DNA from: Sinohyriopsis cumingii
Taxonomy: Eukaryota > Mollusca > Bivalvia > Unionida > Unionidae
Direction of reading: 5' to 3'
DNA: 64,000 bases
Assembly (NCBI GenBank): GCA_028554795.2
Contig: CM068835.1
Span: forward strand, 34,690,901 to 34,754,900
Below, piece by piece: positions 1 to 64,000 of the stretch (the stretch's first letter is position 1; every line of letters begins with the position of its first letter). The notes under the pieces were generated by a model. The model did not search any database. It had not been told where the DNA came from and was given only the letters and a program-made list of their open reading frames with translations. Both the position numbers and the translations under genes were made by a program.

Positions 1-50
1 GGCCGACCAGTCCTAACACTAACCTCTTATGTGCTGAGTGCCAAGGAAGG
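1..50 (-). repeat. SINE fragment at window edge
   Basis: The first ~45 bases match the middle of two longer tRNA-derived SINE copies in this window (around 25,150-25,195 and 39,345-39,395), sharing the 'ccagtcctaa..ctaacctctta..tgctgagtgcc' pattern. Only the inner part is present because the window starts here. Orientation is inferred from the fuller copies. Confidence 0.55.
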
Positions 51-246
51 AATGAACATATTCTTTTTGTATCTAAAAAGTTTTCCTCGAGATAAATATA
101 CCAGATCTTGGCAATAAGGAAATACTACCAATGAACAGAACATAATACATCCTAAGATTTAGACTTATGATATATAAACAAAATATGATCATTCAAGTAA
201 AAACACTTATGTGTGAAATGAAGTCACGGCACAAATCAGTTTAGTT

Positions 247-252
247 TTATTC
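247..252 (-). promoter_or_regulatory. poly(A) signal of the sacsin-like gene
   Basis: On the minus strand an AATAAA hexamer lies about 100 nt downstream of the stop codon of the last coding exon (350-352). Position and strand fit the cleavage/polyadenylation signal of the large minus-strand gene. No transcript data are available. Confidence 0.55.
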
Positions 253-349
253 TACAACCAGCCACAGTGTTTTGGGTAGCATCTGGCTGAATTGATCCTT
301 ATTTAAATTTTCAAGCAAAAATGTCATACCTTGCTTACTCCACTCACTG

Positions 350-640
350 CTAGTTGATATAAGTTTCATCCACCAACTGAACAACATGCTCTGCGATACT
401 GAAGGCAGTTTTAGCTTGTAACTCTGTATACAATTCGGATGGAATCTGTGTTCTGGCAATAGGGTCAGGGTACCTCATTCTGGTGTGTTCTCCTAGACAT
501 GACTGGAGATTCATGGCTAAATGGACAAGATCTTGACCCAAACCACCTTTTGTAGCAATGTTGGCAAGCTGGTGACTTTTTAGATCCACTTTGTTTGCAT
601 CTTTTGAATACACGGCTGCTTTCAGAGCTTTCTCAGTTGC
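350..640 (-). CDS. sacsin-like gene, last coding exon (C-terminal half of HEPN domain)
   Basis: This terminal exon begins after an acceptor reading ..ctacaacag (minus strand) and ends at a TAG, giving 96 codons in phase 0. It continues directly from the HEPN start at the end of the giant exon, where the residues around the junction read ..ICYHCHQ then ATEKALKAAVYS. The family hallmark here is a helical HEPN domain; in sacsin HEPN dimerises and binds nucleotides. The rest of the exon is helical with a short C-terminal tail ending ..VDETYIN. The exon is separated from the preceding exon by a 2.5-kb intron. Splice phase and domain continuity make the assignment firm. Confidence 0.9.
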   Translation of the reverse strand, partial: ATEKALKAAVYSKDANKVDLKSHQLANIATKGGLGQDLVHLAMNLQSCLGEHTRMRYPDPIARTQIPSELYTELQAKTAFSIAEHVVQLVDETYIN

Positions 641-3177
641 CTGTTGTAGGTAGGAGATAATTTAGAAGTTAAGTTTAGCTTCCAAAAAATTGTAGAAATG
701 TGCAGATGTGGTTTATATATGGTCATAATACAAAGTATGATTCATATGAACTTTTGTCATAACACAAGTGCAGTTTTATCACAAATGCAAAGCCCTATAA
801 TTCAAAATTCTTTCTTTCATGCTCAGGCGAGATATATGCCTACAGTAAACACAGTAGTCAATATTATATGATTTCATCATCAATTTTTCAATAGGCATAT
901 TATGTAATAAAAAATAAGGCCAGGGTCTTCAATTTGACCAGACAAATGACCTGTTATGATAAAATGTGTGATCTTGTCCATAAAGTCATAAGTCTAAACA
1001 AGCACATCTCAGAATGAATTATCATAGTTTCATGAAGATTCATTCCAAGCATGAATAAATCCATGAAGAGGTTTAGAAAATATATAAAAATGAAATAACT
1101 TTAACCAAAACCTTAATGCAAATTGTCTGTGACTGTAATCTTAACCCCAAGGTGAATTGGGTGGGTATGTTTGTCTTGCAGAATTGATTGTTTTAGGCAC
1201 ATGCCATTCACTCCAAGAATGAAGAGAATCCATTAATGGGTTTAAGAATATATTCAAATGTAAACTTTCACCAAATCTTTTACCTTCTTTCTCCCTATGA
1301 CTGTGAACTTGACTTCAAAGGGGTAAGGGAGCAATTTGTAGCATCCATTGTTTTTGCATCGTAATGATTCATGACAAGCATGGTAAGATTCTGTTAAGTG
1401 GTTGTTTGTATACTGCGGACATCATTATATGTGTAAGATTAATTTGAATGGAATTGATCATGTAAGATTACACAGGTATTGATGTTGATATAGCAATGCT
1501 CATTTCAAGTACACATTATTTATTTGAAAAGTCAATAAAAACATTTATCTTGGCAATAAGGATATTGCATTCCTATAGTCAAATATTTGTGAAACTATCA
1601 CATTTAATATAAAAAATTATAACAAATCACTTCTCTCAAAATTGTAGGCTGAATCAAACAACAAATTTCAGTCACAAAATTCTTTTAAATACTGAAACCT
1701 GCTTTGAGAAATGTCTCTATTTAGTATGATAATCAGAAGGTATTATAATGTTTAGGTACTGCACAACATTACCACTATCATAAACACAAACGATTTCATC
1801 TTTGAGATAAATAATTATGTGTAATATTTCTCTGCTTTAAATGTGCAAGTGTCAAAATATTTAGTATTCAATATTTTTTCTGTAACTTAGTATTAGCGTA
1901 TGTTTGTATAGCTACTGTATACTCATTCATTTCAACCCTTCCATGTCCACTCAGCCATATCATTCTTTTATAGGATTTAGGATGAGTATATTTTACAGAT
2001 TGATTGAGTGGCAATAGTTTGATTTCTGGTCAGAATGAGTTATATTTGGTATCTATCTACTCTAACTGATTAAACAGTGTCAATGTGGGACTGAAATTAA
2101 GAGAAATAATTAAAACATATATTTTATTCAGTGACTCTCTTTGAAAAATGATGTGTGATCCACATTTATCATGGGATAATACCTCTTGGCATAATTCAAT
2201 AAACAAATGTGACTTACTACATTGTAAGCACATGAATTTAATTAATTTATGTATGGATTTAGAAAATATGTTTATTAATACCAGTTTGCCACAGTGTTTC
2301 CATGTTTGCTAATTATTCTTCTAGTATTCAATCTCAAACATATAGGTCAACATGTATGCAATGGGAATGATTACTGTACTGTCTGATAATTCTAAGAAAG
2401 AGGCCAATTGAAAAAAAGAACTACAAAACTGGAACAAAAACTGAAGAGTCGCTATCATCTATGTTTTGATTTTTAGAAGTAAATAGTATAAAAAGCAATC
2501 TAAAAGGAAATTCTTTGTTGTCTATTGTCTTAACAAAATGAATGTTATTTTGTGCAAGGCAAAGACAGAAAGTACATTTGTATGCATGTAAATTAATGCA
2601 CATCAGCAATGCACAATGGACAAAAGGTCCTATACTCAAAATAATCACTTGTCTGTGTTTTTCAGCCTTTATAGAAGTCATATATTTATAAGCCTATTTT
2701 TTTTGTTGCAAACAAAATGCTGTCTGTTGTGGTTCAAAATCATTTTTTATTCTTTTCTTATGAAAACCACTAAGACAGATAGTAAAATATGACATTAAAG
2801 GAAATACTTATAAACTTACAAACTGCCTAAAAATTGGATGAACTGTACTTTGCATTTCCCTGCACTTCACAAATTCCTAAAAACATTATCTCTGCAACCT
2901 GCATTTTTCCTGGATGTTTCAAATTGAGAACATTGCATGATATTCCACCAGAAGAAAATGTATATTTTTAAATGCTTCAAATATAATAATTTTAAAGAAA
3001 GATGATGACAATATATCAATCTGAATGCTTAGCTTATAAACTATTTTTATCATTAATGTACATACTACAGATTCCAAGGCAACAAGATATCTTTCTTTCT
3101 CAAAATATTTTCTACTCTGACTCTTCACCAGCAATTATTCTTAAAATGAAACAAATTCATGAATAAGAAAGTCTTAC
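641..3177 (-). other. last intron of sacsin-like gene
   Basis: This AT-rich stretch between the donor CAG|GTAAG (3,178/3,177) and the acceptor at 641 has no coding potential I can support; ORFs within it are short and composition-driven. No recognisable mobile element was seen. Confidence 0.7.
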
Positions 3178-6100
3178 CTGATGACAATGGTAACATATCC
3201 AGTTGAAGGCTGGAACATCTTCGGCTAATGAATGAAAAACCTTAGCTGATACAAGGTCTTTCTTTGCTTGCAGTATCCAGCGTCGAGCATTAGGTTGATC
3301 GGGGGCAGGAAAACTGGGACTAGAACCTCGACATGCACGATAATTTCTGGTATGCGCCTGGTAGAAAGTATCTTGTTGCTCACTGTGTTGCTGTCTATAT
3401 TGTTCGCTTCTTCTGTCAATTCTTCTGCCAAGATTTTCATACACTGTACCAGTGAAGACATTTCTGGTGTCAAAGTTGTCACCATTGATGCTGACATCAT
3501 CTAACGGCTGTCCACTGTCCAATCTTGAAACAACTTCTCCGATGTACATAAATACTCTAGTACAGTAGTGTTCTTGTCCAATATTCCTGTCAGGATGCCA
3601 TCTCATCATAAGACGTCTCAAAATGCGATGGCGTTCCTCCGTTGGTAGGCTCCAAGCTTCTTGCAGAATATTCTTAATTTGGTGACAAGTATTGTCAAAG
3701 GGAAGAGACCCGATAGGCACATTATCAGCTGGTAAGAGATCTTGAGATGCTGAGTCTTGTTTTCTTTCAAATTTGAATAATGTATAGCCATATACTGTGA
3801 TATATTCTCTTGGGGGATATCCAATGTCAATCAAGTATTGCTGTTTTATTCCAAATATACCAGGTTCTGTTAATTGCAATGGGCGAATAATGCGAACATA
3901 GATATAGACAGGTTCTGCACTGTCTGATGCACCAATGTCATCTTCAAGTTCATATGCTAAAGAATCATATTCATGTCTTTGGAAATGTGAAAACCCTTGC
4001 TCAAGGAAAGCATGAAATTCTTTGGGAACATATGTCCCAGGGGAAGGGAATACGGAGTGAGACAAACTTTGAGAACGATCATATGGATCAATATGATGTT
4101 TGTCAAGTATTTTATCAATACTTCTGTTTCCTTTGTAGCAATTCAGCAAATCATACAATTCATGAATCTTTGTCATGACTATTTCAAGCGAGTGTTCAAT
4201 ACATTTTCTGATCATCAAAATTATTCCATGCTGAACAGTATAAAAAAAGTGTTCATTCATTTCATTGTCACCATCTGACTGAAAATACATAGTGTAATGA
4301 ACTGTGTTTTCAATAACTTCCTGATGAATGAAGCACTTTTCTGTCTCCTTTGAAGACTGAATTCTTTTCCCTTCAAAAACTAAGTATGTGTGTAGCCCTA
4401 TGACTTCTCTTACCCTTAAACTTTGTATATGAGCATAAATTATTTCTTCATCATCCTTTGTAAACTGCTTGTTCATTTCATTTTTCATATGCTTTACAAG
4501 CCTCAAAATACCATGCACGAAGTCTTTGGAATGAAGAAAAAGTTCTATGCTATCAGCATGTTTGCTTTCTAATACAGTAATGTCAGATATGTCAATCTCT
4601 TCCTTTGCAATCTCCGATAGCAATCTAGGACGACAACATTCTGGTAAAGCCTTCACTACTGGTCTTGGATCAAACACATCAATATCAAGCTTGATGAATC
4701 CAACAAAGAAATCTATGTCACATTCTAACAGTCTCTCTTCAAGGGATCTTAGGTCTGATACAATCAAACTCCTTGCATCCTTCAGCACTAATTCCCGGTT
4801 AGGAAGATACAGGGTTCCAACTTTTAAATCCTTTTGTTTATTTGCCATTTTTGTTAGCAGCGTCACAAGATTTGCAATGGCTTTCTGTACAATTATGCAC
4901 TCATTAGGTAACAGCTTTTTGTTAGCCTCATTTTGTTGTTGATATATTGACTCCAAAACCATGAAATAATGGTTACATGTCACCTTTTTTGCAGCACCCA
5001 AATAAATAAAAAGCTCATGGTATTTCCCAAAGTATGAAGGTGCCTTACACAAGTACGGTTCAACAGCATCTTCTTCGTTAAGATCTAAAACAATGTTTCT
5101 AACAGGCAGAAGAATTTGGCTCTCTGGGATGAATACAACAGGAGTATGTTTAAGCCGTTCTTTCATTTGAGGATATGTATCTTTATGTTGGAATAAGTAG
5201 GCATACACATGCTCCAAAATGGTCTTAAAAAAATCTGTAAGAAATATATTGTGATCCTTTCCTAATAAGACTTTCTTCTGTGTGTCACAGATGTTCTGAC
5301 AATGTAAAACAACCCTTTCAATTGGTGGCTTTGAGTACACACCCAATTCTTTTGACAAATGACTCCATTTTTCTGACGATGTAAAAATCCACCCTGGAAG
5401 CAAAGGCATGCTTGTCCAGCATAATGTTTTAAAGGAAGCTTGTATGGACCCTGAAAAGCATACAAAACTTGTACTGTCTGAAAACTGACTGCATATAGAC
5501 AGCAAATCCTTTGAGACAACATGTGATGGAATAAACTTAATTCTTGCTAGTCTTTCACATGTGTCTTTTCCAAATGTTGGAGTCTCTGAGCCAAGTAAAT
5601 AGTTGATAAGAATTTTACACTTGTCCTCAACAGCTTTTGTAACATGTGATGCACCTTCTCTTTCCAGTTTCCTTGCAAACTCAACAAATTTCTCTTCAGT
5701 GACTTCTTTTCTCAATCCTGCAAGTTTCAAAAATTTGTTCCAACAGATGGCATTAAATGGTATGGGGGGAAACTCCCCCTCATCACACATGCAAGAGAAA
5801 ACTGGATTAAATGGATCATAAAATGTAGATGCTTTCTTCATACCATCATCTGTAGAAATGAATGCAGTTGACTTCAGAACTTCTATTAAATTATTTTGCT
5901 CTTTAGTGAATGTTGGATCAAAATCTGTTTGCTGGAGCAATATTTTACTGATGTGTACCAAGTGCTCAATGTGATAGCATTGAGGTAGGGTGTCAAATCT
6001 AGGTAGGATTTTATAACAATATACATCTATGGTACATAAATTTGCACATCCCAGTAACTTGTGAAGTTTGTCAAGTTCTGCATTCTGCTGAAGAAGGATA

Positions 6101-9100
6101 TGTCCTGTACTTGCTGCCCATTCACCAATACCACCTGTTGGTATTCCAGTAGGGATAACAAGCACTTCTTCATTTCCATCAAGACTTGTAGCTTCCCCCT
6201 GTTGTGTGATATGCAAAGGCAAAGCTTTCAGACGATCACATATCCACCATTCCTCTGCAACCATTCTGAGTTCATCCATATGCTTTGAGAAGAACACAAG
6301 AAAAGAATTGTACTGCTGCACTGTCAAACTTGCATTTCTGATTTTCTCTCTATGGTAATACAAGCATTTCAGAAATTTTAGTGGTTTTCTATGTGATGCC
6401 ACTAATGAGTACAACATGCTTGCTAAAGGTTTGAATCGATGTGCATTAAATATACTTGTATCAATTTTTGGAAGGTTCAAACATTCAAGAGCACTTCTTA
6501 GGTCAGATTTCAATTCAAAGGACCATAGATCAATAATCGTGAAGAGTTGGGTGATGGGCCTCAACAGAAGGGCATTTTTATCATTCTGTTTCACTGGCAG
6601 AAAACTCCATTGCTTGAGTACTTTCAAGTTTTTCTTTAAAAGATTATGGTCAATATATGGCAATCTACAGTCTGAATATCTAACAGATATTTCATATAGA
6701 AATTCCCAGAACCGAACAATCCAAAATTCATTTGGAATACTTTTGGATAACTTGCAACAAAGGTGATCTTTACCAGCTTTGAATTGTTGGGGTGATACTG
6801 TTGATGACAATAATTCTTCAAGCTTTTGTACACTGAGCTCACATAAAACTCCACTATCTGTGAACTTCTCAGTTTGGCAAGTAGAAACTAATTCACGATG
6901 CAAGAAATGGTCAGAAGAGCACTTAAATAGATTCCAGAAGTTTGAGATAATAATAGGTTTGGTTGATGAGAATAATCTTAAAACTTCATCATTCGTGAGA
7001 AGCAGAGGTAGCAGGTCAACTTCTTTAGTGAAATTTGCCATACTCTCTAGATATTGTATTACAGTTCGTACATTGTCAGCAGTACCCAGTCTTGTGCTAG
7101 ATATTGGTACATTTATTTCCAAATCGCATCTGTCCTTTTCTGCTGAATGGTGGGACTTTAGAAATTTCACAACAGCATCAGGGCTCACTTCCTCAACTCG
7201 AATTGCAGAGTCCTGTAATGATTTTTTGATTAAGAAATGAGAATCAACAAGCTTCATTCCCAATTCTTTCAGGATTCCTGCTAAGTGAGTATCTAGTTCA
7301 TGAAAATATGCAGGAAACAGGTCCCCTGATTTTCGCAAGGCTATCCAATCTATGATGGTTTCCTTATTGCTGCTAACTGACAGATTGTTACCTACTGATT
7401 CATGCAGAACTGGAAAAACATCTGCTTCATCCTGTATGATTAAACAATAGAAGTATTGAACAACAGCCCTCCAGTCATCATCTTTGGCTAAGTCCATTAG
7501 AGGAAACTGAGAATGAAAAGCATCTAATGATCTGTAGATAATATGACTGGACCTTTCATGATGGCCTCCAAATATCTGCTCTTTCAGAAATAACAAAGCG
7601 GACATATAAGCTGGTGATATGATAGCTTGAAAAAGAGAATGGTTCCAATCACAACGATAACCCTTTTTTTCTTTCCACAGCGATCGTCTTGCTTCATGGT
7701 CTAAAACAAAATGTCCATTTATGTGGCATGGTAATCCAGTACTCATTGGCAAGGGAAGAAAACAGAAAGCTCTCCCACTTTCATCTTTGAGAAAAAGATT
7801 CTGTTTATTATGTATTACACGACAAGAGTCGTTCTCTTTCTCTGGTTTTTCAAGTAACTTTTGCATATTTGGCATAATAACTGCCACACCACCTAAAGGA
7901 AGCTGACCTAGATCTCTGTTTTCCAGTGCATGCACCACAGTTTCTGGGAGACTGAATCCCTTCTTGAATCCTATTCTCTGTACTACATAAAAGGACTTGG
8001 ATCTACATTTTCCATCTGTCACAGTTACTGTGTAACCAACTTCCTTAGAAGGCATATTGATAATACTTGTTCTGTCTTTTTTGTACTCATCTGAAATATT
8101 TCTGACAAACTGAAAAAAGTCATCTTTTCTCGTTCTGTCTTCCTCTGAAATTTTTGTTTCCACTTTGTATTCTTCTGCCAGTTCCCCAGAGGAAATATTG
8201 GACACAGTTATCTTGGAGACATGTTTCACAAAAAGAAGTGCTTCAAAGCTATCAAGACAGAAATTCTGTAATATTTTATTCACTTCTTCTTCATCCACTT
8301 GCTTTGATGATATATGGGTTGCGTTTAGCATTTTCTTATTCCTGAGTGGGAACCGAAACATTGTTCCCCTGTTTTCTTTGAAGACATTTTCCTCTAGGTA
8401 ACCAGTTAATATATCAGGATAATTATTTCTTATTTTGCTAACTACACACTTTACTCCAGGGTTATGTTCATCCACTTTCGGTAAATATTGACACGTAGGG
8501 TCAAACACACACAATATTTCCCCATGTTCAAGCTCAGGGCCCTTTGTAAGAAATGAAGGGGCATCTGTCAAGTGGTATACAGCATTGAATCCAACTCCAT
8601 ACTGCCCCGTTTTTAATGGGTCCTCCTGCTTACTTCCAAGGCCTAACTCATGTATGCCCTGTATATCTGTTTGTGTGAAGGCACTATTATTAAACACACA
8701 CAAAGCCGGACCTTGTAGAGGTTCATACCTTTGATCAAATATCTTCTTACATCCATGTGTTCGGAAGTCTTTAATGAAATGTATCTCTGAAGCCTGTGCA
8801 TCGTCAGCATTCTGTAACAACTCCTTCATTATTCCATCATCACATGGATACGCAGACAGAATTCCTCTTAGTCGGGTTACTAGCCTTTCCTTCTGGCCAC
8901 TTGGGATGAGAAAAGAAAAGTCATCAAAGCATTTTCTTCGTTTTGTTTTCACGCCCAACACTTGAGCAAGGCTAGGAGAAATTCTGTGATGTACTGTTTT
9001 TGTATCCGGACCAGTCTCAAATTCACTGTCATCAAGACACAATGTGCTTGTTTCTTTTAGTACTCCATCCATATCTGGAGCTACTATGTTGATCAAAAGG

Positions 9101-12100
9101 GATTTATCAACAGCTGCATAAATAATGCCTTTATTTTCCATTGCACTGTGTAGTGCAGATAGCAATTCATGGACAAGATCAATGTCCTCAACTGACAATG
9201 GCATTGTTCCAAATTGACTCTTTTTGTCTCCGAGGACTTTCGTAATATCTTCAATGTCAAACTGTTCTTTAACCCCTATTGCTTTCCACAAGTGCTTATA
9301 CTTTGCTAAGTCAGTCTTTGCAAGGCTATGAAGAACAGGTGAGCAGTTTTGTTTCAAATGAAAGGCAATTTTTGAAGGATCAATTATTTGATCTGCAAGT
9401 AAAATGATGTCTTCATTTGAAAGATCTCGAAAACATGCATTTCTCATTTCTTCAGAATTTTCGCATTGCTGATTCAAAAAAGAATAGATTTCATGCATAA
9501 TGGAATGACAATGTTCAATTGTATCTTTCGATTGATTCTGTTTGTATTCTTGTGCAACCATCTTCAACTGCCTAACCACTGCTTCATATGGAACATCACT
9601 CTTCTGTAACCCATGCAATCTTAAGAGTTTGAAGAGATCAAACAACTGGATACTGGACTCTGCGACTACAACAGATGTTTCATCCATGACTAGCTCCACA
9701 CAGCCCACCAGTTTTTCAGTACATTGTGTGAAAAGATTTGCTGGGGACGATAGTCTGATTATTTTAGAAGGATGACCTCTGTGACATCTATTTGTGATTG
9801 TATGTTCGTCTGTGTTTCCCTTCCAAGAAAACTGCCAATTAGATGGTTTCTCAAGAACTGGCAAAAATGTTATATTTCTAAGTGTCTGAAGATCATTCTG
9901 ATTCTTCTCAAGTTTTCTCTGAACATTATATTCACTGAGGTATTTCAGTATCTTAGAACAACGCTCAATTGCACATTGTCCACATATCTGTGCCAACTTT
10001 AAGACTGATTGGCACCTGTCTTGAAGGAAACTGAAAGGCAGGTAATCATCTATCATGCCAAAACCAACAAGGAGTTCAGTGACCTTTCTTTGCCTAAATG
10101 TTTCTTTTCCTCGTGGAAATACCTCATCATTGTCACTAAACATATCACTTGATTTACCAAGTGGGTTCACCAGATTTTTGGGAGGTTTTAGGGAACCGTT
10201 AGGTTCAGATGGAATGCATCTTGTATTGGAAAGAGCCATTTTCACTGCTTCATTTTCAAGCTCTAAAAAATGAATAACAAGTTTGTCCCTTTTATTAATA
10301 TATGTCTGTGACTGGCTCCAAAAATCTTTCTCTATATTTGGAAGAAAGACATTGAGGACAAATTGTTCTTCAGACATAATTCTATCCCTCAACTCATTTG
10401 GGTAAAATACTTCAAGATTTTCCATTACATGATAAGGTAATTCCATGACCACAGAACTCTCCCCAGAATAAAATGTTAGCAATGTTTCAAATACTGCTTC
10501 TCCTATACTCTTATCATTTCGAAGAGCTGGGTCCAGAAATATGCACTTATCGAAGTTCTCCCAATGTAGATCCCGGTGAAATAGTCTTGAATTAAGTTGT
10601 ATTAATTTCTTAAAGAAATATTCCCTGACAGGAAGTTCAGTATTCTGGCACTTCAAAGGCCACAATGAAAAATATTCGTATTCTGGGGGAGGACCATTTT
10701 CTCTGACTACTTCCAGCAAATAAATGTATGCATTTACCAATGCATCTTGAATCAAAGCCTTGTTCCAACTGCTGCATTGAAGCTTTTTGTCATCTTCAGT
10801 CGATGTCATCAATTGCCGACGGTCTGATGTAACAGCAAAACATCCATTGATATGCACTGGTAAATCACACACTATAGGAAGTGGTAAGAAACAGAATAAA
10901 TGAGCTCTTTTATAAAAGCCAAATGGTAAATCCTTTAGCTGCACTGGGCAGAATCGATTTGCTCTCATTTCAAATGGAACAGCAACTGCACCAAGAGGGA
11001 GTGCCCCCACAACATCTCTAAATATTGTTGTAACTGACTCATCTGTTCCTGTAGCCCAAGAAATAAGCCAAGAAGCGCTTACTGATTTACCAGCCCATTT
11101 TGCCAGTGATGGCAGAATAGATCCAGCATACTGTTCTATTTTTACCTTAATGGCAATTTTCTGCAACCTTTTTAGTGGACAGGATCTCAAATCACTGGCA
11201 GATCTCAATGTTGATACTTGTCTCAGAATAGATTCCTCATTTGAATCTTGTATTTGTCTTTGAAAATGTTCCTTCGTCATTGAAAATATCACTTTGGCTC
11301 TTGTTGGGTCATTACAGTCTGCAGGAAGATGGAAGATCTTTATCTCCTGAATGTGTTGGGTGAACAACAGCAAATTTCCAGCAGCTTTTATTGTCATATG
11401 CATGAGTTTTAGACATTCTGCCTTTGAATAGTACTTGTCACATATTTCACTCCTTTGAGCTTGCAAGGCAGTTCGAAGTGGGAAACGAAAGAGAGTGCCT
11501 TGAAAATTGCATGATATATTGCATCCAAAGACATTTTGAAAGGGCTTAAATTGATTTTTTAGCCGGTTCATCAATTTCTTATTTTTCAGTTTTCCAAAGT
11601 CAATTTTTATACCTGGACTTGATCCAGGCAAGGCTTTTCCAAGGTGAGATTTGTGTGGATCAAGGATGACAATATTATTGCCACTGATGAAACTTGGTAC
11701 ATCAGTCAAATTATACACAGAACAAAATCCTAAACCAAACTTTCCAATCTTTTCCAGTTCATCTTTCTTTGTTGCTGCATTTAACCTAGTGATATTCTTA
11801 AAATCCTCAGTTCGGAAATGTGCATCATTATATGCCCAGAATGCTGGACCTTGGCATTCTGCCATACCTTCATCTAAAAGATTATTCTTTGCATCCTCAT
11901 TTTCTCTTTCATCATAGAGAAAATATACACACTTTGCTCCAGCATCATCAGCATTTTGTACTATCTCTTTTGGAACTGAAAATCCATCCTGATATCCCTC
12001 CTTAAGCAGATGGTACAATCTTGTTGTAAGTGGTTCTTCCTGACCGCATTCTTCCACTGGAAGTTCTTCAGTTTCTGATAGAAACTGCTGTGACAGAGAT

Positions 12101-14210
12101 TTTACACCCAACATTTCAGCAGTTACATTTGACACATCTTCATGGACATAGTATATTTTTTCTTCACCATTATCATCTTCTGTCATTTCTCTGAGCCATT
12201 GTGTATCACAATATGTGCACTCTGGTCCTGGTTTCAAGATTAAAACAGACTCATTGCTACAGTGAACGGGAAAAAGAATCCTGTGCAATTGGTCCTGAAG
12301 CTTGTTTCTTTCCTGTCTCAGTCTGTTAAGAATGCTAATTAATAGTGTCAGATCACTCTTTACGTCATCAAGAGAATGTTTAACAGATGCATGCTTTTCT
12401 TTAATAACAACTTGTACCTTTAGAAGAACATCAAAGTTCTGTTCCTTGTTGCAACCCAATCCTAGAAAGAAAGAGTGCAGCCCTTTAAACTCATCTGGAA
12501 GTTTGTATAAATAAGGACTAAGGTCAAGGTCATTTCTCTTTGATTCAAGGAAAATCTCTTGTGGTGAAGAAAAGCCATCTTCTCTCCAAATACAGCCTAT
12601 CTGAACTAGTGTTTGAAACATTTGATTAGCCATTAAGTCCCCAATTTTGTATTTACTGAGATTCTCATATATATCTTTTAACACCGGCAGCAATTCTGGT
12701 TTATAATTAATATCATACACATTGATCAGCAATCTCAACTGCTCCAAAACTTTATCTTTTGGTGGGTTTCTGTTCCATCCAAATGACTCTGACAACTCCT
12801 TGATCTGGCAGTCAATAAGTGACATTGTAGACCCAACTAATGTAGAAAATTTAAGAACTCGTAATTCAGAAGGTTTGCTCATTGCATATTGTGGTTGGAA
12901 CCATGGCAATACTCTCGGAAAGCTTCGATCTTTCACTTTTGCATGTGACATGCACCTGATGTCCATCAACTTTACCTTCAGAGTTTCTCCCTGCACATAG
13001 GCGTTTAGGAGTGAAGGTTTCTCATTTAAAACCTCTAGAAACTGATTTGCTTTCACGAGGATTTCATGTCTTACATTTTCATTTTCACACCTGCTTTCGA
13101 TAAGCTGAGCTGTTTCATACAACTCGATCGCTGACAAGTCACTGTAAGACTTTAGTCCAAGCATCTTTAAGGCCACAATATCTGTATGTTTTTGGAAACA
13201 GCTTTCCACTGGAAAGCGGTTTTCACCATAAAACAGTTTGAGTAACCGAGAATCCATTGGGTCAAACAGACTTGCAGGTGTACAAAAGGTATGTTTGATG
13301 TTTGATTCGAGAAAAGAAACTTTACTAGCCATCTTCAGCATATTTCTGTCACCTTCAAACTCCCTGATATTTTGGATGAAGTATTGCATAAAAATTTGCT
13401 TCTCGGAAACACTGTAGGTTGCACTTTGCATCATTTGTAAAGTCTCCATAATCAAACCTTTTCTATCTAATTCTGTTGCCCCTAGCACATTAGACAAGCA
13501 ATATTCATCATAACTTCCCATGATTACTGGTCGAGGAAACTTTACTGGAAAGTCCGCAACTCTGCAAACCATTGTATTCTCTTTAACTGATACAGTCCTT
13601 CCAACTGATCCAGTCTCTGTAAATAACTTAAGACACCTTACAAATTTTTTGCTATTTGAGGTCCATGATTTACAACCTGCCAGAAAACTGACAAATGCTG
13701 TCTTTAGTCCATCTTCACATGACTTGTTGAAATCAGAAATGAGCTTTTCCCGTTCAAAAGAGAGATAAAGTTTGTCCAAGAGTTGAATTACATCATTAGC
13801 TGTGAAATAATGGATGTACTGTAATATCTGTGACCTATGAAGCCAATCTGGAAGGGAGGGAAGTACTTTGATGGATAAAACTTCCAAGCATCTGTAGACA
13901 CCATCATCCAAGCTGGGTACATTCTGTGTCTGTTTTATGATCAGAAAGTTTGTAAGCTTGTATAATTCTATTTCCTTGATATTTGACCAGGAGCCACATT
14001 TAAGCAAAGGAATCAGTGGCATATGTTGAAAGTGACTCACAGCATATTTACATGAGAAAATATGTTCCCATACCTTTTGAATCCAGCTGCCAGTCAAAAC
14101 TGAAAATGGTCTTACAGTCGGTGGATAGATAGGATCAAGGTGCTCTTGAATTACTGTCTCCAGCTGACTCCGAAATGTTGCAGCATCCATAAACTGCATC
14201 TGGTATAAAC
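3178..14210 (-). CDS. sacsin-like molecular chaperone, giant 11-kb exon (SRR2, SRR3, J domain, start of HEPN)
   Basis: A single exon encodes about 3,677 residues, entered in phase 1 after ..tttttgtag and left in phase 0 at CAG|GTAAG. Visible domains: a second SRR Hsp90-like ATPase with N-box EIVQNADDAGA (about 11,940-11,970) and G-box GKFGLGFCSVYNLTD (about 11,710-11,755); a third SRR with KELLQNADDAQAS (about 8,795-8,830) and GQYGVGFNAVYHLTD (about 8,565-8,612); a J domain with MRWHPDRN (about 3,585-3,615); and the beginning of HEPN (ARRWILQAKKDLVSAK). SRR/J/HEPN order is diagnostic of sacsin (vertebrate SACS also uses one huge exon), a co-chaperone of intermediate filament and mitochondrial homeostasis. 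No stop or frameshift interrupts 11 kb, so the gene is under selection. It could be the ortholog or a lineage-specific paralog, so no symbol is assigned. Confidence 0.95.
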
Positions 14211-14611
14211 CTACAAAAACAAACTCATATGGCATCACATCAACCAATAACTTAGAAGTTCAAAAGCTTTTTCATGATTTGAGATACATAACAAGTTATT
14301 TAGCAGAATTTATTTCAATATTCTAGGAAAATGTTTCAATATTTTAAAATATAAGAAAACTCATGTAGCTTTTTTAGTTTCATACCATATTTCAAATCAT
14401 ATATTCTAAGGGTCAATGTTGATAAATTATCATTCAGTATGAGATAGGTTCAAACAAAACTCAAGTTCACAAATTAAACTAAATTTAATCAATTTAATTA
14501 ATTAATTAATTTATTTTAATCATTTTTTAAATTGTTAAATGTTGTTTTCATAACATCCCATATCTATAAATGATCAAGGAGCAGGGGAAAAGCTGAACGC
14601 CATTTTCAGAG

Positions 14612-14652
14612 TGAATCTCTCTCCCTCTCTCCCTCTCTCTCTCTCTCTCTAT
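14612..14652. repeat. (TC)n microsatellite
   Basis: An imperfect run of ctctctccctctctccctctctctctctctctct lies in the intron. It is a pyrimidine tract on the plus strand (purine on the transcribed sense strand). Confidence 0.85.
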
Positions 14653-15059
14653 TTATATGTTGCAGGAAAGATTTGAATTATTTTGAATATTTTCTTTTAT
14701 ATTTCTCAAATAATAATTACAGTATTCCAATATCAGAATTAAGTTTTAATAAGGCCATTAATGTGTTGGTGGAATAAACAAGGTCATGAAGTTAAAAATT
14801 ACATAATACTATTCAAAAGACAGGTGGCTGCTATATATTCTTTAACATGATGTTAAAATAATATATCTATCTCAACACTTATTTATATCAATGACACTGT
14901 ACCTGAATAAGTGTTAACTAAATCAAATAATATTCAGCAATATAAAGATGAGGACCAAAAAGAGCACGTCAAATTCCAGTCTCTTGACAATTTCTGTACT
15001 AATAATGTTACTGAAATATACATTAGGGATTTGACCATTGCATGGAAATGGTTAGACCT

Positions 15060-16010
15060 GGTAAAGCATTATGATTAAATCAGAAAGTGACAGACTGGTC
15101 AAGGAAATATTCCAATCATTTACATTATCTCTCATTATGACCTTGACATTGAGTGCTGGGGTTATGACTGAATATTTGAGACATGTCAATAAAGATAAAA
15201 GGCTAATGTTTTATGAAAATATCTTCACTGATTCAAAAGTTACATCCATAAATTGATAGAGGTCACTCATTTTGGGGAAAGCATTTTTATGGCATGTGAC
15301 ACAGTCTAGCCATACTAAAGTTTATTTAAAATATCTTCAGCTGTTCAAACATTACCGTCATGACAAGGACACATACATCTTCCAGTGTTGTGACCTTAAC
15401 TTTGAGTAGAGGTCATAGTCAATTCAAGCATCACACTATCTATACAAGACATGTTTTAGTCAGTTTCATTACCATGTCTTCAGTGTTTGAAACATTCATA
15501 CATGAAAACAAGATACAAATCAAATAATTAAATTTCCCTTGCTGTGACCCTGATTTTGTGCAGTCTGCATGGCTGCTGTACACAACTCACCTTCTAGTCA
15601 TTACATTTACTTTGCAAACTTTCATTAAAATATTTTCAGTGGTTAAAATGTTATACTCTTAATAAGAATGCAAGTCACAAAAGTACATTTTCCCCTGCCT
15701 TCACCTTGGCACTGAGGCACAGAGCAGACTATGGTACCTGACACACCATCTAGTCATGATATTTATTTGGGTACAGTTTCATTATAAGATCTACAGTGGT
15801 TGAGATGTTACAGTCTTAAAAAATATAGAAGTCAGAATTATATTTCCCCTTGCCATGACCTTAAACTTGAGACAGAAGGCATTGCTATTGGAAGTGACAC
15901 AACATCTGGTCATGATATATATTTGTGCAAGTTGTTGGTAAATCTGGATAACCATTATAAGGTTATATGCTGGAGAAGCTAATAAAGACCAGAAGGACAA
16001 AAGGTAAGAT
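15060..16010. repeat. degenerate ~150-170 bp tandem-like repeats
   Basis: The stretch contains about five diverged units. Each carries a 'tgacctt(g)ac(a/t)tt' phrase, a 'gacacaccatctagtcatgatatttatttg' phrase and a 'gtttcatta..atatcttcagtggtt' phrase, for example near 15,140/15,390/15,700/15,860. Spacing is irregular and identity low. It does not encode protein. I infer an old tandemly amplified intronic repeat; a decayed dispersed element is also possible. Confidence 0.5.
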
Positions 16011-16292
16011 GGACATATCATAATCATGAATATATTATCGTCAGATATGATATCAATTAATCATTATTTTCAATCAATAAGGTACAAAACTGGTTTCAGT
16101 CACATAAAAAATGAGAAAAATTGTATATTAACTTGGACTTTCAAATTTCAAGCATTACATGAATTTTGTTAAACATTTTTGAGTGAAATTATTATCAAAC
16201 CTTTGGAATACAAAGAATCAGTATAAAGTTCACCATTTGCAAATGAGATAAACAAATTAAAGATACTTGTTAAACAACAATTATATCCTTAC

Positions 16293-17876
16293 CTTGTTTG
16301 CCAATAGCTTGCATATGCTTCTCAAGCCACTGATTCTGGTCTGCTTGATACACAAACGTTTTCTCTAACCCTGGGAGTAGTTCTCTTTCCTTCTTGCTGC
16401 AAAGCAAAATCTGGTCAGATGTCCTGCATCTGGAAACAAATGTTATGAAAGAATAGTCTTGTAGGGGAAGAAGCTCTAAGCCTTCTAAAATCTCATAGCA
16501 ACAGTCTAGAGTAAGGAACCGAAGGATGTTGAGCTTTTCTTCCCACGAGAAGGACTTGTACCTTGGATTCTCTTTCAACACAGCAGCAAAACCTTTTGAA
16601 TTCATATCCATGAGACAACTGTTGAATTTAGAGAAAAACCTGAGCACATGCAAAGGCACATCCACATAGTGTTTGTCATAAATCTGTAGAACTTTGACCA
16701 GGGTAGACCTAACAGCTGGTGGTAAGTTAGTGTACTTATGGAATGTCGCGAAAAGAGCTTCTGAACAACTAATCCAGCTCTTTATTCCATACTTGTTGAC
16801 AGTCATTAAAGTGGGTTTTGAAGTATGTCTCCTGAAAAGACTAGGAAGGATGGAATTCCATTCCTCTACAACCATGTCAACTCTTGGAATAACTGCATAT
16901 ACACACTGAACAACGTCATCTGAATTTCCATTTTTCATAGCATGATCAATCAACTCACTTATAAGAATTTCATACGCATCTGGTAGTACCTCTTTGACCA
17001 GTTTTTCATTCCACACCAATTGTTTGTCCCTATGTAGGTGCATCATATCCTGTTCAGCTGAAGGCCATTTGATGTGGCGTCTGTTCTGGCTCAAGGCAAA
17101 GAATCCATTTACATGCACAGGCAATCCTGACATGCTTTTAGTCTTCTGTGGCAAAGGCAGGAAGCAATATATGTGACCTTTGAACTCTGTATGATTTTGG
17201 CCCATAGGAGCAGCCACGCCAACAAGAGGGCAGTATCCCAGAGAATCATCCTGAATAAGTGCTTGAAGGTCTTCAGACATATCACCTCCCTTGTAGTAAT
17301 GAATCACCATCCAGTCATTATTGATTTCCTCAATAACAGAGTCTCCATCAAATGATTTTGTGCACAAGGACAGGTGATATCTACAGTCAATGGAATTCAG
17401 TGGAATAGATTTATTCAAATTTTTTATCTTCATCATAAATGTTTTTCTGAGTTCTCTAACTTCCTCTACATTCTTCACAATTTCCACAGTAAACTGTAAA
17501 TTGATTGTATTTTTATCACCCTTTCTCTCATGCAAAGAAACTTTCACTAAATTTTTCAAGAAGACCAAAACGTTTGAGGCTTCAGTTTGAAATGAAGTAA
17601 AAAGATCCATCACCTTCACTCTATTGTACAATGTATCTGACAGCTTCGAAGCCTCCGATCTCAAGGGAAACCTGAATAAGGTTCCCCTATAAATCCCTGT
17701 CTGCAAAATCTTCCTTGAAATACCAAATGTTCCATCCAAGGCCAGGAAGAAGTCCTCAATGTTCAACTTCTTCCATTTCTTAAGTTTGGACAGTTGGATT
17801 GTCAGACAAACACATTCAGCACTTCTGTGGGGATCCATGAATAGAATCCTATCGCCACTCAACACAATGGGGTGAT
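16293..17876 (-). CDS. sacsin-like gene, exon encoding the C-terminal part of SRR1
   Basis: The exon starts after ..ttgtttcag (17,877) and ends at CAAG|GTAAGG (16,293), giving 1,584 nt with phase 1 on both sides. The joined codon with the previous exon encodes Asp of the HIT-DHPIVLSGDRILFMDPHRS stretch that follows the G-box of SRR1. Residues RGTLFRFPLR, GHIYCFLPLPQKT and SGLPVHVNGFFALSQNRR are recurring landmarks of sacsin repeats and also occur in SRR2 and SRR3 of the giant exon. The rest is the regulatory helical part of the repeat. The upstream portion of the open frame before 17,876 is intron. Confidence 0.92.
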
Positions 17877-20200
17877 CTGAAACAAGACAGATATAACTAT
17901 GGAAGCAAGGGAACCTTGAACAGTACATTATAAAGTCCAATAAAATCAGATCCCTAAAATCTGCATTGATACTGATGGATGATACGTGGGTCTTATGTCA
18001 CCTGCTTACTAAAATATGCAATTTCCCTGCATGCAGATCTTTCTGGAACACACATGTATACAGCTTATACACTAACCGGTATTTGGTAACAGCCAAAATT
18101 TAAGTGTGACATTCAAAATGGCAACAGGACAGAGGGTTGTGTTATTCCATGTGGATTTACACACCAAACAGGATTTGATCCAGAAATATTATGCACATAT
18201 CACCAAAAGAACCCTACAGCAGACGGTAGCTCAACAGACACTAGAAATACCGATAAGTTTATAAAATATACACTGATGCATGCAGGCAAAAGTGGCATCA
18301 GATTATGCATATTTTAATGAATAGGCGATATCAGCCCCTATACCACCAGTCAATAGTATTATAGGTGAGGGGCTGATTTATCGGCCTATACATTATATGC
18401 TACTGCTGTTTTTCATAATCCTGCCTGCTGGCATTAGCAGAGGTGGCTGACTCTGGTCAGCTATGGCACAGTGACATTGACTCTGCACTTTAAACCCTAC
18501 AATCAGGTGGTCCCTTCCATACTTGCCCAAATGCAAACCCATCTGTGAATTTTGCTGAAGAAGATGATGCAGAGAACCAACTCTATTTCCCTGTATCAGT
18601 GTGACCTTGACCTTTGACCTGTCCAACTTAACAGGTGAGGCTTGTTTACATCCTTGAATGCATTCCCTCTTCAATGTTGGGTGTGATTATCTAGATGTAT
18701 TTGTAATTCTTTTTTTAGACACCTTTCTCCATGTTACACTGACCTTGACATTTGATTATTTTAGCAGTCCTATGTGCAAGCCATCCTCAGAGTCTGGTCA
18801 AAGTATGTTGTCTAAAACAAACCACTTTTCTCTGAGTTGAGGGTATATTTCTTTCTCACCCATATACAAGCCTTCAACAAAGTTTAGTCATGGTTTGCGA
18901 TCAAAAACTAAAGTTCAAGTACATAAAGAAATTTTGAATAATGTTAAGTTTGCTACCTTAAGAATCCAGCCTTGCTGTAAAGATGAAAATTAGTCTTTTC
19001 TGCCAATCTACATAAAGAGACCGAGGGAAGAAACTCACACTCATTACCTACCAATGACTATGGCTAGGTGTTGTCATTTTTAAGTCAAATGATGCCTCGA
19101 GGATGCTTGCATTTGTGGGGAGACTGGGACAGTTTAATCATGATGTGATCATGTATTTCCAGACAAACGTAGTTTACTAAAAACTTTGCTTTCTCCTTTG
19201 AATACATTTCTCAATCACATTAACGTTAGGAGAAAAAGATAAAAGATAATAGGAGGAGAGACTGCTGACCATCCTACCTCCACTAAGGGCATACTTTTAA
19301 AGAAACATGATTGTATTCTCTTCAAGAAGGATAGCCTGCTCTCCTAACATGAGAGCAGCACATCCGACAGTCAAAGGACCCATGAAAACTATTATCTAGT
19401 TAAGAAGAAAATTACTGAAACCTTCCTACTAAAAAGGAAAAATGTTTATGGGTGAATCTAGTGCCAAACTATAATACAAGTCATACAGGTCTTATAGGCA
19501 TTCAACACCGACTATTTCAGTAATGGGTGTAATTTTTTTAGACTTTGATTCTACATACCTTTAAGTGGTAAGTATTCACTTCATTTGGAGTCATACACAT
19601 CCATAGGACCTTTGGAAGGTCATTAATTAGATGCCCCAATAGGTACATATGGCAAAATTAATGTTAAAATACGTAGATATTTTGTAACAAAATGAACCAA
19701 AGGATGTTATACAGTACAATCCCGACTAAATGTTGCACGCTATGATGACACAATTATGAAAGCTATGTATATTGATAAACAAATTTGTACTACGCTAATG
19801 ATTGTGATGATTCCACTCAATGCACTCTTATTCTGATCCAAGTTTAGCACATGGCTACCATTCAAGTCCATAACAATAGGTAATTTTCATCTGGATGTGT
19901 TTTGGTGGCAGTTAAGGTGCAGAGCATTCAATAATAAGGACTGAATAGACTTTGGTTAAAGAAAATAAGTGTTACATTTTTCAAGAACAATTTATATTTA
20001 ATTTAATGCGAGTAAATGTACATACATGACCCATGTGACTTTTACTATAGTGTCTGTTTGTCTGTTAGATGATGTGCTGATGTAAGCTGGATTTTGTGGT
20101 CATCTGGGCAACAGACACTGGACATATCAGATTCAAATCTTGTCAATGTGAACCTAAATCCATTGACAAAAGCTCTAGAAAGTGGTCTGGGCATGCCAGC
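17877..20200 (-). other. intron of sacsin-like gene, first part, no feature seen
   Basis: This is AT-rich non-coding sequence between the exon at 17,876 and the DIRS-like remnant. Small ORFs here have no recognisable content. Confidence 0.6.
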
Positions 20201-22400
20201 CAACAGCTTCTATTTTGTCTTGATTCAACACATTATAAAATGAGGCTTGCAGAGATCACCCAAATGTAATGAGCTGAAATCTTCTGATCTTGATTAAACC
20301 AAGCAAATAACACATTTCACCCATCATGATAGAGCTTGAGGGACAATAATTTCTTTCCTGGCCTTTTCCAGGCAAGTTGCTATTTTGTTCAACTTTTCTC
20401 TGGGCACTTCAAGTAGTATTTGAGGACACGAACATGGTCTGGTCTTGCATCGTCCTGTCTCTTGATGCATCTGTCAAAGTCAGGAAGAATATGATGACCT
20501 TCTGGTTACTTGTTTATAGAAGTCTATCCTTGACCACAATACTTGGTTGTGTCCTTGTAGCCACATAAGCATCCCATGAGAACTGGATATTGTTTGGGTC
20601 CATTGAAAGGGTGTGCAACTCACTCACCCTGCATGCAGAAAGTGAGACTATTAGAAATCGTGATTTATATAATAGTAGCTAAGCAGACATCTGGCTAAAG
20701 GCTCCAACTTAGCTGAATTAGGCAATTACATTTTCATGACGGATTCTGTTTTTGAAACGGGGTGAGAGATTTTGGTCTCTTCAAGTCAAAAGTGGCCAGT
20801 AGGTCTGACAGTTCTTGTATCATGGTTAATATTCACTCTGCCATGATGCATATGTGTTGGAAATCATGGAGCTGTAGTATTTGGTAACTATCTCATATTC
20901 TCGTCAAACAGCTGGGGAAAGTTGTGGGACTGAGGCATACAAATGGACAATGCTGATTACTTTGCACCAGTCCTTGAATATACACCACTTTCTTTTAGAT
21001 GCCTTCAAAGTTGAGGACCTTCTAGCTTGTGATATCATCTCGACAATCAAAGACTGTAATTCCTTTCTTCGCAGGGTTCTCATAGCAGGAGCTAAACATG
21101 AAGAAGGAGCCAGACAGGACACAGATGAAATTTCTGCAAAAGCAGGTAGTCTAGTTAATTCAGTGCTGCTTGGATTTTGTCTGGACATGTCTATCTTTAG
21201 ATCATTAACCAAGGACTCAGAGACAAGCTATTAGTTCTGACCCATCTATTTCTGCATTATTTTGTCACAAGGACTGAAAAGAAGCAGAGTAGGGAAGGTC
21301 TAAAAACCAATCCAATATTGATAGTGCATCCACAATCTATGCTTCTGGGTTCAAAATAAGGGACACAAAGATGTGCAGATTGTGATTCCACTTTGTCACA
21401 AATAGACCTATCATCAGATGAAGCCCAAAGACTTAATTGCTGAAACCAAATGGGAGTGCATAAAACTGATATAGTTTTCCATGGGTAGAAAAACTAAACA
21501 AACTTGTGCAGTGCGAGATGAATAGGGATGTGGAAATAGGCAGTCAAGCCTATACTGATCATCAATTCCTCCTTTTAGATGTAAAATCTTATTGAACAAG
21601 CCATTTCCAGCTTGAACTTCCACAATGCAACTTATTTTTTGAGTTGGCTGAGGTCACTGATCAGCCTGTCTTTTATGTTGGCCTTAGATACTAAAAAGAG
21701 TCTGGAATAAAAACCTTATAGTTTACTTTCTGAAGAATCTCCACTGCCTGCTTGCTGAGCAATGACCTGATCTCCTTCTGCATAATCTCTGCTTTCTAAA
21801 AATCATACTGAATGTCTATCATGAAAGGAGACGATGAAAAGGTGGGGGTTAGATAAATGAAATTTAAAACCCCTCCACAATAACTTTGGATCACCCATTC
21901 ATTTTGCAAAGAAAGTTTTATCAAACACTGATGGAATGCAGAAGTCTGGTGCCAACCAGTACGCTGTTGGGGTGTTGAGTCAGCAGTGGTTGTTAGGAGA
22001 CTTAGGAAAATAAAAACCTTATTTCTTATCCCTTTGATTAAATTGTCTCTTGAAATTTGACTGAGATTGAAACTATTACTGTTGCTGCACAGTATTTGAC
22101 ATGTTGTCTTTTTGCCAATGACTGGTTCTCCTCTGAGGCCTATATGGATTCGGCATGAATGTCTCAGCTCCTGCGCTGCCTCCTCACTTCCTCTGTCCTT
22201 CTGCCAAACAATACTGGATTGCCAAGGAATGATGCAACTTAAGTGATGACTAGCAAATTTATTCACTTGTGCAGGAGCTGAAAATACAGTTCCTAAATAT
22301 GGAACAGTTCTTGCCCATGCTTCTGCCACAATCTATCATTTGGATCCTATAATGGAGTATCCTCACATTTCCCTGGAGTCCAGTTTACATAAGTCCCTCC
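20200..22400 (-). mobile_element. decayed DIRS-like (tyrosine-recombinase) retroelement, RT/RNase H region
   Basis: On the minus strand, around 21,430-21,590, a frame contains DAYFHIPIH followed after a frameshift by residues resembling the RT region of DIRS/Ty3-like elements. Further upstream in the element (22,330-21,800) an open stretch ends in a block resembling the GGRL..F....W segment that precedes the RT core (here CGGVLNFIYLTP), and around 20,480 a TDAS phrase resembles an RNase H start. Several frameshifts and stops separate these. I saw no recombinase or terminal repeats. Calling it DIRS rather than another RT class rests on weak, decayed motifs. Confidence 0.45.
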
Positions 22401-23990
22401 ATATATCCATGCATGGCCTTCAGGTCAGTTAGTCCAGGTGCGTGTCCTTTTTACTGGACCTTAATGTTCCATTTCAACATACATTTATACTGAATGACAA
22501 CTTTCCAGCTGCAAACCAGCCTGGCAGTGAGTCCAGCCATCTAGCCTGCTGTACCTTTTGTCTAGTGAGCAGAGATCCGTTAATACCAAATACCAGCCTG
22601 TAATGAGTTTAGAATCATAAGGGAATCACACTGACTGATCATTCCTTTTTGCTTTACCTTTCACATTGGTGGTTCCAAGAGTGACACTCCAGCACACCAC
22701 CCAAAAAACAGCCAGGCATACCACCCAGACAGCAAATGAGTCGATTGCTCATCCATTCAACTTGCAAGTCATCATATTTTCCGACTGTCCATATGGTCAG
22801 AACATGCTCAGCTATTTATACTGGTCAACCATTTATAGCTTATCCTTTGGAGTAATATCGGCAGTACCCATGACTCTTTTAAAACAAGCTTTACAGCAAA
22901 AGCATCATTATTAGTATGTTTCCCATTTTGAAAACCCAAAGATAACACTAAGATAAAGAAAGCATATTCTTTTTCTTTTACTTTTACAAATCAATGTATT
23001 TAGTGAATTAAGAAACAGTCAAAGCTTGCAAAAACTACAAACTAAAATAGTGTCCAGGAACAGAAATTACACACCCAACCAACACTCCTTGAAGGAGTGC
23101 TGTGATTAAGAGAGAGAGATAACACTGGGATAATGTTATCCATGTATGCATGAAAATGCAATATAGCACATCAATTAAGGCTGCAATATTTACATGCACA
23201 TGACTGTCAATGATGCAGGAACTACCCACTTCTAATCAAATATTTTGACATCTTGGCATAAGGCTGTTTAGTAGAATACTTGTCTTACTTATTTTCTTAA
23301 AACTCACATCATATTATGGCATCATTATCAAAAATTCAAAATTGTCAACAATTGCTTGAAGTGCATATTACACATTAGGCTGCCAGCAGATAACATTTTA
23401 TTGAAACTTCATTATTTAACTTTGAAAAACATGTTTGCTAACAGAACCTTTAAATGTCACATTTTATTTTAATGAAACAGTTTCTAAGCCAAAATATGGT
23501 TTCTTAGTCACTGTAGAAGCATCTCATTTGCATTTACAGAAGAAAGTCTAGATTTATCTATCTGTTGATTTTTTTCATCATACACATGTAAGCAGCAGTA
23601 GAAAACAATAACCCAATGGTCTAAGGAATGTTTCCCTTAACTGTCAGACAAAATTATTCAACAAGAGCAAAGCTTAAATTCTGAATCCTGTCATAATATT
23701 AGGCAAAGACATAGAGCAAATGAAACAATCACAAGTTGAGTGAGGTTTAACATGTGTTGAGCAGACCAGATGAATAGATGGAGGGAATGTTATTTTCAAT
23801 TAAATGGCATCACTTCAGCTATTGTAAACCATGTACATATTTAGAAAATTGGGAAAACATTGCTGACTTAACATGCAAAGATGAAAAGAAACAGGTATAA
23901 CTATAGAAGATTTTATTAATTAATATATGATTTCTAACCCAACTTTCACTAGAAGATTCCAAACACTGTCCTTTTTGTGTTTCACAAGTT
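22400..23990 (-). other. intronic sequence, nothing recognised
   Basis: This is AT-rich sequence between the DIRS-like remnant and the SRR1 G-box exon. No motif or repeat stood out. Confidence 0.55.
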
Positions 23991-24015
23991 CAAAAATGTT
24001 GGAAAACTGCATTAC

Positions 24016-24163
24016 CTGTGATGTGGAAAATAGACTTGAACCCCAGTCCAAATCGTCCAACTTTGAGTGGATCATCTTCCTTAACACTGCTGTATATCAT
24101 TTTTATTCCCCTCCAGTCTGATTCTGTGAAGATGGCATCATTAAAGAAGCAAAGAGCTGGTCC
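24016..24163 (-). CDS. sacsin-like gene, exon encoding SRR1 G-box
   Basis: The 148-nt exon is bounded by acceptor ttatttaag (24,164) and donor CACAG|GTAATG (24,016). It encodes GPALCFFNDAIFTESDW through DPLKVGRFGLGFKSIFHIT, the nucleotide-binding lid/G-box of a sacsin repeat (compare GKFGLGFCSVYNLTD of SRR2). Phase 0 in and phase 1 out match both neighbours. The acceptor's upstream tract is an (AAT)n microsatellite rather than a good polypyrimidine tract. Confidence 0.88.
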
Positions 24164-24165
24164 CT

Positions 24166-24200
24166 TAAATAATAATAATAATAATATTAATAACAATAAA
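24166..24200. repeat. (AAT)n microsatellite at splice acceptor
   Basis: An aataataataataatattaataacaataa run abuts the acceptor of the SRR1 G-box exon and replaces its polypyrimidine tract. On the sense strand it reads as (ATT)n immediately before the AAG acceptor. Confidence 0.8.
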
Positions 24201-24232
24201 GAAGAAGTAAGCATTAAGGCAAAGATAAGGCA

Positions 24233-24562
24233 AATTGGTATGTCCCCTTTTACACTGATATATGCAACCAGTGACTAAACAAAACAAATTTGGTATGTCC
24301 CCTTTTACACTGATATATGCAACCAGTGACTAAACAAAACAAATTTGGTATGCCCCATTTCACACTGATATATGCAACCATTGACTAAACAAAACAAATT
24401 TGGTATGTCCCCTTTTACACTGATATATGCAACCAGTGATTAACAAAACAAATTTGGTAATGCACATTTTTACACTGATATATGCAACCAGTGACTAAAC
24501 AAAACAAATCTGGTATGTCCCCTTTTACACTGATATATGCAACCAGTGACTAAACAAAATAA
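24233..24562. repeat. 54-bp minisatellite, about 6 copies
   Basis: Units of about 54 bp are repeated head to tail with few changes; each contains the phrases tggtatgtccccttttacac, tgatatatgcaaccagtgac and taaacaaaacaaat. They begin about 70 bp upstream of the SRR1 G-box exon on the sense strand. Confidence 0.92.
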
Positions 24563-24999
24563 ACAAAACAGAAATAGCACAGAATCAACAAGGGCTCAGA
24601 TCTCAATCCAATGAATTATAGTCATCTTGTTTTAATTGGTAGAAATTAGTGAGTGTTGTCAATAATTTTCATTTTCATTGACAGAAACATGTGCATGTGA
24701 CAAGGGTAATTGTTTTGCATCGGCAGTATGATGCAATTAATCTGGTTGCTAGTCATATTTGCTTTCACACTTGGACTTGTTCTAGATAAAATTTCCTTGC
24801 AGGAGGAAATTGTGCTGTTTCTTCTGTTTTGAAGATAACACCTTGACGTTTTCCAGATGTAAACGATGACATGTAAGATGTTTTTAAAGCATTCATGCAG
24901 TGCAAAACAAAGTGTTAGGTGACCAAAACGAGCTCTGCACTGGATTTAATGAAGCAGCCTTAAATGGCCTAAAAGCTTGAATTAAAAACAACAGCATGT

Positions 25000-25312
25000 G
25001 TGTGACTTGGATTTTTAACGTAGCTTTAACAATTTTCAGTCATGTCACTACGACGTCTACAGTGTGGCAGTTTATAGTGATGTCTAGCACTGGGGCATCA
25101 TGCCACAGACATGTAGCATGATGTCCCACCCAGTCACATTATCCTGACACCAGGCCAACCAGTCCTAAAACTAACCTCTTAATGCTAAGTGCCAAGCGAG
25201 GGAGCTGTTAGTCCCATTTTTGTAAGTCTTTGATATGACTCAGCCGGGGATTGAACCCAGAACCTCCCACATCCAAGGCCGAAGCTCTAACCAATAGTCC
25301 ACTGGAGTGGTT
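25000..25312 (-). mobile_element. tRNA-derived SINE (mollusc type)
   Basis: On the minus strand the copy starts with a tRNA-like head (..ggttagagc.. and B-box-like ggttcaatccc). It is followed by a body with 'gcattaagaggttagttttaggactggttgg' and 'aatgtgactgggtgggacatcatg', and a tail around 25,000-25,070. A second copy lies at 39,200-39,490 and a fragment at 1-50. The layout recalls bivalve Deu/BivaD-type SINEs, which is inference from memory of the layout, not a search. Confidence 0.75.
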
Positions 25313-26389
25313 TAAAAACAACAGTAATTTAAAATTTTGTCAAGGACGAGAATGACATATGAACAAATGATAAGTCTATGTCTGTAACCTGCATACTGGA
25401 AATACATTTTAACCATTATATCAACATGTATAAAATGGCAACATCCTGCCACTAGCAGAAATTAAAGATGAAGAGATCAAGTGTATTGATAATATATTAC
25501 AGGCTGTGTATCATTAATCATATTTATATTTGGCACATGTGTATCATTTCAACCCAAGTTAAGACTGAGTTCAAATAATTAAACTTAATAAACTTATCAT
25601 TTGACAGGTAAAGTTTTGAAAGGTGATACAGTACTCAAGAATGTAAAGTCATTACAGCCACATTTATCTGCTTGTGTAAATTATTGTGTTACGTAAACAT
25701 AAATGAAAGTGCAACTGTCCCTCAATAACAGAATGGGGTCCAAAAACATAGGCTGCACTATAAATGAGTGCACGAGTTACCAAGGGACCTCTAAAAAATG
25801 AAGAAGAGATGCCATCCTAGCAAGAGATTAAGAAGATTTAGGGAAGCGACACTATTTCATAGCTGAATACTTGTTTTATATTTGAATTGGGAATAGATGT
25901 CAATATAGGAGCTTTTTCTAACTAAACTGTTTGCTTCTTAGTATAAATTACCTTTATCTCAAGATAACCAATCTCTGAAAAGTATTTAAAAACATCACTC
26001 CCAGAGTTTTCAACACACATTATGTACTTCATTCTTTATATGCAAAACACTGTGTTATTGTCATTGCTTTTTGCACAATAAAGCAAGATTCTTCTTTTTT
26101 TTAACTAGACATTTTTTTCATGAAACAAGCATCAAAGTTAACACTAAATTTTACAGAAACTACAACTGATTCTTGAGCAAATCTCTGAGTACCAATTCAG
26201 GAATTATAGTTCACTACAAACTTTGGAACTCACTTCTCTATGAACTGTATCTATTGACAATCAAGTATATAAATAAAGCTTTGCATCTGTCGAGTAGTCC
26301 TTTCGCTTGGCTCCTTGCTATCTTTGATCACAAATGTGAATAACTAGGATGCTATAAGGTAATTTAATTAATTGTTACTTACTCAGTAA

Positions 26390-26628
26390 TATTTATAACA
26401 GTGTTTGAACTCAATAATATTTATAGCAGTGTTTGAACTCAATAATATTTATAGCAGTGTTTGAACTCAATAATATTTATAACAGTGTTTGAACTCAATA
26501 ATATTTATAACAGTGTTTGAACTCAATAATATTTATAGCAGTGTTTGAACTCAATAATATTTATAGCAGTGTTTGAACTCAATAATATTTATAACAGTGT
26601 TTGAACTCAATAATATTTATAGCAGTGG
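26390..26628. repeat. 28-bp minisatellite, about 8.5 copies
   Basis: The unit gtttgaactc aataatattt ata(a/g)cagt is repeated head to tail with single-base alternation (ataacagt/atagcagt) among copies. It is AT-rich and intronic. Confidence 0.93.
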
Positions 26629-28529
26629 TCAAATGTTCAGTTGAAATGAGTTGACTTGACACATGACCATGAGCACTAGTTCTTATGTCTTATAAAAAAA
26701 ATTATTCAACTACTTTTATTTGATTTTGATGCAAAAGACATAATTAACATGATAATGCAAAGTAGGTCTGCTTCTATTTTGGCAAACAATACAACAAATA
26801 CATAGACAAATTAGAGCTCAAACAAAGTAGGCAGTTAATTAGATTCTCATAGAAATGCTTGCAGACATTGCTGTGACAGCAGATTGGCAATTTTCATGTT
26901 TGAATGCAAGAGAGTATGATGACTGTACAGAAACTGAAGTCAAACAGAGAACTGAAAAACACAAAATTTTCCTTCACAACCCTTATTTTGTTGGTATTTA
27001 TTTCTTACAGTGTTGCATCTGTGTTGCACCAGTAGGCATTACTGACATTTTTTCTGATAAATATTTCATCAAATATTGTCATTTACAGTGCGCTGACAAT
27101 TTTTGGGTAAAGAAAATGTAACAAACTATAGTCTTTTTTAAAAAAGCTAAGAATTTCATGATGTTCATTCATATTTCTGGGTAACAACCACTGTCCCTTA
27201 TGATGAAATGAACAATTTTGATCACAATTTCTTTCACATTCAATAATGATCCATTCTGTTTGTATCTTCTAGAACAAAAAATTGCGATCCATACCTGCAT
27301 TATAAGCAGGTTCACAACTTACGCAGGTGGGAATTATCAAAGGTGTGGTATATGTTCACTATTTTTGTTTTGTCCTCATGCTACAAATGAGAAGATATTT
27401 TACTGTCTTTGACTTCTGGTAAGATGCAGAAAATTAATTTTCAGTCACTGCTCAAACAGAGTGAAACCCAGCTATAATGTGATAACTGGGTTTCAAAAAT
27501 TGGACCGCATTAATAGCAAGGTCGTGTTAATGCAGGGTTTTATAGTATGTTACTTTTTTCATAGAACAACACATTGGCATATATACGTTTATTCATGTCT
27601 ATTGTATATCATGAATAGGGTATCAACACCATTTACTATCATGTCATCATGGCATGCAATTCATCCATAATGCATGTAATTCCATTGAAAAATTGCACAC
27701 AGATTTAAAATATTCAATAATTTTGTCACAAATCATTGTGTCTGAATTAAATGGCTAATATATAGCATGAACAGAGTATTAACACCATTTACTTACTGCC
27801 TGATATTGTACCATCATGGCATGCAGTTAATCCATAATACATATAATTCCATTGCAAAATTTGCATACATATTTAAACTATTCAGTAATTTTGTCACAGA
27901 TTATTATATGTCTGAATTCAATGGAAAAAATTAACAGCAAAATTAGGTTAAGAAAGACAAAGCACATGTACAGTTTATAATTGCGCTCCAGGGTCTATGA
28001 ACGGTGTTTGTACAAATTTCATACTGCTAAAATTTTCTCATATGCATTTCCGTGTCCTTTTATCCACTGTAAATTCCCAATAATTAACACCTGTATGCCT
28101 ATTCGTCTGAATGACTACAACAAGAATAATTAACAAACAACACATGCTTTCAGTGTGCATATAACTTTTACTTCAGATTTTGTGAATATCGAAAGAAACA
28201 TGAGAAAAATACTTTTATAAAGATTTAAAGCTAAACACATGTACAGTTTCATACCCTTTCAATTTCCAGCTAATAAAGTGGACATTATTCACTGGTCAAC
28301 TGATTGCATCTAATAACACCGCCAAGCCGAGCAAACATGTTGGCAGCTTTCACTTTGGATGTTTATTAAATTGTGAGAATCTTTTATCAACCACCGCATT
28401 GTCTGCTGCTTGGCTGTGAATGCAGTTAAAGAAGAAACACATGTCAGCTATTGTTTGAGCAATGATTGTAAGCAGAATTAATTGAAGACAATCACGAAGA
28501 TGTATTTCTGGCTTTACTCATTGAGCGTA

Positions 28530-28720
28530 CAGAAATTTCTCATGGATTCCGTATGGAATACTTCAGGAATCCATATGGAAGAGATATGGTCTGAAAAACG
28601 TATGGAATCAGACAATTTATTCCATATCAATTCCATAAGTACTTCACAGCAAGTGAAAATTCCATATGGAATAAAGTTGCAACTTTAATCCATAAGCACT
28701 TTTTTCCATATGGAGAGCAG
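28530..28720. repeat. cluster of degenerate TTCCATATGGAA palindromes (left)
   Basis: Within about 190 bp, at least seven matches or near matches to attccatatggaat occur on both strands (tccgtatggaa, tccatatggaag, cgtatggaatc, ttccatatggaataaag and others). They are irregularly spaced, so it is not a simple tandem array. A similar cluster lies at 33,590-33,870. Confidence 0.7.
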
Positions 28721-29079
28721 GCTTATGTATTATAGCATCATGGAAAAGACCCTCTGAAGAATTAATAACCTAACCTATTTGATTCAAATAGAAATATTGG
28801 TGGCAGTACATGTATATGTCAGTGTAGCTGATGTAGAAGGATGAATATATACTCATATAAATTTGAAGAAACACATGCATGTCAGTGTTCTTTAATTTAT
28901 TTCCACATATATGCTTAAAAACAGACAAAGATATGACAAAAAAAGTAGAGAAAATGTAAACATGATCAAAAAATTAATGTCTTGTAGTACAAGCATAGAT
29001 GGTGCAAGGTGGATTTTGGGCTTGATCTGATGTGTACTCTGAAAAATAATTTGTTGGTCTTCCTATTAAAATATGCTCA

Positions 29080-29335
29080 ACAAAAATCATACCCTAGTGA
29101 AAATGTGACTGAAATTTCAGCAAAATCACAGCGAACAATTTTTGACATTCACTCAAATGTCCTTTTTCACTAAAATTATGGTATTTTAGGAAATTTTACC
29201 AAAATTTCTGAAAATATCATTTAAAGTTTGTCATTTAAATTTCACTGACTCTGCGAACATTTCTGAAAATATCAGTGGGAATGTGTGATTGAAACTTCAC
29301 TGAGAGTTTGTCAAAAATTCTGAAAATATAGTGAT
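29080..29335. repeat. degenerate 'aaatttcag/ctgaaat' cluster (left)
   Basis: Short degenerate repeats of 'gaaatttcag', 'tttctgaaaatatca' and 'aaatttcactga' type are packed into about 250 bp. A comparable cluster occurs at 33,120-33,350. No coding potential. Confidence 0.5.
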
Positions 29336-29534
29336 TCTTTATGATTGTAATACCAGTCATTTCAATAAAAAATATCAATAAGATATAATAAAATTTATTT
29401 TTTGTTTCTTGTACAATTTGAATGATTTTCAGCAGCATTTATATTTCCTGTTTCTGATAGCTGTAATTTTATTGTTTATTTTGGGCACAATAACTTCTTT
29501 CCACATCTATCCTTGTTATATTTCTTTTTCAAAT

Positions 29535-29562
29535 CTTGTTGTTGTTGTTGTTGTTGTTGTAT
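29535..29562. repeat. (TTG)n microsatellite
   Basis: About eight ttg units in a T-rich intronic stretch. Confidence 0.85.
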
Positions 29563-31742
29563 TTTTGTTTAACTTAAACTGGATTTAACTGCCCTCAAAC
29601 AAGTTTTCATGTTTTCCGTTTTAAATCAGAATTTCACTTTTCTCCTGACCTGAATCTGATTTTCCTCAATATGGACCTTTTTTTTTTAGTATCGTCTCTG
29701 AATATTTTTTTTTAAATAATGCTCTATTTGGTCCCATTTTGCAATGAGCTTTCTAATAAGTATTTAATTGTACTGTTTATTATTTAAAAGATGATCGCTG
29801 TAAAGAGCTTTCTGATTGGTCAAAATTTTGTACTTGCCCAATGAATATTTGTGTAACGGAAACTGATGGGGATGAGCATGCTTGCTAAACATGGCGATTT
29901 GAATTTTCGAGGGGGATACGAGATTGAATAACCATCTGAAAAATGCGCAGCAATGAGAATAGCTTTAACGCAAAGTCAATAGGAACATAATTGGTCAATC
30001 TGTATCAAAACTGAATGTCAGGACTAGCATTTTGCTTTTCGTGCCATAAAGAGCTTTACAGTAGCGGCTAACTTGCTAAATAGAACAAGGAATCAAACCA
30101 GGATGATTTCAAAATTACATAACTCAAAACCGATTAACTTCAAGAATGAATTTAAGGAGGGACAACGTATAGATCACTGGTGGGTATTGGTGCCAAATAC
30201 TCATGTCTATCAAAGATAGTCATATCTTTGCGGAATTATTGTGGCCCACATGTAGAATCATCTTTCAATATCATGAGGCATTATTGTGTATATTATCAAA
30301 ATATTATAGGTATGTTAGAATTCAGTGTAAAATAAGAATAATTATATCATGATAAACATCTGTCATGGCTGCTTATGGAACAAGGACTAATTCAAGACAC
30401 TACAACAGTATCATAGTTTGTACATTAATCAAAAATCACGTCTACAGTACAAGTGACATAAGGCAAGCTCCTAGCATTTCTTCTTTTTAAAATCAATGCC
30501 TCAAATGGATGCTTTTCTGTAATTTTGCATTATTTTCACAGTTAAATTTTTCAATGTGGATTAATATTTTATATTTATATATGTTTATGTGTTCATAGAT
30601 GCATGTGCATATGTTCCAGGCCTGATACACCGCTCCCTCGATAACTCGCACCCGGATAACTCGCGATCCCGCTTATATCGCGGTGTCCGTCTTGGCTCCC
30701 AATTTTTTCCAGAGAAAATGTATTTAAAATATCTTCAAAATATGCTGAACATGAAAAAATTACGATAAGAATTGATAAATTAAACCTTGATAAATTGCTC
30801 ATTTTATCATCGAAAATGGTGATTAATGCCTGTAAAAATATAATCCATATTTTGAAATTTGCAGGTTCTAAAGAAGAATTAATTTCAGAGATCTCGAAAA
30901 CGCTTAATTACGCGTATTTGGATGCCAATTTTTTATCTGGGACGCAGAAAATCACTGAGGCAGGACTCCTCCGTACGCATGTAATAGGTGCGCGGGAAAA
31001 TTCAAAGATTTGCCGGTCCTGTTTCAGACACCTGCTTTGTGGGAAAATGTGTTGATCAGTTAACTGTGCTGATATTTACAATGACAGAATTCAGTGACTG
31101 AAAGACTCTTTGATGTACTGTTGCCATTTTATAAGAGTACATTTAAAAAAAAAAAAGAACATGATACAACAGCTAGGCAGCTAGTTCAAAGGCTTTGACT
31201 GGCGGCCGAGTGAGAAAATGTACTGATATTTAGTGATTGAATTCAGAGGCAGAAAGACCCAGTTTTAAAATCCTAGTGAGACCTCTGTTTAAAGATATCA
31301 TATATTATGTAAGTTTTTATGATAAATAGTTGTCATTATACTGTAAATAAACAGTCTGCTGAAATAGCGATCAATGAAAACTTCTGGTAAATGCTAACAG
31401 GTGGCAACAGAGAATGAAATAAGCACCAATTAAACATCTTCCTGTGTGAAAGTCACGTTCTAATTCTTTAATTCCGTTTCAGTGTAAACATTATAATCAC
31501 AACATATTCTGTTCATTGAAAACATGAAAAGAGTCAATCGACCGTCACATCAAAACCCGTGAGTACTTCTGTGAGAACCTAATTACATGTACATGCTGGC
31601 TTTGTTTTGATCAACAACTTGGGGAAGTGTTTGTTGCATTAAAAAAAAAAATCGATTACAAGAGACCTCGGGTGCTGGATTAAGGGTCTTGGAGCTGCCT
31701 TTGACGTAAAGCAAAACAGTAACAGAGACAACAACGATGATA

Positions 31743-32143
31743 TAGTGACTTCGAATGTTTCAGTGAAACTGATGTCATTAATGCCGAGGCTGTTTGGGAG
31801 AAATTTGTACAGACTCATGGTCCTGAGATGAGCGTTTCTCTTGATGATTTGGAGGAGTGGATTTGTGCTAACAATGATTGCCCCACAGCCGAATACATGT
31901 CAGATGAAACTATAATTATTCCTACAGCGCAAAACTTTGCAGCAGAAGACGATTCTAACTGGAGTAACAAAAGTGTTGAAAGTGATGCAGACGCAGATGT
32001 TGCACCACCACCCCTCTGCACAGGAAGCAATCAAATATTTTGATATTGCCATAAGGTGGCTGGAGACCCAATATGTTGACTACATAAAGCTCACGCAGTT
32101 GAGAAATCTGAGTGATTTTGCTCGGCGGCAGAGAAACCAATAA
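31743..32143 (+). pseudogene. remnant of Tigger-like transposase C-terminus
   Basis: The frame reads through DFECFSETDVINAEAVWEKF and WICANNDCPTAEYMSDE, then shifts frame near 32,030 to a segment with FDIAIRWLETQYVDYIKL. Acidic C-terminal tails with W/C motifs of this type follow the DDE domain in Tigger/jerky transposases. The DDE catalytic core and the HTH domain are absent. Its position inside the matching TIRs supports the assignment. Confidence 0.55.
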
Positions 32144-32327
32144 GTAACACACACAAAAAAAATTAACTGATTTTTTCAAAAAGTGAATTGATATTTGTCA
32201 AGCGTGGCACAAACGGCAAGTATTAGCTTGTTCTAATTTACGTTGTTTTAAATTTGTAGACCAATTAAATATGTTAGTACTGATTAACCCTTGTTTTTTT
32301 TGTTTTCCATTTTACTTCTATCGCATT

Positions 32328-32353
32328 CAAATCTATCTATCTATCTATCTATC
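32328..32353. repeat. (CTAT)n microsatellite
   Basis: About six ctat units inside the Tigger-type element. Confidence 0.85.
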
Positions 32354-33119
32354 ATTCGATTGACACTGTTTCTCGAAAAGAGTCCATCTTTTGTATATAA
32401 AAAAATGTCTAATTTGGATCAAACAATAAAACTAGAATGTATCCAATGCAACATAAAAATTAGTGACGTAGTACACAATGTGTGAAGTGGTACACATGTT
32501 AAGTGAACGGAAACCACGTGGAATAATGTTTTCGATGATCACCTCAATATACTGTAATTTATCCAGAAATTAATGTTGTCCTATGAGAAAATAATAAAGT
32601 ACACCGTTATGAAGAGATATTTATTAACAGTTAATCTCAGAACGATTATAAAGTGAGTATTCAACAATATAATCTGCCTACCCCTCCCCCCTTATTTTTC
32701 TGTTATGTCGTCAATCACTTTATTGGTTTTGGGCTTATTTTATAGGTCCCTCAATAACTCGCGCCTCACTTATAGTGCAGTCGATGTTTCTGGACCCCGA
32801 TGTGAGCGAGTTATCGAGGGAGTGGTGTACTTTGATTTGTAAAATCAATTATTTAGTGCAAAGCCAAATTCTTCATATCATCTTGTATATATTGTACATA
32901 ACATATAGAAGGCCTCAAGATTAGTTCTGTAACTAATTGAGTTACATCCTCTAAATGAAGTCATTATTATTTTATTTTTATTATTATTATTAGCATTATT
33001 ATTATTAACTCCTGTATCACTTGCCTTGGATGTCATATAATTAATTACAACAACTGTATATTTGTTTTCATGTACACTTAATATCACCTTGGTTAATAAA
33101 GTTCTGTTTAATTTAAATC

Positions 33120-33350
33120 CATTATTTAATTGAATACTTCTGAAATGTCTGAAAAACTACTGAAACTTCAGTAAAATACTATATAATTATCAAAATTTTA
33201 GTGAAATCTCACAAAAGTTTTAGTCAAATTATTTTTGAAACCTTACAAATATTTCAGTGAAATTTTAGTGAGATCTCACCACAATTTCAGTGAAAGTTTT
33301 GGTTGAAATATTTGTGAAATCTCACCAAACTTTTCATTAAAATGAAAAAG
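33120..33350. repeat. degenerate 'aatttcagtgaaa' cluster (right)
   Basis: Dense short degenerate repeats (tttcagtgaaattttagtgagatctcac and relatives) resemble the cluster at 29,080-29,335. They lie just right of the Tigger-type element. Confidence 0.5.
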
Positions 33351-33589
33351 ACTTAAGTGATGCCATCATGGATTAGGTTTTGTATGCAAGAAAGAAAATG
33401 ACAAGAAAAAAATAAATCTTATTTGATAATGTCTGTCAAAATAATGAATTTTAAAAATTATTGTGAATATTTATCATTGATTCCCGATAACATCTAAGAA
33501 TCATTAGACAGTTTAATAGAAATCTGAAGCAGTTTTTTATGGTTTAGGTAGAAATTGCTTTAAAAGAACCGTCTGAAATCCACTTTAAG

Positions 33590-33870
33590 TACACCTGGAA
33601 AATTTTATATGGGATGGACTATTACCAAATTCCATATGGATTAATCACAAATTCCATATAGATTAATGCTAAATTCCATATGGAATTTTAATTTTATTCC
33701 ATGTGGACAACCTACAGATCTCATGGACTAATCTGCATGTTTCATGGGATTTTCCATACGGAGTACGTAAGGAATCCATAACATTTCCATATGGATACAC
33801 TGAAATCCATAAGAGTGGTTCAGCTATAGAATAAAAATGTACGTATGGATTCCATATCCAATCCATGTGG
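33590..33870. repeat. cluster of degenerate TTCCATATGGAA palindromes (right)
   Basis: About ten occurrences of attccatatggatt/attccatatggaat and variants lie within 280 bp on both strands. The same motif is clustered at 28,530-28,720. Confidence 0.7.
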
Positions 33871-34392
33871 AAAATTTTGTACTGGAGCAAAAAGTAACAT
33901 TTCCGATAATGGTTATTTTGGCATAACACTTCAAGAACCTGATGAAATTGTTAAATTTCAGAAGCCATGGTACGATCATATTATATTCGAATTAATACGC
34001 AAACTCTTCCCCAAATGATAATAAACATTTTGTACACTAATTCTCGTACTTTAAAAAAAAAAAAATTACAGGTACAAGAAAAATACACGTACAAGTATTT
34101 AAAATTCCAGGAACCACACCACGATCTTATTATATTCGAATTCATACACAATCTCTTCCCAAAATAATAATTAATTTTGTATACACTATTTCACATACTT
34201 TGAATTTTAAAAAATATTTTTCATGTGCGAATGAATATATGAAATTTGAGGAGCCATGCCACAACCTTGTTATATCCAAATTTGCATTATAGCGAGGCAC
34301 ATTATAGCAGGGTCACACTGCATTATATTCCATTATACCCAGTGACATAAAAATTATAGGCTTGATTATACATTTGAATAGCTAAAACTAAC

Positions 34393-34506
34393 CTTGAAAA
34401 ACTTCCGATATTTACTCTTACTGTCCTCCAGCATATTGATGCATCTGTTATCATAAAGAATCTTGACCTCGCTTGCTCCAGCATCCTCTGCATTCTGAAG
34501 CAGTTC
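34393..34506 (-). CDS. sacsin-like gene, exon encoding SRR1 N-box
   Basis: The 114-nt exon lies between acceptor tactttcag (34,507) and donor AAG|GTTAGT (34,393), phase 0 on both sides. It encodes ELLQNAEDAGASEVKILYDN and continues to ..KYRKFFK. ELLQNAEDAG is the Mg/ATP-binding N-box of a sacsin SRR (Asn and Asp conserved). It joins IIK from the exon on its right and GPALCFF on its left. Confidence 0.88.
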
Positions 34507-34587
34507 CTGAAAGTAGCAGTAATTTCATCAGTGACAATATGTATTGAAAATATGTATTGGTTTCTTGCATGAAAACAACAACAAAGT

Positions 34588-34588
34588 G

Positions 34589-34638
<50 letters not shown>
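34588..34638. repeat. (TA)n(CA)n microsatellite
   Basis: A (ta)~10 run followed by a (ca)~15 run, about 85 bp upstream (sense strand) of the SRR1 N-box exon. ORFs predicted through it are low-complexity artefacts. Confidence 0.95.
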
Positions 34639-34640
<2 letters not shown>

Positions 34641-35599
34641 CAGTAATTGTACCTAGTTGGAGCATGTTCATTTAAATTGTTTCTTTATTATGTCCATATA
34701 TAAACACAGCTAATTATCAATGATGTAACTATGTACATGTACTTTGAATGTAAATGAGTATATAATAGAGGGCAACAAGGACGATTAGTTCCATGCAACT
34801 AATTGTGTCACCTTGTTTAAATTATGTTGTAATTATTATTATTATTATCAGGAAAGAGTCTAGCAGGTTAGCTGAAATTTGTGAATTTTCTTTCTTAAAA
34901 TAGATTATAAAAGAGTTTGTTTGAACCTCATATGTTTTGAATTATTTGTTATTACAAATTAATAATTTTAAATGATATGTATGGTATAAATATGTCATGG
35001 GTTGTATTTAAATATGCTCTCATTTATTATGGAGTGTGATTATTGACCAAAATGATAACTAATATGAACGAATGTACCAAGGAAGCACTTAAATGACTGC
35101 ATATACTTTATTATACTGCAAAAAATCATGATCTTTCCTTTTTTATTATTGCCCTATCAGCATGTTTCTATTTATGTCAGATTAAAATGGTATGCCATGG
35201 ATGATATGTGTAACTTCTTTCCTTGATACATGTTGATTTCAATATGAACAATTTCCACAGAAATTAAAAAACTGAGCCTTTATTTTCCCTCTTGTAGATA
35301 TCAGGGAGAAAATAATGGAAAGAAAATATGCGTAACACTGGCCTTGAATGTGGGTTTTTATATACTTGAATGCAATAGAGTTTCATGGTACATGTATCAA
35401 TTTATATGTGTGTAAGTATTTGTGTATATGGTTTAATGGTACATCAGCACAATCCTGGCTATATTGTGCCAAGTAAGTTTAGGTGTCCCAGCAAAGGCAT
35501 ACAAAACAAAGATAAAGGCAAAAACCTTCAAAATATAAATAATAAAATAAAATAGAGACAAAAAGGCATACATATAATTATATTGTTATAAAGGATATA

Positions 35600-37760
35600 A
35601 AATATATCAATTTAAATTATACAATTTTATAGAGTGCATTAGCATTAAGTCCATTAGGATACAGAGTATCTAACTTATGAATCCAATAAGTTTCTTTTAT
35701 GAGTCTATTCATGTCACCATGCACAATATATATTGGCATGAAAGAAAAATCGAGTAGAGAGTGATTATTGGTGTTAAAGTGTGTTGAAATATTAGAGGAA
35801 AACTGAGGATCTCTATAAATTGTTTTATGAATGCGATGATTATTCATTCTCTTAGAAACTTGTTGAAGAGTTTGTCCAACATATTGCATGCTACGTTTTT
35901 TACAAGTTATTAAATAAATCACATCAGTTGATATGCAGTTGGTGTTATCGCGTAGAGAAAATACCTCTTTTGTATTAGCACTACTGAAAGAAGTACTTTC
36001 TCTTATGTTTGCACATTGAGAGCACCGGTGTCTGTTACATTTAGATGATGAAAAGTGTATTTTTTTATTTTCTGTCTGTTTAGTTCTAATTAAAAAATCT
36101 TGCAAAATCTTGGATCTTCTATAAGCGAGAATTGGTTTAATTTTGTAAAGTGATTTGACGCTGGTTTTATTGGATAAATTTAGGAGACTATAATATTTAT
36201 TAATTATACGACCTATATTAGGTAATGAAGGATTATATTGTATTGTGAAAGGAATTACATCTCTATTTTACATTCTGCTGTGTTTAAAGCCTCATGTTGA
36301 GTAAGATTAAGGGCTTTGTTCAGCACAGAATCAATTATATTTGTAGGATAATTTCTATTTTGGAAATAAGTTCATAATTTATTCAAAGAATTTTGTAATT
36401 GACAATCATCTGAAATAATGCGTCGGTATCTTTTGGCCTGGCTATATGGTATACCGTTTTTACATGACATGGGATGACATGAAGAATATTCTACATATTG
36501 GTGGATATTTAAGTGTGCTTGATATGAATATTTGTAGAGATAGTGTATTCATTATTTTATATTACATTTACATCTAAAAATGAAACGTGTACTTGATGCA
36601 GTATAAGTAAATTTAATTGTCAGGTGAAAATGATTTAGGCGATCAATAAATTTTTTAGTTCTTATTTGAATAGTTCCAGATCATAAATATGTCATCTAAA
36701 AATCTGAACCAAACAGATGGATTAAACTTTTTGTTTTGAAGAAAATCTTTTTCTAATTTACCCATGAAAAGGGAAGCATATGAAGGAGCCACAGGACTAC
36801 CCATTGCTGTACCCATTATTTGTATGTAATTCATATTTTCAAATTGAAAATAATTGTTTTCCAAGATAAGTTTTATTATTTTACAAATATCATCACTAGA
36901 TAGTGTGATATTAATAGGATTATTATCAATAAAATATTTACACGCTTCAATACCATCTGCATGCGGAATGTTGGTATATAGTGATGTTACATCTAATGAT
37001 ACCAGGATTGAAATTATCAGATAGCTGTGGAATAGACTTCAACTTTTTAATAAAAGTAGTTGTATCTTTAATGTATGAAGGAAGTGATTCATTAAAGGTT
37101 GTATAATTCTATCAATACATTTTGATAGGTCTTCAGTATATGAATTATAGCCTGATATAATCGGTCATCCTGGAAAATTTAAAGGTAAATTATGGTCAAG
37201 ATTTTTATGAGTTTTGGGTAATATGTAGAATTGAGGTGTACGTATCTTAAGAGGGAAAGTATCAAATTCCTCAAATATGGAATTATTATTTTTAGCAATC
37301 TCATTAATGCATGTTGAAATTTTTTATTTAATTTCTATTGACGGGTTTTTGTTAATATGTTTGTAGTATTTTTCATCATTTAATTGACATTTAACTTCTT
37401 TAACATAATAATCTTAATTCATGATAATAATAGTGTTTGATTTATCAACCTTTTTAATAACTATACTGTCATCATTCATTAGATTATATAAAGACTTAAT
37501 TTCATCCTTAGAAATATTGCTAAGATATTGCTTTTTATGATTACCAGTTAATATCTCTTTTGTGATCGCGTCAATATAAAAATCTAAATATGAATCACGT
37601 TCACTAGGTGGTGTAAAAGATGATTTAATTGTGTTAAAATAACCCATTTTTTTTAGAATGAAAAGAAATCGATTTACTCTTTGAATTATTGTATGCTTTA
37701 TCATAAAAAAATTCTTTTAATTTTAGACATCTAGAAAAATTAAAAATTTCTTCAGCTAAT
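35600..37760 (-). pseudogene. Penelope-like element: reverse transcriptase plus GIY-YIG endonuclease, frameshifted
   Basis: Read on the minus strand, an N-terminal block ends in DSIVIKKVDKSNTIIIMN (about 37,420). It is followed by TPQFYILPKTHK (about 37,220) and by the RT core with GTAMGSPVAPSYASLF (about 36,800) and the catalytic FLDDIF (about 36,700). The C-terminal ORF 36,105-35,617 carries a GIY-YIG nuclease (VIYLITCKK..YVGQT). This order is specific to Penelope-like elements. At least four frameshifts or stops (near 37,410, 37,320, 36,990, 36,640) break the frame, so it is inactive. It lies in the same orientation as the host gene inside an intron. Most of the family's ORF length is present; terminal repeats were not found. 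Confidence 0.85.
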
Positions 37761-38552
37761 TTAATTTTATTGTGACATTTTGGTTTGGGACAAAATCACA
37801 AAATATAAATAGAAATTCCTTTATCTTAATATTAACTGCATGCATTTAAAAGTCCAAGACCTTCTCAGATAAAATATTATCATGGGACACATTCAAGAAC
37901 TTAAAGATTCCTTCCAATAATCACTACATTTGAAAATGCGGGGTGGGGGGGGGCAGGGAGGATAGTCAGAGAGCAAAATGACTAAGATTCAATCTTTTGC
38001 TTCAAGTAAATGTTATGTAATGCAGGTGAATAATTTTCCCAATTATTTTTCACATGTTATTGGTTAATTTATCACCAAGTCCACTTTATGATGAATCAGC
38101 TCTTGATTTATGTTGACACCAGTAATCACAAAAAAAAAAATAACCAGCCAAAAAAGAAAAAATTAGCAAAATGCAAAAATGTTGGCAAGTATGTGCCAAG
38201 TATGCACATTTATATAGAAAATCAGGACTTCTTAACCCCTCTAATGGGGATAGGTTCTAAAAAAATCATGCTCAAAACTGCTGCCTATACTCTAGAAATA
38301 AAGAACAGTTGAGATGCAGTTAGGCTGAACGCCTAGTACTCAACAATGGCTTTATAAGCATCATCAGAAATGCTCTTTGTACATTCATATGAGAAAGTCT
38401 TGTATGATAAGAAAGTCTTATACTGTATGGTCAGATAAGAAAGTCTTATATTGTATGATCATATAAGGATTGTAAGAAAAAAGCTGCTACTCACCACAAA
38501 AGTCAACAAATGTTCTAGTCTGAACAGACAGACAAGTGTGTGCATATGGAAA

Positions 38553-38571
38553 CGAGAGAGAGAGAGAGAGA
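38553..38571. repeat. (GA)n microsatellite next to splice donor
   Basis: A gagagagagagagagaga run sits 3-20 nt downstream (sense strand) of the donor at 38,576, so the 5' splice site reads AAAAGTAATCTCTCTCTC. Confidence 0.9.
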
Positions 38572-38575
38572 TTAC

Positions 38576-38691
38576 TTTTATAATCTGCCCATCATCAGGG
38601 TACTCTGCTAGAATGGTCTTTAGTTGTTTTATCAAAGGAGGTTGTTCCATCGAGGAATACTCCTCAATATCTGAGCCAGAGTCCTCATTCG
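38576..38691 (-). CDS. sacsin-like gene, most upstream exon recognised (start of SRR1)
   Basis: The 116-nt exon lies between acceptor ctttttag (38,692) and donor AAAA|GTAATC (38,576). It encodes NEDSGSDIEEYSSMEQPPLI and then KQLKTILAEYPDDGQIIK, the lead-in of SRR1 (PP-I--L--IL-EYP-DG-II-E). It starts with two nucleotides of a split codon, so at least one more 5' exon exists. That exon, with any Ubl domain and the start codon, was not found between 38.7 and 64 kb and may lie beyond the window. Confidence 0.82.
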
Positions 38692-39021
38692 CTAAAAAGA
38701 AATGATTCTTAACATTTATTTTCACAAACAGAATATACCCGGTAGTCATCATTTATGTTACAGTATTCTAAAAACAAAGATTAAGATTTTTAAAAATTCT
38801 GTCTACTGTTAGATAAAGTCAAATTTTCCATATATTTATTACTTGGCTAATTGCCAGATCATATACACAAGTGCAAAAGCATGTAAACGTGTTTTACTCT
38901 AATCCTGATATATGTGTATGCACACAACGATCATGTCTACTTTGTTTTTAATATTGAGAGTGAGGTAAGGAAGACTGAACATAGGAAGATGTATATTGAT
39001 GGATGGATGTGTGTGCATGCT

Positions 39022-39023
<2 letters not shown>

Positions 39024-39090
<67 letters not shown>
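39024..39090. repeat. (TA)n(GA)n microsatellite
   Basis: About 15 ta units followed by about 17 ga units. All ORFs across it are low-complexity artefacts. Confidence 0.95.
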
Positions 39091-39091
<1 letters not shown>

Positions 39092-39199
39092 AGGAGAGAG
39101 GGGGGCAAACTGATTCAAAATATGGGTATTTTTAAGCAGAAAAAATAAATGAAATTCAAACAAATATGGAGTGCTTTAATTGGATGGGTAGGTGAGTGT

Positions 39200-39492
39200 G
39201 ATTTTGATTTGCAACATACCTTTAACAATTTTTCTATCATATCACTATGATGTCTGCAGTGTGGCAGTTTATAGTGATGTCTACCAATGAGGCATCAAGA
39301 CGCTCAGATGTGTAGCATCATGTCCCACCCAGTCAAATTATCCTAACACCAGGCTGACCAGTCCTAATTCTAACCTCTTAATGCTGAGCGCGATGTGAGA
39401 CAGCTACTAAGTACCATTTTTATCAGTCTTTGGTATGACTTTGCAAGATTCAAACCTGTGACCTCCCTCATCCAAGGCAGACACTCTAACCA
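39200..39492 (-). mobile_element. tRNA-derived SINE, second copy
   Basis: It matches the 25.0-25.3 kb copy along its length, including 'tgtctgcagtgtggcagtttatagtgatgtc', 'cccagtcaaattatcctaacaccaggc' and the tRNA-like B box region (gattcaaacctgtgacctcc on plus). It is diverged from that copy by scattered substitutions. Confidence 0.75.
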
Positions 39493-40399
39493 GTGTGAAT
39501 AAAGGATTTCAGGGTGGGTGCAGTAGGGTTATTAAGCACAACAACACAGACTTTGTTTTTACAATCTGTCTATGCAATAATTAGTCTCATAAATGACCTT
39601 TCAGATGGTATGCAGATAAAATTAAAGTTGCCAAAATACTTTGTTTTTCAATGTCATGGATATTATAGAGTTTTCTTTCCTTTACAAATGTACAATTTCA
39701 TTTCAAGAAATATTCACTTGCTGAGCTTATCTCCCTTGCTTCTGAACTGATATGCTGCACTGAGTGAATGACATAACACCTGTTTGCCTACTGCCCATTA
39801 CTATGACCCATATTTACAAAAAGGCAGGCTACATTGTATCAAGAAGAACAGGGATGCAGATAGGATACTTTAAAACATACTAACTACACATTTGATGTGT
39901 TAAATTCAGTTCAGTCAAAAATGCCACATCTTTCTTATATATTTTGTTAATGAAGCTACTCCAGAAACAGAGCATTGTTACCTGTGCAGTGTAACAACTT
40001 TAAATAATTTAAAGTGGACTGATCAATATGTAAGTTGTCAGGTGCACAAAATTACTATTGCCTGCTAATAAATGTTTTATGTATACTGGCCTTCCTCCAT
40101 TTAAAGTAAACCAGTACACAAAGAAGCCAGCAAGGATGGCTATGAGGTTTCATCAGGGGTCCTAAGCTAAGCTACTTTTAATATACTTTTACCGAGGCTG
40201 TCTTTTTTTTAGAGATAGGAAACAATTTACATAATAGAGACAAAACAGAACAAAAGATAATATTATATACACATTCAATTCAATTGTGGCATTTGTACCA
40301 GTTAAATAATAAAGGGATCATACACACTAAAATACCACTTAAAAACTAACTCATTATATGTTTTTAAAACTCCCCACTATAATGATCAACAATATGAAG

Positions 40400-41000
40400 A
40401 ATTTAGGGGAGATAATGGCTGTTTGGATGTGGAGGCAAACCCTTACTGAACTCCCATTTACACCAAGATGTTAATCCCTGCTGGCTGATTATGTAATTGG
40501 TATATCCAATTAAGTTATCTATCTTTCCTAAAATAATAGTGCTACTGGAGAGCTCTGGATCATATTTAATAATTTCTATTATCTGATATTTTGCACAATC
40601 TATGTTGTGGTCAGATAAATTAAAATGCTTAGACACGAGGGAATCTATAAAATTAATGATATTCCTCAAGTGCTTTTTTATTCTCACTTGGAATTAGCTT
40701 TTAGTCTCACATATATTTCATACAGTTGAGTAAATAGATGACAAGTGTTTGGTACAGTGTCCTCTTTGTTTTGAGGTTTCTCGGAGGATAGTGTTCCAAG
40801 CACTTATGCACTTATGAAATTGGGAGAATTTTGGGCATAGATTAATTTCTAATCCTCAAGCAATTTTGCTTTTAAGGCCAAACTTTTGGGACTAGTCAGA
40901 CACCTTTTTAATTTCACATATTTGGAAAGAAGTTTTCTCGCTTCGTTATAAAGTGGAATTGATTGGGATGGTAGTAACAAATGGGAGTTAAATTATTTTT
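40400..41000 (-). pseudogene. Penelope-like element fragment (GIY-YIG C-terminus)
   Basis: On the minus strand the ORF 40,687-40,403 reads RIKKHLRNI..SKHFNLSDHNID, the typical distal half of a GIY-YIG domain of Penelope-like elements, ending near an ..QQGLT segment. Upstream (40,690-40,870) traces of the Cys-containing linker are visible in broken frames. It is a second, more decayed copy, distinct from the element at 35.6-37.8 kb. Confidence 0.55.
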
Positions 41001-41682
41001 AACTAAAAGGACTAATCTAGTTTTCCTTTATTATTTATAGGTGTAAACAGCCCCAACATTAAAACCACCCTGCTATAGATAACAGCCAGTAATTACAGGT
41101 TTGTGTGATGATTTGATTGATTTCTATCTGAGGAAGTTAGATAAAGGTCATAAATGTTATATCTCTACAGTTTCATGCACTTACAAGGAGAACATGCAAG
41201 CAGATAGGCATGCCATTGGTTGCTTTTCTATAGTTTGAGCTTCAGTTGTAATTTTTAAATTAGTGAAGACTGATTGCACTTTTTTTCCGTATGTGTCTAT
41301 GGTTGATGAAATTTATTCCAATACAAATATTTTACAATATATGATATATATGCATAGCAATTCAACATAACAGCATAAATATGATTAATGAGAAAAGGTT
41401 AATAACAGAAAGGGAGAATGAGAAATCAGAACAAGGTCAATTAATGAGTAGTCACACTATTTTATTGATCAAATTAGAAAACAGTTTTAAGTTTAAGAAG
41501 AGTAAAGACAAGATCATAAATTTTTCTTTTTTTGCAAAAACATATGTTCTTATTTTTCCCATATAAGAGGACAATCTGAATGGACTGAATGCCAATTTTC
41601 ATGTATGCACTTATCAGATTTTACAGTAATTGACACTAAATGAACTGGATTTATTTTTCTAACCACACACAATGCCTTGTTA

Positions 41683-41684
41683 TT

Positions 41685-41720
<36 letters not shown>
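41683..41720. repeat. (CA)n microsatellite
   Basis: About 19 ca/ac units. Confidence 0.95.
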
Positions 41721-41721
<1 letters not shown>

Positions 41722-42916
41722 ATCTAATCTGAAGTCTTTGCACCATAAAGTTAGTTTTTCAGGTGAATTATTAATACATGTACCCACATGCTAGAAGGTA
41801 AGCCCTTTAAGAAAAGGTTCATTAGCCTATTATCTATTATCTAATTGTGATTGATGCTACCAGTCAGTACTCAGTTGTATGTCATCAATAGAACACTGTT
41901 TGCTTCTGGGGGGTTTTAAAATCAAATATCAGGGGCTTATTAATCAGGCATCTGATCTCTCTTTTGATACTCTGCCAACAAAGACAGACAAAGCAGTATT
42001 CTAAAAGCCAGATTCACTCAGTTTTATACAAAGATTAAAAACTTCACAACTGCTTTGGATGAGTGTTACTTAGCTACACAAGAAATGGACTCATTAACAT
42101 ATTAACCCCTGGCAACGAGTTTAGGTGACAGGAGGTAGTAGCCTACTGCCAAGCTCTGTAGCGTCAAGGTCATGTAAGATACACTAAAGTGGGTGGTATT
42201 AAAGAAAGGTAGACAGATGTAGTTCTTCAATCACACCAAATAATCTGGAAGTTCTAGTTGCACTACAAAATACAGAGGGAAAAACCTCATTTTTTGAACC
42301 CAATTGTTTTCCACCCAAAATTTGCCTGTGGTCAGAATCTGATTTTGTGTCCGGATTTTAGACTTTTTGGTCTCAGATCCAAGGCAGACCAGTATGAACA
42401 GCAAAGAGACAGATGAACCATTGCAAAAAGTAGGATAAGATGGGCATTTGGAATAAAGAGTGGTCTCGATACACAAATAATGGGTCCGTTAAGCAAAAAA
42501 ATAAAAATAAAAAATAACTCCAACATTTATCTTTCTGCTCATGTACAAACCAAATAGCCAATGAAAAACAATGTTTCTAACACAACTAGGCATTAGGTTA
42601 TTGGAAGATCATCAGGAAGTTGATGTATTAGGATGTATTCTGAAATAGCTTTCATAATGTGTTCCCTACTCAAATTTCAGGCGAAAACAACAAAAATCTC
42701 CAGGGGTTACTGTGTAAACAAAAGCAATATTACTCAGAGTAAGCTGTAAGATAAAACAGGCTCTTGAACTGTGAGTATTACCAATTATACAGAGTATATA
42801 AACAATCTGTAGTCTCATTCACAATTCTGACTTATAGTAAAGATATAAGATTATCTCATTCCTCCAATATTTCTCATGAGAAAGTCTGTTTTTCTATGTG
42901 AAACAATTTAATTATT

Positions 42917-42919
<3 letters not shown>

Positions 42920-42958
<39 letters not shown>
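42920..42958. repeat. (TA)n microsatellite
   Basis: About 19 at units. Confidence 0.95.
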
Positions 42959-45249
42959 TGTGTACATTAGCTACATACCCATTTTTTGGAAAATGGACTC
43001 TAATGGTCACAATGTTTCAGTGATAAATTAGGTGATATGTCCGCATATAACCATTGTCAAAGGACTGAAAAGAGACAAAAGGAAGTATAATTATGGTTCA
43101 TTACTAATAAAAGCATTTATCTTCCTCTCATTTTTGTTACACCCTTTCATCATCATATTCATCATAATAGTATTAGCAGTTGTTATCATTATCACTGTTG
43201 TAATCTTTCTACTACTTGATTAGATGCATAAAGTTGCTGAACATGGACACAGACAAATTATTTAGTCCCCAGATACCATGGTGTTAACAATTGGCCAACT
43301 TAGTATCCTTTCACAGTAAGATTGGCAAAACACACTTACATCCTTTGAATGATCTATCCAAGAGAAAATGGTGAAATGATATGTTGCATGCCTCATTTTG
43401 GAGAAAAATGGTCTTGTAGATTCCTATAATAAAAAAATTGGCCTGGTGAGGTCTCCTCACTTACATCTAGCAATAAAGTGTCCAGCAACAGTGATAAAAT
43501 TAAAATATTCATTAAAGCCTACTATTAGGCACAATTTATCCATACATTGGAAAAATTATATTACTTTATTCCAGGTATATAAAAAAAATCAGTGGCTTTC
43601 ATTTTTCAACTCACATAGGCTGGTTCTGCAGCTCATAAAATATTGAACTAGCTGTGAACACATGCAATTTCCTCCACACAAGCCAAGCAGTGGCCAAGTC
43701 TCAAATGATCCCTCCCAACAGCAGAATTTACAAAACTCACCAGAAATAGTATTTAAAAATACCCATGGTACCTACAAATTTACAGGTAAGAATTACCATG
43801 GTAGCTTGTAAGCAAAATCAGTGAAAAAAGTATCCCATGGTCACAAGATGTTATGTTGTATACGCAATAGAATTAAACACAAAATACTTTTTTCTTGTGG
43901 CCACAAGGTGTGTTTCTTATACAGTTCTGTAGGATTCAATGAAGTAATGACCCCCTCCCCATCCATATAATTCTGTACAAACTTTGGGTCATGCTCAAGT
44001 TAGTAGCCTTTTTCTAGTCCAAATTCTGATATGCCAGTAAAATTTTAGAAAAAAAATGAATTAAAAGTTTCTTGCAAGTGATATTTTTTATTCATACATC
44101 AATCTTATTCAATGTGATTTACCTTATCTGACATTACTCATGCTCCAGTAGCTACAAAGTTACTTTGACACACTGCCAATATTGTGCTTGTACAACAGCA
44201 TGGCATCATTAGCTTGCAATTTAATTTACCCAGGATTCTCCATAATTGGTCCAAACATTTATGATCCATTGGGTCAAATGATTTTTTCTTTTTGTTCATA
44301 CAGGTGTGAACAAACTAATTCAGAAGTCTATATAAAATTAGAAACAAAAAGATGATGAAAGGAATACAAAGGGGGCCGGGATGGGTATGTACTATTACAC
44401 TATACTGACTGGTGTCTATTTAACCAGGTTAGAAACATGGCCAGGTGGTGGTAGAGGGTGTCATTAGGATCTCGTCTGTTATAAAAGAACAGATTAAATT
44501 ACCACACTGACCAAGCCCAAAAACTAAAACCTTGTGGAACTGTGATAATTACAAACAGGAATTGTGTGCATTTAGTGCCAAGTATGTGTTCAGTGAGTAT
44601 AAAAATCAAAATAAGACATTAGTTCTGAAGTCAGCGAGTGCATGCCATATTACAGCATCAGGATGGTCATAGAGCGGTTCAGGTTGATAATCTGTATTGT
44701 GGCACAAGCAACATTAGTAAAGGTGATTATTACTACAGCATTTACCTAACAGTCATTTTACGGCAGTGTCCCTACTCCCATCCTCTAATCTTTGCAAAAC
44801 TCCAAACCAATCAAGGGTACATCTGTACTTCTGTTTGCAAATGAAATGCTACTGTAATATTGTTGTATTGTTTGCTTGTTGTAGAACTATGTTTTTGCTT
44901 AAATTGACAGGTGTTTATTAAAATAAACTTTTTTCAGCACTAGCAGTAGTTTGATAGTTGTAATATTTTCAATTGGCAAAAATCAGGCTATTTCCTATAT
45001 TCACTAACATATTATATTTATTAAAATAAAAAATTCAACACACTTCAAATTTATTGTTTTATTGATGGTTCTATATACACCTACCACATTAACCCAATTC
45101 ATCTGTGTGACAATTGCCACCTGCATCTGAATACGAATTGTACTCAACCCATATTTTGTAATTTTCTTTCCAGAATTTTGACATTTAATCAAATGATAAA
45201 TCCTTATCAAGTCATTATCATCATCATCTTTTAGTAGTGGCAGTTGTTG

Positions 45250-45328
45250 CTATTATTATTATTATTATTATTATTATATGCATATTATTATTATTAGTAG
45301 TAGTAGTAGTAGAATTATTATTATTAAT
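45250..45328. repeat. (ATT)n and (AGT)n microsatellites
   Basis: A tattattatt run, a break and a tagtagtagtag run lie immediately before the non-LTR RT remnant. Confidence 0.9.
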
Positions 45329-45329
45329 C

Positions 45330-46170
45330 AACGGCTATCATCATCCCAATTTTGAAGAAAGGGGATGCAAATGAGCCCTCCAATTACAGAGGCATTAGTA
45401 AGCAAAGTATTAAGCAAAGTATTTACATCGATTTTAAATAACAGAATAAATGAATGGGTGGAGGAAAACGAATTACTGGGCAAAGAGCAAGAAGGATTTA
45501 GAGTAGGGCATTCCACAGCAGATAATACATTTCTAGAATATACATTAATTTGTAAACATTTATGAAAATGTAGGGGTAGATTCTATGCAGTATTTATTGA
45601 CTATGAAAAAGCCTTTGATATGATAGAGAGACGTTTTCTGTACCAAAAGCTTGTTAGTGAAAATATTAGTGGGAAAATGTTAAGAATCATTAGGGCAATT
45701 TATAATGATGTAAAAGCATGTGCTAAGTCCAACAGTCTTATTACCAATGTATTCAATTGCCCTTTGGGCCAGCGCCAATGTTGTGTTTTATTGCTTTTAC
45801 CCTTTTCTTTATTTTTGATTGATTTGAAACCCTTTTTAGCTGATGGAAACAGGGGAATGTCTGTAGAAACCTTATAACTATTTTCACTGTTGTATGCAGA
45901 CGATTGAATTCTCTTTGCTGACACATGCTCACCAGTTGCAAACTATGCTCAGTCGGTTGCATACATATTGCCTAATGTGGAAATTAAAGGTGACTATGGA
46001 GAAAAAACAAGAGTGGTTGTATTTCGCAGGGGCGGCTATCTCAGAAGTTATGAAAAGTGGTACTTTGGCCATACAGAGGTAATGATTGAATCATATTATA
46101 AGTATTTAGGATGCATATTTCCTTCAAAATCTCTTGGTATATGTGCCAGAAAACTCTTAGTAATCCTTCA
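45330..46170 (+). pseudogene. non-LTR retrotransposon reverse transcriptase remnant
   Basis: Successive plus-strand frames show IIPILKKGDANEPSNYRGI, then LNNRINEWVEENELLGKEQE and GFRVGHSTADNTF, then FYAVFIDYEKAFDMIERR (finger/palm with the first catalytic Asp). A CPLGQRQ block follows, then a broken YADD-like site near 45,894 and a thumb-like YYKYLGCIF. At least four frameshifts or stops interrupt it. The pattern fits a LINE-type RT. No endonuclease, ORF1 or 3' tail is seen, so it is a truncated, inactive copy. Confidence 0.78.
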
Positions 46171-47530
46171 GGTGCTGAAAATGGTTTTCGTGATGGGGTC
46201 CAACAGTCAAACAGTGCAAATCATCTACCACAACAGTTACCATGGAGTAGTGGCGGGATCTTTAACCCTACCCCCTACATCGTAACTATTAAGATCGGCG
46301 TCTTACATTGTACGACTGTAAATCAAATTATTATAATGCTAATCTTTGAATCCCACTCATCTCAATCCCTACATCCATTTACCTACAGTTTTAAATTCAT
46401 TTATAACGAGCCGCAGTGAAAGTGCTGTACAAGATAGCTCCAATATTCTTGGCAGATTTTGAGTTTCCCCGCCTTTTTCAAACCTAATCAAAGAATTATT
46501 TACCTTCAGAAAGGTTATAAAGAATTGTTATTTGACTATGTAGGCAACTGAAGTTTATACCACCTTCGGGCGTTATCTGCTGTGTCATTCGGCAACTGAC
46601 AGTTTATACGACAATAAACTCAGAAAAACAACATTAAACTCTTAAATTAATTTAATGCTGAAATAAAATGAAAACTTGTTTATTTATTTCGGTGTATTGC
46701 TGTAAACGTGATCTTATTTAAATGCCTAAGGGATATAAAACATTGAACGCCTGAGCTAAACCTCGGTACCAAATTTATTACGCTACGTGAAGTGCAGCTT
46801 GAAATAGCGTTGATCCATAAATAGGTCGCGCGACAAGGCAAAGAAGTGTCCTCCCTATTTATTATTATATGCACAGTATATATGTATTGTAAACTAGAAG
46901 CAATTGCACCATCATAGGTATGCTGTACAGTTATAGCTACCGGAGCACGGGTGATGTCAGATAAGGTGATTCGCATTAAATCAAATATAAATTTGAGTAC
47001 AAAATATCACTTGCAAGAAAGTTTTATTTTTTATTTTATTTTTTTAGCAAGCAATTTGCTGGCATATCAGAATTTTAAGTAGCAAAAATCTACTAAGTAG
47101 CTCCTAGCGTCAACGTTGAGCCCGGAAATTAATTTTGTGTGAAAGACCGTATAGATCTGTCGAATAAGAAACAAGCGAACATATCCAGAATGCAACCATA
47201 TTGTATTATCGACATGTCCGCCCAGGAGGACAAAATATTGTGCTAGGCACTCCAATTACTTCCAAACAGTGTAACATTCGTCATCTGCTGCCCCTTAAAA
47301 CACTTCAGTCAAGCTAAACGTCATTATGTACGTAATGCAAAGGATAGTGTTTGAAAGGGCCAATTTTGGGCCTCAATTAGATTCAGATGAAACTCAAGCA
47401 GATAAAAGAGGTTCCTCTCTCTCTTCATAAATATTTATTTAATTCATATCCACAACCGCTTGTAATAAAGAGCTATCATTAAAAGCAGTAGTTTTCTCCT
47501 CCGATAGTACACGAAATTTCGTGGACTAAA
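46170..47530. other. non-coding stretch, nothing recognised
   Basis: It contains only short ORFs on both strands without recognisable content. Confidence 0.5.
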
Positions 47531-47534
47531 GACA

Positions 47535-49905
47535 TTAAAGGTCACCGGCCATCCTCCAACATTTTCCTATTTTTATCAGATTTTCATTACATGATTAAAA
47601 ATAGTTATACTCGCACAAAAAATAAATAAAAAATTATCAAGGGTAAAGAAGAAATAATAATTTAATTACTCGAAATATAAGTATACAACGCTGTTACTTC
47701 CCATTAGTTACGATTTCCCACCTATAGAGGACGCAACCGGAAATGACGTACATTTATCCCTACAAGACGAAGTACATGCTTCTTGTTGTTGAAAAATAAA
47801 ACACTACAAACTACGGATAGGGAATATTTTAGATGAAACTAATGAAAATTAATTTACTGTTCAGCCTTATATTGGTATGCGTGCAAGACGCACTAGATTG
47901 TGTCGCTTTCAAAACTGTTCCATGTATCAATTTATTTTGAAAATTCCTGTTAATACAGGTAAAAGAATCAATCCTGGCTTCCCTGTGTCGGCAGACTTTA
48001 TATAAAAAAAAAGATGAAAGAAATCGGCACACTTAAAGAATCCAAAGGAACCAAATTTGACTTCCTTTTGTCGGCCAACTTCAGCAGAAAAAATCGGCAC
48101 ACTAAAAGATACCAAATTCAATTTTCCGGAGTTGGTTTGCATTGTAATAAAATAACCTATGTATTTGATATCCTGTCGGTAAGTTCAAACAATGAGTTTA
48201 GTGCTCCATGCCAGCTGTGTTTATCACCCGGGCTTCTATTTGTTTGCCATATGTAATCATAATTCATGTTTTGCAGGGCAAATATTATACACAATAATAA
48301 CTTGCTTTAATAATACTTTATCATTTGCACTCACATTGAATGTATTTTAAAATAATGACTCTTTTTTGGTGGTTTGTTTGCGAGATACGGACTTATAGTT
48401 AACCTGGATAGAATACAATCTGGGTCAGTTTGCAATAAGTAACTTGTCATGCGTAAATGGCAGGTGCCTTCAAGCAATCGGGTGATACTTTCGTCTCATT
48501 TGCGATTTTGTTTTTTGACATAAGCAATACCACTACACTAAGGATGCATACGCAAGCCGGCACCCGCTACAAATACGGAGTTCGTGGACATATATTTTAA
48601 AAAAATAATTTTCGCATAATGAAAACAGAAGGAATATATGATAACAATGCAATATTAATTTCTTTCATTTTATTTTCAAACAAGTGTATGTTTATCAATT
48701 TATTTTGTACCGTGAGTGTGGGGGGGGGGGGGCACAAATTAAACACACAATTGTTTCCTTTCTAATTTGTACGGAATAATGGAGGAAATATGATTGACAA
48801 TATTGACAAGTAATGACAAGCTTTAAATTTACTCGCGCAAACACTAAGACACCTTGAAAAATAAAAACAATAAAATTAACTGGTAAGAGCTTCATATTGC
48901 AGCAACTAAATACTGACAAAATGCTCGACATTATTCTTCCGCCCTTCTCTCTCTCTCTCTCTCATGTATAATCTAGTATGTATTGTATGCAGCTGTGTTA
49001 CAACGTGAAGCCTAAACTTAAGTATATTTGTTATAATATCTCTTGTACAATACCCTTTGCAAAATCTATACGCATTATGTAGAATATTATCTATTACGTA
49101 TTTCTGTTTTATAAATGAGTATTGATAATTTGACAGGAAGACTTAAACTGAGAACGTCGTTGTGCAGATGCATATATTTGTTAGCATAAAAAATGTATAT
49201 AAATATTTTAATTAGAACAAGCAAGATATGTCAGTTTGTGTTTTCTCTCATAAATATGTACGTTACGAAGTATGATTATTTTCTTTCAAAGCATATCAAA
49301 ATAGTTTGTTTAAATTTAGTTTTTCCCCCCTAAAACCTATCTTACATTGAATCTACTCTTTTGTTGAAGAAAATGAACGTACAAACTATTGTTAAGTTTG
49401 GCCAAATTATATTTCGAGATGGGCCGAATTGTCTTCGGGTCAAATTCACTATAATCCGGCATAAATGATACAATTTTCCCATCCCTCCCCTATTCGATCC
49501 CACAGATTAAATACACTTTTTCTGGTAAACATGGTTTTTCGGAAAAAGAAAGAATGCCTTTTCCCCATCATCACTATTTTGGTTACATCCGTATGCAACA
49601 CAGTGCACCATATTTGCAGTACAAAAGCACGATCGTACGCTATATCACATAGACATTTACGTGGGGAAATCAAGCACTTGAACGGCTAGGTTGAATAGGA
49701 GGGATAGATGTACGTCATATCCGGTTTTGGCACGCGGAAACTACCGATTGTTTACGGAGATTGCCGAATCATTTTTTCATTTTATCAAGCGGAGTTTTAA
49801 GTCTAATTAAACATTTTTATGGTGTGCTTACATAACCAATGCGTTTTGTTTATAACTATAATAATATCACACGTTTGTACAATATAGGTGGCAGGTGACC
49901 TTTAA
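47535..49905. mobile_element. 2.4-kb DNA element with long imperfect terminal inverted repeats at TTAA
   Basis: The left end TTAAAGGTCACCGGCCA (47,535) is mirrored at the right end, where the reverse complement reads TTAAAGGTCACCTGCCA (ending 49,905). The inverted similarity resumes about 210 bp inward: accggaaatgacgtacattt..tccct near 47,735 versus accggatatgacgtacatct..tccct as reverse complement near 49,720. TTAA at both outer edges suggests a piggyBac-like target site, but the superfamily is inference. No transposase ORF is present, so it is non-autonomous. The interior has short direct repeats around 47,990-48,110 with the phrase 'tcggcacac(t)..aaag'. Confidence 0.65.
48718..48733. repeat. 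poly(G) run
   Basis: A run of about 13 G interrupted by one base, inside the TTAA element. Confidence 0.8.
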
Positions 49906-49909
49906 AGAC

Positions 49910-50700
49910 AATAAGCCCGTTCCAAGCTAATTGCTGACTGATACATCTACAATTATGCATTTGCACATTAAGTGCGTAATAGTCATTGACTGTATGTATA
50001 AGTCTAGCATTCTGATTTACAACATTATTTAAATGATGTGTATATTTAACCTTAAGCGTGGTTGATTACGTCTGACACTTATTTTAATTTTCACTCAAAA
50101 TGTTAATTTATGCATATATTTAGGACCGACATGCGTGCCAGGATCCGGCCGATAAAATCGCCAGAAAATAACAGCTTATAATATAGAATGAAAACTAAAT
50201 GTTCAGAACACCGGCGAACAATACCATTTTGTACAAGCATCATCGGGGGTACTTATAGTATACCTTATTTTGTTACTAAATCAATATAAATATGAAACGA
50301 TTTGGTTTTGGAGAAATTATTGATGTATTTAATACATTTATTTCACTATTTTCATGACCTTATATTAATTTTATTTAATTTTATATTTAAGGTCTAGGAA
50401 ATTAAAGTTCATCCTTTATAAATAACGAGATATAGAACATGGTGATTTCTCTACTTCACAAAAATCACAAGCCTGCACCCGCCCTCCCCTCCCCTTTAAC
50501 GTTCATTAGTGGGTGCCAGATGTTGCAATGCCAATAATGAGTCAAGTGCAAACTGGTTAGTATCCTGTGTTTGTTTCGTATTTATTCAATACAAATATTT
50601 TTATCAAATAAACTATCAAATCATATGGGATGTTCAAAAAAGAAATATGACTCATTCGGGCATATTTATTTTTATTAGACCCTGCTAAATAACAACCCCT
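49910..50700. other. non-coding stretch, nothing recognised
   Basis: AT-rich and without ORFs or repeats I can support. Confidence 0.5.
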
Positions 50701-50708
50701 TCCTGTCT

Positions 50709-51045
50709 AGGTCCCAGTGTGGCTAAGTGGCCTCAGGCGCTCGCCTTTACAGATCACTCACACCTCACCTCTGTCCGCGTGGGTTCGAGCCTTGACTCGG
50801 CCAACTTTGGTATGTGAGATATTTTGCCAGTTACATTCATGGAGTCGGTGGTTCTTCCTTGGGTTTTCCTCGGTTGTTCATCCATCAAATATACTGGCCT
50901 ATCATGTGCTGAACAACGGTGTTATACCATCAAAACCCTTCCTGTCAGCCGCTTATTGGCATATTTAGATTTTGGATCCCTTCTTATTTTATATCAAATT
51001 GTTCTCTAGAATGAAGGGAGCGATATAAAGCTTAAACAGTTAACA
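50709..51045 (+). mobile_element. tRNA-derived SINE (second family)
   Basis: The head reads ggtcccagtgtggctaagtgg (A-box-like tggctaagtgg), followed at 50,781 by gggttcgagcc (B-box). The body contains 'gttcttccttgggttttcctcggttgttcatcc', and the tail ends near 'gaagggagcgatataaagctt'. It differs from the SINE family at 25.0 and 39.2 kb. The tRNA-like promoter boxes at proper spacing support a Pol III SINE rather than a functional tRNA gene, since no cloverleaf acceptor pairing is evident. Confidence 0.7.
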
Positions 51046-51049
51046 TATT

Positions 51050-52690
51050 AATAAAAATGTATTTGCCCAAGTGAGCTCTTCATCTCATTCCTACACTATT
51101 TTATCGACGTCATAACTGTACTCAACCAAGTAGAAGTCATCATTTTAGTATGAAAAAAAAAGAGAAAGAAATGCAGGATTATTGATCCATCAAGCTCCTC
51201 CATATTTATTGGTCAATATACTGATCAAATTGTGCTAGATTTTGGTTTTGGAGAAATTACTGCCGTATTTCGTGCATATATTTCCACGATTTTCCTAAGT
51301 CTTTACACATTAATTTTTTTGTTTATTTAATGTTAAGGAAACTTAAGTTTATCCATTATGATTATCAAGATCTACAGTTCTATAGGATAGTGATTTCTCC
51401 GTTCTGAAATATCGCAGGTCTACCTCATTTTTCCCCTCCTTCCGCCCACCCCACCCCCGAAAAATGTTCCCAAATGTTGCAATTTCTCTCATGTGCGATA
51501 TATGTGTGTGTGTGTGTGTGCAGTTTCTGTTTTAAAATGATTATACTGTTCTTTGTAATAACACAAAAGAAAATAACAATCTCTCATGCTTATTACAGTC
51601 AATAATGGTCTTCCTTTTCTATTCGGTAAGGATGAGCGCAAATTAAAAATAAAAAATTCGCCATTTGTGTCCGATGGTTACAGAAAGTGTTTTCTGTCAA
51701 AAATCAGACGTGTTCTCCACAGAATTGCTAGTTTGAGGACATCGACGATGCGGAAATCAGGCGAAATGTGAGGTTTTGTTTTTTTTATTGAACAACGTCT
51801 ATTTAGGAACAAAATTAAGTGTTAATTTCGCGCTATTTTATGATATTATGTGAACTTACGTTGCAGTAGACAAATAGTGGATACAGCATAACCGTAACAA
51901 ATACTCTTACACCTTAATTTATCGCTAATTTGGGGACCCAAAGTGGCCCTTATTGAACCTTGCAATGTAATGAATTGTATTTTTTTCCCTCTGTGTGTGT
52001 GTGTATGTGTGTCAGAGAGTGTATGTGTGTCAGAGACAGAGAGATCTTACCTTTGTGTCCTTTCTAGTATACATGGAACCCGAGTAATAAATACACGAAA
52101 TGTATATAGGCGTGGGGTCATCTATATCATGCCATAATAGACCGACCAATGGGAAAAAAGCGCATAAAGAATGTATTACTTCAAGGAAGATAAATCGAAA
52201 CTACATAAGGTTTTCAGAAAATCGATTAATCGATTAAGCGGTCTGATAAACAAAGCTTCAATACATCCTATCCAAAGTTCAAATATTTTTTGACAAGTCA
52301 ATAGCAATCGGACCATCATCGGACAAACAGGTCAAGCGATGTTCCGATCGTGCTTTATGGAGGCATTTTTCGAGAAACCGGAAACAAAAGAAACGGAAAA
52401 TATTACTCATAGGCTGCACTTATTATACACTATAGGGTAAGTTAACGCAGACATGTCGTTCTGCTTGTCTGCTTTCTTGCTGTTGAAATAATTAATATGA
52501 AGTAATGCACCGACTCCAAGAAAAAATAACCCCATAAAACAACGAATAATGCAAAACTAAATGTTCTCTGAATGCGGAGTCTGGCGCCTGCCAGTAACTT
52601 TATTATGACGTGGCTTTTGCTTACGTATGCTACAGTCATATTTACATCCCAAGGTATAGAAACTTTAAACAGAAAATACACAAAAGTTCA
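51050..52690. other. non-coding stretch with (TG)n tracts
   Basis: Short (TG)n tracts occur near 51,501-51,520 and 51,993-52,030. No gene is recognised. Confidence 0.5.
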
Positions 52691-52699
52691 AGTTGCATA

Positions 52700-52883
52700 C
52701 AGGGCCGTAGAGAGCGATCACGGGCCTTGGGGTAAGAAACACCATGCCTCTTAGTTCTTGTTCAAACAAAAACAAAAACAAAATCTTTTATAAAATTAAA
52801 AAGTATTGTTCGGCCCCGGTCCTCCTTACGGGCCCTGGGAATATATCCTCCGGTGGCCCCTCCTCCTCATCTTGTCGGCCCTG
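52700..52883. mobile_element. hAT-type MITE, 184 bp
   Basis: The termini are CAGGGCCG..CGGCCCTG. The eight bases before the element (gttgcata) and after it (tttgcata) differ at one position, fitting an 8-bp target site duplication. CAGGG termini with 8-bp duplications are hallmarks of hAT elements. The interior is GC-rich with no ORF. Confidence 0.72.
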
Positions 52884-52889
52884 TTTGCA

Positions 52890-53690
52890 TACAGCTACCA
52901 ATACATAAGATTTATGACTTTCCAAATTTTTAACACATAATCTAAACTTTGATGACGTTGCCATATCTACTGTAAAAGTAGTCCTACATGTAAGACATAG
53001 AACATTCTGATTTTGTTGAGGTGCTATGTCTTACTATCCAAATAACGGCCTTGTATAGTGCGTTCCGACGTCGTTGACATCGGAATGAGTAATCAAAGTT
53101 TCACAAACATCTCACACATTTGTCAGCCTATATCGACATTTTTCCACTAATTTATGTGTAATTAATATACTTACTGTGCTGTCTTTATCCTGGTGGAATG
53201 AAAATATGACACTAGCAAATGGATGCATTTTCACGTTCCGTTGACGTACATTTGAATTTGTTGCAATGCGACGGTAGTCGAGATATGCCGAAGTAAGTTC
53301 AAGTAGGTTGATGTTTGTGACATGTTTCTTGAACGAAACGAACCGTTGCTTACAGTTCTAATAGGCATAATATATTTGTATTGTTTCGTTAAAAATTAAT
53401 GTTTCGACTTTTTCCGATGAACTTCTTCCCAAATGACATCAATACAACCGAAATACAATTCATCCTGATCTACTCCCATGGGGTTGGACTGAAGAGGGTT
53501 GTTATTGGGGAAACTTCATCGATGCTGGTTATTGGATGACATACCCCAATATATGGTACACTTTTTAAATCATGGTTATACATAAGAAAAAGTTGTGTTT
53601 CAATTAATACAAATTGCAGGACTCGTCCATTGTAGATTGTTTTAAACTACATAAAATATAGCCATAATAAACGAGTTTCACGTTAACCGA
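52890..53690. other. non-coding stretch left of the Polinton-like element
   Basis: No gene or repeat is recognised. The left boundary of the element could lie near 53,690, where the tandem repeats begin, but no terminal inverted repeat could be matched. Confidence 0.4.
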
Positions 53691-53749
53691 TAAAAGTAGT
53701 GAATGGGGACGATGGAGGGACAATGGGACGTACCATTAAAAATCACCCT

Positions 53750-54090
53750 GGGACAATATAAGGACAAGGGGAATTTAACATGAGAAATACAGGACCAGCA
53801 CTCTGGCGTCAAGGGGAATTTAACATGGGGAATACAGGACCGGCACTTGGGGTACAATGGGAATTTAGCATGGGAAATACAGGACCGGCACTTGGGGGAC
53901 AATGTGAATTTAACATGGGAAATACAGGACCGACATTTGGGGGACAATGGGAATTTAGCATGGGAAATACAGGACCGGCACTTGGGGAACAATGGGAATT
54001 TAACATGGGAAATACAGGACCGTCACTTGGGGGACAATGGGAATTGAACATGGATGGGACTGTCGGGGGACAATGGGAATTGAACATGGG
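53750..54090. repeat. 45-bp tandem repeat array at the left end of the element
   Basis: About seven copies of a ~45-bp unit (gggacaatgggaatttaaca, then tgggaaatacaggaccggca, then cttgg) occur head to tail with point differences. Because 45 is a multiple of three, several frames stay open on both strands; these ORFs are artefacts. Related, more diverged units reappear at 54,620-54,835, placing the array within the same end region. Confidence 0.9.
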
Positions 54091-54167
54091 AGATTGATAT
54101 AACACAGACAATAGACAAACACTGATACAACACATTATAAAACAAAATTTGAGGAGGCAAGAAAGTC

Positions 54168-54197
54168 AATTCTTTTCGAGGCCTATGAGTGACCCTT
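54168..54197 (-). terminator. degenerate third copy of the histone-type 3' module
   Basis: The minus strand reads agggtcactcataggcctcg then aaaagaattg. It aligns with the 3' half of the stem, the ACCCA-like flank and the CTCGAAAAGA downstream element of the two better copies. The 5' half of the stem is absent, so it cannot fold. Similarity continues about 15 nt further (gactttcttgcc), indicating a shared origin. Confidence 0.45.
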
Positions 54198-54214
54198 ACA
54201 TTCACTTCACTTAT

Positions 54215-54605
54215 TATATACTATCCACACACGGAAAGGTGCCATAACTAACCCCATTATACTATCCACACGCCGAGAAGCAAAACCAAACTCAAAATAT
54301 ACTATCCACACATGGGGAGAAGCCATAACAAACCCCATAATCTACTATTCACACATGCAGAGACGCCAAATCAAACCCAAAATCTACCATCCACACACGC
54401 TAAGCAGCAAACTTAAACCTATACACTACTATCCCCACACGGGAAGCAGCAAAAACATGACCACAATCTACCATTCACACAGAAGGTAAGGTTAAATAAC
54501 CACACACTCTACTATCCACACAAACGTACCTGAGCTCTTACAAAACCAATAATCTACTATCCACACAAACGTACGTGAGCCCTTACGAAACCCAATAATC
54601 TACTA
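54215..54605. repeat. degenerate repeats of an 'actatccacac' unit
   Basis: About eight diverged units of roughly 50-60 bp share 'ctactatccacaca' followed by a variable stretch with 'cc(a)aatc'. No coding content. Confidence 0.75.
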
Positions 54606-54619
54606 TAGTAGTTAGGGGG

Positions 54620-54840
54620 GGCACCCTACGTACAATGGGAATTACCATTACAGGGACCCCTGGGACACTCTACGTACAATGGAAATTTAACATGGCGAAA
54701 AATCGTGGGTCACTCTACGTACAAGGGGAATTGAATATGGCGAAAAATCATGGGTCACTCTACGTACAAGGGGAATTTAACATGGGGAATAGAGTTTGGG
54801 CTTGTTTAGGGACAAGGGGAATTGAACATGGGATTTTTTT
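54620..54840. repeat. diverged units related to the 45-bp array
   Basis: Units with 'gggtcactctacgtacaagg' and 'ggaatttaacatggcgaaaa' repeat four to five times, resembling the 45-bp array at 53.75-54.09 kb. They are followed by a T/A homopolymer stretch (54,834-54,876). Confidence 0.75.
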
Positions 54841-54892
54841 ATGTTTTTTTTTAAAAAAAAATTATTTTAAAAAAAGGGGTAGGCAATTGAAA

Positions 54893-54935
54893 GGCTATCT
54901 CTTTTCGAGAAATATGGCTGGCCCTGAAAAGGGCC
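54893..54935 (-). terminator. histone-type mRNA 3' end: stem-loop plus purine-rich downstream element
   Basis: On the minus strand bases 54,935-54,920 read GGCCCTTTTCAGGGCC. This is a perfect 6-bp stem with a 4-base TTTC loop, identical to the metazoan replication-dependent histone stem-loop consensus. It is preceded by CCAAA and followed by AGCCA (canonical ACCCA). About 12 nt later comes CTCGAAAAGAGA, a purine-rich element of the kind that pairs with U7 snRNA. It starts 24 nt after the stop codon of the minus-strand basic ORF, the usual histone spacing. SLBP/U7 processing is inferred from sequence only. Confidence 0.8.
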
Positions 54936-54959
54936 TTTGGGTTTATGTTAATGTATTCA

Positions 54960-55193
54960 TTAACATAAAGGGCACCGCATTGGTCTTCTTCTTGTCCTTA
55001 GGCTGCGTCTCACTGTTGGCCCGTAAATCAGCACTCTTTTCAGGCATCCTTGTCTTTCAACATAGATCCTACGTATCCACAGACTGGTGTTTGTCCTGTG
55101 GACAACGGTCCACTTGGATCGGACATACATGAGCATGTCTGTCCTGAACATCATGGAAGACACAAGCGTAGAAGATTGCACATCGGTCCACAT
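54960..55193 (-). CDS. small Arg-rich basic protein of the element (unrecognised)
   Basis: This 77-codon ORF starts at the first ATG after a TATA-like box (cctataaata, minus strand, 55,249-55,238) with A at -3. It ends 24 nt before a histone-type stem-loop. The product has 14 Arg and 2 Lys against 3 acidic residues, concentrated in the C-terminal half (TVRRSLRTRRRPMR). I recognise no domain; it is not a core histone by sequence. An alternative 34-codon ORF in another frame (55,047-54,943, Lys-rich end KDKKKT) stops 7 nt before the stem-loop. Promoter-ORF-stem-loop order makes a real transcription unit likely; which frame is translated is uncertain. A basic packaging role is only a guess. Confidence 0.5.
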   Translation of the reverse strand: MWTDVQSSTLVSSMMFRTDMLMYVRSKWTVVHRTNTSLWIRRIYVERQGCLKRVLIYGPTVRRSLRTRRRPMRCPLC

Positions 55194-55412
55194 CTTGAAG
55201 CGACGAGAACAGGTGAATCAATGCAGTGAACTGCGCTTATTTATAGGTAGAGGTAGGATTGAAACGGATTGAGTTCATTCACCAATCCGAACACGCGTTA
55301 CAAAATTCAGTCAGCCCGCATCCAATCCGAAGAGAGCAGTCTGTGACGTCACGTAGTCTATATAGATTCGCTAGCGCTTGTGTGCAGTCAATCTATGCGA
55401 CAGTGATTCAAC
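55194..55412. promoter_or_regulatory. divergent histone-like promoter (CCAAT, CRE, two TATA boxes)
   Basis: 219 bp separate the two divergent start codons. For the plus gene a TATA-like tctatataga sits at 55,357-55,366, 48 nt before the ATG, with a perfect CRE palindrome TGACGTCA at 55,344-55,351. For the minus gene cctataaata lies at 55,249-55,238. CCAAT boxes occur twice (ccaatccga near 55,281 and 55,322). Short divergent CCAAT/CRE/TATA spacers are typical of metazoan H2A-H2B pairs. The S-phase implication is inference. Confidence 0.7.
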
Positions 55413-55988
55413 ATGACGGAAATTCAGAAAACGATCCATTGGGGTGCACCAACAGGGGAGACTGCCCAAGGGAACCCGGACTTACTTTCAGAAGAGGTGA
55501 ATTGGGATTTTGTGGATTTTCTCTCCTCGCAAGAATTTGTTCCGGAACCTGCTTTACCTTCTTCATTACCGCAAGTGGAGAATTTTAGACAGAGACAGAA
55601 AGAAGAATTGGAGAAATTTATACAACGACAAAAGGAAGCGGAACAAGCTTTTCTCCTACAGCAACAGCAGCAAGAAGAAGAGGTAAGAAAAAAACAACAG
55701 CAACAACAGCAAGAAGAAGTAGCAGCAAAGAAACAAGAGGGTGAAAATCAAACGGTCACGGTACTGTTGGACATTTTAGCGGAGTTAAGAAGTCTGAAAC
55801 AAATGTATCAGACTTCTTTATTACGACCGAAGAGAATACGACCTTCCCGAGCGAAACACGTTAACCCTGTGACTAAGCCTACCGTACCACCCTTAGTGAT
55901 TTCAACCCAATCATCGTCAACATTACGTAGTCCAGAAGTAGGCCTTGGCCGTGGCAAAGGCTTAAGGCAGTTAAAGTTGATTGCTTAA
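55413..55988 (+). CDS. Q-rich coiled-coil protein of the element (unrecognised)
   Basis: The 191-residue ORF starts at an ATG 48 nt after a TATA box. The N-terminal 50 residues are acidic and aromatic (EEVNWDFVDFLSSQEF). Residues about 55-115 form a charged/Gln-rich coiled coil with CAG/CAA-coded runs (QQQQQEEEVRKKQQQQQQEE). A Leu-rich heptad segment follows (VTVLLDILAELRSLKQMY), then a basic Pro-rich tail (RPKRIRPSRAK). I recognise no family. It is followed 28 nt after the stop by a histone-type stem-loop. An acidic N-terminus, oligomerisation segment and basic tail would fit a DNA-binding regulator or a scaffold, but that is inference. Confidence 0.65.
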   Translation: MTEIQKTIHWGAPTGETAQGNPDLLSEEVNWDFVDFLSSQEFVPEPALPSSLPQVENFRQRQKEELEKFIQRQKEAEQAFLLQQQQQEEEVRKKQQQQQQEEVAAKKQEGENQTVTVLLDILAELRSLKQMYQTSLLRPKRIRPSRAKHVNPVTKPTVPPLVISTQSSSTLRSPEVGLGRGKGLRQLKLIA

Positions 55989-56015
55989 ACTCACCCCTAC
56001 ACCGTAAAGAAAAAA

Positions 56016-56056
56016 TACCCTTTTCAGGGCCACCCACATTTCTCGAAAAGAAATAC
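56016..56056 (+). terminator. histone-type mRNA 3' end (second copy, weakened stem)
   Basis: Bases 56,016-56,031 read TACCCTTTTCAGGGCC. The loop and the four upper base pairs match the histone stem-loop; the two basal G:C pairs are lost because GG became TA. The 3' flank is the canonical ACCCA, followed by CTCGAAAAGAAA, the likely U7-pairing purine element, at the usual distance. It begins 28 nt after the stop of the Q-rich ORF. It is clearly homologous to the minus-strand copy at 54.9 kb, including about 15 nt past the purine element. Confidence 0.72.
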
Positions 56057-56191
56057 AATTTCAATTTGCCAATAACTCAAAAAAAAAAAAACACCCATTT
56101 TACCCTTATAGTACGTTTGTGTGTATGAGTGCGTGAGTGTAGCTTCTTATTTTAAAATCAAAACTCAAAGACATTTACCTTGTATCATTAA

Positions 56192-56197
56192 TTTATT
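56192..56197 (-). promoter_or_regulatory. poly(A) signal for the CCHC gene
   Basis: AATAAA on the minus strand lies about 90 nt downstream of the stop of the zinc-knuckle ORF. This gene therefore appears to use conventional polyadenylation, unlike its left neighbours. Confidence 0.55.
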
Positions 56198-56282
56198 CTT
56201 TTCTCCATTTTTTACAATCCAATTCACAATTCACAACACAACACTTTAATTAAAAGTTCATTGACTTCTTCTTTCTCCTTGT

Positions 56283-56765
56283 TTAGTCTCTCTGTTTTTT
56301 GAATTTCTTCACCGTCTTTTCCTCTTCTTTCTCCTCATTTTCTTTCCTTCTTCTTTTCTTCTCCTGTTTCTTTGCCTCTTGTAAATAGAATTGTCTTCTT
56401 TCTTCCTCTTCTTCCTCTGAAGAATCCCTCTCTTCCTCTGAAGAATCCCTCTCTTCTTCTGAAGAATTCCTCTTTTCTTCTGATTCCTCTTGTTTCTTTT
56501 TTGGGCAATCTGGAGACCAATGTCCTTTTTCTTTACAATAATAACAGGTATCTTTACTTTTGTCTTTTTTAGCCCTTGTTTTTTTTCTTTTTTGACGGTC
56601 TGGACACTCTGAAGACCAATGCCCTTTCTTCTGACAGATATAGCTAGTATCTTGACTTTTATCTCGAAAGGAAGGAGAGTAGTCCGTCGGCTGGTCTGAA
56701 GAGAATTTTCTAATGACCCCTCGCAAAGCTCTGACGAAACGTTCGATTTGGTTAGTCTCTTCCAT
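56283..56765 (-). CDS. CCHC zinc-knuckle protein with acidic/basic C-terminus
   Basis: The first ATG in frame is at 56,765 (160 residues); the open frame extends upstream without a start. Two knuckles are visible: a first one reading SYICQKKGHWSSEC, in which the first Cys is Ser, and a canonical C-x2-C-x4-H-x4-C (CYYCKEKGHWSPDC). The rest is Ser/Glu repeats (SSEEERD three times) and a Lys/Arg/Glu-rich tail. A TATA box (tatataaaagg, minus) lies at 56,828-56,819, about 55 nt upstream. CCHC knuckles bind single-stranded nucleic acid; such proteins are common in retroelement Gag, but no capsid or RT accompanies this one and it shares a divergent promoter with the polymerase, so it belongs to the element. 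Its function is unknown. Confidence 0.7.
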   Translation of the reverse strand: MEETNQIERFVRALRGVIRKFSSDQPTDYSPSFRDKSQDTSYICQKKGHWSSECPDRQKRKKTRAKKDKSKDTCYYCKEKGHWSPDCPKKKQEESEEKRNSSEEERDSSEEERDSSEEEEEERRQFYLQEAKKQEKKRRRKENEEKEEEKTVKKFKKQRD

Positions 56766-56899
56766 CGTTGTGCTCGGATTGAGAGTGAAATGAATAGTGA
56801 AAGGACAAGACACACACCCTTTTATATACGCTGGTCTGCCATGACTATAAATTAGTTTATGGTGTTTACACTTGAGTCATTTGACGTTTTGCACTCAAG
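56766..56899. promoter_or_regulatory. divergent promoter between CCHC gene and polymerase
   Basis: Two opposed TATA boxes lie within 134 bp: minus-strand tatataaaa at 56,828-56,820 and plus-strand TATAAAT at 56,846-56,852. The plus TATA is 48 nt upstream of the first plus-strand ATG (56,900). This is the second head-to-head promoter of the element. Confidence 0.65.
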
Positions 56900-57019
56900 A
56901 TGAAACGATCCCATTCATTCGAGAAGAAAGAAGAAGAAAGTAAGAGGCAGAAACGTGATCTATCGCCAGAGCTGAAATCTTGGTACAAATTCATGCCAGT
57001 GATTTTGAAGAGGACATGA
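56900..57019 (+). CDS. short upstream ORF overlapping the polymerase start (ATGA)
   Basis: The first ATG after the TATA box opens a 39-codon frame (MKRSHSFEKKEEESKRQKRD..). Its TGA at 57,017-57,019 overlaps the polymerase frame's ATG at 57,016. It may be a real upstream ORF, or the true polymerase N-terminus separated by a frameshift near 56,990-57,010; the Lys/Glu-rich composition fits either. Confidence 0.45.
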   Translation: MKRSHSFEKKEEESKRQKRDLSPELKSWYKFMPVILKRT

Positions 57020-60000
57020 GTGAACCAGAATTTGAAACCTCTAAACCAAGTTCGTCACCCTTAGTCAACCCTGAAAAATACTATTCCTTTCGAGAGACGG
57101 AAAAGCGCTCCTCTAGAAAATTTAGAACCACGGCTTACACCTACACGGTGAAGTTTAAAGATTTCAAGGCCGACGTACCACTGGAGAAAGCAGAAGGGTT
57201 TATCACCGAGATGTGGGATTCTTTGCTCACCGCACTCAAGCGACAATGTCAACCCAAAGAAGACGATCGCTTGACATTATCCATAGATCACGACGGTTTG
57301 AAATCCCCTGTTTGGATCGAGTTTAGCAGACCCGCAGAACTAACCCCTTCCAAAATCATGGACAAGATTCAACACGTACAACAATCTAATGACCAGTTTG
57401 ACATCACCGATGGTAAAGCCACGCTGAAAATGGCTCACGTCTCTCTTCCTCAAGGGACTGGACGCAAAAAGATGTTATTGGTGGACGACCTTCGCAACAC
57501 CAAAACAAGTCTCGTCCGAATTAACAACCCTCAAGACCAGATGTGTTTAGCTCGAGCCATCGTGGTGGGACGAACCTATGCCAACAAAAACGACACGGTA
57601 GAATGGAAAAGAACCTGGAACACTATTCAACGTTCCTATCGACCCAAACAACGAAACGAAGCAGAACTTCTGTTACAACAAGCCGGACTGTCCAAAGACA
57701 CACCCTGTGGCATTCCTGAGATGCAAAAATTGCAAGATGCCCTAGCTCCACGCTGCACCTTGAAAGTACACCCTCAAGAAATGCCTGGGTCTCTGTTGTT
57801 TCGAGGCCAAGATTTTAAGGACGGAAAATACATTCACCTTTATCATCACGATGAACATTTCGATACCATTACCAGTATCACTGGATTCCTGGGATATGCT
57901 TATTATTGTGAGAAATGTGATTATGGTTATAACAATAATCACATTTCTCACAATAATAAGCATATCCCAGGAATCCAGTGATACTGGTAATGGTATCGAA
58001 ATGTTCATCGTGATGATAAAGGTGAATGTATTTTCCGTCCTTAAAATCTTGGCCTCGAAACAACAGAGACCCAGGCATTTCTTGAGGGTGTACTTTCAAG
58101 GTGCAGCGTGGAGCTAGGGCATCTTGCAATTTTTGCATCTCAGGAATGCCACAGGGTGTGTCTTTGGACATTGTGGATGGAAATGTCCAGGATGTTTGGC
58201 CTCTCCCCCCTGTCTGAGCGAAGGACCAGTGCCTTGTTCAACTTGTCAGCGCACGTTTGTCAGTCCTACCTGTTACCAACAACATCTGAAAACACAAGGT
58301 TCACAGAAGAAATGTGCTTGTCAACTGCTGAGATTGTGCCCTACGTGTGGACAAGGCATACTTACCAATAAGGCCAAGGGACACGTATGTCGAGGAAAGA
58401 AAAAATGTCACATTTGTCACCACATCGTGGACTTGGAACACCAATGCTACGTGCAAAAATACCAACCCCCACCAGGGAAAGAGGACGGTCACAAGAAGAA
58501 AGGCAATTTCATCTTTTTCGATTTCGAATGCATGCAAGAGACCGGCATTCACATTCCTAATTTCTGCGTGGCTCATCGAGCGTGCGAGAAGTGCATTCAA
58601 GAACCTATCTTCAGTCATTGCCCTCACTGCAGCAAGATTCCTGGAGGGCGTGAAAAAATCTTTCGGGAACCGAACACGTTAGCCGATTTTGCCCAATGGG
58701 TTTTAGACCCCGTCGACAAGACGTGGAGCCAAGAGGACATCGAACGTTACGGAGATTGTCATCGTCATGCCACGGTGATGGCTCACAATTTCTCCGGATA
58801 CGATGGACAGTTTCTTCTCAGATACTATACGGAACAAGGCACCGAACGTCCTAAAGTCACTTTGAACGGAGCCAAAATCATTTTCATGCAAGTGGGACAA
58901 GTACAGTTTAAAGATTCGATGAGCTATTTGGCCATGCCTTTGAGTCGAATGCCTAAAACGTTTGGAATGACAGAAATGGCTAAAGGGTACTTTCCAAAAT
59001 TTTTCAATACGGAAGCCAATCAACACGCCGTTCTACCCCATTTACCCGAGGCTCACTATTACGACCCTGACAACATGCGTACCGAACAACGAGAAGCTTT
59101 CTACGCTTGGTACCAGGCTCATGCCTCTGACCCTTTCGACTTTCAGGAAGAAATGTTAAAGTATTGTCGTTCCGACGTGGACATTTTACGACGTTCCTGT
59201 GGAAAATTTCGAGAACTGTTCATGGAACACGGAGGGGTCGATCCTTTGAAAGAAGCTTGCACCATTGCCAAAGCGTGTTCCTTAGTGTACCGCCAACGAT
59301 TCATGCCTGAAAACACCGTGGCTGTCATCAGTCCTCAAACGACCCACTATGTCAAGCGTCAATACTCGGTCAAAGCCCTACGTTGGTTACATTACTTGTG
59401 CGACAAGGAAGATCAATGGATTCAGCATGCCCGCAACGGAGGAGGCGAAAAGACCATCGGAACGTATTCGGTCGATGGCTGGGACTTAGAAAACCCCAAG
59501 ATCGTGCACGAGTTTAACGGCTGCTTATTTCACGGATGTCCCGTCTGCTACCCTGACCGTGACACTAAAAATCAGTTTTTACAACGGACCATGGAAGACT
59601 TGTACCAGGACACATGTCAGCGGCGCCTAAATTTAGAACAGCAAGGATACCAAGTGGTGGAAATGTGGGAACACGAGTACGATCACCGTATGAAAACCGA
59701 TCCCGAGTTTAAAAGCCTCGTGGAAAGTTACCAGTTCATGGACCCGCTGAACCCGAGGGATAGTTTGTACGGAGGAAGGACCAATGCCACCTGTTTGCTG
59801 TACCAAGCCGACGAAGAGAAAGGAGAAGAAATCAAATATTTGGACGTGTGTTCGCTGTATCCCTACGTGTGCAAATATTGTCGTTTTCCCGTAGGGCACC
59901 CGCAATTGCTGACGGAACACATCGACCTGAAAAACATTCGACAATACGAAGGCTTGATCAAGTGCAAAGTTTTGCCTCCCACGAACCTATACCATCCCGT

Positions 60001-60486
60001 CTTACCTCACCATTGTCAAGGCAAACTGATGTTTCCCTTGTGCCGTACTTGTGCCGAAACGTGCAACCAAGACCAACCTTGTCAGCACAGCCAGGAAGAG
60101 CAGGCCTTGACGGGAACCTGGGTCAGCGTAGAATTGTTCAAAGCTCTGGACATGGGATACCAACTGTTAGAAGTGTACGAAATTTGTCACTTTCCTAAGA
60201 CACAACAATACCACAAGGGTGACCCTACTCAGAAAGGCATTTTCGCCGACTACGTGGATGCCTTTTTGAAACTGAAGCAAGAAGCCAGCGGCTATCCTTC
60301 CTGGTGTCACACTCCCGAAGACCAAATAAAACTCAAAGAGAAATACTACGAACAAGAAGGCATCACTTTAGACCACATCGAGAAAAACGAAGGCAGGCGA
60401 TCGTTTGCCAAAGTGATGTTAAATTGCTTGTGGGGTAAAATGGCACAACGACCGTGTTTACCCAAGACGGAATATTTGACACAACC
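57016..60486 (+). pseudogene. family B DNA polymerase of Polinton/adintovirus type, broken
   Basis: The N-terminal domain (57,016-57,930) is followed by a Cys-rich region (58,180-58,470). The exonuclease follows, with FFDFECM (Exo I, about 58,515), AHNFSGYDGQF (Exo II, about 58,785) and YCRSDVDIL (Exo III, about 59,160), then motif A YLDVCSLYPYV (about 59,840) and motif B FAKVMLNCLWG (about 60,405). The domain order is that of protein-primed polymerases of Polintons. Two lesions: an inverted duplication at 57,930-58,170 breaks the frame, and the coding similarity ends at ..PKTEYLTQP near 60,486, so motif C (Y-DTDS) and the C-terminal part are missing. The segments on either side of the inverted duplication are in the same phase when its 241 nt are discounted. 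The gene cannot make an active enzyme. Confidence 0.88.
57689..58170. repeat. near-perfect 241-bp-arm palindrome inside the polymerase
   Basis: Bases 57,689-57,929 and 57,930-58,170 are inverted copies with no spacer. The one difference I find is at 57,925 versus 57,934. The left arm is genuine polymerase sequence; the right arm is its inverted duplicate. It produces mirror-image ORFs on both strands. Either a recent fold-back replication event or an assembly or library artefact can explain it. Confidence 0.95.
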
Positions 60487-60506
60487 TTCGTCACGTTCTT
60501 CGGAAA

Positions 60507-60644
60507 ATGGTTCAAAAGAAAATTCCCATTCGTCAAAAAAAGAAGATGTTGGTCCAACGTGGAGGCATTTTGCCTCTCTTGTTAGGCCCCATACTGAAAG
60601 GAGTCTTGGGAACCATGTTGGGAGGACTGGTGGGAGCAAGATAA
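60507..60644 (+). CDS. small hydrophobic core-peptide-like protein (45 aa)
   Basis: This short ORF, in a different frame from the polymerase remnant, has a basic N-terminus (KKIPIRQKKK) followed by a QRGGILPLLLGPILKGVLGT segment that is hydrophobic and Gly-rich. Small proteins with a basic head and a GG-[IF]-LP hydrophobic stretch are found in adenovirus/adintovirus/Polinton genomes, where a virion core-peptide or membrane-active role is proposed. Position just before the coiled-coil gene supports this. It is intact from ATG to TAA. The similarity call is from motif memory only. Confidence 0.6.
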   Translation: MVQKKIPIRQKKKMLVQRGGILPLLLGPILKGVLGTMLGGLVGAR

Positions 60645-60693
60645 AAAGGCCTTCGGAAGTCCCAAGATCTCAGAATTGACCCCTGACAACCCC

Positions 60694-61344
60694 ATGGAAG
60701 GACGAAAACTAGCTTTAGTGCCTTACAAACGATGGATGGAATACCATCGGTGGCAAGAACAACGCACCCCGCATTTACCTCCCAATCCCAATTTGAGCGA
60801 GATGTCCCAGTTACAACACGAATTGCAGTCCTTGATGGATCGCCAAGATTTGTCCGAAACAGAAAAATCGCAAAAGTACGGTCAACTCTTGCAACGACTG
60901 CAACTCTTTCACCAGAAAGCTTTAGACGAAACAGCTCTACCCACTCTGAAAGATTTTAAGACCTTGATGAAAAGTCCAGCACCATCACCAGTACCAGTAC
61001 CAGTACCACCAGTACCAGTGACCAAGACAGAAAAAGGAAAAGAAGAAGAAGAAGAAGGGTTTCAAACTCCACCAGAAAAAGTACGCAAGTTAACAACACC
61101 ACCTACCTCCAGAATTGGATGGATTAAAAAGATGATGGCCACCCCTTCTTCATCACAAGAGAAAAAGAAAGTGAAGACAGAAGTGAAGACAGAAGTGAAA
61201 CAAGAACCGATATCCCCCGCTCAGACATCCTCCTCCTCCTTCTCTTCAACACCTATTGCCGGTCGCACACGCAAAGCATTGCAATCCAAGAAAATACCCC
61301 AAGAGAAAAAGAGTAGCCTCTTCCACGAGTGGGTGCCTTATTAA
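60694..61344 (+). CDS. coiled-coil protein with LVPYKRW N-terminal motif
   Basis: The first ATG in frame is at 60,694 (216 residues). The N-terminus reads MEGRKLALVPYKRWMEYHRW, followed by a helical segment (about residues 35-85) predicted as coiled coil. A Pro/Val repeat (SPVPVPVPPVPV), an acidic patch (EEEEEGFQTPP) and a Lys/Ser/Thr-rich tail with VKTEVKTEVKQE follow, ending LFHEWVPY. Many invertebrate Polinton-type elements carry a protein of this layout between a GG-LP peptide and the integrase; its function is unknown, with capsid scaffold or regulator both possible. The frame is intact. Confidence 0.65.
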   Translation: MEGRKLALVPYKRWMEYHRWQEQRTPHLPPNPNLSEMSQLQHELQSLMDRQDLSETEKSQKYGQLLQRLQLFHQKALDETALPTLKDFKTLMKSPAPSPVPVPVPPVPVTKTEKGKEEEEEGFQTPPEKVRKLTTPPTSRIGWIKKMMATPSSSQEKKKVKTEVKTEVKQEPISPAQTSSSSFSSTPIAGRTRKALQSKKIPQEKKSSLFHEWVPY

Positions 61345-61377
61345 CACACCAACCAACACAAAAAAATAAAAAAAAAA

Positions 61378-62500
61378 ATGGAAAAAGTCTTAGCCAGCAT
61401 TTACTACGATCCTTCCCATCCTGCAGGTTACGCAGGAGTTCAAAAATTGTATCGTGCTGCCAAAAGTCGACTGAAAAGTCTCCGTTTACCTCAAGTGCAA
61501 CGATGGTTACAAGAACAAGCTACCTACACTTTGCACAAACCCATTCGACGCATGTTTGCCAGAAGTCGCACCTGAGTGGAAGGCATCGATCATCAATGGC
61601 AAGCCGATTTAGCCGATGTCTCTCATTTGTCCAGCTACAATCGTGGCTACAAATATTTGTTTTGTGTCATCGACGTCTTTTCCAAATTTGCCTGGGTCGT
61701 GCCCTTGACTTCCAAATCGAGCAGCGAGTTAGTGCGAGCCCTGCAACGAGTGCTGAAACAAAGCGGTCGTCACCCTCTTCGATGGCAAACGGACAAAGGC
61801 ACCGAATTTCTGAACCAAGCTTTCCAAAAAGAATTAAAGAAACGTGACATTCATTTTTTTACCACCGAGAATCCCGAAACCAAAGCCAGCATCGTGGAAC
61901 GTTTTCAACGCACTTTGAAAGAACGCATGTGGAAATATTTTACGCATCACCACACTCTGAAGTACATCGACATCTTACCGCACCTGGTGCAAGCGTACAA
62001 CCAATCTTACCATCGAAGCATCGGACGTGCCCCGCAAGACGTGACTCCCGACAACGAAGTGCTGGTGTTTGAGCGCCTGTTCGGTACGTCCCCGACGAGG
62101 GCTGTCCCCAAGAAAAGTGGAGAGTTGGCCGTAGGAGATTGGGTGCGCATTGGCAAAACCAAACGCATTTTTGACAAAGGTTACTTACCTAACTGGACGA
62201 CCGAATTGTTTCGCGTCACTGGACGAGTGCATGGCCGTCATCCTGCCGTCTATAAATTGGAAGACATGAACGGAGAAGTGCTCAAAGGAACGTTTTATTT
62301 GCCCGAGTTACAACGTGTCACCAAAAAAGAAGACGACGTGTACGACATCGAAAGCATTCTCGAACGAAGAACCCGTAAAGTGGGCAAACGACGTGTCAAA
62401 GAAGTCAAAGTACGTCGGAAAGGATATCCACCCAGTTTCGATTCTTGGATCGACGCTTCGCAAGTCATCGACTATAAAAAGAAGTCACCATCATGCCCTT
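61378..62500 (+). pseudogene. rve (DDE) integrase with chromodomain, one in-frame TGA
   Basis: The N-terminal segment (61,378-61,572) has the GYAGVQKLYRAAK and YTLHKPIRRMFARSR blocks that precede the catalytic core in Polinton integrases. A TGA at 61,573-61,575 interrupts, and the same frame continues. DDE residues: D in HQWQADLADV, D in WQTDKGTEF, E in KASIVERFQRTL. A C-terminal chromodomain-like block reads DVYDIESILERR..KVRRKGYPPSFDSWI. Beyond about 62,480 the frame stays open to 62,682 while overlapping the next gene, which is probably run-on after the true C-terminus. The integrase would insert the linear element into chromosomes. The copy is inactive unless the stop is read through. Confidence 0.88.
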
Positions 62501-62912
62501 TCACACAGCAAACGCAGCTACGTCAACCACTCCTTCTTCTTCACCTAGTTCTTCTGTGCAAGATTTACAAAGACAACCCTTGTGGGTGTGGTGTGGAGAA
62601 CGTGTGCCTAAAACGCAAATCGTCTTTTTCTGCCAAATCTTCGTGGTGTATTGTGTCATCGGGGCAGCCATTGCCAATTTGAGTTTGCAACAAGGAGACA
62701 AACAATTGTGGACCATTTTATTGAGCAGTTGATTCGGTTACCTACTTCCCAATCCCTCCCTGAAATTCTCCTCGAACGGAAACCTTGTGTCCAGTGCCAG
62801 TGTCAGTCACCACTCCAACCACAATCACAACCAGAACCCCATTTTGGGCGGAGACACGCCTCTGACGTCCAGTAATATCCCCTCGGACAGCCACAGAACT
62901 CTGGAATTATGA
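62493..62912 (+). pseudogene. single-pass membrane protein of the element, one in-frame TGA
   Basis: The ATG is at 62,493, with a Ser/Thr/Pro-rich N-terminus and one hydrophobic segment (VFFCQIFVVYCVIGAAIANL). Then comes GDKQLWTILLSS and a TGA at 62,730-62,732; the same frame goes on with FGYLLPNPSLKF and a Ser/Asn/His-rich tail to a TGA at 62,910-62,912. Small proteins with this TM-LW..LLSS..GYLLPNP layout recur next to the integrase in invertebrate Polinton-type elements. The final stop overlaps the ATG of the following gene (ATGA). Either a truncated 79-residue protein is made or the copy is broken. Confidence 0.68.
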
Positions 62913-63322
62913 GTCACCAAAACCAATTTTACTTAACCTTACCCAGTGACAGTTCCATGGAGGTGTTTCCCCACAACACGTTGTGCTGTTACACGGCCAA
63001 ATTACCTCAGGCCATCCCCTTAGATCACGAAGCCCATTGGGAAGTGGCTTTGGTAGAAATGATTCACCCGACCCAAGTCCACAATGTTCTTTCCAATCAA
63101 AATTTTTTTGATGTGGAAGTTCATGACCCACAATTGCAACTGGAGTTGGATAAGAGAACCATATCTGACAAGAAAACCTATAATGAAAGCACTAAAAAGT
63201 GGACCTACCACTTGTTCATTTCCCCAGGCTATTATTTTAGTGGTCATCATTTGGTCAGCACCATAAGCTCCAAGTTTACACTGGTCAACAGTGAAATCAT
63301 TACTGACTTGAAAAGGCCCTAA
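62909..63322 (+). CDS. penton-like/minor capsid protein, N-terminal part only
   Basis: The 137-residue frame starts MSHQNQFYLTLPSDSSMEVF and continues with an EVALVEMIHPTQVHNV block and an ISPGYYFSGHHLVSTI block. A FYLTLPS-SSM-[VY]FP-NT start followed by a WEVALVE motif is seen in a family of proteins of invertebrate Polinton-type elements considered to be minor capsid/penton-like, normally much longer. Here the reading frame ends at 63,322 and the sequence style (CpG content, codon use) changes around 63,090-63,110, so the right part may come from another copy. The family call is from memory of the pattern, hence moderate confidence. I judge it a truncated gene. Confidence 0.55.
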   Translation: MSHQNQFYLTLPSDSSMEVFPHNTLCCYTAKLPQAIPLDHEAHWEVALVEMIHPTQVHNVLSNQNFFDVEVHDPQLQLELDKRTISDKKTYNESTKKWTYHLFISPGYYFSGHHLVSTISSKFTLVNSEIITDLKRP

Positions 63323-63540
63323 TCTGTAGTATTTTGGTGTGCCGAACACGAATATAACCATGAAAAATTTGTATTGGCTCTCGTTTTGAAGATATTCATA
63401 TACCTCATTTTCTATGTTTCACTGTGTAAATTTCTCCAGTAGGACTGCAGCAACATCCGGAATAATGATTTAACATTGCATAATACCATCATGCTCACAT
63501 CATCCACAGTTGATTGCATCATTTTCTGATGCAATGCAAT
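63323..63540. other. junction region right of the element, nothing recognised
   Basis: It is AT-rich and without coding similarity. No terminal inverted repeat matching the left array is present, so the element's right end is missing or rearranged. Confidence 0.5.
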
Positions 63541-63660
63541 ACTAATGCCATGCGGCTGCTGAAGTAAGTTGACGTCAGCAGTGTACTATACATGTGTAGG
63601 CCTATTATACTAATGCCAGGCGGCTGCTGAAGCTGACGTAAGCAGTGTACTATATAAAGC
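63540..63660 (+). promoter_or_regulatory. duplicated CRE/TATA promoter module
   Basis: A ~50-bp segment beginning ctaatgcca(t/g)gcggctgctg is present twice (63,542 and 63,610). Each copy carries a CRE-like site (TGACGTCA, then TGACGTAA) followed by gcagtgtactata. In the second copy the box is ctatataaag, followed about 115 nt later by the start codon at 63,773. It is the probable promoter of the ORF at 63,773. Confidence 0.6.
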
Positions 63661-63772
63661 CCAATCAGATAGGTTCAGCATTTAAAATATTTTAGACGTT
63701 GTGCGAGACAGTTCAAGCTACTGTTACATAAAACTTATTATTTTATCCATTTACGTACAATAAAGAACAGTA

Positions 63773-64000
63773 ATGCCTCGAAAGTGTGTTAATACCGCGG
63801 ACAATTTTTGCTATATTTGTGGGGAAGTGACATTTGCCAACCAGAAGAAAAGTATCAATTCTCAAGTGAAGAAGGCATATCATCTTTACTTCGGATGCAA
63901 GGTTGGTGACCAAGACAAGCCTTGGGCTCCGCATATATGCTGTGCTACATGTACAACACAGCTTTCACAGTGGTTGAATTGCAAAAGGTCATCAATGCCG
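63773..64000 (+). CDS. Cys-rich protein, 5' part (runs off window)
   Basis: The open frame from ATG at 63,773 to the window edge gives 76 residues beginning MPRKCVNTADNFCYICGEVT. Cysteines are spaced as C..C-x2-C and later GC..CCATC, suggesting a zinc-binding domain at the N-terminus. I recall many near-identical N-termini in multicopy uncharacterised genes of arthropods, cnidarians and molluscs, which suggests a mobile or amplified origin, but I do not know its function. No intron is seen in this part. Confidence 0.6.
   Translation, partial: MPRKCVNTADNFCYICGEVTFANQKKSINSQVKKAYHLYFGCKVGDQDKPWAPHICCATCTTQLSQWLNCKRSSMP

Follow-up and report, generated by a model that had tools for sequence, protein, structure and literature searches.

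Histone-type 3′-end signals on the terminal genes of an integrated Polinton/adintovirus-type element

We conclude with good confidence that the DNA analyzed here (the window, a stretch of 64 kb) holds an integrated copy of a Polinton/adintovirus-type element, that five terminal genes of this copy end in a histone-type signal, and that host SLBP and U7 snRNP would process their transcripts without poly(A) addition. The signal itself, its host-like geometry, co-variation at one base pair of its stem and its spread through the element family are directly supported by the data.

Results

The element and its genes

Polintons are defined by a PF03175-type DNA polymerase B (PolB), an RVE integrase, a double-jelly-roll capsid, terminal inverted repeats and a 6-bp target-site duplication. 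The copy studied here occupies C12:34745507-34762790, about 17.3 kb including an apparent nested insertion, and extends beyond the window; positions outside are given in locus L029. Its ends and core genes within the window are:

54601-54606, no strand: left target-site duplication TACTAT (6 bp); the right copy follows the right terminus L029:7890, outside the window
54607-54944, no strand: left terminal inverted repeat, starting with AGTAGTTAGGGGGG, with 45-bp tandem units and the minus-gene stem-loop
56192-56197, minus strand: AATAAA downstream of the convergent zinc-knuckle frame
56283-56876, minus strand: frame with two zinc-knuckle (CCHC) stretches, Pfam PF00098
56959-60679, plus strand: PolB gene in two frames, with PF03175 (E 3.5e-41) in the second
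61576-62682, plus strand: RVE integrase (PF00665, E 2.6e-14, over cut-off) with a chromo-domain stretch (PF00385)
62876-63322, plus strand: unassigned late-block frame, apparently shortened by the nested insertion

The element thus runs from 54607 (AGTAGTTAGGGGGG) to L029:7890, and TACTAT flanks both ends. The terminal inverted repeats are identical in 276 of 332 alignment columns; 50 columns are gaps, 45 of which represent a single repeat-unit gap. Terminal repeats and target duplication were established for the window copy alone. The chromo domain of the integrase scored 21.3 bits, under its cut-off of 25.1. PolB had 181 relatives at E ≤ 0.001, and among the 120 listed, 13 name an organism: seven are from bivalves (genera Mercenaria, Mya, Ruditapes, Argopecten and Saccostrea), the rest from corals, a limpet and a beetle. 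These names make it likely that the host is a mollusc.

The capsid gene lies outside the window, with the three right-end stem-loop genes, within L029:2258-7890. A 323-aa piece of the capsid had 600 relatives at E ≤ 0.001, and several of the named ones among the 120 listed were F54H12.2-like proteins of oysters; no Pfam capsid family matched the piece. Its structure model was modest (pLDDT 67, pTM 0.64). With Foldseek, the best match was the PBCV-1 capsid (E 1.6e-7), and those of Sputnik, mavirus and an adintovirus were also retrieved, with low TM-scores (query-normalized, about 0.2-0.5 for the listed matches). Judged by this modeled fold, the piece appears to be a double-jelly-roll major capsid protein. 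Among the late-block ORFs scanned, none matched an adenovirus-type protease or a packaging ATPase in Pfam over cut-off; a 107-aa ORF at L029:4533-4856 looks protease-like by eye.

PolB, the RVE integrase, the terminal inverted repeats with their target duplication and the predicted double-jelly-roll capsid were all found, and the element is a Polinton/adintovirus-type provirus of an abundant family. The initial annotation, made from the letters of the window, had assigned it in this way, and PolB, integrase, capsid piece, inverted termini and 6-bp target duplication bear the assignment out.

The left-end gene pair

Two divergent genes occupy the left end, each followed by a signal:

54895-54940, minus strand: SL1, histone-type 3′ signal of the minus gene (RF00032, 35.6 bits, E 1.2e-6)
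54960-55193, minus strand: minus-gene ORF, 77 aa, Arg-rich (MWTDVQSS...); its stop ends 24 nt before the SL1 stem
55413-55988, plus strand: plus-gene ORF, 191 aa, with a conserved N-terminal NWDFVDFL motif and a basic C-terminal stretch
56011-56055, plus strand: SL2, histone-type 3′ signal of the plus gene (RF00032, 19 bits, under cut-off)

The initial annotation had described two divergent ORFs ending in histone-type stem-loops, one perfect and one with two basal pairs lost, each with a purine element at U7 distance. This description proved accurate. The stop codons lie 24 and, from the coordinates, 27 nt before the stems of SL1 and SL2, respectively. The SL1 hairpin (54935-54920) is the perfect GGCCCTTTTCAGGGCC, and SL2 of the window copy is decayed, its stem-loop TACCCTTTTCAGGGCC (56016-56031) having lost two basal pairs. 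GAAAAGA starts 13 nt past the stem in both, the purine elements being GAAAAGAG (54906-54899) and GAAAAGAA (56045-56052). The flank of the minus copy had been called ACCCA-like and is actually AGCCA. The two left 3′ ends (SL1 and SL2 regions) form an 85% inverted repeat of each other.

With RF00032, the Rfam histone 3′ stem-loop model (cut-off 34 bits), the covariance-model search proposed in the initial annotation placed SL1 above the cut-off but left SL2 below it. SL1 was the sole match at or above cut-off for any Rfam family on both strands of the 64-kb window. RF00032 gave no further match in the window at cut-off, in 52000-64000 of the window down to E 5, or in L029 down to E 1. A model of our own (R1), built from 34 sequences, two of them from the host, gave 73.3 bits for SL1, whose sequence is part of the model, and 62.6 bits for the window SL2, which is absent from it; no other R1 match in the window was better than E 0.77.

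In each of the 13 copies checked the minus-gene frame was open; some copies differ in length by codon-sized steps. The frame had no match in Pfam or PHROGs. The idea that this ORF is a decayed histone was dropped in view of the missing Pfam match and the open frames. The plus-gene protein had 20 relatives at E ≤ 0.01 (query coverage 27-100%, identity 59-97%), none of which is named beyond 'hypothetical protein'. One of them, P0132 (64% identical pairwise), reads through the usual stop into a tail, ...ISGPPTSLEKRYY, which by our own reading is close to the translation of the stem-loop and purine region of L083. This likeness suggests that the signal may also be present in a more distant source.

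The right-end genes

The signal had been noted at the left-end genes, and it does mark both of them, but it is not restricted to that end: beyond the window, three small tandem genes at the right end are each followed by a histone-type signal (SL3, SL4 and SL5), so that in the window copy five small terminal genes carry it, two divergent on the left and three in tandem on the right. The right-end stems, at L029 5804, 6612 and 7603, scored 29.3 (SL3), 31.1 (SL4) and 42.5 bits (SL5) with RF00032; SL1 and SL5 exceed the cut-off, and SL2, SL3 and SL4 of the window copy are under it. Each signal is built from a 6-bp stem, a 4-nt loop (TTTC, or TTTA in one gene), an AC-rich flank and GAAAAGA 13-14 nt past the stem. 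The right ends of other copies (L030-L033) have the same signal pattern.

The signal-bearing ORFs encode short charged or Arg-rich proteins. Four of them, those of the two left genes and of SL3 and SL4, were scanned with Pfam and contain no histone domain. In the window copy, the third right-end gene has no ORF of at least 50 aa before its stem. Across copies, this fifth slot holds different ORFs (L031/L036 versus L033/L038/L041) and keeps the signal; the two sets of ORFs have no mutual BLASTP match at E 0.01 with low-complexity masking.

We also looked for polyadenylation signals. AATAAA follows both core-gene 3′ regions checked, those of the zinc-knuckle frame (56192-56197) and of the late block (L029:5184). 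No AATAAA or ATTAAA was present within 200 nt of the stem for SL1, SL2, SL4 and SL5 of the window copy. For SL3, an AATAAA follows the start of the stem at 81 nt; two occur past the stem of host H4.

Inspection by eye of the right-end stem-loop genes (L029 5300-7000) revealed a shared upstream motif resembling GGGGATGTTTTCC(T/A)TCACGTCCGCGC, followed in two genes by the TATA-like CACTATAA; the shared motif suggests a common promoter type.

Comparison with host histone genes

Histone genes of the host lie in tandem arrays, with at least 150 scored PF00125 hits; the array unit is about 8.3 kb, and many arrays are on small contigs (C531, C310, C725 and others). Host H3 and H4 both finish with GGCCCTTTTTAGGGCC; GAAAAGA follows 13 nt after the stem, and the stop-to-stem distances are 28 nt (H3) and 27 nt (H4). 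In the window copy, the latter distance is 24 nt for the minus gene, 27 nt for the plus gene and 30 nt for SL3 and for SL4. Across copies it was 18-24 nt for SL1 (13 copies) and 28-37 nt for SL3 in four of the five copies with an ORF. For SL4 it was 25-36 nt in four of the six copies with an ORF and 86 and 96 nt in the other two (eight examined), and for SL5 15-24 nt in six of seven copies with an ORF and 60 nt in one (nine examined). Most copies had a stem-to-purine spacing of 13 nt, the exceptions being some SL3 (14 nt) and SL1 of L019 and L024 (12 nt). With both distances resembling those of H3 and H4, the geometry of the element signal is host-like. The best element copies scored up to 45.6 bits with RF00032, against 35.9 for host H3 and 37.7 for H4.

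The element thus has what marks a histone signal, a 6-bp stem with a 4-nt loop and a purine-rich downstream element at a fixed distance. Compared directly through host H3 and H4, metazoan replication-dependent histone genes share with it the stem, the loop class and both distances; they differ from the element in that its four scanned signal-bearing ORFs lack a histone domain.

Conservation and base-pair exchange

Base pairs were counted in 34 chosen rows, including two host sites. Near-identical copies were left out, as were SL3 copies spaced at 14 nt and two decayed SL2 sequences, those of the window and L034. In these 34 sequences, 96.1% of the stem cells were paired, and the basal pair was G-C in 23, A-U in 8 and unpaired in 3. 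The number of two-sided-change cells (8), the percentage paired and the covariation score were above all 500 shuffles; counts of changed pairs and of changed pair types were not. The basal stem pair co-varies, the evidence coming from this one position of the stem.

Conservation of stem plus purine element was tested on loci that had not been fetched for the signal tested. SL5 was dropped, the RF00032 list at SL5 being the source of 8 of its 10 loci or of the stretch to which they belong, and the SL2 set is not wholly choice-free, as the DNA query had included SL2. Mean pairwise difference was 0.016 versus 0.123 in the background for SL1 (n = 20, p = 0.0004), 0.021 versus 0.162 for SL3 (n = 4, p = 0.007) and 0.052 versus 0.183 for SL4 (n = 8, p = 0.016), and SL2 showed no significant excess conservation (0.039 versus 0.059; n = 26, p = 0.2). 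Since neither columns nor copies are independent, the p-values serve as guides. The initial annotation had proposed to look for conservation of stem and purine element across copies; SL1, SL3 and SL4 are indeed conserved above their flanks, but SL2 is not.

Occurrence in the genome and beyond

Searches were run on the 2.9-Gb assembly (1,138 contigs). Exact signal patterns occurred 32,572 times, 12,934 as GG...CC and 19,638 as AG...CT with one loop base free, and the same two patterns read backwards gave 0 matches genome-wide. Such counts, with backward controls of 0, make a chance origin implausible. A host-type-loop pattern matched 332 places (backward control 0), among them host histone genes as well as sites resembling those of the element. 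Of these 332, the 100 listed were all 36 nt long and had 44 different spacers, the pattern allowing a gap of 5-16; the uniform length reflects in part common descent. Four sites of this type stand at exact 9,738-bp steps (C8:1891882, 1901620, 1911358 and 1921096), perhaps a tandem array of an element piece.

With RF00032, 75 hits were scored out of 589,472 first-look candidates, and 17 of these 75 were opened: L001-L008, which scored best, and nine from further down (L035-L043). Each of the 17 was an element copy by shared sequence, and none was a histone gene. Among 20 loci collected by DNA similarity (L009-L028, L009 being the window's own copy), SL1 was present in 18; the other two, L010 and L014, have no matching left part. 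Two more copies, 93-95% identical to the window and reached through PolB regardless of the signal, both have an intact SL2. R1 gave 89 matches in 43 element loci, which are not independent finds because five locus pairs overlap and many of the sequences are in the model. At least one match fell in each of the 43, so that the stem-loop expected by the initial annotation in related copies is present in every element locus scanned.

In IMG/VR, PolB (as a single sequence and as an alignment) and the plus-gene and capsid alignments gave no confirmed relative, and two stem-loop DNA patterns gave no match, in searches from which near-window records may be excluded. Animal-type Polinton capsid genes were seen in two contigs binned as bacterial, L080 (a tubeworm-endosymbiont MAG) and L081 (a Breoghania MAG), presumably by contamination. 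These contigs hold no signal, and a first-look search of both MAGs, run without a positive control, found none; as the contigs are not known to reach element ends, this absence is uninformative on terminal genes.

Discussion

According to two papers (PMC5636114, PMC2781718), the histone 3′ stem-loop is recognized by SLBP and the histone downstream element by U7 snRNP, and the resulting mRNAs end in the stem-loop, without poly(A). We infer from the sequences that transcripts of the terminal genes are processed likewise, lack poly(A) and are timed to S phase. Host SLBP would bind the element hairpin and U7 snRNP would pair with the purine element; the pre-mRNA would be cut a few nucleotides past the stem, giving short non-polyadenylated mRNAs. 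Cells with much SLBP, namely those in S phase and possibly oocytes and early embryos, would accumulate these mRNAs. Ordinary polyadenylation would serve the core genes for replication and the virion. Through this histone-type route, the terminal genes would be favored in replicating or SLBP-rich cells. As to the host factors, the best RF00066 match for U7 reached 29.3 bits (cut-off 34) among the 65 of 801,960 candidates scored, and a U7-like pattern had 3 genome matches, none with a convincing 3′ hairpin. A single-exon search for SLBP gave no match, and its controls gave none either.

We considered the possibility that hairpin and purine tract are features of the element termini at the DNA level, such as protein-binding or replication sites, histone-like by descent or chance and without a role in RNA. 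SL1 and SL5 are indeed part of the terminal inverted repeat and almost identical to each other, and the two left 3′ ends form an inverted repeat. Yet SL2, SL3 and SL4 are outside the terminal repeat, and every gene examined has its signal after the stop on the sense strand, with the purine element 3′ at host spacing. A DNA site would need neither the stop-codon distance nor the exchange of base pairs in the stem, and we regard this explanation as highly improbable. Scarcely credible, in our view, is that the signals are captured fragments of host histone genes that are now neutral. This would explain why stem and purine element are identical to those of host histones, but not why the four scanned signal-bearing ORFs lack a histone domain, why loops and flanks of the element are unlike those of host H3 and H4, why its copies reach 45.6 bits with Rfam when H3 and H4 reach 35.9 and 37.7, or why one element has five signals, three of the four tested being conserved above their flanks.

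The signals might instead be recognized mainly for RNA protection or export by SLBP, or act as a fail-safe, most transcripts being polyadenylated and not coupled to S phase. The AATAAA 81 nt past the start of SL3 would fit, and for human histone pre-mRNA, assembly of the histone processing complex or, alternatively, of the canonical one has been reported (PMC9756948). However, the stem-to-purine spacing is kept although the spacers differ in sequence, which points to U7-type recognition besides SLBP binding, and in the window copy neither AATAAA nor ATTAAA occurs within 200 nt of the SL1, SL2, SL4 and SL5 stems. We therefore consider this alternative unlikely, and histone-type processing by SLBP and U7 snRNP remains our preferred reading.

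To our knowledge, no Polinton has been described with histone-type 3′ ends as a gene-regulatory feature. A search of the open-access literature by titles and beginnings of abstracts revealed no description of Polintons, adintoviruses or other mobile elements with 3′ ends of this type. The initial annotation likewise knew of no such Polinton. The sole mention in the literature covered comes from one study, which counts six Rfam hits of this kind in Polinton-like virus and virophage genomes, without comment (PMC12220804).

Polintons/Mavericks and adintoviruses share with the present element the PolB type, the RVE integrase with a chromo-like stretch, terminal inverted repeats, the 6-bp duplication, a size near 17 kb and the capsid, which is double-jelly-roll by predicted fold and oyster F54H12.2-like by sequence; the window element is set apart by the histone-type 3′ signals on five of its terminal genes. 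Another comparison is with viruses that interfere with the supply of histone mRNA. HTLV-1 Tax is reported to lower histone levels (PMC2276518), and the common point is a virus touching the histone/SLBP pathway. In that case a viral protein changes host histone levels, whereas the window element appears to carry the cis signal itself.

If its transcripts follow the predicted route, the element would be a mobile virus-like DNA using the poly(A)-free histone mRNA route for a defined set of genes. This would provide a concrete, testable idea for the timing of Polinton expression, possibly tied to DNA replication, and a natural set of thousands of non-histone SLBP/U7 substrates. Rfam-based histone annotation and poly(A)-selected RNA-seq would then both mishandle such genomes. 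As a tentative suggestion, which we think may well be wrong, an animal Polinton lineage could have taken the histone-mRNA 3′ end as an early-gene system, restricting early transcription to cells with active replication or stored SLBP. The family may also be a reservoir competing for SLBP and U7, considering the more than 32,000 exact signal copies compared with at least 150 histone-domain hits.

Other features of the element and the window

An apparent nested insertion, extending from about 63320 to about L029:1650 as estimated from the broken gene, cuts the late-block gene. It contains a 482-aa ORF (L029:13-1461) with no Pfam match and, at 63566 and 63630, two nearly identical direct repeats of 25 bp. 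The PolB gene is split by a perfect 241-nt inverted duplication with zero spacer (window 57689-58170); its junction is missing from L034, an examined copy spanning that place, and the duplication may have arisen by a recent rearrangement or as a fold-back in the assembly. With a distant query, for which the best candidates were scored, all but one of the listed PolB places were in stop-free frames of about 1,350 aa, and these open frames fit recent activity of the element family.

The stretch left of the element (window 53680-54600), with its 45-bp repeats and a weak match to the stem-loop (54162-54204, 14.6 bits, E 0.77), resembles the terminus of a related but older element; the present element seems to have inserted into TACTATCCACACA-type repeats. 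Farther left, the window contains a large sacsin-like gene on the minus strand, with sacsin (SACS) domain matches in a 3,696-aa frame (3157-14247) and a second frame (16270-17940).
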